A stretch of 44,756 nucleotides of DNA. Origin: a virus. Under the pieces are notes generated by a model. That model saw nothing but the letters and a program-made list of their open reading frames with translations. It was not told where the DNA came from and made no database searches. The stretch covers positions 1 to 44,756 of IMG/VR virus record IMGVR_UViG_3300008267_000143; one strand, given 5' to 3'. Of this stretch, positions 1 to 44,756 are shown one piece after another (within the stretch, counting starts at the first letter, position 1; each line of letters begins with the position of its first letter). Position numbers and translations under genes: made by a program.

Positions 1-43
1 AGAACAACAAGAATCTTAAAATAAATTATTAAATTTGTATAAT

Positions 44-1903
44 ATGGATATTTCGCAAAAAATATTAAGTGACATTACTGTCTTTATGAAATACGCTAAG
101 TTTCAACCTGAATTAAACAGAAGAGAGACTTGGGAAGAGTTGGTAACACGTAACAAAGAGATGCACCAAAGAAAGTACCCGCACATCAAAGATGAAATAG
201 ATGAGGTGTATAAAATGGTGTATGACAAGAAAGTTTTACCATCTATGAGATCATTACAATTCGGTGGTAAGCCAATTGAAATCTCACCAAACAGAGTCTA
301 CAATTGTGCATATATGCCAATCGACCACGTAGATGCATTTTCTGAAACAATGTTTTTACTTTTAGGTGGAACAGGAGTTGGGTACTCAGTTCAAAAACAC
401 CACGTTGAAAAACTACCAGAAATAAAAAAACCAAATCCTGAAAGAACAAGACGATACCTAATCGGTGACTCAATTGAAGGATGGGCAGACGCCATTAAAG
501 TATTAATGGAATCGTATTTAGGATACAAATCATCAACACCGATATTTGACTTTTCAGATATTAGACACAAAGGTGCAAACCTTGTAACATCAGGAGGTAA
601 GGCTCCTGGGCCTCAACCACTAAAAGATTGTATTCACCACATTACAAAAGTTTTAGATAACAAAAAAGATGGTGAAAGATTATCACCAATTGAAACTCAC
701 GATATTGTTTGTCATATTGCAGATGCAGTACTTGCGGGAGGTATCAGAAGAGCAGCACTTATCTCATTATTTAGTGCTGATGATGAAGAAATGATTTCTT
801 GTAAGTCAGGAAGTTGGTGGGAACAAAATGCACAAAGAGGTAGAGCAAATAACTCGGCAGTACTTCTTCGTCACAAAATCACAAAAGAATTCTTTATGGA
901 TCTTTGGAAACGTATTGAGTTGTCAGGTGCAGGAGAACCAGGAATTTATTTATCTAACGATAAAGATTGGGGAACAAACCCTTGTTGTGAAATCGCACTA
1001 AGACCATTTCAGTTCTGTAACTTATGTGAGGTAAATGCTTCTGATATCGAATCACAAGAAGACTTTGATAAAAGAGTTAGGGCAGCCTCTTTCATTGGTA
1101 CACTACAAGCAGGATACACAGACTTCCATTATTTAAGAGATATTTGGAAAAGAACAACTGAAAAAGACGCACTTATTGGTGTTGGTATGACAGGAATTGG
1201 TTCAGGGGTTGTGTTGGGTTATGATATGAAAAAAGCGGCTAAGATGGTTAAAGAAGAAAACGAAAGAGTCGCTGGTCTTATTGGAATCAACAAATCTGCA
1301 AGAACAACAACAGTTAAACCATCGGGCACCTCATCATTGGTATTGGGAACATCATCAGGTATTCACGCTTGGCACAATGATTATTACCTAAGAAGAATCC
1401 GTGTAGGAAAAAATGAATCAATTTATTCATACCTTGCAATTAATCACCCTGAATTAATTGAAGACGAATACTTTAGACCACATGATACTGCGGTAATCAC
1501 TATTCCACAAAGAGCGCCTGAAGGATCAATCGTAAGACATGAATCGGTATTTCAGATGTTAGAAAGAGTTAAAAAAGTTTCACAAGAATGGATTAAACCT
1601 GGCCATAGAAACGGACAAAATACTCACAACGTATCGGCAACAGTATCAATTAAAGAAGATGAATGGGAATTAGTTGGTGAGTGGATGTGGAATAATAGAG
1701 ATTTCTATAATGGACTTTCAGTACTACCATACAATGGAGGAACATATACTCAAGCACCTTTTGAAGATTGTACAAAAGAAGATTTTGAAAGATTAGTAAA
1801 ATCATTAACAGATGTTGATCTTACAAAAGTAATCGAGTTACAAGATAACACTGACCTTAGAGGTGAAGCAGCATGTGCTGGAGGGGCTTGTGAAATAGTA
1901 TAA
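44..1903 (+). CDS. nrdJ: Adenosylcobalamin-dependent (class II) ribonucleotide reductase
   Basis: Predicted to reduce ribonucleotides to deoxyribonucleotides for phage DNA synthesis, using adenosylcobalamin to make a thiyl radical. All key residues of the monomeric Lactobacillus leichmannii-type enzyme can be placed: first redox Cys in NCAYMP (about C88), radical Cys in NPCCE (about C314) with N312 and E316, the partner Cys 11 residues later (C325, the same spacing as 408/419 in the Lactobacillus enzyme), and a C-terminal CAGGAC pair (C611/C616) for re-reduction. At 619 residues it is shorter than the 739-residue Lactobacillus enzyme. I chose the ATG at 44; an in-frame TTG at 35 would add three residues but has no support. 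A hairpin follows the gene. The subclass is inferred from motifs; the reductase family is near certain. Confidence 0.94.
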   Translation: MDISQKILSDITVFMKYAKFQPELNRRETWEELVTRNKEMHQRKYPHIKDEIDEVYKMVYDKKVLPSMRSLQFGGKPIEISPNRVYNCAYMPIDHVDAFSETMFLLLGGTGVGYSVQKHHVEKLPEIKKPNPERTRRYLIGDSIEGWADAIKVLMESYLGYKSSTPIFDFSDIRHKGANLVTSGGKAPGPQPLKDCIHHITKVLDNKKDGERLSPIETHDIVCHIADAVLAGGIRRAALISLFSADDEEMISCKSGSWWEQNAQRGRANNSAVLLRHKITKEFFMDLWKRIELSGAGEPGIYLSNDKDWGTNPCCEIALRPFQFCNLCEVNASDIESQEDFDKRVRAASFIGTLQAGYTDFHYLRDIWKRTTEKDALIGVGMTGIGSGVVLGYDMKKAAKMVKEENERVAGLIGINKSARTTTVKPSGTSSLVLGTSSGIHAWHNDYYLRRIRVGKNESIYSYLAINHPELIEDEYFRPHDTAVITIPQRAPEGSIVRHESVFQMLERVKKVSQEWIKPGHRNGQNTHNVSATVSIKEDEWELVGEWMWNNRDFYNGLSVLPYNGGTYTQAPFEDCTKEDFERLVKSLTDVDLTKVIELQDNTDLRGEAACAGGACEIV

Positions 1904-1932
1904 GTCATGAAAGTAACATGGGGTAACGATAT

Positions 1933-1966
1933 AACGCTAACATACCAAGTTTTGTTAGCGTTTTAT
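1933..1966 (+). terminator. Possible terminator hairpin after nrdJ
   Basis: A perfect 9-base inverted repeat, AACGCTAAC at 1933-1941 and GTTAGCGTT at 1954-1962, has a 12-base loop and is followed by a short T run (1961-1964). It lies in the 85-base gap between nrdJ and the DUF5522 gene. The T tract is weak, so it may only attenuate or protect the 3' end. A 26-codon ORF (1907-1987) also spans it. Confidence 0.5.
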
Positions 1967-1988
1967 AATCTTAGAAAGAATAATTAAA

Positions 1989-2222
1989 ATGAACGTAGGC
2001 GCATCAAAAGATTGGATACAACAACAATATGTTAGAGAGTTCGGTCCAAAACTCCAACCAACTGAATTTTATTATGATAGCCAAGGTAGAATGGTTATGA
2101 CAGAAGAATACCACAAAAGACGAGGTAGATGTTGTGGTAATGGATGCTTACATTGTCCATATGAACCAAGACACGAAAGAGGAAATACAAACCTACAAGA
2201 AAAATCACTGAGTAATCAGTGA
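1989..2222 (+). CDS. DUF5522-like small cysteine-rich protein
   Basis: A 77-residue protein with the signature of the DUF5522 family, which as I recall is common in Bacteroidota: an N-terminal stretch with EFYYDSQGRMVMTEEYHKRR, then RGRCCGNGCLHCPY near residues 46-59. The four cysteines (CC-x2-C-x2-C) look like a metal site, but no function is known to me. The start is the ATG two bases after a small upstream ORF, and no Shine-Dalgarno sequence is visible. The last codons lie inside the terminator stem (2201-2226). It sits between nrdJ and the baseplate genes with its own terminator, so it is probably transcribed with nrdJ. It may have been acquired from a host. Confidence 0.85.
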   Translation: MNVGASKDWIQQQYVREFGPKLQPTEFYYDSQGRMVMTEEYHKRRGRCCGNGCLHCPYEPRHERGNTNLQEKSLSNQ

Positions 2223-2230
2223 TTTTTTTT
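2201..2230 (+). terminator. Rho-independent terminator after the DUF5522 gene
   Basis: A perfect 10-base stem, AAAATCACTG (2201-2210) and CAGTGATTTT (2217-2226), has a 6-base loop (AGTAAT) and continues into an unbroken run of eight T (2223-2230). The stop codon of the DUF5522 gene (2220-2222) lies within the right arm. It separates the nucleotide-metabolism genes from the baseplate genes. Confidence 0.85.
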
Positions 2231-2262
2231 ATTTATATAAAATTATACCACATTATATTTAT
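2230..2262 (+). promoter_or_regulatory. Two TATTTAT elements upstream of the gp25-like gene
   Basis: TATTTAT occurs at 2230-2236 and 2256-2262, directly after the terminator and before the first baseplate gene (ATG 2268). The same heptamer recurs in other intergenic gaps, so it is a candidate phage promoter element. This is inferred from recurrence and position only. Confidence 0.35.
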
Positions 2263-2267
2263 TAGAT

Positions 2268-2729
2268 ATGGCAGATGGTATTTCTTATGGTATTAATTTT
2301 CCTTTCAGACAAAGTCAGAAAGGAACATACTTAAATGTAACCGAAGAAACTGGTGATGAAATAAGGGCAAACTTAATTCATCTTCTTTTAACAAGAAAGG
2401 GTTATAGATATTATTTACCTGATTTTGGAACAAGACTATACGAATATATATTTGAACCTTTAGATGGGCAAACTTTCGATACAATAAGGGCTGAAATAGA
2501 AGAGTCAGTTGCGAAATATATCCCAAACCTTACTATAGAAAATATTACGATTGAACCTTATATTGAATCAGAAATATCATTAGGTGAGTTACCATCAGAA
2601 CAATTTGATATACCAGTATATAGAGTACCTGGTACTAATACAGAAGAATACACTGCAAAAGTAAAAATAGAATACACTGACGATAATAGTGCTTTTGGTT
2701 CTAGAGAATTTGTAATTATTAATTTATAA
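2268..2729 (+). CDS. gp25: Baseplate wedge protein, gp25-like (GPW/gp25 domain)
   Basis: A 153-residue protein of the GPW_gp25 family, the small conserved wedge subunit that links the contractile sheath to the baseplate in T4, P2 and related injection systems. The family core is visible: EIRANLIHLLLTRKGYRYYL (about 29-48) followed by PDFGTRLYEYIFEPLD and a helix ending in the PNLTIENITIE strand. T4 gp25 is 132 residues, so the length fits. It begins an apparent baseplate operon, four bases before the gp6-like gene. No Shine-Dalgarno sequence is visible. The family call is secure. Confidence 0.92.
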   Translation: MADGISYGINFPFRQSQKGTYLNVTEETGDEIRANLIHLLLTRKGYRYYLPDFGTRLYEYIFEPLDGQTFDTIRAEIEESVAKYIPNLTIENITIEPYIESEISLGELPSEQFDIPVYRVPGTNTEEYTAKVKIEYTDDNSAFGSREFVIINL

Positions 2730-2733
2730 AATT

Positions 2734-4572
2734 ATGGCAAATAAAAAAATATCATACACTGAAAGAGATTTTGAAGGAATAAGAAGAGACCTAATAAATT
2801 TCACACAACAATATTACCCTGAGCTTATTCAGAACTTTAATGACGCCTCAGTATTTTCTGTATTAATGGATTTAAATGCTGCGGTTGCCGATAATTTAAA
2901 CTATCATATAGATAGAAGTGTTCAAGAAACGGTTTTACAATACGCCCAACAACGTTCTTCAGTTTTTAATATTGCCAGAACATATGGGTTAAAAATACCA
3001 GGTTATAGACCTTCAGTTGCTGTTGTTGATATTTCTATCACTGTAGATGCTCTTGGTGCTAACGAAGACACTAGATATCTAGGTATTTTAAGGGCTGGCG
3101 CACAATTTAACGGAGGAGGAACTACGTTTGAAACCATTTATGATATTGACTTTTCTAGTCAGTTTAATAGAGAAGGGTTTATCAATAGAACCAAAGTTCC
3201 AGTTTTTGATCAAAATAACAGACTAACAAATTATATTATAACCAAAAGAGAGGTTGTTGTTAATGGAACAACAAAAGTTTTTAAAAGAGTTATAAATTCT
3301 TCAGATGTTGCACCATTCTTCAATTTTTTCTTACCTGAAAAAAATGTTTTGGGGGTATCATCGATAATACAAAAAGACGGAACAACCTACACTAACACAC
3401 CATCTTACAGTGATTTTAATGGATCAAATGATAGATGGTATGAAGTTGATTCGTTGGTTGAAGACACAGTATTTATTGAAGATCCGACTAAACCTGTAGA
3501 TTCTGCGGGAGTAAAAGTTGGTAAATATTTAAAAACGGATAATCGATTTATAACTGAATACACACCAGAAGGTTTCTTAAAGATACAATTTGGTGCAGCC
3601 ACCACTACACCCGACGATCAATTAAGAAGTTTTACAAGAACTGGTGTACCTTTAAATTTAGCTAACTATCAAAATAATATTGGATTAGGTAAGACAGTTC
3701 AACCAAATACAACAATTTTCGTTCAATACCGAATTGGTGGCGGGTTAGCGTCAAATATAGGTGTTGGTGCTATTACACAAGTGGGGGTTATTGATTTTGT
3801 GGTAAATGGGCCATCAGAACAAAAAAATACGGATGTCGTCCAATCTTTAACAATTACTAATGTTACCGCGGCAATTGGGGGAGCCAACCAACCAACACTA
3901 GAAGAGGTTAGAAACATGGTTTCATTTAACTTCTCAGCACAAAAAAGAGCGGTAACCATTAATGACTACAAATCTTTAATCGATACGATGCCAGGAAATT
4001 TTGGAGCACCGGCAAAAGTATCTATCAGTGAAGTTGATAATAAAATTTCAATTAAAATTCTTTCATATGATGATACCGGTGTCTTAACACAAACGGTTTC
4101 TAACAATTTAAAAACAAACTTAGCAACATACCTTTCTAAATATAGAATGATAAATGACTATATTTCTATTGAGGTTGCTAAAGTAATAGATTTAGAATTT
4201 GAAGTTTTTGTGGTTTTAGATAACCCTGGTAGTCAGGCAGAAGTAATTACACAGATAATAAATAATATAAGTGATTACATGTCTCCACAAAGTAGAGAGT
4301 TAGGTCAAAATGTTAATATTGCAGATATAAAAAGAAACATCCAAGATATTGGAGGCGTTAACACGATTACAGAAATACGAGTTTATAACAAAATCGGTGG
4401 GCAGTACTCTTCTTCCGAAACATCCCAAAGATATATAGATCCTGTTACAAAACAAATAGAATTAATAGACGAGACTATATATGCTGAACCCGATCAAATA
4501 TATCAAGTAAGGTTTTCAAATAAAGACATTAAAGTAAGAGTAAAAAATCTTTCTACAGTAGACTTCGGCTAA
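2734..4572 (+). CDS. gp6: Baseplate wedge protein, gp6-like (baseplate J family)
   Basis: A 612-residue protein resembling T4 gp6, the wedge subunit that closes the inner baseplate ring. The N-terminus (YTERDFEGIRRDLINFTQQY, then the helical FNDASVFSVLMDLNAAVADN and HIDRSVQETVLQYAQQRSS) is typical of gp6/baseplate J proteins. The C-terminal half has the usual ADIKRNIQDIGGVNTITEIR segment and a beta-rich end. The length is close to T4 gp6 (660). It directly follows gp25, a gene pair conserved across contractile tails. It is followed by a 72-base gap with TATTTAT elements and a small hairpin. Confidence 0.9.
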   Translation: MANKKISYTERDFEGIRRDLINFTQQYYPELIQNFNDASVFSVLMDLNAAVADNLNYHIDRSVQETVLQYAQQRSSVFNIARTYGLKIPGYRPSVAVVDISITVDALGANEDTRYLGILRAGAQFNGGGTTFETIYDIDFSSQFNREGFINRTKVPVFDQNNRLTNYIITKREVVVNGTTKVFKRVINSSDVAPFFNFFLPEKNVLGVSSIIQKDGTTYTNTPSYSDFNGSNDRWYEVDSLVEDTVFIEDPTKPVDSAGVKVGKYLKTDNRFITEYTPEGFLKIQFGAATTTPDDQLRSFTRTGVPLNLANYQNNIGLGKTVQPNTTIFVQYRIGGGLASNIGVGAITQVGVIDFVVNGPSEQKNTDVVQSLTITNVTAAIGGANQPTLEEVRNMVSFNFSAQKRAVTINDYKSLIDTMPGNFGAPAKVSISEVDNKISIKILSYDDTGVLTQTVSNNLKTNLATYLSKYRMINDYISIEVAKVIDLEFEVFVVLDNPGSQAEVITQIINNISDYMSPQSRELGQNVNIADIKRNIQDIGGVNTITEIRVYNKIGGQYSSSETSQRYIDPVTKQIELIDETIYAEPDQIYQVRFSNKDIKVRVKNLSTVDFG

Positions 4573-4575
4573 GAT

Positions 4576-4630
4576 TATTTATTTTGGTTTATTTAATCGT
4601 ATTATAAAAATACGTAAAATAACTATTTAT
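4576..4630 (+). promoter_or_regulatory. TATTTAT pair and small hairpin between the gp6-like and 2106-residue genes
   Basis: TATTTAT is present at 4576-4582 and 4624-4630 in the 72-base gap. Between them is a 6-base inverted repeat (CGTATT, 5-base loop, AATACG; about 4598-4614) that could be a weak terminator. The second element ends 14 bases before the ATG at 4645, where an AAGAAGAA run is the nearest thing to a ribosome binding site. Confidence 0.35.
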
Positions 4631-4644
4631 CACTAAAGAAGAAT

Positions 4645-7600
4645 ATGTCTAAAAGCTATAGATTTAGAACAAACTTAAACCAAGATAGAGAAGTAAGACT
4701 TAATATTGAACAAGATTTTGATATGATTGAAGTCTTGTCTTTAAAACTTAAACAATCTGATGTTTATACAAGGTTCTGTGCCGATTATGGTGTGGTGGCA
4801 GGTAGAGTCATTGTTAATGGTGGGTACGGAGTACCAAACGTAAACATTTCCATTTTTGTACCATTAACCGCACAAGATGAATTAGACCCCGTAATCTCAA
4901 CATTATACCCATATAAAAGAGTTGATCAAAAAAACGAAGACGGGTATAGGTACAATCTTCTACCTTATAAGTCTGAGTATGGGGGACACACACCTACAGG
5001 AACGTTTCCTGACATTCAAGACGTTTTAGAAAGACAAGAAGTCTTAGAGATTTATGAAAAATACTATAAGTATACAGTAAAAACAAATGAGAGTGGTGAC
5101 TTTATGATTGTTGGCGTCCCTTTAGGGATGCAAGTTATAGTAATGGATATGGACTTATCAAACATTGGTTGTTTTTCTCTTAGACCATCAGACTTAGTTA
5201 GAATGGGTATGGGTGCGGAATCACAGTTTGACGGTTCTCAATTTAGGTCTTCAGAAAATATAGAATCACTTCCACAAATTATAAACATAAACAAAGATAT
5301 CGAAGTTAGTTCTTTTTGGGGTGAAACTGATATATGTAATGTCGGTATTACAAGAGTTGATTTTGATTTAAGAGATCAGGGTATAACCATAGAACCACAA
5401 GCGGTATTCATGGGATCTATGTTCTCAACATCTGAAGAAGATTCTTTAGGGACTAATTGTAAACCAAAATTTGATTCAGGTAACTTGTGTGATTTAGTCA
5501 GTGCCCCTGGTAAAATTTTAGCAATAAGGCAAACCATTTACACCGATAGTTTAGGTCTACCAATATTAGAGGAATATAAACTACCTGAAGGAGGTAATGT
5601 AATAGATGGGGATGGTACATGGCTAATAGAGGTTCCAATGAACTTAGATTACGTATCAACAAATGAATTTGGGGAACAAGTAATATCTAACGACCCTAAA
5701 GTTGGGGTACCGACAAAAGGAAAATATAGGTTTAAAATACAGTATCAAAATGAGGGCGGAGTAAATTCACAAGTTATAAGAGCGGATTACTTAGTGCCAA
5801 ACATTAAAGAATATGGATGGAGAAATCAAAACGGTGCTGCAGAAAATGGGCCTACCGATTTAGACTTACAAAGAAATTCATATGCGTTTAGTACTGATTG
5901 GCAAGATTATGGGGAATTAGATCCTGTTACTGGAGATTTCACCACTTTAGGGCAACAAATGGTCACAGAAGCAATAAACTGTGATGATAGATTTTTTGAA
6001 TTTAATTTTAATAGAGTTTATACTGTAAGTAGTTTTATTGATAGATGGAAATGGGGGTATAATAGGGCCAGACATTTAGGGATAAAAGAGATAACTGATA
6101 GGACTTGTACCACAACAACAAATAGGTTACCTGTGAATGATGGGGTTAGAAACTTTGATTTAATATTTTTCCTATTTCAAATATTAATGATTTTATTTGC
6201 AGTTGTTTTTGTGATAATAATTGTGATTTATCATATAATTATTTTTTTATATCTAAAAATAATTGAAATAGTTAATGGGTTTATAAGATTTGCCAATAGG
6301 ATAATATTACGTATTTGTAGAGCAATTAATAGAATAAAAAGTTGGTTAAACTGGAGTCAAGATAATTGTGAAGATAAACTAATTGCTGAAGTAAGTGCAA
6401 GGACTTTTCCTAGATTATTTTTACCAATGCAGTCGTATCCTGATTGTGAGGCTTGTAATTGTGAAAATATTCAAACAGCTACAGTTGACGCGGATAAAGA
6501 TTTAACTTTAGATAGGATAAATGAAAGCCTTTTAGTTGATTGTAATAGTATTGAAAGTTGGTTATGGAAAGAAAGCGGAGAATGGTCAGTATTCCAATCA
6601 TACTGTAGCCAATTCCCAGAAGGGTGTGATGTCACGGAAGACACATTTTATTACGCAATAAACCAAGGGTTTGCTGGCTTTTCAGGACCACAAACAGAGG
6701 GTAGAGAAAAAATACAAAGAATACCAATTACAACTTGGATGTCTCAAGATTCGAGAGTTGGTTCACAGTCATATACTGTTTCATGGGCACAAATTCTTAA
6801 TATGATGAATGCTAGGATAAGGTATTTTGAAAATTTATCAGTAATTGAAACAACAGTAAAAAACAAAGATTTTAATAATGTTGAAGTTGTTTCAGACACA
6901 TTTACTGACCAACCATTTATTTTGGTTGCCGATCAAGGAACATTAAGTCAGTTAGGTGGTTCAGGTTCAATAGTAACCTTTAATGATATAACACAAATAA
7001 ATGACCCTAATTTGACAGGATCAACACTTAATCAGTTTGGTAGAAAATCAGTTACAGGTACAACCGATTTTAATACAACATCATTAGTTCAAACACAAGT
7101 AAAATATGCAAAAAATGATTATGGTCAAGACCAAGAATTGACCGCTAATTTATATCTTAAACTAACAGGATCAACACAGTCATATAATTTCCCTGCAGGT
7201 ACAGAATATTTTCAAGTAATTACAGGTGGTACTTTATCTAATTTTAAAAATTTACTTGTCGGTGAATCGTGGGAGTCATTCATATCGCTATACGTTTATG
7301 CGGGTAATATGAAATTTAGATGGGGTAAAGGATGGGGAAAATCTGTTGCCTTTGGTCAAGCACCTAACGGACCAGTTAATAGTACGACAGTTACCCCAAA
7401 CGGTGATATTATTTTAGGGGGTAATTTTAATAAATATGGAACAACCTACTCTAGAAAAATTGTTAAAATAAGTAGTGATACAGGAAATATTATTCCATTT
7501 ACTCAGAATCAAAACTCAACAGGTGGATTTAACGGTAATGTAAATGTTGTATTTAATACTTCCACGGATGAAACTTTTGTTGGGGGGGTATTTTCACAAT

Positions 7601-10600
7601 ACGGATCAACAAGTGCACCAATAACAAATTGTATTATTAAATTAGATAATAATGGACAGGTAAACTCAACATTTAATACAAACTCAAACGGTGGGTTTAC
7701 GTCGAGTTTTGGTTATGAATTCGTTAGTGATATAAAACAACAGGCAGATTTATCAATAATTGTTTCTGGTCGATTTAACAAATATGCTGGTTCATTTCTT
7801 CCTTCAAATAGAAGAAATATTGCTAGACTTTTTCCTGACGGAACAATAGACACAACTTTTACTGCCACAACTTTAAATCCAATTGAAAATGATATTATTT
7901 ATAATAAAATAGCAATAGACCAAAACCCATTAAGTCCGCATTACCAAAAAATTTATGTTGCAGCATCGGATGCCTTCCTTACACAAAATGTTTTATTTAG
8001 ATTAAATACTGATGGTAGTTTAGATAGTACTTTTGATGCTAATTTTGGTAATACACCTGATATTGGTGATATAGTTGTTGATTCTAATGGGAAGATATTG
8101 TTAGGTATTAAAGGTTCTGCAATTATTAATAATACTACCGTTAAAGGTATTTTAAGACTTAATGACGACGGATCTATTGATACGTCATTTAATAACGGAG
8201 CTCAAGGGATAACATCAAGTAGTTCAGGGATTAATGTTATTAATTTAAGACCTGACGGAACAATTTATATTGGTGGTTATGGAACTCTAACATATAATGG
8301 TACAGCTAGAAAGGGAGTGTTAAAATTAAATCCTGACGGTACTTTAGATGGTGTATTTAATATTGGTTCTTTTGATGGGGGTTACTTAGGAAAGGCAAAT
8401 GCTATAAGTGTTTTACAAAATGGGGATATTTTAATTGGAGGTGATTTTTCCGCTAATCTTGGGAATGCAGCACAACCAGGATGGAGAAATAATTTAAGAT
8501 TAGTAGACCCTAATACAGGACAAGTTTCTGACGCTTTTAATTTTACCAACCCTAACCCCGCACCATTATCATCTTGGAGACCAGTTGCTAGAGGTTATAA
8601 CGTTTATGTGGAACAAGTGTTCAGTAATTTCAATAATCTGGATTTAATAATATTAACAAGAGGTGTTGACCCATACACACCAAAACAAACAATAGAATAT
8701 GATATTTCAAGATTATTTAATGCTGATTACGGGACATACAAAGTTAAAGGTGAATATTATTTAAATGTTCCAATACAAAAAAACTCAACTAACGTACAAA
8801 ATACTTGGAGTATACCTGGAGTAGCTCAAGGAACTTGGAGAAATAATCACCTTACCCCCGTAAGTCATGACATTCAGTTTAATACGGACCCAAGATTATA
8901 TCATAAAACGTTTAATAATTTTAATATACCACAAATTAAATGGTCTGCATTTACAAATAACTCAGTTAAGTATTATACATCAACAGATAAATCTAGAAGT
9001 ACACATAAGGCATATAGTGATGATGCGTTTACAATTGCGAAATTCAGTAATAATGGTATTGACTGTGGTGTAAGATATGCCGGAGTAGATGGGTTTTCTA
9101 CTTTAGGTTTTAGTTGGTCTACTGGCGATCCTTTGGACGGTTCGCAGTATAACAATACAATACCGAATGGACCATATGTTAATAATGTGGTTTATGGTCA
9201 AGGTATTATTGAAGGGATATCTTTTATGGGTTCTAATATAACACCTGGAGAAGTAATTGATATTTTATCACCTAATAGTTTTGCAAGAGTATATGCTCCG
9301 TCGTATCATTTAGAAAATACCCAAGATGTTTTAATGTTAAATAAAGGACGTTTAGTTTTAAGGAGTGACCGTTTACCTGTCTCATCTAGCCCAACTGTTG
9401 TTGGTAATACATCACTTCCATTATTTTTAAATGATACTTTTTATGTTGCTAGAGTTTCACCCACAGGTAATGTTCAGGAACTTAATGTCACAATAAATCA
9501 AGATATAAGTAATGCTAATACACAAGATTTTTCAGGGGACACCCCAAGCGCTGTTTCAGATGCTATTATTAATAGTTTGAGTTGTGAGGGATTAACGTTG
9601 TTATCTTGTTATAGTGGTACTGGTGCCGATTTTGGTGTTGTAAAACCATGTCCGGCAAATCAGGATAGTAGTTTAACCACACAAAGAGTAATCGGAGGTT
9701 GTTACTATTTTGTACAAGCACCTTATGCTGCCGCAGATTCTATTAATAAAGACATTGCAAACTTTACCGAATGGAGAGCAAGATTCACGTTGGTTTTTGC
9801 TGCGTGTAGAGGAGTTATTGGTCACGTATTTCAAAATAATTGGGTTAATGGATCTTTATATTCTTTTGGGTTTAAAAAGAAAAATATTTTTGATTCACAG
9901 GGTGAGTTAAAAAAATATTCATACTGCGGTTCTGTAGATGGATTGATAAATCCAGCAAGACAGTACCAAGGGCCAATCTATTTTGATGATACTAAAAATA
10001 CTTTTTTATATAGGTGCACACCGTATGAACACCAAACAAATCAGTTTATTGGGCAAAAACCACGTTATAGAGAGTTATTTGGTGCGGGGCAATGGATTTC
10101 TGCTAAATTTGAAGGGATGAACAAAAGAAATATTTTTTACCCAACAACTATGATGGACTTAGGACCAAGAGATGAATTTGCAAAAGAAATATGTTTTAAT
10201 CCTCAATTAGACGGTTATTTAGTTGAAACCTTACAAAGCACTTCATTTAATGATACAAGTGATGTTTTATTATTTTTTATTTTATCTAGACTTTTGAACA
10301 GTGATTTAGGTAATTTATTGACCGCAGGAAACAAACAATTAAAGGCATTATTTAGTAGGTCTGAAGATAGATTAGATGGTGATGCCACACAATTATTTAG
10401 TATAAATTCAGAGTACGGAATTGTACCATTTAATGATGATAACTATAATGATGATGATGTTTTTCTTTTTAGTGCCGTAAATTCCCAAGGACAAGTGGGA
10501 CCTACTATCGGTTTATATTTTTCATCTGATACGCAAAATAGAATTCTTTTAACACCAGGTATTAAAACATACGGAACGGTATTGATAAATAACGGTTACC

Positions 10601-10965
10601 CAAAAACTCAAGTAGTACCAATGTATAAATGGAAATACGACACAACATCAAATATGTTTGGTAGTGAATTGAATGATTGGGATACTGATTTAGAAAACGG
10701 AGGGTTTTATCAGACCCCATACCAAAAAATGAAATTAGATACGACAGACTATTTTCAACCACAAAATGGTACAGGGCCATTCAACGGAGCAACTGGTTAT
10801 ATAATAAATTATGATAGTAACGGAAACCCTAATCAAAATATATTAGAGTTTCCACCCAATCAATCTAGTAAGTTTGTTGTCGGCGCACCGTATCATTTTT
10901 ATTTTGGATTAGGAAAAGGTAGAACCGCGATGAATAGATATATAACTAAATATATTATAGGGTAA
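4645..10965 (+). CDS. Giant (2106-residue) virion protein with a delta-60 beta-propeller and a membrane-like segment
   Basis: The largest gene here, probably a baseplate or tail-associated structural protein judging from its place between gp6-like and gpI-like genes. The N-terminal part contains a regulatory-domain-like beta-sandwich (GRVIVNGGYGVPNVNISIFV, later GDFMIVGVPLG). Residues about 503-560 are strongly hydrophobic, like two membrane helices, followed by a basic stretch and a Cys-rich segment (CEACNC). Residues about 915-1300 contain seven delta-60-type repeats (I-x-GG-x-F ... R-L-x-x-DG-x-x-D-x-x-F), consistent with a seven-bladed beta-propeller. The C-terminal 800 residues are Asn/Tyr-rich and unrecognised. 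The propeller looks inserted between strands of another domain. The membrane-like segment is odd for a virion protein. The exact role is unknown. Confidence 0.85.
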   Translation: MSKSYRFRTNLNQDREVRLNIEQDFDMIEVLSLKLKQSDVYTRFCADYGVVAGRVIVNGGYGVPNVNISIFVPLTAQDELDPVISTLYPYKRVDQKNEDGYRYNLLPYKSEYGGHTPTGTFPDIQDVLERQEVLEIYEKYYKYTVKTNESGDFMIVGVPLGMQVIVMDMDLSNIGCFSLRPSDLVRMGMGAESQFDGSQFRSSENIESLPQIININKDIEVSSFWGETDICNVGITRVDFDLRDQGITIEPQAVFMGSMFSTSEEDSLGTNCKPKFDSGNLCDLVSAPGKILAIRQTIYTDSLGLPILEEYKLPEGGNVIDGDGTWLIEVPMNLDYVSTNEFGEQVISNDPKVGVPTKGKYRFKIQYQNEGGVNSQVIRADYLVPNIKEYGWRNQNGAAENGPTDLDLQRNSYAFSTDWQDYGELDPVTGDFTTLGQQMVTEAINCDDRFFEFNFNRVYTVSSFIDRWKWGYNRARHLGIKEITDRTCTTTTNRLPVNDGVRNFDLIFFLFQILMILFAVVFVIIIVIYHIIIFLYLKIIEIVNGFIRFANRIILRICRAINRIKSWLNWSQDNCEDKLIAEVSARTFPRLFLPMQSYPDCEACNCENIQTATVDADKDLTLDRINESLLVDCNSIESWLWKESGEWSVFQSYCSQFPEGCDVTEDTFYYAINQGFAGFSGPQTEGREKIQRIPITTWMSQDSRVGSQSYTVSWAQILNMMNARIRYFENLSVIETTVKNKDFNNVEVVSDTFTDQPFILVADQGTLSQLGGSGSIVTFNDITQINDPNLTGSTLNQFGRKSVTGTTDFNTTSLVQTQVKYAKNDYGQDQELTANLYLKLTGSTQSYNFPAGTEYFQVITGGTLSNFKNLLVGESWESFISLYVYAGNMKFRWGKGWGKSVAFGQAPNGPVNSTTVTPNGDIILGGNFNKYGTTYSRKIVKISSDTGNIIPFTQNQNSTGGFNGNVNVVFNTSTDETFVGGVFSQYGSTSAPITNCIIKLDNNGQVNSTFNTNSNGGFTSSFGYEFVSDIKQQADLSIIVSGRFNKYAGSFLPSNRRNIARLFPDGTIDTTFTATTLNPIENDIIYNKIAIDQNPLSPHYQKIYVAASDAFLTQNVLFRLNTDGSLDSTFDANFGNTPDIGDIVVDSNGKILLGIKGSAIINNTTVKGILRLNDDGSIDTSFNNGAQGITSSSSGINVINLRPDGTIYIGGYGTLTYNGTARKGVLKLNPDGTLDGVFNIGSFDGGYLGKANAISVLQNGDILIGGDFSANLGNAAQPGWRNNLRLVDPNTGQVSDAFNFTNPNPAPLSSWRPVARGYNVYVEQVFSNFNNLDLIILTRGVDPYTPKQTIEYDISRLFNADYGTYKVKGEYYLNVPIQKNSTNVQNTWSIPGVAQGTWRNNHLTPVSHDIQFNTDPRLYHKTFNNFNIPQIKWSAFTNNSVKYYTSTDKSRSTHKAYSDDAFTIAKFSNNGIDCGVRYAGVDGFSTLGFSWSTGDPLDGSQYNNTIPNGPYVNNVVYGQGIIEGISFMGSNITPGEVIDILSPNSFARVYAPSYHLENTQDVLMLNKGRLVLRSDRLPVSSSPTVVGNTSLPLFLNDTFYVARVSPTGNVQELNVTINQDISNANTQDFSGDTPSAVSDAIINSLSCEGLTLLSCYSGTGADFGVVKPCPANQDSSLTTQRVIGGCYYFVQAPYAAADSINKDIANFTEWRARFTLVFAACRGVIGHVFQNNWVNGSLYSFGFKKKNIFDSQGELKKYSYCGSVDGLINPARQYQGPIYFDDTKNTFLYRCTPYEHQTNQFIGQKPRYRELFGAGQWISAKFEGMNKRNIFYPTTMMDLGPRDEFAKEICFNPQLDGYLVETLQSTSFNDTSDVLLFFILSRLLNSDLGNLLTAGNKQLKALFSRSEDRLDGDATQLFSINSEYGIVPFNDDNYNDDDVFLFSAVNSQGQVGPTIGLYFSSDTQNRILLTPGIKTYGTVLINNGYPKTQVVPMYKWKYDTTSNMFGSELNDWDTDLENGGFYQTPYQKMKLDTTDYFQPQNGTGPFNGATGYIINYDSNGNPNQNILEFPPNQSSKFVVGAPYHFYFGLGKGRTAMNRYITKYIIG

Positions 10966-10967
10966 TT

Positions 10968-12719
10968 ATGAGAAAACAAGATGATATAAGAATTGTTTTA
11001 GGAAATAAGAGATATGCAGGATCCTCAAATCAGCCCGTTCAAATACAATTACCATTAAAAGGGGATAGTAGAAATTTCATACAGGGTGATCGAACAACTT
11101 TAGTTGACTTACAAGATATATTTGAAAATGAAAGACAGAGATCGACGACTTTTAGAATTGCCGGTAAAATTGTAAACATATTTAATAATAGTGTTTCAGG
11201 TAGAACTAACTACACACCTTTCAAAAATAGTTTGTATTATATTAATCCACAAGAATCCATTTCTACAGGTGTTTGGCAAGGATATCCACCATACCAAGAA
11301 TTTGAGTTCATTAGAGAAGGTATGATTGAAAACCACATTCCATTTATTTCTAAAAGTTCAACAACGTATAATTGGTCAATATATTCCTCATATGCGTTTA
11401 GTAGTACTACGGATCAAACCATGTCTTATACGAGTGAAAAATTTAATGTAACAAACACAAACTTTCAAGTACATGAAGGAATTCCTTTTGTTATTGATAC
11501 AGGAACATTCAATGGAAAAGACTTGGTTTATTTTTATTGTGCGACTGATCATAATTTAACACCTGGTCAATACGTAAAACTTAATATAACTATAAATAAT
11601 AAAAATGTCTTTCAAGTATATGATGTTGGTGACGGTACATATGGAACAGAAAAAAATGTCTTTTCAATTTATGATTTAAAATTTGATCCGGCAGATATAG
11701 TTGCAGGCACTTACGGTAACTTCAAAAGAATAATAACTTTGAGTAATAGTGGTGAGAGTGAATCTAAATACTATATTAGATTACATAAAATATTATCGGC
11801 ACAAGATGAAACATTTCTAACAAAGATGGCTTTTGAGAATAATCCATTCCCAATAGAAAAAAAGTTAGAGTATGCTAACTTAACACCAAACAATGTTCAA
11901 AGGGTTTCGGTTAAAGATGGTAGACAATCATATGGGTTTACAATTAATAAAGATCTTAGTGTAGAAAATCTAATAGATAATAATGGTAAACCAATAACTG
12001 AATTTTTTATAACAATAATAAATAAAGGTTATGGTGGTTGGTTTAATAAACCTTCATTAAACAGTACAAGTGCGATTGATATCGGTTGGAAATTTAACTT
12101 TTCAAAAGACGTGAATAACCAATGGTGGAGACATGACTCGTCAGTCAATAAAGATAATATTCCTTTTGACACATACCAAGTAGGGGGTCAAGATTTTTTT
12201 TATAACCAAACACCAAATGTTGGAGATGTTTTAAAAGGTGATTTTTGCGAGTATAATGATATTGAACAAAAAGAGTATGTTTTATCCGACATTTACCATA
12301 AGTATAGTTTTAATACTAATCTTTTTTCAAATAGCCAATTAAATCAAAACTCTACCGCAGGTGGTGGTAATTTATTTAATGATCCCGAAATACATGAAGG
12401 GTACATATATAGACCACACTACCCAATACCCATTAGGGTTTTTAGTGACTATATAGAAAGTACTGGTTTGGAACAAGTAAGTAATACCCCATTTTATTCG
12501 TACTACTCAAATGAAACACAACAATTTATATGGAGAGATTTGTATACTTATGGATATATAGATAGTGATGGTATTGGAATTAACCATCCTTTTATAAATG
12601 GTGCTCACTATCCGTTTAAAGAGATTATATTTTTACAATACCCTATTGCTAGAAGTTCAAATGGTATGGTAGGAGATACAACAATAATAAATCAACCAAC
12701 AAACGATAACTGTGAATAA
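10968..12719 (+). CDS. Uncharacterised tail/baseplate-region protein (583 residues)
   Basis: Not recognised. It is a 583-residue soluble protein rich in Asn, Tyr, Ser and Phe, with no signal peptide or membrane segment. The N-terminus (DDIRIVLGNKRYAGSSNQPV, then QIQLPLKGDSRNF) is predicted mainly beta. The composition is like its neighbours and unlike enzymes. It starts two bases after the giant gene, and its last eight bases overlap the start of the next gene, so the three are probably co-translated as part of the tail/baseplate block. A structural role is inferred from position only. Confidence 0.8.
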   Translation: MRKQDDIRIVLGNKRYAGSSNQPVQIQLPLKGDSRNFIQGDRTTLVDLQDIFENERQRSTTFRIAGKIVNIFNNSVSGRTNYTPFKNSLYYINPQESISTGVWQGYPPYQEFEFIREGMIENHIPFISKSSTTYNWSIYSSYAFSSTTDQTMSYTSEKFNVTNTNFQVHEGIPFVIDTGTFNGKDLVYFYCATDHNLTPGQYVKLNITINNKNVFQVYDVGDGTYGTEKNVFSIYDLKFDPADIVAGTYGNFKRIITLSNSGESESKYYIRLHKILSAQDETFLTKMAFENNPFPIEKKLEYANLTPNNVQRVSVKDGRQSYGFTINKDLSVENLIDNNGKPITEFFITIINKGYGGWFNKPSLNSTSAIDIGWKFNFSKDVNNQWWRHDSSVNKDNIPFDTYQVGGQDFFYNQTPNVGDVLKGDFCEYNDIEQKEYVLSDIYHKYSFNTNLFSNSQLNQNSTAGGGNLFNDPEIHEGYIYRPHYPIPIRVFSDYIESTGLEQVSNTPFYSYYSNETQQFIWRDLYTYGYIDSDGIGINHPFINGAHYPFKEIIFLQYPIARSSNGMVGDTTIINQPTNDNCE

Positions 12720-13545
12720 TAACTATTTTAGAAAAATTCAAACAGTTAATGAACAATACATTAACATTCCAATCGAGATAAAATTTGATATGGAAGGTAG
12801 AGAAGACCTTATTAATGAATGGGAAAATGATGTTATCGAAGAAATTATCAACCCAATCAACGATTTTGAAATTACAAAGTTTGCACACAAAGAATATTAT
12901 GTAAATAATGTAATGAGAACCGACATAAATTACGAATTCTTTTTTTTTGATTACCTTACCCAACCATTATCCGCAACTTTATCTAATTGGGCCACAGATT
13001 ATGAAAATGCATCTTTTACTGATACAGAAATTTATTATTTTGCAAACTCATTTAAAGGTAGTTTTTTCAAGTTAGATTTTTATGATACTAACATAACTGA
13101 AAGTCAAACAATCTTACTTAGTGTGATAATACCAACACAACAAGGACTAAAAGAACCCGGAACAATAGGGCCACCATTAAATCAAACACAGGTTGAGGTT
13201 AAAAAACCAAAATTTTTATTAGATTATTCAGGAGCAGATAAAGAAGGGTTTTTCATTTACTGGTTAAAAGATAGAACTTATATTGATAGAAATGAATTTT
13301 ACGTTAGTGCTAAGTTCTTTAATGCAAAAAAGGGACAATTTATAAGATTGATTAACACGCCACAATCAACATTTAATGGGGAAAATAGATTTAATATTGA
13401 TAAGAGCGAATACTTTTATTACAAATACCAATTAAATTATCAAACAAATCAATATGAGGTTTATGAATATGATAATGGTGTAGGTAATTTACAAAGAATA
13501 GGGACAACAAATCCCATAAAATGGTATGAATATGTAAACCCATAA
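12712..13545 (+). CDS. Uncharacterised tail/baseplate-region protein (277 residues, GTG start)
   Basis: A 277-residue protein I do not recognise. It is rich in Phe, Tyr and Asn, with segments such as FLLDYSGADKEGFFIYWLKD and YVSAKFFNAKKGQFIRLIN suggesting beta-sheet structure. The start is a GTG at 12712, overlapping the stop of the upstream gene by eight bases. The next in-frame ATG is near 12790 and would remove the well-formed N-terminus, so GTG is preferred. Its stop overlaps the next ATG (TAATG). The coupled arrangement suggests an assembly partner of the flanking genes. Confidence 0.78.
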   Translation: MNNNYFRKIQTVNEQYINIPIEIKFDMEGREDLINEWENDVIEEIINPINDFEITKFAHKEYYVNNVMRTDINYEFFFFDYLTQPLSATLSNWATDYENASFTDTEIYYFANSFKGSFFKLDFYDTNITESQTILLSVIIPTQQGLKEPGTIGPPLNQTQVEVKKPKFLLDYSGADKEGFFIYWLKDRTYIDRNEFYVSAKFFNAKKGQFIRLINTPQSTFNGENRFNIDKSEYFYYKYQLNYQTNQYEVYEYDNGVGNLQRIGTTNPIKWYEYVNP

Positions 13546-14627
13546 TGGAATCAGAAAGAATAAATTACGTAATTTCTCCTGAAGTATTGAATAGAGATCT
13601 ATTCGAATTAAATTATGATGGTAATACTTTTGGGTTATACTCAGGAATGAGTCAAGTGTTATCAAGTGGGGTTAACGGTAGTTCGTTACTTACGGGTTTA
13701 ACCATACCTATTTTATTTACCTATTCATTTAATGATTTAGGTTTTTACGATGAATTCGATGGGTTTATCGACCAACAAGATACTATCAATAATTTTTATA
13801 TTTCAGGAAATTCAATACAACCGTATCAAGTGACAATATATAATACGGCCGGTTTTGGAGTAAACAACTATTTGGCCCTTTCAAATTATTCAATCGATTG
13901 GGGTGACGGGGCTAATACAAGTACTGTGAATATAAAAGAGAATACACAAGTACATACTTATTCACAAGTACCCCAAGAGTATTCAATAAAAATGACTCAA
14001 AATAATATTTGGGGAACTACTGAAATTATTAAAAAAATAACATTACCGTTTACAGGTGTAACAGTAGATAATCAATTAGGGACGGTCACTTTTACACAAC
14101 AAGGGGGTAAATGGTCAGGTATACCAATAAATTATAACTACATTTTTACAGGCGACAGTAATAGTAATTTAAGTTCATATTATTCAAGCAATTACACACA
14201 AGTCCCATTTATTGTGTCGGGATTCACCAACTCTAAATTAAATACATTAAGGAGATGGGGGCCACAATCATTTACTGTTGGTTATGTGATGAATTTAGGT
14301 AAAGAATCTATTGGTTATGTTGATGAAATTACATCAGAATACACTTCCTATACTATAAACAACATATCTTATTTTGATTTCAATAATGGAAAAACTATAT
14401 ATTTTGTTAATTCATCAGGATTCACATCAGATAATTTAATAATCTCAGGACTTACTAAAAATGAATTACTTTTAGATTTTGTTTTTGATCCTGAAATAAG
14501 ATCCGATGTATATGTTGAGAGAGGTAAATATTCTGGGTATGAACAATTACAAAGACTAGGTGAAGTCGATAATATGGGCGATTTAGTAAGGTACGGATAT
14601 GGATTTTTCAAAATAAACACAGTGTAA
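13545..14627 (+). CDS. Virion-region protein with a PKD-like domain (360 residues)
   Basis: A 360-residue protein with a PKD-like beta-sandwich in the middle: SIDWGDGANTSTVN, then the spaced HTYSQVPQEYSIKMT, the usual WGDG ... H-x-Y ... Y-x-V/I-x-x-x signature (about residues 115-175). PKD domains are common in extracellular Bacteroidota adhesins and glycan-binding proteins and may bind sugar or protein here. The rest is Ser/Asn/Tyr-rich and unrecognised. The ATG overlaps the previous stop (TAATG). A 35-base gap with a 12-base palindrome follows. Probably a baseplate decoration or fibre-attachment protein; this is inference. Confidence 0.78.
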   Translation: MESERINYVISPEVLNRDLFELNYDGNTFGLYSGMSQVLSSGVNGSSLLTGLTIPILFTYSFNDLGFYDEFDGFIDQQDTINNFYISGNSIQPYQVTIYNTAGFGVNNYLALSNYSIDWGDGANTSTVNIKENTQVHTYSQVPQEYSIKMTQNNIWGTTEIIKKITLPFTGVTVDNQLGTVTFTQQGGKWSGIPINYNYIFTGDSNSNLSSYYSSNYTQVPFIVSGFTNSKLNTLRRWGPQSFTVGYVMNLGKESIGYVDEITSEYTSYTINNISYFDFNNGKTIYFVNSSGFTSDNLIISGLTKNELLLDFVFDPEIRSDVYVERGKYSGYEQLQRLGEVDNMGDLVRYGYGFFKINTV

Positions 14628-14643
14628 AAACCTCAATAAACTC

Positions 14644-14655
14644 TATTTATAAATA
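14644..14655 (+). promoter_or_regulatory. Palindrome containing TATTTAT and TATAAATA
   Basis: TATTTATAAATA is a perfect 12-base palindrome in the gap before the gene at 14663. It contains the recurring TATTTAT heptamer and, on the same strand at 14648-14655, an exact TATAAATA, the T4 late-promoter core. It ends seven bases before the ATG. A promoter is plausible but unproven. Confidence 0.35.
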
Positions 14656-14662
14656 AAAAATT

Positions 14663-15571
14663 ATGGCATTAGGTTCATATGGTATTGTAAGGCCAGCAGA
14701 TGTTTCACCACAGGACGTGGAGATACTATTAAATTATACACCATCAAGGGATGTAACAAACGAGTTTGTGTTAAAAAAATTAGATGCTGCAAGTATTCTA
14801 ACACCATATTTTCACAATAATGATACTGGTGGTAACGCAAATATAGAAATTTTAGGGGGACTTTATAACTTAAAATTACCGGCCACCGAATTTAATAAAT
14901 TAGGTGTTTATACATTATATATAAGACCTGCAGAAATAAGAACAACCATTGAAGATTGTGGAGTTTTATCAGCATTACCAACAATTAAAGGTATCGTTAT
15001 AAATAAAAATCAAATCCCACAACAATTTAGAAATAAATTTACAAATCAAGGTTTGGTTGGTTATAGAATTGAGTATTTAAACTCCGACGGAACAAAGATA
15101 CCAAACTTTTTTAGAATAGTCACTTCATCATTTTTTTGTGAACCGATTATTACCGATCAAGTTAATACGTCACAAAAAGTCATTAGATATAGGTATTTAG
15201 AAAATGCTAGTGATTTATTGTTTTTAACACTTTCACCATCATCTGCACCTACAAATAAACCAAACGCAACACCTTTTATTGGTCAACCAAATCAAAGTAT
15301 AATTATAACAAATACTTTCTTTAATCCGATTACTTTAGACATTCAAATGGCCGAACACGACATAGACACACTGGCAATTGCTCTTTATGGTAATCAGACA
15401 AAAAGTATGGAAGATGGTATATACACATTATATGATAGTGCAAATAATATCTATAAACAGTATAACCTATTTGAGGTTAGGGATAACTTTAATGAATTAC
15501 TTTATGAAGTAAGACAAGATAGAGGAACTAACATAGACTTTAGTAAAAACTTTACAAATATTATTAGTTAA
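14663..15571 (+). CDS. Uncharacterised tail/baseplate-region protein (302 residues)
   Basis: A 302-residue protein, not recognised. The N-terminus (IVRPADVSPQDVEILLNYTP, then a helical DVTNEFVLKKLDAASIL) is followed by a long beta-rich body (LGVYTLYIRPAEIRTTIEDCG, YRIEYLNSDG, YTLYDSANNIYKQYNLFEVR). There is no signal peptide or membrane helix. Its stop overlaps the ATG of the gpI/gp7-like gene (TAATG), so the two are translationally coupled and probably act in the same wedge or tail-plate complex. It follows a possible promoter palindrome. Confidence 0.8.
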   Translation: MALGSYGIVRPADVSPQDVEILLNYTPSRDVTNEFVLKKLDAASILTPYFHNNDTGGNANIEILGGLYNLKLPATEFNKLGVYTLYIRPAEIRTTIEDCGVLSALPTIKGIVINKNQIPQQFRNKFTNQGLVGYRIEYLNSDGTKIPNFFRIVTSSFFCEPIITDQVNTSQKVIRYRYLENASDLLFLTLSPSSAPTNKPNATPFIGQPNQSIIITNTFFNPITLDIQMAEHDIDTLAIALYGNQTKSMEDGIYTLYDSANNIYKQYNLFEVRDNFNELLYEVRQDRGTNIDFSKNFTNIIS

Positions 15572-18558
15572 TGACAAAAACTAAATTTATATGTCCACCA
15601 CCGGCCGCAGTAGGTACGAGTACATTTTCTGACAACTTAGTAGGATTACAATTAGTCGGAGGAGGGGGTCTTACGCTAGGTAATTTTCAGTTTACCACCG
15701 CAATAGGTGGGAAAAACGATAGGAGTTTTACCACCGGAGTTTTTTCTGACCCGTTTAACTTAGAAACACTTAAAATACCAACTATAGAGCAGGCTAAGTT
15801 TTTAGTTCAAAAAAATTTCCAAGTTTACCCTAATTTTGACCTTTCTCAAATAACTAGTTTTTCATTGTATGGTTCATTACAAAAAAGACTATCCACTTCT
15901 ATTACAAAAATTATAAATTATTTTCCCGCCGGTATACAAGTTAATTCAAGAAACCTAATATTACAAACGGGAAATACCGCATATAATATTGTTTATGACA
16001 GAACAGAAGATGAAACAACATTTGATGTTCCCGTTTATCTCCTTAACAACCCATTTGATATTGATTATTCAGTAAACGCGGCAATCAATATAGAAAATAG
16101 ACCTATGAAAGTTTCTAAGTATAGAAATTTGACCGGAACCTTCCAAAGTTATGCACTTTACTTTGGTAATTTAAATACAGAATATCAAGTGGTTGATTTT
16201 GAACCTTCTAGTACTTTAACTGGTGGTAGCATAACATTAACAGTTAAAGGTAGACCGTTCACATCAACAACAACAACCTCAACATTTTTGTTGAAACCAA
16301 ATAATTTAAAAACAGAAGAAATTTTTAAAGACGATTTTGATGAAGTGGAGGATTTTCTTTTAAATAGAAGTAAAAGCCCAATTTACACAACAACTTTTAA
16401 ATATCCTGATTACGATTCTAATGGGGATTATGTGATGTTTGTAAAAGACATAACATGGTCTTTAGATGGTTTTTGGAATTTAGATATAAGAACAAATACT
16501 TTTGATGGGTACCTTCAAAAAATAAATGATATTGCTGAAAAATTAGATGATTATAAAACAAATCTATTAAGTAGATTTTTAATTTCAGGTTCTATAAAAG
16601 AGTTTGATACTCCTGATCAGAAAGTAGAAAAAGTGTTACAACTATATGGTAGAAGTTTTGATGAGGTTAAAAAGTTTATTGATTCATTATCTTTTATGAC
16701 CTCTGTTAATTATAGAGTCGGTAACGATATACCATCACAACTTTTACAAAATTTAGCACAAACTTTAGGAATAAATACTAATATTTCACCAATAACAAAT
16801 GATGATCTTTTAGAAACATTATTTACCACAACAAATCAAGTAATTTATCCGGGACAATCAAAACAGGATACGCCTGCAGAATTAAACTATCAATATTACA
16901 GAAATATTATTTTAAACGCAGCAACACTTTTCAGATCAAAAGGAACAAGAAGATCGATAGAATATATTTTAAGAATGGTTGGTGCCCCTGAAGCTTTAAT
17001 CGAATTTAATGAATACATATACATAGCGGATCAAAAAATTTCACTTGACGATTTTTATGAACAATATGCTGAATTTTCAGGAGGAACGCAATATGTCTCT
17101 CAACCATCTTATTTAACAACTGAATTATTTAAAATACAAGGGGTACAATACACTGGGTTTACAACGACAGGTGTTTTAAGACAAACTAACTTGGATTTAA
17201 TTTACTACCCGATAAACCTAAATAATGGTTACCCAGAAAGACCTGTTTATACCGACGACTATTTTTATCAAAAAGGTGCAGGTTGGTTTGAAGTAACTCC
17301 TGATCATAGGTCAAGTGAGTTTATAAATACTGAACTATCAAACTTTGATGTGGTTCCAGCAATTATTAAGACATCCTTAAAACCATTCACATATGGTGAA
17401 GATTATCTAAATAGATATAGACAATTTCCATTTATGTCTTTAGGTTACGGGATAACTAAAACAATAGATAATAAAAAATCTTGGGTCACAACAGAAAACG
17501 GTATTAGGTCTAGCGAACAACCATTATCACAAACAAAATATTACATAGAAGATGAAAGGTTGGCTTTGAATGTGAAAAACATGGAAGTCTATTTAAATAT
17601 GGGGCAGGGAATTACCTATGATATATGGCAAATGTCCTCAAGGTATGGCTACCCAATACCAAATTCAGGGCTTACGGCCCCATACCCATCGCCGGGACTT
17701 AACGATTGGACAGTTATAAACCCAAAACCAAATAAAAAAACATTTGCCGAATTTGCTCAAACATTTTATAATAATTTAATAAATGTAAGAAACAGACAAA
17801 CAATTTCAGACGGTAAAACGGGAGGATATCCTGCTTTACAATCGATATTTTGGAAATATCTTCAAACAGAAGAAACAGTTAATATTCCTTCTAATAAATT
17901 TACCTATCAAAAAATGATTGATTTTACTTTGGGTATAGGTGATTATTGGGTTAGACTTTTAGAACAATTTGTTCCGGCAACGACCATTTGGAATACAGGT
18001 CAAAAAATGGACAATTCAATATTCCATAGACAAAAGTTTGTTTGGAGAAGACAAAGAAGTTGTGAAATTATACCATTAGCATGTATTCCTTGTGAATACA
18101 ACGGAGAACCTTTTCTTTATGATTGTATAGACCAAACAACAACATGTTCATTACCCGTGTTTAATCCTGCAACTGTTTTAAACACTAAAGTTAATGATAT
18201 AATTAGTTCACAAGGATATACTCCAAATCAATGTAATACAAATACAATTATCTCAACATGGAGTGTCATTGTAAAAATGAAAAATTTACTTACAACTGTT
18301 GAGGAGTTATTATTAGATCGAGAATTTTTTACTGGTTACGGTCAGAGCGCTGTAGATATTAATACAGGAATACCTTTAAGTTATTCTGACATTTTAAATT
18401 ATATAGACAATGAATTAATCTATTTATATGAGGATGGATTGAATTATTATATAAGTGGTGGAGAATTAATTGTCAGTAACACTACTTGTTACGACGATTT
18501 CACCAATAAACGACTAATTATTAAAATTGGTCTAGACGTTCAAATTAACTGTGGATAA
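15571..18558 (+). CDS. Large tail protein, gpI (P2) / gp7-like baseplate wedge candidate
   Basis: A 995-residue protein. Residues about 350-480 carry the hallmark of the P2 gpI family and of wedge proteins in contractile systems: a helical stretch ending SQLLQNLAQTLGINT, then FRSKGTRRSIEYILRMVGAP (about 453-472), matching the 'RSKGT-x-x-AIE-x-LLR-x-L/V-G' pattern. T4 gp7 is 1032 residues, and the order gp25, gp6 and then a gpI/gp7 protein is usual, so a wedge role is likely. The C-terminus is Cys-rich (CEIIPLACIPCEYNG onward), which is unusual and may anchor the adhesins encoded next. Its stop overlaps the next ATG. The family call is moderate; the gp7 equivalence is inferred. Confidence 0.78.
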   Translation: MTKTKFICPPPAAVGTSTFSDNLVGLQLVGGGGLTLGNFQFTTAIGGKNDRSFTTGVFSDPFNLETLKIPTIEQAKFLVQKNFQVYPNFDLSQITSFSLYGSLQKRLSTSITKIINYFPAGIQVNSRNLILQTGNTAYNIVYDRTEDETTFDVPVYLLNNPFDIDYSVNAAINIENRPMKVSKYRNLTGTFQSYALYFGNLNTEYQVVDFEPSSTLTGGSITLTVKGRPFTSTTTTSTFLLKPNNLKTEEIFKDDFDEVEDFLLNRSKSPIYTTTFKYPDYDSNGDYVMFVKDITWSLDGFWNLDIRTNTFDGYLQKINDIAEKLDDYKTNLLSRFLISGSIKEFDTPDQKVEKVLQLYGRSFDEVKKFIDSLSFMTSVNYRVGNDIPSQLLQNLAQTLGINTNISPITNDDLLETLFTTTNQVIYPGQSKQDTPAELNYQYYRNIILNAATLFRSKGTRRSIEYILRMVGAPEALIEFNEYIYIADQKISLDDFYEQYAEFSGGTQYVSQPSYLTTELFKIQGVQYTGFTTTGVLRQTNLDLIYYPINLNNGYPERPVYTDDYFYQKGAGWFEVTPDHRSSEFINTELSNFDVVPAIIKTSLKPFTYGEDYLNRYRQFPFMSLGYGITKTIDNKKSWVTTENGIRSSEQPLSQTKYYIEDERLALNVKNMEVYLNMGQGITYDIWQMSSRYGYPIPNSGLTAPYPSPGLNDWTVINPKPNKKTFAEFAQTFYNNLINVRNRQTISDGKTGGYPALQSIFWKYLQTEETVNIPSNKFTYQKMIDFTLGIGDYWVRLLEQFVPATTIWNTGQKMDNSIFHRQKFVWRRQRSCEIIPLACIPCEYNGEPFLYDCIDQTTTCSLPVFNPATVLNTKVNDIISSQGYTPNQCNTNTIISTWSVIVKMKNLLTTVEELLLDREFFTGYGQSAVDINTGIPLSYSDILNYIDNELIYLYEDGLNYYISGGELIVSNTTCYDDFTNKRLIIKIGLDVQINCG

Positions 18559-21500
18559 TGGCGTGTATTTCGGGTTATACTAATGATGTTTATTATAGTT
18601 ATTTCGATTGTTGTGGAAATATACAAACAGGAATCGGGCCACTATATCAACCAGTTTGTGCGGATCAAGCACTTTCAGGATCTGCAGTGGGGGTTTATTT
18701 AGAGCCTTTATCTGCTTGTACAGAAGATTGTAATACGGGGCCTTTAAGTTATAATTTCACAACAGTTGGTAATTGTGGTACGGTTTCTGCTGGAACAATA
18801 ACCGTTAATGTTTATGGTGGTAGTCCTAACTATACTATAGATAACATACTACCTGGTAGTTTGTCTGCTAAAACCTTCGCATCACAAGTATCATATACAG
18901 GTTTAACCGGAGGAACTTATGTTTTTAGAATTAATGATAGTCAGGGGTTACAAAATAATGAGATTTATTTTAATGTCATTGTATCGGATTGTTTTGAAAC
19001 ATCATTATATAATGTTAGCGGTACTAATTGTGGGGAAGAAAATGGATCATTCACAGTTAGTGCAAATACTACGGTTTCACCATTCAAAATTATTGTAAAT
19101 AAAAACGGGTTATTTCATGATTTATATGAGACCAGTTCCTTACCTTTTCTTGTCTCAGGTTTAGACACAGGAATTTATGATGTATTAGTTTATGATTATG
19201 GGTTTACAACAGCAAAGACTGAAAACGCGGTAATAAGTGCTAGTACAGGAATTGACTATGGTTTTTGGGTTGTAAATGCTGCAAACTGTGTAACAAACAC
19301 AGGTAAAGCCGCGGTAACAGGAACAACAGGTGTGGGGCCTTACACGTATTTATGGTCAAACGGACAAACTAGTCAATTGGCCACAGGACTTACTCAGGGT
19401 GTTTATAGTGTTCAAGTGACCGATTACTACGGTTGTATAACAGAAAAAGAAGTTTTAATTGGACAAGCATTACCTTTAGGTGTTGGATTAACTACTACTG
19501 TAAACCCAAATTGTTCTGCGGGTGATGGTTCTTTTACTGTAAATTTAACAGGAGGAACCGCACCATTTTATTATGAATTAAATAATGGACTTAATGGGTA
19601 TACCCTATCTAATTCATTTACAGTAAGTAACTTAAACGCGGGAACATACACCGTTTCAATTAGAGATGCTAATTTCTGCCCTTTAAATACTTTAGTGTAT
19701 TTGGTTCCACAAGGTGGTGTATATAATGTGTCTAATGTGGTAACTAATTCACAATGTAATCAAAATTCGGGATCAATATTAACCACATTTAATGCACCAT
19801 ACGCTGCCAGTTATTCATTAGGATTAACAGGGCAAACAACCAACGAAATAAGAAACGTTAATACACCAAATCAAAATTATACCTTTTCTAATTTACCAAA
19901 CGATACTTATACTTTAAGGATTATAGGACAAAATGGTACTTGTTCTTATACTGATACTGTGGTCGTTTCTTCACAAGAAAAATTTAGTGTTAATGTCTCT
20001 ATAACAGGGTCAACTTGCGGATCGCCAAATGGTAAAGCTATAGTAAATGTTGGAACAGGTTATACGAATTGGAATACTAATGGTAAATTAGATTATGTTT
20101 TAAGTAATGGGCAACAGGTTTTTGATATACAAACAAACACAATATCATATGATAATTTAATTCCTGGACAATATACTCTAACGGTTACTGATGATAGTAA
20201 TTGTGCGGTGACAAAAACTTTTTTTATAACTGATGGAGGAGTGCTCAATTCTGTTTTATTATCTAATGATTGTGTTTTAGGTAATGATGGAACTGCTGCT
20301 GTAATTATTTTTGACGGAGAACCAACATTTACATATAACTGGTCACCTAATGTTCCTATTTCACAAACAGGATCAACTGTTTCAGGACTTTCAGGTGGGA
20401 GTTATTATGTTACGGTAATCGATAGTGATGGTTGTACTAATTATCATAATTTTACAATAAATTGCTCAACAACATTAGTTACAGGACAAACAACTTACGA
20501 TTTATGTGAATCCAATTTCATAACAAATTATGCTGTTAAAAGGGGTATTAGTGAAATGATTGCTGAGGCTTATTTTGATTTAACTACAGGTTACACTGGT
20601 TGTATTTTAAACTCGATAGATTTAACTTGCTCAATAACTATAAATGGAAGTGCGTACACACAAAATTTTATAATAGCTAATGACGCAACATGGAAACAAA
20701 CAATCGAGTCAATATTATCTACAATACCTCAAGTCGGTAGTTATAATGTTGATTTATTAAATAATAAATTAACAATAAAATCAAATTGTACGTCAGGGCA
20801 AATAGACCCTATTGGTGGGTCAGATTTTAAATTGGAGTTAGAAGTTGCGTACAATATAAGTTGTTTAGAAGATATTTCACAAAATATTTGTTTTCGTTTT
20901 GAATACGTACCGACTGCGGGAAAATGTAGTATTGGGCATTCGGGTAAGTTTAACGGTAAACCATACTACCAACTAGTGGGAGGGCCTTCATGTAATAACT
21001 TATTAAATGTTTATGTTTGGTGGAACCCAACAACAAATAGATGGGAAGCATCAAAAAATGTTTTAGGTAACCCAAATTCATTGGCCTATTTAAACTATCA
21101 AGGAACTTATCCAATTTCAGTTATTCCTTGGACAACGACATCCAATTTATTTGCAATGTTTTCATCGACATTAGGGCCTTGTCCTACACCAACTCCGAGT
21201 CCAACTCCGAGTCCTACACCAACTCCGAGTCCTACACCAACTCCGAGCCCTACACCAACTCCGAGCCCAACTCCGAGCCCTACTCCTAGTCCTACTACCG
21301 TTTATTATACTTGGGTTTCTAATAATAATGCATATTATATTGGAAACTCTACTGGTTGTTACGACACTATAGGTTCATTATTACTATACACATCAACACC
21401 AACATTAAGTTTGGGTACGATTCTTTATAGTGATCCTTCATTAACCACATCAATATCGATTAATTATATGGATTGTGCTGGTCAAGGAGGGCCTGCGGGT

Positions 21501-21605
21501 GGAGCGTGTTACAAAATTATCGAACCATTAATCCCAAGTGGTATAAGAAATAAAATAAGACCACAGGGAAATAGCGGAATACAGCAAATTGATATTTGTT
21601 ATTAA
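18558..21605 (+). CDS. SprB-repeat adhesin with Pro-Thr/Ser linker (probable tail fibre)
   Basis: A 1015-residue protein built mostly of about seven SprB-type repeats (residues ~55-640). Each has the form C-x-x-x-x-G-x-A ... GG-x-x-P-Y-x-Y-x-W ... L-x-x-G-x-Y-x-V-x-V-x-D-x-x-G-C, for example VGPYTYLWSNGQTS followed by GVYSVQVTDYYGC. SprB repeats are known from the flavobacterial gliding adhesin and other Bacteroidota surface proteins. A further domain follows, then a Pro-Thr/Ser linker (about 876-913) and a 100-residue C-terminal Cys-containing module. No signal peptide or sorting domain is present, consistent with a virion rather than a secreted protein. Its ATG overlaps the previous stop. 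Receptor binding is inferred. Confidence 0.85.
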   Translation: MACISGYTNDVYYSYFDCCGNIQTGIGPLYQPVCADQALSGSAVGVYLEPLSACTEDCNTGPLSYNFTTVGNCGTVSAGTITVNVYGGSPNYTIDNILPGSLSAKTFASQVSYTGLTGGTYVFRINDSQGLQNNEIYFNVIVSDCFETSLYNVSGTNCGEENGSFTVSANTTVSPFKIIVNKNGLFHDLYETSSLPFLVSGLDTGIYDVLVYDYGFTTAKTENAVISASTGIDYGFWVVNAANCVTNTGKAAVTGTTGVGPYTYLWSNGQTSQLATGLTQGVYSVQVTDYYGCITEKEVLIGQALPLGVGLTTTVNPNCSAGDGSFTVNLTGGTAPFYYELNNGLNGYTLSNSFTVSNLNAGTYTVSIRDANFCPLNTLVYLVPQGGVYNVSNVVTNSQCNQNSGSILTTFNAPYAASYSLGLTGQTTNEIRNVNTPNQNYTFSNLPNDTYTLRIIGQNGTCSYTDTVVVSSQEKFSVNVSITGSTCGSPNGKAIVNVGTGYTNWNTNGKLDYVLSNGQQVFDIQTNTISYDNLIPGQYTLTVTDDSNCAVTKTFFITDGGVLNSVLLSNDCVLGNDGTAAVIIFDGEPTFTYNWSPNVPISQTGSTVSGLSGGSYYVTVIDSDGCTNYHNFTINCSTTLVTGQTTYDLCESNFITNYAVKRGISEMIAEAYFDLTTGYTGCILNSIDLTCSITINGSAYTQNFIIANDATWKQTIESILSTIPQVGSYNVDLLNNKLTIKSNCTSGQIDPIGGSDFKLELEVAYNISCLEDISQNICFRFEYVPTAGKCSIGHSGKFNGKPYYQLVGGPSCNNLLNVYVWWNPTTNRWEASKNVLGNPNSLAYLNYQGTYPISVIPWTTTSNLFAMFSSTLGPCPTPTPSPTPSPTPTPSPTPTPSPTPTPSPTPSPTPSPTTVYYTWVSNNNAYYIGNSTGCYDTIGSLLLYTSTPTLSLGTILYSDPSLTTSISINYMDCAGQGGPAGGACYKIIEPLIPSGIRNKIRPQGNSGIQQIDICY
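21183..21296 (+). repeat. Pro-Thr/Ser linker repeat (in-frame DNA tandem repeat)
   Basis: Tandem copies of CCTACACCAACTCCGAGT and shorter forms encode about 38 residues of alternating P-T and P-S. The DNA repeat is nearly identical between units, so the linker length can change by recombination. It joins the SprB-type body to a C-terminal module. Confidence 0.9.
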
Positions 21606-21606
21606 A

Positions 21607-21894
21607 ATGGCATATTCAATAGACATATCAAATATTGTTGGTGGGACTGCACCGATTACTTTTTATGCTTGTGATGAAAACGGAAATAATTGTACGTTAT
21701 TAGGTACATCTCCTGGCGTTTACATATTACCTACTTTACTACAAAGTGCAACCACTTTTATGGTAAAATCTATAGATAATACAGGGTGTATTTATTTTAA
21801 GTTAATAACTTGTGGAGAGGAAACCTATATTATCCTTACAGAGCTTGGTGAGTTCTTAACTTCAGAAAACGGAGATATCTTAGAGTTTTTCTAA
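21607..21894 (+). CDS. Small Cys protein, SprB-unit-like (copy 1 of 3)
   Basis: A 95-residue protein. The ATG at 21607, one base after the upstream stop, is preferred over an upstream TTG at 21589. It resembles a single SprB-like unit: IVGGTAPITFYACDENGNNC, a Leu/Pro-rich middle and VKSIDNTGCIYFKLITC. The spaced pattern G-x-x-P-x-x-x-x-x-C-D ... C ... K-x-I-D-x-x-G-C is shared with the genes at 21912 and 30603, so the three are paralogues. The C-terminus ends in SENGDILEFF, echoing DGDIFEFQ in the 30603 copy. There is no signal peptide. Possibly a fibre tip, adaptor or chaperone; the function is unknown. Confidence 0.75.
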   Translation: MAYSIDISNIVGGTAPITFYACDENGNNCTLLGTSPGVYILPTLLQSATTFMVKSIDNTGCIYFKLITCGEETYIILTELGEFLTSENGDILEFF

Positions 21895-21900
21895 AGTTAA

Positions 21901-21907
21901 TATTTAT
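21901..21907 (+). promoter_or_regulatory. TATTTAT element before the gene at 21912
   Basis: The recurring TATTTAT heptamer lies in the 17-base gap, ending four bases before the ATG at 21912. At this distance a promoter would give a nearly leaderless transcript, so it could instead be a translation-related element. Confidence 0.3.
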
Positions 21908-21911
21908 CTAT

Positions 21912-22199
21912 ATGATAATACAAATAACAGGAGACACAGGTGGGGTTGAACCTTACGACATATTTTTATGCGACCCAACAAACACATCATGTTTTTATGT
22001 TTCAGGTTTAACTAATATACCTGCAACAGTTGAAATTAATACCGATAATTATTTTCCTGATGAGGTAGTACTATACATTAAAATAATCGATGTTAATGGT
22101 TGTACATACACAAAAGAGATTAATTGCGAGGGTCAAAAGGCTTTCCAAGACTTTATTTATTTCAATTTTATGGATGGTGTCGGATATTATTTTCAATAA
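21912..22199 (+). CDS. Small Cys protein, SprB-unit-like (copy 2 of 3)
   Basis: A 95-residue paralogue of the proteins at 21607 and 30603. The shared core is visible: GGVEPYDIFLCDPTNTSCFY, then VVLYIKIIDVNGCTYTKEINC. In the 30603 copy the matching parts are IPLDIWLCDSCDSTATCVYY and YAVKVIDSNGCIYC. It ends YYFQ, whereas the 30603 copy ends EFQ. It sits immediately upstream of the capped fibre gene at 22221, as the 30603 copy does upstream of the fibre at 30910, so it is part of a duplicated cassette. The role is unknown; a fibre-specific partner is plausible. Confidence 0.75.
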   Translation: MIIQITGDTGGVEPYDIFLCDPTNTSCFYVSGLTNIPATVEINTDNYFPDEVVLYIKIIDVNGCTYTKEINCEGQKAFQDFIYFNFMDGVGYYFQ

Positions 22200-22203
22200 T
22201 GAA

Positions 22204-22210
22204 TATTTAT
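22204..22210 (+). promoter_or_regulatory. TATTTAT element before the SHAEG fibre gene
   Basis: TATTTAT in the 21-base gap ends ten bases before the ATG at 22221. It is one of a set of identical elements in intergenic gaps of this window. No Shine-Dalgarno sequence accompanies it. Confidence 0.3.
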
Positions 22211-22220
22211 AAAATAAAGT

Positions 22221-24833
22221 ATGCCAACATATCAATTACTCACAGATAGATCTTTAGCAGAATCAACAGCAATTACGCTAACGACTTTAATTCATATAGT
22301 TACAACTGCCGATACTAGACAAAATTTGGCGGGATCGTCTTACAAGGTACAGTTAGGGCAATTGGTTGGGTTATTTAGTGGGTCTACTTTTAGTGGGTCT
22401 ACTTTTAGTGGTGGTTCAGGAAATTGTATTGCGGATTTATATGTTAATAATATACACGGATGTGTTTCGGCAATTACTTTTTATGATTCTATTAAATCAT
22501 CCGGGTCAACAGTAACAAATCAAGAGTTAGCATTTTCGTATGGTATTAGAACATCCGCAACAACAAGTGCTAGTACTGCACTAAATTATGAAACAAGAGC
22601 ATCGGGGATTGGTTCATTGGCACAAGGGGCAAACACATGGGCATCAAATACCGCTTCACATGCGGAAGGGGCGTATACAATTGCGTCGGGGGTTGGTTCA
22701 CATGCCGAAGGTGGTTATAATATTGGGTCGACAATTTATTCAGGTGGTACCGCATCGGGTAGAGGTTCGCATGCCGAAGGCGCATTTACAATCGCCAGTG
22801 GTGATGGTTCGCATGCCGAAGGAGTCGCTACTTTGGCTTCAGGTAGAGGTTCTCATGCTGAGGGTGGTTATTATGATGGTGGCGTTTTTTCAGGTGGTAC
22901 CGCAATTGGTAGAAGTTCACATGCTGAGGGTTTATTAACAACATCAGAAGGTACTGGCTCACATTCTGAGGGTAGATCCACATTATCATATGGTGCTGGA
23001 TCACATGCCGAAGGGTCTGGTACAACATCTTTTGGACAATACTCACATTCTGAAGGTAAAGGAACCTATGCTAGAGGCAACTTCCAAAGTGTTGTCGGGT
23101 TTTTTAATTCAACCGGTGATACAACAGAAGGCGCATTCATAATTGGTAATGGTTCTGATAATATCAATAGGAGTAATTTACTATTTGCAGCAGGGAATGA
23201 GGTTAATGTTTCAGGAAAAACAAAAACAACAAATTTACAAGTAACGTCAGGAGCAACCGCCGGTTATGTATTAACGGCAATAGACAGTAGTGGAAATACC
23301 CAATGGATTGATTTAGGATCGTATAGTAACGAATTAGATCCTGTTTTAACTATTACGGGAGTAACCGCATCCACTCTTAATATTGGTGATAGATTTTTAA
23401 TTAGTGGAGGAACAGGCATTTGGTCTGGTAAAGATAATCAAATAGCCGAATATACAGGTGCGGGGCCAACCGATTATAGTTATTACATACCTGTTTTAGA
23501 TGACGTAGTTTTTGTTACAGACACATTAACTACACTTAGATTTAATGGTACATCATGGATATCATGGAGAGGAACGGCAATCCTCCAAAACGGCAATAGT
23601 TTAACCACCTCAGTAAATATTGGGTCAAATAATAATAGGAATTTAACATTTAGAACATCAGGACAAACTAGGATGTTGATTTCTGGAAATACTGGAAATG
23701 TTTATATTGGAACAGGGACGACCTTACCAATAGACCAAAGATTACTTATTGATGGTAACATAAAAATAGCAGACTCAAGATATTATGGTTATTCAGGGGG
23801 GACTGGAACAACAATAACTGGTAGAACATTAAATATATCACATAGTGCCGTAAATACCCATAGTATAGTAGGAGGTCCGAACAATGAAAGTATAACTTTT
23901 GGTCCGACAAATAGAATTTTTATTCAAGCGGGTGAAGTACCTATTATTGGGGCTTTATATGTTACACCACCTAGCGGACCTGCTCTTCTTGGTGGAAATA
24001 ATACTTCTGGTTTTCAAATTTTTAATGCTTTTGCATTACAGGCAAACACAACAAGAAACGGAATTATATTTCAACAAAACATATCTTGGAATGGAGGAAC
24101 TGGAACTACGTCAACATCTACAATAAATTCAGTAAAAATTAGCCCAACTGCTAATATGGTTACTGGTACAACAAATGGTAATCTTTTTGTGTTGGACCCA
24201 ACCATAAACTATACAGGAGGAACATTAAATTTAAGAGGACTTTATTATAATCCAACAATTTCTGCAACAACAACAGCATTCACAGAAACCGCAATTGAAA
24301 CCGTAAGAGGTAATGTATTATTAAATACTTTATCTGGAAATACAGGAATTGGAACTATATTGCCACAAGAAAAATTAGACGTAAGTGGTAAAACAAAAAC
24401 AATAAATTTACAAGTAACTTCAGGAGCAACTCCTGGTTATGTTTTAACGGCAATAGATAGTAGTGGAAACACTAGTTGGCAATCATTAGTTCCACCATTT
24501 ATAAATCCCGGAACCGCATCAACAATAAATTGGAATATATCAGGAAGTAGTAATCATTATAAAGTAACATTAACTGCGGCAACAACAACTTTGAATGTTT
24601 TAAACGTAAGAGGTGGTGAATATGGGACAATAATTTTAACTCAAGATAGTGTTGGTAGTAGAACAATAACTTTAGGTACAATAAACGGAACGTCAGGATC
24701 GGGAAGACATAAAGTTTCAAGTGGAGGATCAGGGGCTGTTTATTTAACAAGTAACCCAAGTGCTATAGATATTTTATCGTTTGTTTATGATGGTGATATA
24801 TTGTATTGGACAGTTGGAAATGATTATACGTAA
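22221..24833 (+). CDS. Tail fibre with SHAEG (YadA-head-like) repeats and conserved N/C caps
   Basis: An 870-residue fibre. Residues 1-50 (a SLAESTAITLTTLIHIVTT-type cap) match the N-terminus of the protein at 30910. Residues 146-279 hold nine SHAEG/SHSEG repeats spaced 13-25 residues apart, as in the left-handed beta-roll heads of YadA-like trimeric adhesins and some phage fibres. Two copies of a GYVLTAIDSSGNT motif (about 348 and 739) are typical of trimeric fibre shafts in Bacteroidota phages. The last ~100 residues, ending in ILYWTVGNDYT, match the 30910 protein. Common ends with a swapped middle suggest modular exchange. Probably trimeric and receptor-binding; the oligomeric state is inferred. 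Confidence 0.88.
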   Translation: MPTYQLLTDRSLAESTAITLTTLIHIVTTADTRQNLAGSSYKVQLGQLVGLFSGSTFSGSTFSGGSGNCIADLYVNNIHGCVSAITFYDSIKSSGSTVTNQELAFSYGIRTSATTSASTALNYETRASGIGSLAQGANTWASNTASHAEGAYTIASGVGSHAEGGYNIGSTIYSGGTASGRGSHAEGAFTIASGDGSHAEGVATLASGRGSHAEGGYYDGGVFSGGTAIGRSSHAEGLLTTSEGTGSHSEGRSTLSYGAGSHAEGSGTTSFGQYSHSEGKGTYARGNFQSVVGFFNSTGDTTEGAFIIGNGSDNINRSNLLFAAGNEVNVSGKTKTTNLQVTSGATAGYVLTAIDSSGNTQWIDLGSYSNELDPVLTITGVTASTLNIGDRFLISGGTGIWSGKDNQIAEYTGAGPTDYSYYIPVLDDVVFVTDTLTTLRFNGTSWISWRGTAILQNGNSLTTSVNIGSNNNRNLTFRTSGQTRMLISGNTGNVYIGTGTTLPIDQRLLIDGNIKIADSRYYGYSGGTGTTITGRTLNISHSAVNTHSIVGGPNNESITFGPTNRIFIQAGEVPIIGALYVTPPSGPALLGGNNTSGFQIFNAFALQANTTRNGIIFQQNISWNGGTGTTSTSTINSVKISPTANMVTGTTNGNLFVLDPTINYTGGTLNLRGLYYNPTISATTTAFTETAIETVRGNVLLNTLSGNTGIGTILPQEKLDVSGKTKTINLQVTSGATPGYVLTAIDSSGNTSWQSLVPPFINPGTASTINWNISGSSNHYKVTLTAATTTLNVLNVRGGEYGTIILTQDSVGSRTITLGTINGTSGSGRHKVSSGGSGAVYLTSNPSAIDILSFVYDGDILYWTVGNDYT
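22377..22406 (+). repeat. 15-base perfect tandem repeat in the fibre gene
   Basis: AGTGGGTCTACTTTT occurs twice in a row (22377-22391 and 22392-22406), with a partial third unit after it. It encodes SGSTF repeats in a Gly/Ser linker after the N-terminal cap. The length preserves the frame, so copy number can vary without breaking the protein. Confidence 0.85.
22656..23057 (+). repeat. SHAEG repeat array
   Basis: Nine in-frame SHAEG/SHSEG units (first at residue 146, last at 275) are encoded by similar DNA (TCACATGCCGAAGG and variants). The repeats also produce long open frames in the other five frames, which are artefacts. Confidence 0.9.
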
Positions 24834-24836
24834 AAT

Positions 24837-26639
24837 ATGAGAGGAGCATCATTTTTTTCAAGAAATAAGTCACAAGATATTTTTAATGTTAGATTTACTG
24901 GAAGTACTTTTCAGTTTGGAAGTAGCTTTGCTGACCTAACAACAAAAAGATTATTAGTGGGTATAAGTGGGTACCCGACTTCTTATAGTGCGGTAACATC
25001 AACCGCAACGACAAAAACATATACAATCGCCGGCCTAACATTAGGTGAAAAAATCGCACAAGTTAAAACTTTTAATACTGGCGAAATAGGTATTACGAGT
25101 TTCCAAGGGTCTGGATTAATTGGTGATTTAAATTTTACAAAATGGAATAAAATTGAAGCTATTTTTGGTGTTATTGCAACAGATAGTTTGTCTGCGGTTA
25201 CAAACCCTATTAATTGGTGTGGACAAACAAATTCTAATTATAATTTATCTAATACGTATATATTAGAAAATACTGGTGTTAAAAATCTTGATATTTCCAT
25301 GTTTAATAGGGTAAGGGATATCACGGTTAAGGGTAATAAATCTTTGACCGCAATAACATTACCTAGTACATATATTGCGGGATCTCCAAGAATCATAGAA
25401 TTTAGAAATAATAATTTAACAGGACAACTTAATCTTACACCATTCAGTGATAAAATGAATACATCAACATATTCATTTTATTTAGATAGTAACCCACAAT
25501 TAACAGGAGTTACGTTCCCAAATGTTGGGCCACGAGTTGGTGGTGTTGCGGTTCCTTTATTATGGGTGTATAATACCAATATTACCGGTAATGTTGATTT
25601 ATCTATGTTATCTGGGTTTCCTGTTAATATCACTTTTGAAAATTGTTCAAATTTAACAGGAGTTACTTTACCTACCTCCACAGCAATTAATTCTGGATCC
25701 AATTCTTGTGTCACAAATGGGGTTGCCAACTTTACTTTTGCTGGATGTAATTTACAAGGGATTCTTGATTTAAGTATATTCCCAAATTTAGGTGGTTCTG
25801 GTAGTGGAGGCGGAACATTAGATTTAAGATTAAACACAGGATTAACACAAGTTATTCTAACTTCGTCCACCAAAAATTTTGACGAAATACGTATAAATGA
25901 TTGTGACTTGACTGGAAATTTAAATTTAAGTGGATTAACAGGAAGATTAGGCGGTGCGTTTCAGTTACAAAATAATTCTAATTTAACGGGTGTAACGTTT
26001 AGTAGTGGTTGTACTCATTTAGCGTCACTTACTAATAGTTTTTATTTGTATAATTGTAATTTAACTGGCACATTGGATTTAACAACATTAAGTGGATTAG
26101 GAGGTTCATTTTTAATTAATCTTAACCCAAACCTAACACAAATTTTACACGGACCATCATCAAGTAGTTTTAGGATTTATTACGCAAGTAATTGTAATTT
26201 AACCGGCACTTTAGATTTGAGTCCTTTGTCTGGGTTAAGTGGATCAATACAGATCTATATAAATCCTTCTCTAACTAATATAACATTTCCTACATCTATT
26301 GGTACATTTAACAATACAAGTACTTTTGAACCTGATAGTGCATTTGCTTTATATCAGAATGGATTAAATTATGTGGACTTTAAACCATTGTCGGGTGCAA
26401 CTTTAACTAATAATTCAAAAATAAGGTTACAAAATAACGGAATGACGGCATCAGAAGTTAACCAAATACTTGTTGATTTTAGTGGTAATGCGACATATAA
26501 CCTATCGGGGTGGGATAATATAAACTTAGACATCGGAGGATCAAACGCCAACCCCGACAATTCTAGTGGTGGATATGATGGATTGGCTGCGGTTTCATTC
26601 TTAACTGGTTCACCCCGAAATTGGACAATTACTTATTAG
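24837..26639 (+). CDS. Leucine-rich-repeat-like adhesin, cassette copy 1
   Basis: A 600-residue protein made of about eight two-strand repeats of roughly 45 residues. The pattern is N-x-x-L-T-x-I/V-T-F ... C-N-L-T-G-x-L-D-L-S-x-L-S-G-L-G-G-x-F, for example NCNLTGTLDLTTLSGLGGSF, giving a leucine-rich-repeat-like solenoid. The N-terminal ~100 residues differ from the copy at 31532 except for an F-F/T-S-R-N start. The last ~70 residues are closely similar (VDFSGNATYNLSGW ... FLTGSPRNWTITY). It starts three bases after the fibre gene and is followed two bases later by the MIWRLIY gene. Probably a receptor-binding or fibre-associated protein. Confidence 0.85.
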   Translation: MRGASFFSRNKSQDIFNVRFTGSTFQFGSSFADLTTKRLLVGISGYPTSYSAVTSTATTKTYTIAGLTLGEKIAQVKTFNTGEIGITSFQGSGLIGDLNFTKWNKIEAIFGVIATDSLSAVTNPINWCGQTNSNYNLSNTYILENTGVKNLDISMFNRVRDITVKGNKSLTAITLPSTYIAGSPRIIEFRNNNLTGQLNLTPFSDKMNTSTYSFYLDSNPQLTGVTFPNVGPRVGGVAVPLLWVYNTNITGNVDLSMLSGFPVNITFENCSNLTGVTLPTSTAINSGSNSCVTNGVANFTFAGCNLQGILDLSIFPNLGGSGSGGGTLDLRLNTGLTQVILTSSTKNFDEIRINDCDLTGNLNLSGLTGRLGGAFQLQNNSNLTGVTFSSGCTHLASLTNSFYLYNCNLTGTLDLTTLSGLGGSFLINLNPNLTQILHGPSSSSFRIYYASNCNLTGTLDLSPLSGLSGSIQIYINPSLTNITFPTSIGTFNNTSTFEPDSAFALYQNGLNYVDFKPLSGATLTNNSKIRLQNNGMTASEVNQILVDFSGNATYNLSGWDNINLDIGGSNANPDNSSGGYDGLAAVSFLTGSPRNWTITY

Positions 26640-26641
26640 TT

Positions 26642-26863
26642 ATGATTTGGAGATTAATTTATTCGGATAATGAAATAATTGACTTGTTTAAAACGTCAGA
26701 CATCACAATATCTATACATAATATTTTTGATAGTAATAGTATTGAAGATTGTTACAAAAAAATTGAAGAGTTAAAGTTTGATTATGAACACACAGAAGAC
26801 GGTTTTGAGTATATAATGTTCAATAATGGAGATAGGACTTACGAGATAAGAACAAAAAAATAA
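26642..26863 (+). CDS. MIWRLIY small protein, cassette copy 1
   Basis: A 73-residue protein. The ATG at 26642 (two bases after the LRR stop) is chosen because the paralogue at 33661 begins at the same point; an in-frame TTG at 26621 lies inside the LRR gene. The two copies share MIWRLIY, a D-L-F segment, an N-x-F-D-x-N/T-x-x-x-E core, a K-I-E/D-E-L-K segment and NGDRTYEI versus GGNRTIIN near the end. It is mixed alpha/beta with no signal peptide. It always follows the LRR gene, so a dedicated chaperone or attachment protein for that adhesin is the simplest guess. No known family is recognised. Confidence 0.8.
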   Translation: MIWRLIYSDNEIIDLFKTSDITISIHNIFDSNSIEDCYKKIEELKFDYEHTEDGFEYIMFNNGDRTYEIRTKK

Positions 26864-26882
26864 CATTCACTTATTTAAGTAA

Positions 26883-26904
26883 TTTCATAATTTTTATTAT
26901 GAAA
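26883..26904 (+). promoter_or_regulatory. Hairpin covering the glycosyltransferase start codon
   Basis: TTTCATAAT (26883-26891) and ATTATGAAA (26896-26904) form a perfect 9-base inverted repeat with a TTTT loop. The ATG of the next gene (26899-26901) lies in the right arm. It could limit translation initiation. With one G-C pair it is weak, and in AT-rich DNA it may be chance. Confidence 0.35.
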
Positions 26905-28134
26905 ATTTTTATTCAAATCGCCTCTTATAGGGATCCAGAACTTATCCCTACCATTAATTCTTGTTTAGAAAATGCTAAATATCCCGAGAATTTAGTATTT
27001 GGTATTTGTAATCAATACAACCCAAAAGACGATTTCAACATTGGTGAATTTGAAAATGATAAAAGATTTAAAATTTTAAACATACCATATAGTGAATCAA
27101 AAGGAGTTTGTTGGGCTCGTAATCAAGTACAACAACTTTATGATGAAGAGGATTATACCTTACAAATTGATTCCCATATGCGTTTTGAAAAAGATTGGGA
27201 CGAGACATTAATTGGTATGATAAAGCAACTTCAAGATATAGGAATTCCAAAACCTTTATTAACAGGATATGTTTCATCTTATGACCCAAATAATGATCCC
27301 GAAGGTAGAGTTAGAGTTCCTTGGAGAATGGCGTTTGATAAATTCATACCTGAAGGTGCGGTATTTTTTCTTCCCGAAACAATACCAAACTGGGAAGATA
27401 TTGATTTACCCGTACCTGCAAGATTTTATTCTGCCCATTTTTGTTTTACATTAGGAAGTTTTGCAAAAGAAGTCCAACACAATCCTGACTTTTATTTTCA
27501 CGGAGAAGAAATATCAATCGCCGTAAGAGCATTCACACATGGGTATGATTTATTTCATCCACATCGTGTTGTTTTATGGCATGAATATACAAGAAATGGT
27601 AGAGTAAAACAGTGGGACGATGATAAAGAGTGGTGGAAATTAAATGAAAAATCACATTTATTAAATAGAAGATTATTTGGGATGGACGGAGAACTCCAAG
27701 AAGGACATGACGGTAAATATGGGTTAGGTAATTTAAGAACTTTAAGAGATTACGAAAAATATGCAGGATTACTTTTTGAAAAAAGGGCGGTACAAGATTA
27801 TACGTTACAAAAACATTACCCACCAAACCCAGATTTTAATACAGAACAAGAATGGTTAAATAGTTTTACTAAAAATTTTACACATTGCATAAATTTAGAT
27901 TTTAATGAATTTAAAGAAGATGATTATGATTTTTGGGCTATTACCTTCCATGATGAAAATGGAAATGAAATGTATAGAAAAGATTGTACCGAACAAGAAA
28001 TAAAAAATTATTTAAGTGTTAAGTTTATTAATATTTGTAGAAATTTTTTAGTAACAAACAACCCAAAATCATGGTCAGTGTGGGTTCATTCTAAATCTAA
28101 AGAATGGATAAAACAATATACTGGAAATATATGA
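26899..28134 (+). CDS. Skp1-GlcNAc-transferase-like glycosyltransferase (PF11397 type)
   Basis: A 411-residue GT-A-type glycosyltransferase resembling the GlcNAc family (PF11397), whose Dictyostelium member adds GlcNAc to hydroxyproline of Skp1. The family signatures are clear: IFIQIASYRDPELIPTINSC at the start, GVCWARNQVQQLYDEEDY near residue 70, and the LQIDSHMRFEKDWDE segment (about 94-108) with the D-S-H metal-binding motif. A second conserved part (FYFHGEEISIAVRAFTHGYD, then HPHRVVLWHEYTR) is near 195-230. There is no signal peptide, so it acts in the host cytoplasm. It lies between two adhesin cassettes and overlaps the next glycosyltransferase by four bases. Acceptor unknown: phage fibres, or host surface or other glycans. 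Confidence 0.88.
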   Translation: MKIFIQIASYRDPELIPTINSCLENAKYPENLVFGICNQYNPKDDFNIGEFENDKRFKILNIPYSESKGVCWARNQVQQLYDEEDYTLQIDSHMRFEKDWDETLIGMIKQLQDIGIPKPLLTGYVSSYDPNNDPEGRVRVPWRMAFDKFIPEGAVFFLPETIPNWEDIDLPVPARFYSAHFCFTLGSFAKEVQHNPDFYFHGEEISIAVRAFTHGYDLFHPHRVVLWHEYTRNGRVKQWDDDKEWWKLNEKSHLLNRRLFGMDGELQEGHDGKYGLGNLRTLRDYEKYAGLLFEKRAVQDYTLQKHYPPNPDFNTEQEWLNSFTKNFTHCINLDFNEFKEDDYDFWAITFHDENGNEMYRKDCTEQEIKNYLSVKFINICRNFLVTNNPKSWSVWVHSKSKEWIKQYTGNI

Positions 28135-28913
28135 TTAAAAACTCAGTAATAGTCACTGCGCTTTTTGATATTGGAAGGGATTTATGGAAAGATTACCAAC
28201 AGTCCTACGGTACTTACCTTTATTGGATGAATAATATATTAAATATTGATTCTCATTTTATAATTTTTACAGAAGAAAAATTTGTAGAGACTATATTACA
28301 AAGTAGAAGAACTATTGACCCAAGTTTAGAAAAAACTAAAATAGTTGTAGAAAAATTTGAAAATTTAAAATCATATAAAAAATATTTTAATAAAATAAAA
28401 AATATTATGGATTCTGAAGATTTTCAAAAAAAAATACATTTTAGAGTGCCAGAAATGATTAATCCTGAATATAATACGGTTATATTTAATAAATTTTATT
28501 TTATTGAACAAGCAAAAAAAGAAATGGATTATGATCTTTATATTTGGTGCGATGCAGGACTATTAAGAAACGATGATTTTAAAAACCAAAAGTTCCCAAA
28601 CATAGAAAAAGTAAATAACGGGTTTTCAGACAAAATAACATTTTTTAGTCACGATACCGAGTTTTCAATACATAGTCGAGAAATGCATTTATTGTCTCAA
28701 TATAGATATATTCACGGAGGTTGTTTTTTTATACCAAAAAAATCTAATTTAAATTTTTTAGTAGAAACTTTTGAAAATTTGATAGAAAATTTTTTAAAAA
28801 ATGGTTATGTGGGTAGTGAAGAAAAATATTATGATTTTTGCTATGAGGATAATAAAGACACATTTAACATAGTAAAAGCCGATTGGAGGCAATATTTTAG
28901 TATATTCCAATAA
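28131..28913 (+). CDS. HtrL/YibB-family glycosyltransferase-like protein
   Basis: A 260-residue protein of the HtrL/YibB family (members include Campylobacter WlaTC-type proteins, linked to surface glycan synthesis). Signatures: SVIVTALFDIGRDLW at the start, YLYWMNNILNIDSHFIIFTE, the YDLYIWCDAGLLRNDDF segment (about 138-152) and a C-terminal HGGCFFIPKK segment. The ATG at 28131 overlaps the previous stop (ATGA); an upstream in-frame ATG at 28104 lies inside the other gene and is less likely. It is coupled to the PF11397-type gene, so the two probably act together. No signal peptide. The family call is good; the reaction is not established. Confidence 0.83.
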   Translation: MIKNSVIVTALFDIGRDLWKDYQQSYGTYLYWMNNILNIDSHFIIFTEEKFVETILQSRRTIDPSLEKTKIVVEKFENLKSYKKYFNKIKNIMDSEDFQKKIHFRVPEMINPEYNTVIFNKFYFIEQAKKEMDYDLYIWCDAGLLRNDDFKNQKFPNIEKVNNGFSDKITFFSHDTEFSIHSREMHLLSQYRYIHGGCFFIPKKSNLNFLVETFENLIENFLKNGYVGSEEKYYDFCYEDNKDTFNIVKADWRQYFSIFQ

Positions 28914-28942
28914 TTTAAACTTCAATAAAATAAACTTTCGAT

Positions 28943-28949
28943 TATTTAT
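28943..28949 (+). promoter_or_regulatory. TATTTAT element before the multi-linker protein gene
   Basis: TATTTAT lies in the 56-base gap after the glycosyltransferase pair, 20 bases before the ATG at 28970. The spacing would allow a short leader. No terminator-like hairpin is visible in this gap. Confidence 0.35.
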
Positions 28950-28969
28950 ATTATAAAGCTAAATATTAG

Positions 28970-30598
28970 ATGGCGGATTTAAAATTCGAAGGTTGTTGTT
29001 ATTCAGGTTATCAGTATATTACAGATGATACCGATTGGGTTGCCACCGGTGGCACCGCAACAACAGGACTTACCTATCATTTTTTAGGTGACCCTTTAGT
29101 ACCTAACGGTTGTTACACAATAGTTTCGGCATTCACTTCTGGTTTCAGTTCGACAACTTTTACGCAACTAACAGGAACATACACCCTACAAACAGGTTGT
29201 TCAGACACATTATGTTTAACAGGTAATTGTTGTAGTAGTATATTATGTGTTAACATTGCAATCGATTCGTATTCAGGTCTAAATGGTAATTATGTAGTTG
29301 CGGGAAATTATAATGATCACCCTTTTTGGACGGGAGGAACTAGTGGGTCTACAATATATTATAATAACATTAATTGGTGTTTATCGACAGGTTTATCATC
29401 AAATTGTTTATTTTATGGGACAAACCCAAGTTTTGACGTATGTCCTGATTTTAATAGTACTGTTGTTAATCGAGGGTCTTGTGGGCCCCAACCAACGCCA
29501 TACGATCCATGTTCCGTGTTAGATTTTGATGTTTTAACTGTTTGTGAAATACCGACACCTACACCATCACCATCACCAACGCCTACCCCAACACCTACAC
29601 CATCACCAACATCGGTACCCGATATATGCGATGGTTATGTTGTCTCAATATCATTTAGTTCAGTCACAGTTACACCTACACCAACACCTACACCAACTCC
29701 TACACCAACTCCTGTAATTTATCCTTATACTATAAATTCAGGTGTTACTTATGTAATTGATAGTGGTAACTTTGAATGTGTTGATTCTAAAGAATTAAAA
29801 GATTGTAATAATAATAACCTGTATTATGTTCCTGGACCTATTATATATTCAGGAAATGTTATAAACACAGGAACTACATTCTTCGCATTTATAAATAGTG
29901 AGTATAAGTGTGTTAGATTTGAAAGAAGTGTTTCAAATAGCCCAAGAGATTATATTAGTGAAGTATTTTCAACAGCATCAACTTGTAGTAGTTGTATTAT
30001 TGTGACACCTACACCAAGCCCAACTCCTACACCAAGCCCAACACCTAGTCCTACACCAAGCCCAACACCTGTACCGACATATTTACCTAACACTCAGTTT
30101 GTATTCACATCATGTACTAATAATAGTATGATTATTCAATACACACCAGTACCATATAATGTCAATGTTGGATCATTAATAAAAGATGTTTCAGGTAATT
30201 GTTATTCTTATGTTGGATATTACGCTAATTATTCACCACCTACGGGTTATATATGGAATGTTATAGAAACTTTTACTGCTAGTACTGCAACAACATATAC
30301 GACATGTTTAAGTTGTTTAACTCCACCAGTGACGCCTGGACCATCATATAAGACTTGGTATGGTAAGAGTGAATTTACTGTAACGTGTCCTACTTGTGAA
30401 CTAGTAAATGGTGGTAGTAATTTAACTTTCTATACCTCTTCAGGGGTAACAACGATAGGAGAAAACATTTATGTTTATGAAGACACTAGTTTAGAAACAC
30501 CAGTACTTTCATCATACATAAAATATAATAATAAAATTTACTCAGTAGATCAAAACGGTAAACTAAGTGAATTTTGCACAGTAAACGGAAATTGTTAA
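28970..30598 (+). CDS. Modular virion-type protein with three Pro-Thr/Ser linkers
   Basis: A 542-residue protein in which Cys-rich beta modules are separated by mucin-like linkers: residues ~1-194, linker ~195-217, a short strand segment, linker ~235-248, a module ~249-345, linker ~346-370, and two C-terminal modules. The modules resemble the C-terminal part of the SprB protein at 18558 (a YYTW/KTWY start, an 'SGVTTIGENIYVYEDTSLET'-like strand and a terminal Cys). There is no signal peptide, membrane anchor or sorting domain. It follows two glycosyltransferase genes, making the linkers candidate glycosylation substrates. Five bases upstream of cassette copy 2. Fibre role inferred. Confidence 0.82.
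   Translation: MADLKFEGCCYSGYQYITDDTDWVATGGTATTGLTYHFLGDPLVPNGCYTIVSAFTSGFSSTTFTQLTGTYTLQTGCSDTLCLTGNCCSSILCVNIAIDSYSGLNGNYVVAGNYNDHPFWTGGTSGSTIYYNNINWCLSTGLSSNCLFYGTNPSFDVCPDFNSTVVNRGSCGPQPTPYDPCSVLDFDVLTVCEIPTPTPSPSPTPTPTPTPSPTSVPDICDGYVVSISFSSVTVTPTPTPTPTPTPTPVIYPYTINSGVTYVIDSGNFECVDSKELKDCNNNNLYYVPGPIIYSGNVINTGTTFFAFINSEYKCVRFERSVSNSPRDYISEVFSTASTCSSCIIVTPTPSPTPTPSPTPSPTPSPTPVPTYLPNTQFVFTSCTNNSMIIQYTPVPYNVNVGSLIKDVSGNCYSYVGYYANYSPPTGYIWNVIETFTASTATTYTTCLSCLTPPVTPGPSYKTWYGKSEFTVTCPTCELVNGGSNLTFYTSSGVTTIGENIYVYEDTSLETPVLSSYIKYNNKIYSVDQNGKLSEFCTVNGNC
29552..29620 (+). repeat. Pro-Thr/Ser linker 1
   Basis: Twenty-three codons of P-T/P-S dipeptides (CCATCACCAACGCC-type DNA units) connect the N-terminal region to the next segment of the protein at 28970. 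Confidence 0.85.
29672..29713 (+). repeat. Pro-Thr linker 2
   Basis: Fourteen codons of pure T-P dipeptides made from ACACCTACACCA DNA units, preceding the second module of the protein at 28970. Confidence 0.85.
30005..30079 (+). repeat. Pro-Thr/Ser linker 3
   Basis: Twenty-five codons of T-P/S-P dipeptides (CCTACACCAAGCCCAAC units). The unit differs in codon use from the linker at 21183 (AGC and CCA here, AGT and CCG there), so the linkers probably expanded independently. Confidence 0.85.
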
Positions 30599-30602
30599 AA
30601 AT

Positions 30603-30890
30603 ATGGCAACAGTAGTAACATTAGCATCAACAACAGGATCGATTCCATTAGATATATGGTTATGTGATTCATGTGATAGTACGGCAACCTGTGTTTACTA
30701 TGATACAACAAACATTTTACCATATTCATTTACAGTACCTAGTGAATATGAAACCAATGTTACTTATGCAGTTAAAGTAATTGATAGTAATGGATGTATT
30801 TATTGTGAAACACCAACGAGTGAAAATAAATTATTTGAGGATGGAGACATATTTGAGTTTCAAGATGGAGACATATTTGAGTTTCAATAA
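30603..30890 (+). CDS. Small Cys protein, SprB-unit-like (copy 3 of 3)
   Basis: A 95-residue paralogue of the proteins at 21607 and 21912, with IPLDIWLCDSCDSTATCVYY and YAVKVIDSNGCIYC. The C-terminus is an in-frame duplication, DGDIFEFQ twice, produced by a recent 24-base tandem repeat. It lies five bases after the multi-linker protein and 19 bases before the capped fibre gene, the same relative position as the 21912 copy. It belongs to the second copy of the four-gene cassette. Function unknown; a fibre partner is plausible. Confidence 0.78.
   Translation: MATVVTLASTTGSIPLDIWLCDSCDSTATCVYYDTTNILPYSFTVPSEYETNVTYAVKVIDSNGCIYCETPTSENKLFEDGDIFEFQDGDIFEFQ
30840..30887 (+). repeat. 24-base perfect tandem duplication
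   Basis: A 24-base unit starting GATGGAGACATATTTGAG is repeated without a single difference (30840-30863 and 30864-30887). It duplicates the C-terminal octapeptide DGDIFEFQ. Perfect identity suggests a very recent event. Confidence 0.92.
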
Positions 30891-30909
30891 TATTTAAAAA
30901 ATTAAAAAA

Positions 30910-31521
30910 ATGGCAAGATTAACCGATAAAACCTTAGCGCAGTCAACAGCAATAACCCCTACAACGTTGATACATATTGTAACAACCGCAGATGTTACAC
31001 AAAACCCTGCTGGTTCATCATATAAAGCACAATTGAGTCAATTGGCAAGTTTATTCACGGGAGGTACTAGTGGTTCTGGTACATCAGGTACAAGCGGTAT
31101 TAATGGTATTAACGGTACATCAGGAACAAGCGGTATTAACGGTACATCAGGATCTAGTGGTACTTCTGGTGTGGGAGGATTATCAATAAACCCATATAAT
31201 AATTCAGGTAGTGGATCAACAATCACTTGGAATGTTTCAGGTGTTAGTACTAATTATGAAGCAACATTAACCGCAACAACCACTTTAAATCTTACCGGTG
31301 TTAGAAATGGTGATTACGGTACAATAATAATAAAACAAGATAGTATTGGCGGTAGGACATTAACATTGGGTACAGTGAATAGTTTGTCCGCAACACATAG
31401 AGTGGCAAATGGGGGAGGGAGTGTAGTGATATTAACATCAACCGCAAATGCCACTGACATTTTAACATTCACATATAATGGTTCTATAATGTATTGGACA
31501 GTTGGAAATGATTATACCTAA
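30910..31521 (+). CDS. Short capped fibre protein with a collagen-like segment
   Basis: A 203-residue short version of the fibre at 22221. The N-terminal 50 residues (TLAQSTAITPTTLIHIVTT) and the last ~100 residues (YGTIIIKQDSIGGRTLTLGT ... IMYWTVGNDYT) match that protein, but the 700-residue SHAEG/shaft middle is replaced by about ten Gly-X-Y triplets (GTS, GIN, GSS; residues ~51-89). Such triplets are typical of trimeric collagen-like phage fibres. The matched ends imply a common attachment domain and a common C-terminal trimerisation or binding domain. It could be a minimal fibre, a deletion derivative or an alternative receptor-binding protein. Confidence 0.85.
   Translation: MARLTDKTLAQSTAITPTTLIHIVTTADVTQNPAGSSYKAQLSQLASLFTGGTSGSGTSGTSGINGINGTSGTSGINGTSGSSGTSGVGGLSINPYNNSGSGSTITWNVSGVSTNYEATLTATTTLNLTGVRNGDYGTIIIKQDSIGGRTLTLGTVNSLSATHRVANGGGSVVILTSTANATDILTFTYNGSIMYWTVGNDYT
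31063..31176 (+). repeat. Collagen-like Gly-X-Y repeat
   Basis: In-frame GGTACATCAGGAACAAGC-type units encode GTS, GIN and GSS triplets, continuous for about ten triplets after one irregular step. This replaces the long central region found in the paralogous fibre at 22221. Confidence 0.82.
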
Positions 31522-31531
31522 AAATTAACAT

Positions 31532-33658
31532 ATGAGTAGACAACTTTTTACATCAAGAAATAATATTAATGACGTTATAGTTTTTCAAAAGAGCGGGGCA
31601 ACCAATTCTTTTGACCCTGAAATTACATTTACTTCAGGTACTAGAAGAGTTTCTTGGAGATTATATAATGGTACTGAAACTATACAAAGGCCCGGTAATT
31701 CAATCACCTATAGTGGTTTTTCTGCGGACACACAAATAAGAAATATAGAATTAAGGGGTAATAGTTTAAAAAACGTCAGTTTATTTAGATTGTTTGAGGA
31801 CAATTTATATGGTAGATTAGATATATCAAAAATAACAAATTTAAGTGGAACATTTGATGTACAAGGAAATTCAAATTTAACTGGAATAACTCACGGATCT
31901 TCATCACAAAACATTGGTGGATATATTGTTCCACTTTGTAATTTAACTGGAAACTTAAATTTAACACCTTTAAATGATATCGGAGGGGGGATTTATTTTT
32001 ACAGTAATCCTAATTTAACTGGCGTTACTTTTTCTCCTACAAATATAAACACTACGCCTGTTGGTTTCTTTTATGCGTATGGTTGCGACATACGAGGAAA
32101 TTGGAATCTACCATTTTCTAAATTAGGTGGAGATTTTAGGGTTCAAGGTAATACAAGATTAACTGGTATTACACACCAACCATCATCTACTTTACTTAAT
32201 AACTATCTTGCAAGTAGTTGTGATTTAAAGGGTAATTTAAATTTACCATTTTCTAATATGGGTGGTAATTTTAACGTGTCTAGTAATAGTGGATTGACGA
32301 GTATAACACATAGTGCAACTTCAAGGACTTTTAGTGGGTGGATTGCTTCAGTGTGTAATTTAACGGGTAATACCGACCTTTCGATGTTATCTGGATTATC
32401 TGGTTCATTTCAGATACAACAAAACCCTAATTTAACAGGTATTACATTCACCAATTCAATATCGCCAAGTAACTTTGGAGTATTTTATGCCAACCAATGC
32501 GATTTAACCGGTAATTTGAATCTACCATTTTCTGGTTTTGGTGGTGACGTTATAATGCACACTAATCCTAAATTAACAGGGATAACACATACACCTTCAT
32601 CTGTTATTTTTAGTAGATACTGGGTTTATTCGTGTGGATTAACCGGTAATCATAACCTACCATTTTCTAATTTAGGTGGACAGTTTAGTATGGAAAGTAA
32701 CCCAAAATTAACAGGAGTAACCCATAGTGCATCTAGTCAGACTTTTACCACGTACAACCTTCAAAACTGTAATATTAAAGGAAATTTAGACGTTTCCATG
32801 TTATCTGGTTTAGGTGGTCAGTTTTTAGTAAATAACAACACGGGTCTCACATCTGTGACACATGTAGTATCATCAAATAATTTTACTCTTTATTATGCAT
32901 ATAATTGTAACTTACAAGGGAATCTAAATTTACCTTTTTCTGGTTTAGGTGGTGATATAAGAATTTATAATAATACTGGATTAACATCAGTAACGCATGT
33001 AACTTCTAATAGAAATGTGGACGTGTATTATATATATGGTTGTAAATTGACCGGTAACCACAATGTACCATTTACTAACTTAGGTGGACTTTTTGATTTA
33101 CAAGCAAATACTCTATTAACGGGAATTACCCACGTAAATTCAAGTAGACCAATTCGTACTTATAACGTATTTGAATGTAATATTTTAGGAAATTTAGATT
33201 TATCGCCACTGACAGGTTTAGGGGGTACAGGATCAACAAATACCGGAACTATACGTTTATATACTAATTCAGGTATGACTAATGTGACATTACCGGTTAC
33301 TACAGGGTATTTTAAAAATATTCTTAATTCTGATATAAATTCAGCATTTGCTTTTCATAATTGTGATTTAAATTATGTTGATTTTAAACCGTTTTCTGGC
33401 GTAACTATGGTTTCAGGTTCAACAGAAGGGTTACCTAAAATTACATTATATAATAATAATATGATTGCATCTGACGTTAATAGAATATTAGTTGATTTTA
33501 GTGGAAATGCAACCACAAATGCCGTTGGGTGGAAAAATGTTAATTTAAATATTGGGGGAACAAACGCAGATCCTGACTCATCAAGTGGTGGTTATAATGG
33601 TTTAGCTGCAATATCCTTTTTAACAGGTTCACCCTATAATTGGACAATAACTTATTAA
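31532..33658 (+). CDS. Leucine-rich-repeat-like adhesin, cassette copy 2
   Basis: A 708-residue paralogue of the protein at 24837, with about ten repeats of ~45-46 residues. Each has a G/N-L-T-G/S-I/V-T-H strand, a variable segment of about 13 residues, a Y-x-x-x-x-C-N/D-L-x-G-N turn, a L-N-L-P-F-S-x-L-G-G strand and a short N-x-N loop. The Cys recurs once per repeat at the same place, forming a ladder, while the residues just before it vary. The last ~70 residues match copy 1. It starts ten bases after the short fibre and is followed by the MIWRLIY copy 2. Probably receptor-binding; the repeat count differs from copy 1. Confidence 0.86.
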   Translation: MSRQLFTSRNNINDVIVFQKSGATNSFDPEITFTSGTRRVSWRLYNGTETIQRPGNSITYSGFSADTQIRNIELRGNSLKNVSLFRLFEDNLYGRLDISKITNLSGTFDVQGNSNLTGITHGSSSQNIGGYIVPLCNLTGNLNLTPLNDIGGGIYFYSNPNLTGVTFSPTNINTTPVGFFYAYGCDIRGNWNLPFSKLGGDFRVQGNTRLTGITHQPSSTLLNNYLASSCDLKGNLNLPFSNMGGNFNVSSNSGLTSITHSATSRTFSGWIASVCNLTGNTDLSMLSGLSGSFQIQQNPNLTGITFTNSISPSNFGVFYANQCDLTGNLNLPFSGFGGDVIMHTNPKLTGITHTPSSVIFSRYWVYSCGLTGNHNLPFSNLGGQFSMESNPKLTGVTHSASSQTFTTYNLQNCNIKGNLDVSMLSGLGGQFLVNNNTGLTSVTHVVSSNNFTLYYAYNCNLQGNLNLPFSGLGGDIRIYNNTGLTSVTHVTSNRNVDVYYIYGCKLTGNHNVPFTNLGGLFDLQANTLLTGITHVNSSRPIRTYNVFECNILGNLDLSPLTGLGGTGSTNTGTIRLYTNSGMTNVTLPVTTGYFKNILNSDINSAFAFHNCDLNYVDFKPFSGVTMVSGSTEGLPKITLYNNNMIASDVNRILVDFSGNATTNAVGWKNVNLNIGGTNADPDSSSGGYNGLAAISFLTGSPYNWTITY

Positions 33659-33660
33659 TT

Positions 33661-33882
33661 ATGATTTGGAGATTAATATACACAAACACAGAAGCTATCG
33701 ATTTGTTTGAAACAAATGGAATAACAGCCACACCTTATCAAATTTTTGATACAAACACACAAGAAGAAGGTTTTGATAAAATTGATGAATTAAAAATAAC
33801 ATATTACTACCCTTTAAATGAAAATGAAATATTATTATTTAGTGGAGGGAATAGGACAATTATTAATAAAGAAGAAATTTAA
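33661..33882 (+). CDS. MIWRLIY small protein, cassette copy 2
   Basis: A 73-residue paralogue of the protein at 26642, with the same length and the same MIWRLIY start. The core YQIFDTNTQEEGFDKIDELK aligns with HNIFDSNSIEDCYKKIEELK in copy 1, and the end is GGNRTIINKEEI. It begins two bases after the LRR stop, exactly as in copy 1, and its stop overlaps the next ATG (TAATG). Conserved size, start and position after the LRR gene argue for a real coding gene with a role tied to the LRR adhesin. No known family recognised. Confidence 0.8.
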   Translation: MIWRLIYTNTEAIDLFETNGITATPYQIFDTNTQEEGFDKIDELKITYYYPLNENEILLFSGGNRTIINKEEI

Positions 33883-35522
33883 TGAGTACATTTAGCGGTA
33901 ATAGTTGTAACATAATAACACTTTTTCCTATGACGGTTCAGTGTTCAGTGGTGAATGCGTATTCACCATCAACTAGCGACGGTTCTATTTTTTTATTTAT
34001 AACAGGAGGAACCCCACCATACAGAATTACTTGGGCAAACGGATCTCAAAATCAAAATTTAACAAGTGTTGGTGTCGGTAACTATACCGCAAACGTTGTT
34101 GATTATTATGGTGATTTTAGTGCGACAACCACATGTACTGTTGGTAGTACTACCGTTTTGGTTGAAGAGTTTTTTAGTTGTACAGACCCAAGTAATAAGT
34201 TATACTATTTAGCAAATTTAAGTTTCCCATACCCAAGTGGTGATACATTTACTTTATCATCACAACAAGGATGTTGGGTAAGTAATGGACAAAAATTGTT
34301 TTCAGGACAAAATTATTTTAATTATTCTGCAACAACAACATCAGGGCCATTTGAGGATTGTGTGACGTGTTTACCACAAACACCAGAGTTTGAAAACACT
34401 TCAGGACTTTGTTTAAATTATACAATTTATAATTTTGCAACACAACAACCATCTGGTGTTTTACAAACTCAATTTTTTTCTGCAGGAACGTATAACGGTT
34501 ACCCAAGTTGGACATCCATAACACCACCCCAAAAAATATTTTTTAATACGGCAACAAGTGCTTGGAATATCTCAGGATGGACATACGGTACAGGATTCCC
34601 AAGTCTACAACAAACAATTTCACCACCAATAGGTATATGGACTATTGATGGAAATATAGGGTTAATTGATATAACACAAGGAAATTGTTCTCCAGTAATC
34701 GGAGCAACAATTCAAAAAACCAATCCTACGTGTGTTGGGTCTTCAAACGGACTAATTAAAGTAAACACAGTATTTGGAGGAACACCACCATACACATATT
34801 CTTTAAATAATATAGTTTATCAAAACTCAAATATATTTAATAATTTACCTGTTGGAAATTACGTTATTTACATAAAAGATATAATCGGAAATACCGTAAT
34901 AAAACAAGCGGTTTTAACACCCCAACAACAAACAACAACATATCAGGTCAATTTATCATTTGTACCGGCAACCCCTCAAACTCAGTTAACGTCAACTTCA
35001 ACACAAAAAATCGGAAATTGGGTTGTTAATGTCACACCGGCACTACCATCAAATAGGGTGGTAAATATGACCATTTATAATACTACTGAGTTATCAACAG
35101 GTAATTCATTATATGCAAATCCTTTATTAACATATTCAAACACAACAGGAACAACAGGAACCGCTTCTTTTAATTCCTCAAGTGTACAAACTACCACTAA
35201 TTCATTTACAAATACTGTTTCTTGCCATCCTTTATATAAAACAACTGGAGTGACTAGAACTTACCAAGTTAGTATATCAGGAACAGGTCAAGCCACCGGA
35301 ACAATACTTCAAAAAGTTACAGTTTCAAACCAAAGTGTTGGTTGTACAAATAAAGGTGAAATAAAAGATACTATATCTATAGCAAATATTACGTTAGTAA
35401 ATCAACAACCTTGCGAGTCAATAACTACAAACGTTACACCAATTACGTTTACAACAACAAAAACCAGTAGCGTTGGTTATTACTACTCAGGGGGAGGAAT
35501 AGGACTTGGAAATTTAGGATGA
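33882..35522 (+). CDS. SprB-repeat-containing virion-type protein (546 residues)
   Basis: A 546-residue protein with two clear SprB-type repeats: residues ~20-90 (DGSIFLFITGGTPPYRITWA ... VGVGNYTANVVDYYG) and ~270-345 (GTPPYTYSLNNIVY ... PVGNYVIYIKDIIGN). Between them are Cys-containing modules like those in the proteins at 18558 and 28970. The C-terminal third is Thr/Ser/Asn-rich and ends in a Gly-rich tail (GYYYSGGGIGLGNLG). No signal peptide. The ATG overlaps the MIWRLIY stop, and its own stop overlaps the DUF6734-like gene (ATGA), coupling an adhesin to a third glycosyltransferase-like gene. Fibre or decoration role inferred. Confidence 0.82.
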   Translation: MSTFSGNSCNIITLFPMTVQCSVVNAYSPSTSDGSIFLFITGGTPPYRITWANGSQNQNLTSVGVGNYTANVVDYYGDFSATTTCTVGSTTVLVEEFFSCTDPSNKLYYLANLSFPYPSGDTFTLSSQQGCWVSNGQKLFSGQNYFNYSATTTSGPFEDCVTCLPQTPEFENTSGLCLNYTIYNFATQQPSGVLQTQFFSAGTYNGYPSWTSITPPQKIFFNTATSAWNISGWTYGTGFPSLQQTISPPIGIWTIDGNIGLIDITQGNCSPVIGATIQKTNPTCVGSSNGLIKVNTVFGGTPPYTYSLNNIVYQNSNIFNNLPVGNYVIYIKDIIGNTVIKQAVLTPQQQTTTYQVNLSFVPATPQTQLTSTSTQKIGNWVVNVTPALPSNRVVNMTIYNTTELSTGNSLYANPLLTYSNTTGTTGTASFNSSSVQTTTNSFTNTVSCHPLYKTTGVTRTYQVSISGTGQATGTILQKVTVSNQSVGCTNKGEIKDTISIANITLVNQQPCESITTNVTPITFTTTKTSSVGYYYSGGGIGLGNLG

Positions 35523-36361
35523 TAGAAAGAGCAATATATAGTTTATGGACAAAACCAATGAATGATGAATTCACCGGTTTTAATACGGAGCAAAGTTTAA
35601 TGGAGTGTTTTTCATTATCGGTTAATTACTCAAAAAAATGGTTTAAAGAGGTTCATTTAATTACCGATTTAAAAGGTAAAGAATTAGTTGAAGATTATAA
35701 TTTAAGTTTTGACCATATAAATACAGATTTAGAAGAGGTTTTAAGTGATGTTGATAAAAAAAATTGGGCGATAGGTAAACTATATTCCATGAAAATTCAA
35801 GACAAACCATTTTTACATATAGATAACGACGTTATACTTTTTAAAAAATTACCTGACGAAATGTTAAAGAAGGAAATTTTATTTCAGTGTTCAGAAAAAG
35901 AAGTTTATCCTTATTATAGAGATTTATTAGATTTTGATGAAATTAATTTTAAAGATAAACCATCTTGGTATAATACAAAAAAAGTTGAGGCATATAATTG
36001 TGGTATTGTTGGAATGAATAGATTGGATTTATTAGAAGAATGGTGGGAAAGTGCTTTATCACATATTGAGTATTTGAAAAAAATTGGTGGTTATGGTGAT
36101 ATAAGACAAACACCATGTTTAGTTTTTGAACAACAATATGTTGGTTGTTTAGTTGAACATTATGGTTATGATATTGGAATGTTATCGGATTATTCAGAAA
36201 ACAAACATTGGGTTGAAGATGATATTGCGGAAAAACTTGGATACACACACCTTATTTCTGATTGTAAAAGAGACCCAAAAGTTGAAAAAAAAATTAAAGA
36301 TAAGTTAAAAAAAGAAGGGATAGTGGTTAAAAAAAATAACAAAGAGTTGAATATTTATTAA
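35519..36361 (+). CDS. DUF6734-like putative glycosyltransferase
   Basis: A 280-residue GT-A-fold-like protein matching my knowledge of the DUF6734 family. It has an AIYSLWTKP start, a KKWFKEVHLITDLKGKEL segment, the WAIGKLYSMKIQDKPFLHID part and the metal-binding-type IDNDVILFKKLP motif (about 98-109), then EAYNCGIVGMNRLDLLEEWW. The family is mostly from Bacteroidota and is thought, not proven, to transfer sugars. It is coupled by ATGA overlap to the SprB-like gene upstream and lies three bases before the next virion gene. This is the third putative glycosyltransferase in the adhesin region, each from a different family. Confidence 0.8.
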   Translation: MIERAIYSLWTKPMNDEFTGFNTEQSLMECFSLSVNYSKKWFKEVHLITDLKGKELVEDYNLSFDHINTDLEEVLSDVDKKNWAIGKLYSMKIQDKPFLHIDNDVILFKKLPDEMLKKEILFQCSEKEVYPYYRDLLDFDEINFKDKPSWYNTKKVEAYNCGIVGMNRLDLLEEWWESALSHIEYLKKIGGYGDIRQTPCLVFEQQYVGCLVEHYGYDIGMLSDYSENKHWVEDDIAEKLGYTHLISDCKRDPKVEKKIKDKLKKEGIVVKKNNKELNIY

Positions 36362-36364
36362 AAG

Positions 36365-37447
36365 ATGTCTTATATAATTAAAAATACAAGTGGAATAATT
36401 AATACAATTTTAACTGACGCTGCAAGAAAAAAAATATCACAAGGTAAATTTAATATTGCGTATTTTCAGGTAGGTGATAGTGAAGTTAGTTACAATACTA
36501 TCACAAATCAAAACTATAATGATTTAAATGTATTAATGCCACAATACAATGCGGATAATAATACACCAATACCTGAATTTAATCGACTTAATATAAAATA
36601 CCCATTCTTTGTTGATTCAACATCAGGATCGACTTTTGGTATTCCGTTTGACAGTTCATATGTGGATAATATATATAACTCTGCAGCACCAAGAGGTTTT
36701 TTTACAGGAAATACTTTATACACCACATCGGCTTATACAATAAATCCTAATTTTATTATAAATAATAGTAATCTAAATTCAGGAAATACGATTGTATTAT
36801 CGGCAAATACTATTGATGCAAGTGCTTCAGGAACAGTTACTTCAGGTATGTTTGTTACATTATTTACAAACAATAGTATTTCACCACTTAGTGGAAACTC
36901 ACCTATTTTTACATATAAAGTCATTGGAATTACAGGAGACACTAGTAGTGCTACAACTGTAACATTACAACTAGATAGAAATTTACCTAATTTTTCATCT
37001 ATAGGTTATAGTGGAACATCTAGATTTATATTCTACCCATCTAAAATGACTGATTTATATGATTCAGTAACACCACAACCATTTTGGGCGACAAACGTGT
37101 TTAATTTTGAAACAAATTGTGATGTATCACAAACAGATGTTAAAGTTTGGAATATGAATAGTCCGTGGACTGAATCACCGGCAGGAGTTTTCAACACAGT
37201 AAATCAAGATTATAATAATTATTCTGCAGCAACTTATGTTGGGACAAAAGAATATTTAGGTTACGGAAACGATAATGGTCAAATAGATACTGGTTCTGTT
37301 TATTTTAATAATTCACTAGGTGAAAAAATTACTTTGAATCCGTCAGACCAAAAAACAATAGCAATTGTTCACTACACAAATCAATCAATAGATAATTTCT
37401 ATGGTGAAAAATTTGCTCAACAAGAATACGACCCAGCAAATCCGTGA
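36365..37447 (+). CDS. Virion-type protein, N-terminal part (interrupted by a +1 frameshift)
   Basis: Codes for 360 residues, beginning with a typical structural-protein N-terminus (GIINTILTDAARKKISQGKF, then IAYFQVGDSEVSYNT). The frame ends at a TGA (37445-37447) right after EYDPANP, but coding continues one frame over (EYFYTDPSGFTVDLF...) at the same point. I therefore read 36365-38361 as one ~664-residue gene with two +1 shifts. The boundary here reads AAT CCG TGA G. Causes could be an extra base in the sequence, a real mutation, or programmed +1 frameshifting at the stop. The length and tail location suggest a baseplate or fibre component; the family is not recognised. Confidence 0.75.
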   Translation: MSYIIKNTSGIINTILTDAARKKISQGKFNIAYFQVGDSEVSYNTITNQNYNDLNVLMPQYNADNNTPIPEFNRLNIKYPFFVDSTSGSTFGIPFDSSYVDNIYNSAAPRGFFTGNTLYTTSAYTINPNFIINNSNLNSGNTIVLSANTIDASASGTVTSGMFVTLFTNNSISPLSGNSPIFTYKVIGITGDTSSATTVTLQLDRNLPNFSSIGYSGTSRFIFYPSKMTDLYDSVTPQPFWATNVFNFETNCDVSQTDVKVWNMNSPWTESPAGVFNTVNQDYNNYSAATYVGTKEYLGYGNDNGQIDTGSVYFNNSLGEKITLNPSDQKTIAIVHYTNQSIDNFYGEKFAQQEYDPANP

Positions 37448-38255
37448 GTATTTTTATACGGATCCTAGCGGATTTACTGTTGATTTATTTCAAACACAAT
37501 ATATTAAATCTAAAAAAAGTGCGGATTTTAATAAACCAGGTATTAGATACTATTATCTATGGGATACATATGTTACCGCATCAGGATACCCAAATAGAGT
37601 AGGAAAGGTTTTTCCTGATTTAAAAATGGTTGTATTTGATGATGAAGAGATAGTTGCGGCAATGAATAACAAATCTAATAGGTCATGGACACTTCCAGCA
37701 CCAAAAGTAGGTCAAATCATACCAAACGCTTGTGATGGAATTTTAGGTGACGATGAAGGTGTTTTAAGTGCCGAAACTCAGTCAGTTTTTGTAACATATA
37801 GATTTAATAATAGTGCCTTTACAAACTCATTACATTGTAATTATTATACAAAACTGACACCACAAAGAATAGATCCAACACAAAATACATATAACTTCTT
37901 TTTGAAATTTGGAAATGAATTTAAATTTTTAAATTATCAAAATACTGTAATACCTTCAGGGTTTACTGCTAATGAAATGAAAGTATTAGCTCAAATTGTT
38001 CAAAGCGGAACGACAAGACCTGATCCTACATTATGGAGAGAAATTGATGTTATGGGTCAGTTATCTGCAAAAACATCAAATAATTATCTAACGGTTAGTG
38101 GTTTAACAGGGACAACAATACAAATAACAAAAGATATGTATGATAATGCACCTGTTTATGATTTATATGATTATATTGATTTACCTACTTTAAATCAAAC
38201 AGGAGAAACATTCAAATCCAACTTGGGATGGTGTCACAAAACCATATATTACTGA
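37401..38255 (+). CDS. Virion-type protein, middle part (frameshifted continuation)
   Basis: An open frame of 284 codons whose meaningful part begins at about 37441 (EYFYTDPSGFTVDLFQTQYI); the ATG at 37401 overlaps the previous frame and is probably not a real start. It continues the protein begun at 36365, with structural-type sequence (GIRYYYLWDTYVTASGYPNR, YNFFLKFGNEFKFLNYQ). It ends with SNLGWCHKTIYY, an implausible tail: the true continuation is in the next frame (NPTWDGVTKPYITEVALYND). The second shift therefore lies between 38194 and about 38220. An alternative is that this is a separate gene, but the precise joins make that unlikely. Confidence 0.6.
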   Translation: MVKNLLNKNTTQQIREYFYTDPSGFTVDLFQTQYIKSKKSADFNKPGIRYYYLWDTYVTASGYPNRVGKVFPDLKMVVFDDEEIVAAMNNKSNRSWTLPAPKVGQIIPNACDGILGDDEGVLSAETQSVFVTYRFNNSAFTNSLHCNYYTKLTPQRIDPTQNTYNFFLKFGNEFKFLNYQNTVIPSGFTANEMKVLAQIVQSGTTRPDPTLWREIDVMGQLSAKTSNNYLTVSGLTGTTIQITKDMYDNAPVYDLYDYIDLPTLNQTGETFKSNLGWCHKTIYY

Positions 38256-38361
38256 AGTTGCACTTTACAATGATGAAAGAGAACTTATGGTTATTTCTAA
38301 GGTACAATCACCACAAAAAAGACAAGGTATACAACAGTACCCAATTAAGTTAGATTTTTAA
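38194..38361 (+). pseudogene. Virion-type protein, C-terminal part (second frameshifted continuation)
   Basis: No start codon. From about 38215 this frame reads NPTWDGVTKPYITEVALYND, then ERELMVISKVQSPQKRQ and ends YPIKLDF with TAA at 38359-38361. The segment 'T-x-P-Y-I-T-E-V-x-L-Y-N' is a common ending of phage structural proteins. The stop lies six bases before the next gene's ATG, the tight spacing expected of an intact gene end. An in-frame TAA at 38191 shows the shift must occur downstream of that point. Confidence 0.65.
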
Positions 38362-38367
38362 TATTTT

Positions 38368-38931
38368 ATGGCAAAAACAGATTTAAAAAATTCACCAAAA
38401 GTGTTAGGCTTAGACATATCAACGAAAACAACAGGTTGGAGTTTGTTTGATATTAAAACGCAGGAGCTATTAGAATTAACACATTTTTCACCTGTTGTAA
38501 AACCAAAAGTGGAAGACAAAATAGAAGAACTTTTAATAAAGGTTTCTATGTTTGAAGAAAAGTTGCAAAATTATAAAAACTTAGGAATTACAAAAGTTGT
38601 GATCGAAGAACCATTACTTAATTCAAACAACGTTTGGACGGTTGGAACCTTATTAAGGTATAACTCTATGATTACAAAGTCAATTTATGATATTTTAGGT
38701 ATTGTTCCATCATTTATATCAACATATAATTCAAGAAAATTTGCTTGGCCTGATTTTGTTAAAGAAAATGATAAAGGTAAATTTGTTCTTTTTGGTGGTT
38801 TACCAAAAGATGTCGATAAAAAAGAACTTATTTGGAAAAAAGTCTCAGACAAAGAACCACAAATTACTTGGCATTATACAAAAAATAATACTTTGATTTT
38901 TTTAAAATGTGATATATTTATATGTAAATAA
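38368..38931 (+). CDS. ruvC: RuvC-like Holliday junction resolvase, C-terminally truncated
   Basis: A 187-residue protein with the RuvC-like fold start: VLGLDISTKTTGWSLFD (first catalytic Asp, about D16) and VVIEEPLL (catalytic Glu, about E80), then a segment usual in phage RuvC-like proteins (KELIWKKVSDKEPQ, HYTKNNTL). The family needs a C-terminal helix with one or two acidic residues (D-x-x-D). Here the sequence after KNNTL becomes FLKCDIFICK and stops, without that motif, inside AT-rich promoter-like DNA. No other frame downstream encodes the missing end. It is probably an inactive remnant, or a protein with an altered role. Loss of the end may have come with arrival of the next gene. Confidence 0.78.
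   Translation: MAKTDLKNSPKVLGLDISTKTTGWSLFDIKTQELLELTHFSPVVKPKVEDKIEELLIKVSMFEEKLQNYKNLGITKVVIEEPLLNSNNVWTVGTLLRYNSMITKSIYDILGIVPSFISTYNSRKFAWPDFVKENDKGKFVLFGGLPKDVDKKELIWKKVSDKEPQITWHYTKNNTLIFLKCDIFICK
38915..38921 (+). promoter_or_regulatory. TATTTAT element before the possible cargo-protein gene
   Basis: TATTTAT lies in the last codons of the truncated ruvC, 29 bases before the ATG at 38951, followed by an A-rich leader. It fits the set of intergenic TATTTAT elements and would drive the isolated gene that ends at a strong terminator. Confidence 0.35.
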
Positions 38932-38950
38932 TAAAAAAAAATAGAAAAAT

Positions 38951-39505
38951 ATGAAAAGAATTATAAGACTTACTGAATCAGATATTACAAGAATTGTAAA
39001 AAGAGTAATTAAAGAAAATAATGAGACATTACCTTTAGGTGTTAAATTAATAACACCACAAGGTATAGGAACTGATTTACAATTTGTAAAAGATAGATAT
39101 GGATTTGATGCCATCGGTTTGAATATTTGTGAATTTTTCCAAGTTAGAAAACAAGGGGGAGGAAAAGATGTTTATAAAACAAAAATACAGTTGACTAATA
39201 AGTCTAATAAAGGAATTTATATAGTTGATGCGGATATTAATTCTATTGACTTAGACATTTATCCTCAAGTAGATAATAAATTAATAGGGCCTGGACAACA
39301 AATTTCTTTCAATGTTGAAATCACACCGGCATCTTTGGATGATGAAAGTGTAAGCTTTAATATATCATACAAATTTGCAGGAGAAACGGCAACCGGTTCA
39401 GGTTTGAAAAGAGAAATACTAACATTTGATATCAAAAATAATATAAGTGAGTGTGCATCAGATGCAACTAACGAATCTTACAGAAGAAGATATAGAAGAT
39501 ATTAA
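38951..39505 (+). CDS. Possible capsid-targeted protein with an IRLTESD N-terminal peptide
   Basis: A 184-residue protein. The first 22 residues form a basic amphipathic helix (IRLTESDITRIVKRVI, then KE), a peptide that I recall recurring at the start of otherwise unrelated proteins in environmental phages. It resembles the capsid-targeting sequence of T4 internal proteins: short, helical, and ending in I-K-E, which fits the T4 prohead protease consensus (I/L-x-E). The rest is a beta-sandwich-like domain (KTKIQLTNKSNKGIYIVDAD, then GPGQQISFNVEITP) with a charged tail (YRRRYRRY). It is alone between a TATTTAT element and a terminator. Capsid targeting is inference. Confidence 0.75.
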   Translation: MKRIIRLTESDITRIVKRVIKENNETLPLGVKLITPQGIGTDLQFVKDRYGFDAIGLNICEFFQVRKQGGGKDVYKTKIQLTNKSNKGIYIVDADINSIDLDIYPQVDNKLIGPGQQISFNVEITPASLDDESVSFNISYKFAGETATGSGLKREILTFDIKNNISECASDATNESYRRRYRRY

Positions 39506-39525
39506 AAATTAAATTTAAACATATT

Positions 39526-39553
39526 AAACCCACCCCAAAAAGGTGGGTTTTTT
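39526..39553 (+). terminator. Rho-independent terminator
   Basis: AAACCCACC (39526-39534) and GGTGGGTTT (39542-39550) form a perfect 9-base, G-C-rich stem with a 7-base loop (CCAAAAA), followed by more T. It closes the unit that starts at 38951. Confidence 0.88.
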
Positions 39554-39573
39554 GTTGTTTGACTATTCATCCT

Positions 39574-39580
39574 TATTTAT
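39574..39580 (+). promoter_or_regulatory. TATTTAT element before the primase gene
   Basis: TATTTAT, 12 bases before the ATG at 39593 and just after a strong terminator, is a natural place for the promoter of the replication gene block. Confidence 0.4.
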
Positions 39581-39592
39581 TATCTTTTATGT

Positions 39593-40513
39593 ATGAAAGA
39601 AGAGTCACTATTAGTTGACCTTATTGAAAATATTTTTGGTGAACCTAAAAACGTAAATGAATATAGTGGTCAAATATCTGTTGACTGTCCCGTTTGTTCC
39701 TATGAGATAAAAGGCCTATCAAAAACCGATGGTAAGGGAAATTTAGAAATAAATTATTTTAATCATATCTATAAATGTTGGAGTTGTTCTGAAACTCACG
39801 ACACTCACGGACATTTAGGTAGACTAATTGAACAATTTGGTTCAAAAAAAGACAAAAAAACCTATAACCTCATCAGACCGGATAAGGTAGAAAAAAAACA
39901 AAAAGAATATAAAAAACTAGAACTACCAAAAGAGTATAAAAGGTTTGAAGAAATACACCCCTTACATTTACCAAGAAAAGAGGCTTGGAACTATCTTAAA
40001 AAAAGAGGAATAACACAAGAAACAATAGATAAGTATAAAATTGGTCTATGCATTGAAGGAGAATATGCTGGTCGTATTATTGTCCCATCATTTAATAAAA
40101 AAGGTGAATTAAACTTTTTTGTTTCAAGATCATGGAACCCAAGAGCAAAGTTAAAATACAAAAACCCTGAAGCTGCTAAGGACTTTCTTATTTTTAATGA
40201 GAGCTTGATTGATTGGAAAAAAGACATTTATTTAGTTGAGGGTGTTTTTGATTCATTCTTTTTAGATAATTCAATAGCGTTACTTGGAAAGTACGTGAAT
40301 GATAACTTATGGGAAAAATTATACGAAAAGGCAAAAAAAGATATAATAGTTTGTTTGGATGGAGATGCTTTCACCGACGCCAAAAATATATATGACAAAC
40401 TAAATGGAGGTTCTTTATATGGTAGAGTAAAACTAATGAAACTACCAAAAGATAAAGATGTTTGTGATCTTAGAGGTCAAATAAACGAATACATGATACA
40501 AGAAAAAGAATGA
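39593..40513 (+). CDS. DNA primase (zinc-binding and TOPRIM domains)
   Basis: A 306-residue DnaG-type primase that would make RNA primers for lagging-strand synthesis. An N-terminal zinc site is formed by CPVC (C32, C35) and CWSC (C62, C65), followed by HGHLGRLIEQFG. The catalytic core includes AGRIIVPSFNKKGELNFFVS and a TOPRIM domain with LVEGVFDSF (E216) and CLDGDA (D256, D258). The length is close to phage primases such as T4 gp61 (342). Its stop overlaps the nuclease ATG (ATGA). It follows a terminator and a TATTTAT element, so it probably begins the replication operon. No helicase domain is fused to it; that must be elsewhere. Confidence 0.9.
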   Translation: MKEESLLVDLIENIFGEPKNVNEYSGQISVDCPVCSYEIKGLSKTDGKGNLEINYFNHIYKCWSCSETHDTHGHLGRLIEQFGSKKDKKTYNLIRPDKVEKKQKEYKKLELPKEYKRFEEIHPLHLPRKEAWNYLKKRGITQETIDKYKIGLCIEGEYAGRIIVPSFNKKGELNFFVSRSWNPRAKLKYKNPEAAKDFLIFNESLIDWKKDIYLVEGVFDSFFLDNSIALLGKYVNDNLWEKLYEKAKKDIIVCLDGDAFTDAKNIYDKLNGGSLYGRVKLMKLPKDKDVCDLRGQINEYMIQEKE

Positions 40514-41367
40514 ATTTAAAAGAAGTTGCAAAAGAAATACGAGATATCTTATCAAGAAGACAAAAAGAGTTAGATTTAACTTTTGAAGAAGAAAAACATA
40601 GATACACCATGAAAGATGTTGATGGAACAATCAGAGATGATTTTCCGTCCGTATCAAAAGTAATGAAGTTATTTTATGATGATTTCCCAACTGAGGAAGC
40701 TGCGAGAAATAAAGCAAAAGGTGATCCATATGTGATGCAAACATTGTTGGCGGAATGGGAAGAAGCCGGTAAAACATCAACAAATATGGGAAGTAGAGTT
40801 CATTATGAATTGGAAATTGAAACAATCAAACGACACGGAATCAAAAAAGAGGTGAGACAACCACTTTATGAATGTGATATGGAAATGATAATGAAGGGTG
40901 ATCGGATGATAAAGGCAGGATATAAGTTTTTGAAACTAATGGAAGAACGTGGGGCGGTTTTATTAGATACGGAAATTGTGTTGGGTGACCCTGAACTTGG
41001 GTTTACAGGACAACCCGATAAGGTGTGGATTATGTTTAATAAACAAAGAACGGGGTTTGGTATTGTTATTACTGATTGGAAAACAAACAAAAAGAAAAAC
41101 ATGGAGTCTAATGACTACACAAAACCAATGAGGGAACCGTTTAAATTTTTACCAAATAATGCTCTTGGGCATTATAACACGCAATTACCTTTATATGGTA
41201 AGTTATTAATAAAAATGTTGGAAGGTAGTAAATATGAAAACATACCATTTTATGGTTGTGTTATTGTTCATTTAACTGAAGAACAAGAATTTACTGAATA
41301 TAAAGTTGATAGAAAAGTAATTGACACAATACTAAAAATGGACATAAAAGAACGTTTGACAAACTAA
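40510..41367 (+). CDS. RecB/Cas4-type PD-(D/E)XK nuclease
   Basis: A 285-residue nuclease with every motif of the RecB-like PD-(D/E)XK fold: a histidine motif (MGSRVH, H98), E155 in LLDTEIVLGDPE, GQPDKVW (D170), the DWKTNK catalytic pair (D189, K191) and the QLPLYGKLL motif (Q225, Y229). Four-Cys Fe-S motifs like those of Cas4 are not visible, so it is a plain RecB-family exonuclease, expected to act in recombination, DNA repair or host DNA breakdown. It is coupled to the primase gene by ATGA. The closest role by position is recombination-dependent replication with gp46/47. Confidence 0.87.
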   Translation: MNLKEVAKEIRDILSRRQKELDLTFEEEKHRYTMKDVDGTIRDDFPSVSKVMKLFYDDFPTEEAARNKAKGDPYVMQTLLAEWEEAGKTSTNMGSRVHYELEIETIKRHGIKKEVRQPLYECDMEMIMKGDRMIKAGYKFLKLMEERGAVLLDTEIVLGDPELGFTGQPDKVWIMFNKQRTGFGIVITDWKTNKKKNMESNDYTKPMREPFKFLPNNALGHYNTQLPLYGKLLIKMLEGSKYENIPFYGCVIVHLTEEQEFTEYKVDRKVIDTILKMDIKERLTN

Positions 41368-41389
41368 ACAAAATAAATTATATTATAGT

Positions 41390-41473
41390 ATGAAACCAGA
41401 AATCACAATTGCTTGGTGGTACAACACCACTTGGGACAAAGAAGTAGGAAAAATAAACGTAAATTATATTATA
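41390..41473 (+). CDS. Possible 27-residue Trp-rich small protein
   Basis: ATG at 41390, TAA at 41471-41473. It encodes MKPEITIAWWYNTTWDKE plus nine residues. It fills most of the 111-base gap between the nuclease and the zinc-ribbon gene, in a genome that otherwise leaves little empty space. Three Trp in seven residues are unusual. No homologue is known to me, and it may be chance. Confidence 0.25.
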
Positions 41474-41478
41474 AAATA

Positions 41479-41694
41479 ATGGATGAAATCATAAAACCAA
41501 AAATCAATCTAAGAGATCAACCGACTATTGAATGTGAAAAGTGCAAATCAACATATTTCAAAGAAGTTGTTATATTAAAAAGAGTACCAAAACTATTAAC
41601 AGGTAGTCCTGAAGATACTATTGTACCGTTTCCGACTTACATGTGTAATGAGTGTGGAAATGTAAATGAAGACTTTAAATTATTTGACAAGTAA
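41479..41694 (+). CDS. Small zinc-ribbon protein (71 residues)
   Basis: A 71-residue protein with two CxxC pairs: CEKC near residue 20 and CNEC near residue 55. Between them is VILKRVPKLLTGSPEDTIVP, a segment I recognise from small proteins of T4-like phages. A zinc ribbon is likely and the function is unknown. The ATG at 41479 is chosen over an upstream out-of-context GTG (41413). The stop overlaps the next small gene (TAATG), and the set lies between nuclease and gp47, so it may be part of the recombination block. Confidence 0.8.
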   Translation: MDEIIKPKINLRDQPTIECEKCKSTYFKEVVILKRVPKLLTGSPEDTIVPFPTYMCNECGNVNEDFKLFDK

Positions 41695-41840
41695 TGGAAA
41701 TAGGTAGAATGACAATAAGTGAAGCATATCCACACCTTAAAGTGATTGCACATGCTTATGGATTAAAATTAAACATAGCAAAAGATTTTAAGTTCGCTAG
41801 GATTATTTTAGCAAATCTTTATAATAGAGAATTAAATTAA
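41694..41840 (+). CDS. 48-residue small protein
   Basis: ATG at 41694 overlapping the zinc-ribbon stop (TAATG), TAA at 41838-41840, 5 bases before the next gene. It encodes a 48-residue basic alpha-helical protein, starting MEIGRMTISEAYPHLKVIAH and ending AKDFKFARIILANLYNRELN. The exact fit between neighbours and the TAATG coupling support a real gene. No family recognised. Confidence 0.6.
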   Translation: MEIGRMTISEAYPHLKVIAHAYGLKLNIAKDFKFARIILANLYNRELN

Positions 41841-41845
41841 AAAAA

Positions 41846-42157
41846 ATGGGAAAAAAATTAGTATGGTTTGAATCTTACACAACAATTTGTAAATATTCTA
41901 CCGAGTTAACAGATGAAGAAGCAAAACTTTTTGAAGAAGATGAAGAAAAGTTTTATGAAGAAGTTGATTTCAGAGGAGATCAAGAATTGGAGTGGGATAA
42001 GATAGTTGAAAAAATGCAAGAAGTTAAAGACGTTGATCCATTTTTTTCAAACCCAAAAATTAATGTACCTAGATTTGAACCAGTACCAATTCCTTCAAAC
42101 CCATTTAAAGATGATGGGTATGATGATTTAGGAATACCACCAAAAATTGTAATGTAA
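41846..42157 (+). CDS. Acidic small protein (103 residues)
   Basis: A 103-residue, strongly acidic protein: a basic N-terminal strand (KKLVWFESYTTICKY), a Glu/Asp-rich helix (LTDEEAKLFEEDEEKFYEE) and a Pro-rich C-terminus (PRFEPVPIPSNPFKDDGYDD). The profile is of a small regulatory or adaptor protein, perhaps a DNA mimic, but nothing specific can be said. The stop overlaps the gp47 ATG (TAATG), so it is co-translated with the Mre11-like nuclease, and an interaction with it is possible. Confidence 0.7.
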   Translation: MGKKLVWFESYTTICKYSTELTDEEAKLFEEDEEKFYEEVDFRGDQELEWDKIVEKMQEVKDVDPFFSNPKINVPRFEPVPIPSNPFKDDGYDDLGIPPKIVM

Positions 42158-42936
42158 TGATTAAGAAACTTGTACACTTTTCTGATTTACATATCAGACT
42201 ATTTAAAGATCACGACCTTTACCGGTCAATACTTGAAGATGCTATTAATCAGTGGAAAGAAACTAAACCTGATAGAATTGTCTTCACCGGTGACCTTGTC
42301 CACTCTAAAAACCAAATGACACCGGAACTTATTGAAATGGTTAGTTGGATTTTAAAAGAATGTTCATATATTGCAAAAACAATAATAATTCCAGGTAATC
42401 ACGACTTTTTAGTGAATAATATTGATAGGTTAGACGCATTATCTCCGATTATTGAATCATTAAATAACAATAATATTGTCTATTATAAAGACAGGGGTGT
42501 TTATGAAGATGAAAATGTTAGTTGGTGTGTATATTCGCAGTATCAAGGAAATATTCCTCCTGACATTTCAGAAGCAAAGGGTATAAAAGTAGGATTATTT
42601 CATGGACCAATACAAGGTATGACTACGGACTTAGGTTACGACTTTGGAGACCATGCGTATGATGTTGAAAAGTTTGATGGTTTAGATATTGTGTTATGTG
42701 GTGATATTCATAAAAGACAAGAGTTTAGCTTTAAAACCGGTAAGGGATATATGATTGGATCACCAATTCAACAGAACATTGGTGAAAGTATCAGAAACCA
42801 CGGTTTCGGAACTTATGATTTCGGAACTAAAGAATATATCTATACAGACCTTGAAAATCCAAAACCATTTTTAAAGTTTTCCATAAAATCATTTGAAGAT
42901 ATTGAAAATGGATCAGAAGTACTCAGAAACATTTAA
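42157..42936 (+). CDS. gp47: gp47/SbcD/Mre11-like recombination nuclease subunit
   Basis: A 259-residue calcineurin-like phosphoesterase, nuclease subunit of the gp46/gp47 complex that resects DNA ends for recombination-dependent replication. Motifs: HFSDLHIR (D10, H12), FTGDLVHS (D46, H49), IPGNHDFL (N81, H82, D83), FHGPIQ (H149) and CGDIHKRQ (D183, H185). The last is usually G-H-x-H; an Asp replaces the first His. T4 gp47 is 339 residues, so the C-terminal capping part is shorter. It overlaps the next gene by about 29 bases. gp46 lies four genes downstream instead of adjacent. Confidence 0.92.
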   Translation: MIKKLVHFSDLHIRLFKDHDLYRSILEDAINQWKETKPDRIVFTGDLVHSKNQMTPELIEMVSWILKECSYIAKTIIIPGNHDFLVNNIDRLDALSPIIESLNNNNIVYYKDRGVYEDENVSWCVYSQYQGNIPPDISEAKGIKVGLFHGPIQGMTTDLGYDFGDHAYDVEKFDGLDIVLCGDIHKRQEFSFKTGKGYMIGSPIQQNIGESIRNHGFGTYDFGTKEYIYTDLENPKPFLKFSIKSFEDIENGSEVLRNI

Positions 42937-43603
42937 TAAAAAAATAATGCAGGCGGTGTCTACATATTGTAAACTTAATAATATTGAAGATATTGATGGG
43001 TTTATAGAAAAGTGTTTTCAGTCAGGCTTTAATATTGAGAAATACGGACTTTTAGGGAAAACACTTAATGAAGATAAAAAAGACTTAAAAATAAGTGATG
43101 TTGAAGAAAAACAGTTAATAAAGGAAGTTATTGTTGAGAAAAGAGTGGAAGTACCGGTTGAAGTAATAAAGGAAGTTGAAAAAATTGTTGAAGTCATCAA
43201 AGAGGTTCCTGTAGAAAAGATCGTCACAAAAATAGAATATATTAGTGACATGACAGGTGAAGCTGAAATGACAGAAAAAATTTTACACTTAAACAAAGAA
43301 TTAGAATCAGAAAGGAAAATATTTTCCACTAAGACAGAAGAAATGGAAAATAATTTCCATTATGAAATGTCTAAAAAAGAAAGTGAGTTAGACGAACTTA
43401 GACGTAATTTAGACATTAAACAAGATGACAACAAACTAAAAATGTTGCAAACAACAATTCAAAACCTTACTTCAGAGGTTAGAGAATTAAAAAAGAAAAA
43501 TGAAGAATTAAATAAAAAACTGTTAGAACAACCAAAACAAGTTGGCGACATTCCCGCCAGGTTCCATGGAAGTTCTAACCTAAACGATGATTTATATAAA
43601 TAA
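42908..43603 (+). CDS. Coiled-coil protein between gp47 and gp46
   Basis: A 231-residue protein: an N-terminal helical domain (TYCKLNNIEDIDGFIEKCFQ), a repetitive Val/Glu/Lys/Pro stretch of VEVPVEVIKEVEKIVEVIKE type (about residues 72-98), a long coiled coil (~110-215) and a short tail. The ATG at 42908 overlaps gp47; a later ATG (42947) is possible, and an upstream TTG (42893) less so. Its place between the two nuclease-complex genes suggests a link to the complex or to DNA ends, but this is not shown. No known family recognised. Confidence 0.78.
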   Translation: MDQKYSETFNKKIMQAVSTYCKLNNIEDIDGFIEKCFQSGFNIEKYGLLGKTLNEDKKDLKISDVEEKQLIKEVIVEKRVEVPVEVIKEVEKIVEVIKEVPVEKIVTKIEYISDMTGEAEMTEKILHLNKELESERKIFSTKTEEMENNFHYEMSKKESELDELRRNLDIKQDDNKLKMLQTTIQNLTSEVRELKKKNEELNKKLLEQPKQVGDIPARFHGSSNLNDDLYK

Positions 43604-43604
43604 T

Positions 43605-43955
43605 ATGGAAATTTTAGTATGGTTTATTCTTAGTTATGGGCTAATGAATATTATGGTCTACGGATCAATCTTTCAGGGATTAAGAGGGTTTTTTAGAGAG
43701 TGGGGTGAAAATAAACAGTTACCTTTAAGTTTTTTGGGTGAGTTTATTTCTGGTATACTTTCTTGCCCTATGTGTTTTTCAACATGGGGAGGATTTGTTT
43801 TATCCTTGTTGATATTCTCGCCAACAAATGTTATGTTTAATACATCTGAATGGTATTCGTGGTTTTTTGATGGTATTTTATCATCAGGTGCCGTTTGGGG
43901 GATAAACGCAATAGTTGAATGGTTTGAACAAAATAGACCAAGTAATAACAACTAA
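43605..43955 (+). CDS. Small membrane protein with a CPMC motif
   Basis: A 116-residue integral membrane protein with about three hydrophobic segments: residues ~3-25 (ILVWFILSYGLMNIMVYGSI), ~50-70 around SCPMCFSTWGGFVLSLLIF and ~88-105. The CPMC-x-x-x-W-x-G signature resembles DUF1360-like and other small phage membrane proteins. The ATG at 43605 is preferred to upstream alternatives. It may act at the host envelope, for example in takeover or exclusion; this is inferred. It sits within the gp47-gp46 block, and an exact TATAAATA (43595-43602) overlaps the end of the upstream gene. Confidence 0.78.
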   Translation: MEILVWFILSYGLMNIMVYGSIFQGLRGFFREWGENKQLPLSFLGEFISGILSCPMCFSTWGGFVLSLLIFSPTNVMFNTSEWYSWFFDGILSSGAVWGINAIVEWFEQNRPSNNN

Positions 43956-43990
43956 TAACAACTAATAATGACTAATAATAAGTAATAATG
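43941..43990 (+). repeat. Five 10-base tandem units rich in TAATAA
   Basis: Five consecutive 10-base units (AGTAATAACA, ACTAATAACA, ACTAATAATG, ACTAATAATA, AGTAATAATG) each contain TAATAA. The stop of the membrane protein (43953-43955) falls in the second unit and the next gene's ATG (43988-43990) in the last. Confidence 0.88.
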
Positions 43991-44242
43991 GGAAAAGCCG
44001 CAAAAGAACACAGAAAAAAAGTAGCAAAAAGAAATGCTAATTTAAAACAAAGAGAGAAATTAATTCAAAAAGTTTGGCAAGAAACTTTTGAAGAAAAAAT
44101 GAACGAAATGAAAGAAAAATTTGCAGCAATGTCAGGTAATTCAATGTCAGGTTTAACAGAGTTTATAGATAATGCGATCGAAGAAAACATACAAGAAGAA
44201 TCCGAATCAACTGAACCTGTTTCAGGAGAACAAACCATTTAA
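43988..44242 (+). CDS. Small basic/acidic helical protein (84 residues)
   Basis: An 84-residue protein: a very basic N-terminal helix (GKAAKEHRKKVAKRNANLKQ), a Met/Lys/Glu-rich helix to about residue 48, and an acidic Ser/Glu-rich C-terminal tail (EENIQEESESTEPVSG). Similar short proteins with a GKA-x-KEHR-x-x-V start occur in T4-like phages, function unknown. It follows a 10-base tandem repeat and precedes gp46 by ten bases. A nucleic acid- or protein-binding role is a guess from charge. Confidence 0.75.
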   Translation: MGKAAKEHRKKVAKRNANLKQREKLIQKVWQETFEEKMNEMKEKFAAMSGNSMSGLTEFIDNAIEENIQEESESTEPVSGEQTI

Positions 44243-44252
44243 TTATAATATA

Positions 44253-44756
44253 ATGACTAAAGACTTAGATTTTTCAAAGTTTGATAACCCAACTATTCAA
44301 GTGGTATGGGAAGATTATAATGAAAATTTTACACAAGACAAAATCAAAAGTGTTAAACATTACTTTCAAAAAAAGTATAACACAACAAACGTCAATGTAA
44401 TAACAAAGGCTAAAGTAGAAAAAGAAGAGGGAGAACAAACGGTAGATGTGTCTGTGAATATCATGGACACAAACTACCAAATCGAATTACTTAGACAGTT
44501 TCTAACAAGTAAAAACTACGACAAGCATTTGGATGAAATTTTGAACCATAATAAGATGGTTGAAAATAAAATGCAAGAAACCGAAACAGAAACTGCGGTA
44601 TTTAAAAAATGGTTTATTAAAAATATTGAGTTTTCTAACTTTCTGTCATACGGTGAAAATCAAAAAGTAGATTTTGAAAAAACAGGAGGACTAACAGTTA
44701 TTGAATCAAACCCACCAAACTTTGGTGGTAAAACCGTCTTGTCTGTTGATCTATTA
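44253..44756 (+). CDS. gp46: gp46/SbcC/Rad50-like ATPase, N-terminal part (runs off the window)
   Basis: Open to the window end without a stop: 168 codons from the ATG at 44253. An N-terminal extension of about 125 residues has no counterpart in T4 gp46 (which starts directly with the ATPase). It is followed by FIKNIEFSNFLSYGENQKVD, the usual Rad50/SbcC opening, and a P-loop ESNPPNFGGKTVL (K160). The P-loop differs from the usual G-x-N-G-x-G-K-S. It would drive the gp47 nuclease in DNA end processing. The remainder (coiled coil, signature and Walker B) lies beyond the window. Confidence 0.88.
   Translation, partial: MTKDLDFSKFDNPTIQVVWEDYNENFTQDKIKSVKHYFQKKYNTTNVNVITKAKVEKEEGEQTVDVSVNIMDTNYQIELLRQFLTSKNYDKHLDEILNHNKMVENKMQETETETAVFKKWFIKNIEFSNFLSYGENQKVDFEKTGGLTVIESNPPNFGGKTVLSVDLL

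Follow-up and report, generated by a model that had tools for sequence, protein, structure and literature searches.

To our knowledge, glycosylation of phage virions has been documented in a few cases only. Among the mycobacteriophages, it has been reported for Che8 and Rita by Freeman et al. (2023), as related in PMC11256854, where the capsid of Che8 is glycosylated, and in PMC12619734, where the mycobacteriophage targets are the capsid and tail tube. The cultured Xanthomonas phage XacN1 is reported to carry at least two virion glycoproteins; the passages that deal with them leave these proteins unnamed and do not bring HtrL_YibB or linkers into the discussion, and the authors counted two glycosyltransferases and report no tail fibers seen in electron micrographs (PMC5852040). 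An HtrL_YibB protein is also described as being encoded by an F1 mycobacteriophage (PMC10453261). Characterized GT60 enzymes are reported to have polypeptides as substrates (PMC8724618 and PMC7185993), a DxH motif replacing DxD is given as the hallmark of GT27 and GT60, which use Ser/Thr acceptors (PMC7185993), and the protist Skp1 glycan is described as hydroxyproline linked with GlcNAc as the first sugar (PMC8724618).

The window analyzed here spans an entire IMG/VR virus record (44,756 bp), which is probably a genome fragment, and comes from an uncultured virus whose host is most likely a Bacteroidota bacterium. We consider it likely that this phage glycosylates its own tail and fiber proteins through two separate modules, one formed by a GT60 and an HtrL_YibB enzyme and one by a DUF6734 enzyme. 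What the sequences show in support of this is the identity of the genes, their motifs and predicted folds, the way in which the operons are built, the enrichment of linkers and the pairing of a peptide tag with an enzyme.

GT60, HtrL_YibB and the Pro-Thr/Ser linkers

All three glycosyltransferase genes proposed by an earlier, sequence-only reading were found where it had placed them (PF11397, E of 3.9e-68; PF09612, 2e-21; PF20508, 3.4e-40), and both of its ATGA couplings, at 28131-28134 and 35519-35522, were confirmed. The first gene (26899-28134, plus strand, as are all features below) encodes a putative GT60-type polypeptide O-glycosyltransferase of 411 amino acids that scores 230.9 bits against PF11397, with a curated cutoff of 21, and matches the PHROG glycosyltransferase phrog_24687 with an E value of 1e-155. 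Its DxH motif is D91-S92-H93, and DSH is invariant across 34 aligned homologues. By sequence, GT60 groups with Ser/Thr polypeptide glycosyltransferases, whose DxH motif it shares.

The second gene (28131-28913) encodes a predicted GT-A glycosyltransferase of the HtrL_YibB family (77.2 bits against PF09612; curated cutoff, 24.1). Because its ATG overlaps the GT60 stop codon in the coupling at 28131-28134, the start is most likely at 28131 and not at the longer in-frame start at 28104. The match to TIGR02192 (2.8e-24) reaches 86 bits, under the curated cutoff of 265, and judged by its sequence the protein is not an E. coli-type YibB equivalog. The AF2 model (pLDDT of 94) has a GT-A fold, with xyloside xylosyltransferase 1 as the top fold match (4.5e-6), followed by LARGE1, and with nucleotidyltransferases of related fold also among the matches. 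Sequence searches of the PDB with the GT60 and HtrL profiles found no relative of either.

In a comparison of 88 loci, GT60 mostly follows a structural gene on its 5' side, the 5' neighbor is on the same strand in 80 of 84 cases, and most loci have an HtrL_YibB homologue. GT60 is often the first and HtrL_YibB the last gene of a near-gapless, membrane-free run; the earlier reading had overlooked that GT60 heads a multigene cassette in relatives. In the 69 loci with an HtrL homologue at most nine same-strand genes after GT60, 248 of 265 intergenic gaps were ≤20 nt, and a hydrophobic segment (hydropathy of >1.6 over 19 residues) occurred in 1 of 334 proteins. The cassette members include glycosyltransferases of the GT2, GT10, GT25, GT34 and PLOD-GT types, FkbM and RMNT/CmcI methyltransferases and a carbamoyltransferase.

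Four Pro-Thr/Ser linkers had been placed amid the fiber genes, and all four exist at exactly those positions but are confined to two proteins, both candidate GT60 acceptors. A SprB-repeat adhesin or fiber (18558-21605; PF13573, 2e-10) holds one linker of 40 residues (21183-21302), and an adhesin/fiber-like protein (28970-30598) holds the other three, which are Pro-Thr/Ser (29552-29620 and 30005-30079) or Pro-Thr (29672-29716) in composition. The latter protein belongs to a family that in relatives lies just 3' of GT60, with or without HtrL. The linkers are written in mixed synonymous codons (CCA, CCT, CCG and CCC; ACA, ACT, ACC and ACG), and this codon check shows that they are not one perfect DNA repeat.

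Linkers of this kind occur in 42 of 45 GT60-positive virus records, counting only records that had not been picked by their linkers, versus 9 of 47 GT60-negative controls (P value of 9e-14, for records that share ancestry and are not independent). In a dereplicated set, hand-chosen at 92% GT60 identity, the figure is 26 of 27, or 26 of 29 with the two linker-negative near-duplicates that were dropped. The reverse test of the association was weaker (11/50 versus 3/50; P value of 0.04); unrelated low-complexity DNA that is likewise caught by the pattern scan may be the reason. Since GT60 is sometimes distant from any Pro-Thr linker and 3 of 50 GT60-positive records have no linker of the form searched for, the linkers need not be the sole acceptor.

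DUF6734 and the C-terminal tag

The third gene (35519-36361) encodes a putative glycosyltransferase of the DUF6734 family with a GT8-like GT-A fold (138.7 bits against PF20508; curated cutoff, 27). Its DxD motif is D102-N103-D104, within an H-[IL]-D-x-D pattern that is conserved in the family. The AF2 model (pLDDT of 85 and pTM of 0.87) has a GT-A fold, and the top fold match in the PDB is glycogenin (8e-7), with xyloside xylosyltransferase and LgtC among the top matches; the TM-scores are moderate (0.36 to 0.48), and "glycogenin-like" here means a GT8-like fold only. No match of the product to the GT8 family PF01501 was found at an E value of 0.1, and we therefore describe DUF6734 as working like GT8 and not as a member of it.

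The earlier reading had counted this enzyme into the linker system. However, the gene to which it is coupled by ATGA (35519-35522) encodes a SprB-repeat fiber or adhesin (33882-35522; PF13573, 3e-16) that has no linker and instead bears a different feature, overlooked before, namely, the C-terminal tag GYYYSGGGIGLGNLG (35475-35519), a putative acceptor or recognition site that makes this protein the predicted DUF6734 substrate. In phages, the gene immediately 5' of DUF6734 encodes a tail-type protein whose C terminus reads YY(Y)x(2-6)G[IV]G[VIL]xN[LI]. The tag is found on three nonhomologous proteins, each followed by DUF6734, and is absent from 15 homologues of the tagged protein that lack DUF6734. 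Among 2.9 million scanned contigs, all tags that are in frame precede DUF6734; one of seven pattern matches (L343) was out of frame and was set aside as chance. At two DUF6734 loci (L335 and L336), the upstream neighbor has no tag. The pattern was not found in 395 Bacteroidota genomes, and the tag therefore looks phage specific in that sample. A single-sequence query found no DUF6734 relatives in the viral contigs, for which an alignment query was needed, and none were found in the phage collection.

We regard it as quite possible, though short of probable, that the tag serves specifically as the acceptor of the DUF6734 glycosyltransferase encoded next to it and that the pair has moved jointly between unrelated phage tail proteins. 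By analogy, the action on the tag could possibly be a glycogenin-like glycosylation of Tyr. As a separate observation, some Bacteroidota DUF6734 genes adjoin GG-leader-like peptides and C39 peptidases, where the GG-leader matches fall mostly under the curated cutoffs and only one (L370) is clear.

Proposed modification and competing explanations

The route that we infer, with its acceptors and sugars, its timing and its role in phage biology, is one in which tail and fiber proteins would be glycosylated in the host cytoplasm, ahead of assembly. In the first module, GT60 would work like the protist mucin-type polypeptide alpha-GlcNAc-transferases and attach the initial sugar to Thr/Ser, most plausibly in the (T/S)P linkers of the neighboring adhesins; this sugar is probably alpha-GlcNAc or another HexNAc like it. 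HtrL_YibB would extend or cap the glycan, as would up to about eight more soluble transferases and methyltransferases in relatives. In the second module, the GT8-like DUF6734 would modify the C-terminal tag YYYSGGGIGLGNL of the fiber encoded directly upstream, most plausibly at its invariant Tyr pair. The virion glycans may serve in shielding, protease resistance or receptor recognition.

The alternative that survives best, which we find unlikely but worth taking seriously, is that virion proteins are glycosylated elsewhere, the linkers being plain adhesin spacers and the tag, in company with DUF6734, a site for assembly or for the binding of a chaperone. The linkers of the GT60-negative phages (9/47), the Gly-rich, C-terminal nature of the tag and the reported glycosylation of mycobacteriophages on the capsid and tail tube (PMC12619734) all fit this explanation, but spacers alone leave unexplained both the strong enrichment of linkers with GT60 and the pairing of the tag with DUF6734 on three nonhomologous proteins.

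Fiber genes and receptor-modifying genes can be colocated, and the neighborhood seen here could be a shared host-range module whose enzymes alter surface glycans of the host (lipopolysaccharide/O-antigen or capsule) for serotype conversion or superinfection exclusion. Relatives of GT10 and GT25 do include lipopolysaccharide enzymes. However, the integral-membrane flippase and polytopic transferase of Gtr serotype conversion are not a feature of the cassettes, which are phage-encoded operons of soluble glycosyltransferases that lie among structural genes or close to them. The 334 cassette proteins, nearly all of which lack a hydrophobic segment, show nothing like GtrA/GtrC or a flippase. Together with the polypeptide substrates reported for characterized GT60 enzymes (PMC8724618 and PMC7185993) and the way in which DUF6734 tracks a peptide tag, this makes host glycans an improbable target.

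Self-glycosylation, as the earlier reading had proposed, is the best fit, given the co-occurrence of GT60, HtrL and linkers above controls and the precedent of XacN1, but the hydroxyproline chemistry attached to it is disfavored. Prolyl hydroxylation followed by GlcNAc transfer by GT60 would follow the Skp1 glycan of protists (PMC8724618), and a host hydroxylase could act. Yet a prolyl-hydroxylase-type 2OG-Fe(II) oxygenase (PF13640) was found in 2 of 50 GT60-bearing virus records and in none of the other 48, and Thr/Ser are the acceptors of the other characterized GT60 enzymes, which makes this route very unlikely. Least credible is the glycosylation of hypermodified phage DNA in the fashion of the T4 alpha- and beta-glucosyltransferases, since, although phage glycosyltransferases often modify DNA (discussed in PMC12619734), none of the three proteins matches a DNA-glucosyltransferase family, the genes sit among those for the tail and not with nucleotide metabolism, and the linker and tag associations would be left unexplained.

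If the self-glycosylation of virions is true, GT60-initiated mucin-type O-glycosylation would be widespread among uncultured freshwater phages and would give a reason for their many Pro-Thr-linker fibers, and it could be predicted which cultured phages have glycosylated particles. Cultured phages that bear GT60 include XacN1, RAS14 and CM1. The tag-enzyme pair gives DUF6734, a family of unknown function, a testable substrate, and it could supply a minimal peptide tag with which to glycosylate proteins at chosen sites in bacteria.

Comparison with known systems

Phage virion glycosylation as such is already known, and the GT60/linker cassette and the tag-enzyme pair look like new variants of it. 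A cultured precedent is XacN1, which has the same pair of GT60 (ORF334, 47% identical) and HtrL_YibB (ORF330), as well as a GT9 enzyme and a carbamoyltransferase. Two of its proteins with Pro-Thr linkers, ORF325 and ORF350, are encoded no more than 15 kb away. Unlike the window virus, it is a jumbo phage of a proteobacterium. The mycobacteriophages share with the window virus a compact run of phage-encoded soluble glycosyltransferases, which in Che8 consists of GT2-methyltransferase, GT2 and GT25, but the Che8 enzymes are not GT60, and the targets reported are the capsid and tail tube and not Pro-Thr linkers. With the GT60 alpha-GlcNAc-transferases of Dictyostelium and Trypanosoma cruzi, including Skp1 Gnt1, the window enzyme shares PF11397, the DxH motif, a Pro/Thr-rich candidate acceptor and the lack of a lectin domain match, while differing in being virus encoded, predicted to be cytosolic and, by sequence, part of a tail-gene operon with HtrL_YibB. 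Glycogenin (GT8), finally, is the best solved-fold match of DUF6734, has a DxD motif in common with it and carries its acceptor Tyr in the protein, just as the tag beside DUF6734 has an invariant Tyr pair; in contrast to glycogenin, DUF6734 would modify a neighboring protein in trans, and the resemblance between the two amounts to a TM-score of only about 0.4 with an identity of about 10%.

Putative glycosyltransferase genes in the adhesin region

Two virion-glycosylation modules are probably the best explanation for the genes described here, one consisting of the PF11397-type gene (GT60), its coupled HtrL_YibB gene and Pro-Thr/Ser linkers, and the other of the DUF6734 gene and a C-terminal tag on the protein upstream, the acceptors and sugars being putative. 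This retains the proposal of the sequence-only reading that the phage glycosylates its own fibres but disfavours the hydroxyproline chemistry.

The three putative glycosyltransferase genes were found on the plus strand where that reading had placed them: PF11397 (26899-28134; E 3.9e-68), HtrL_YibB (28104-28913, likely start 28131; E 2e-21) and DUF6734 (35519-36361; E 3.4e-40). The ATGA overlaps that it had noted, between the end of GT60 and the likely HtrL_YibB start and between the start of DUF6734 and the end of the adjoining upstream gene, were confirmed, as were the plus-strand linkers at 21183-21302, 29552-29620, 29672-29716 and 30005-30079, in which synonymous codons are mixed. The GT60 assignment came from both Pfam and PHROGs, and the DxH motif (D91-S92-H93) is invariant in 34 aligned homologues; DxH substitutes for DxD in GT27 and GT60 (PMC7185993), and both families share polypeptide Ser/Thr glycosylation (PMC7185993, PMC8724618). 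HtrL_YibB and DUF6734 belong to uncharacterised families; the predicted structure of HtrL_YibB (pLDDT 94) matches the GT-A enzymes xyloside xylosyltransferase 1 and LARGE1, and that of DUF6734 (pLDDT 85) matches glycogenin, xyloside xylosyltransferase, LgtC and LARGE1, with viral GT8 proteins among its BFVD matches. With PDB TM-scores of only about 0.35-0.49, these models support a GT-A fold and class and do not extend to substrate.

The window is a 44,756-bp virus record of IMG/VR that also encodes gp25 and baseplate J. Two adhesins (18558-21605 and 33882-35522) carry SprB repeats, which are named for a Bacteroidota gliding adhesin, and GT60 relatives occur in Saprospiraceae MAGs, which together suggest a Bacteroidota host. 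Between the linker protein and GT60 lies a large adhesin (22221-24833) whose repeated SHAEG motifs resemble YadA-type trimeric adhesin heads. Two leucine-rich-repeat-like proteins with LTG repeats (24837-26639 and 31532-33658) are each followed by an 80-amino-acid gene of one family (26621-26863 and 33640-33882), making a duplicated fibre-plus-small-protein unit. A module of about 95 amino acids has three copies in the window (21607-21894, 21912-22199 and 30603-30890) and 65 occurrences in related loci.

The GT60-HtrL cassette and Pro-Thr linkers

The GT60 search matched 149 viral contigs, from which 80 loci were retained. Among the 88 gene copies compared (the window, the viral loci with some duplicates, and two cultured phages), a same-strand gene, mostly a variable fibre-like one, lies 5' of GT60 in 80/84, and in 69 loci the next nine same-strand genes include an HtrL_YibB homologue. 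The runs between them are tight (248 of 265 gaps at most 20 nt), and only one of their 334 proteins has a hydrophobic segment. By Pfam, run representatives included GT2, GT10, GT25, GT34, PLOD-type and GT1-like glycosyltransferases, FkbM and RMNT/CmcI methyltransferases, a carbamoyltransferase and a HAD-nucleotidyltransferase. The cassette resembles an initiating enzyme with extending and capping ones behind it, all predicted to be soluble, and the window has its shortest form, GT60 and HtrL alone. In a Saprospiraceae MAG (L344, 7980-11100), the pair sits on an apparent bacterial chromosome beside a T9SS-sorted protein (Por_Secre_tail), NAD kinase and Omp85; such a locus is a possible cellular source.

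The (P[TS])4 DNA pattern was present in 47/50 records with GT60, and the backward control pattern matched once over all 50. After removal of linker-picked records and addition of two GT60-positive records from the control set, the linker was found in 42/45 records with GT60 vs 9/47 without it, the latter picked for GTS-repeat fibres (Fisher P 9e-14); hand-made dereplication gave 26/27 (P 2e-11), or 26/29 with two linker-negative near-duplicates retained, and conversely PF11397 occurred in 11/50 linker-picked vs 3/50 GTS-picked records (P 0.04), although shared ancestry means that these P values overstate independence. Linker proteins are commonest directly 5' of GT60 (29/82) and then two genes 3' (15/77), with a few per cent at greater distances. 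The association is not that of one gene family, since the linker-masked proteins form eight groups, two of them dominant.

The sequence-only reading invoked modification of hydroxyproline. PF13640, the prolyl hydroxylase-type 2OG-Fe(II) oxygenase, was found in only 2/50 records with GT60, and characterised GT60 enzymes act on Thr/Ser. We therefore disfavour that route and prefer direct glycosylation, in which GT60 would modify Thr/Ser of the (T/S)P linkers.

DUF6734 and the C-terminal tag

In the window, GYYYSGGGIGLGNLG closes the protein encoded immediately 5' of DUF6734, and this C-terminal motif recurs at the end of the DUF6734-preceding protein in loci L007/L008, L326, L329, L331-L334 and L342. 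Without their last 28 residues, the tagged proteins form three groups (window/L007; L326/L329/L331/L333; L342) with no detectable similarity between them, while the adjacent DUF6734 proteins are 35-67% identical. Tag codons differ between loci, indicating conservation as a peptide. Among 1738 proteins examined, 16 carry the tag and all 16 precede DUF6734 (some in overlapping loci of one contig); it is absent from all 15 homologues of the window protein that lack DUF6734. Scanning 2.9 million viral contigs for a DNA pattern of the tag yielded seven hits. Five fall where a visible gene ends and DUF6734 comes next, a sixth adjoins DUF6734 in a gene cut by the contig end, and L343 was rejected as out of frame. 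Of these contigs, the DUF6734 search had already yielded five; L342 is the new independent case. The L007 enzyme resembles its counterparts next to the L329/L331 family of tagged proteins (66%) more than the one in the window (49%), which suggests that tag and enzyme have travelled together from one protein family to another. In L335 and L336 no tagged protein adjoins DUF6734.

PF20508 (DUF6734) occurs in 15/395 Bacteroidota genomes. A GG-leader-like small peptide adjoins it in six loci (L355, L356, L358, L359, L361 and L370), with a clear lanthipeptide-type leader in L370 (NF038153, 8e-12) and the other five below the cut-off, and 4/9 loci have a C39 peptidase no more than about 13 kb away; these neighbours weakly point to ribosomal peptides as the substrates of the family. 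The six loci are possibly unrecognised modified-peptide clusters. A second subgroup (L366-L369 and L371-L374), sometimes in tandem pairs, lies beside proteins that by eye resemble eCIS-associated cargo.

Cultured phages and precedent

Three cultured phages, XacN1, CM1 and RAS14, have window-type GT60; all three encode the long HtrL_YibB form, and in XacN1 and RAS14 proteins with Pro-Thr linkers are encoded near GT60. For XacN1, proteomic analysis is reported to have found at least two glycoproteins, and the authors suggest the phage glycosyltransferases ORF328 and ORF334 as their makers (PMC5852040); ORF334 is a homologue of the window GT60. The capsid protein of the F1 mycobacteriophage Che8 is reported to be glycosylated (PMC11256854), and its glycosyltransferase genes overlap in the order GT2-methyltransferase fusion, GT2 and GT25. 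The F1 phage WIVsmall also has a listed HtrL_YibB protein (PMC10453261). Virion glycosylation is already known in kind; the putative cassette of GT60 with Pro-Thr linkers and the putative pairing of tag and enzyme look like new versions of it.
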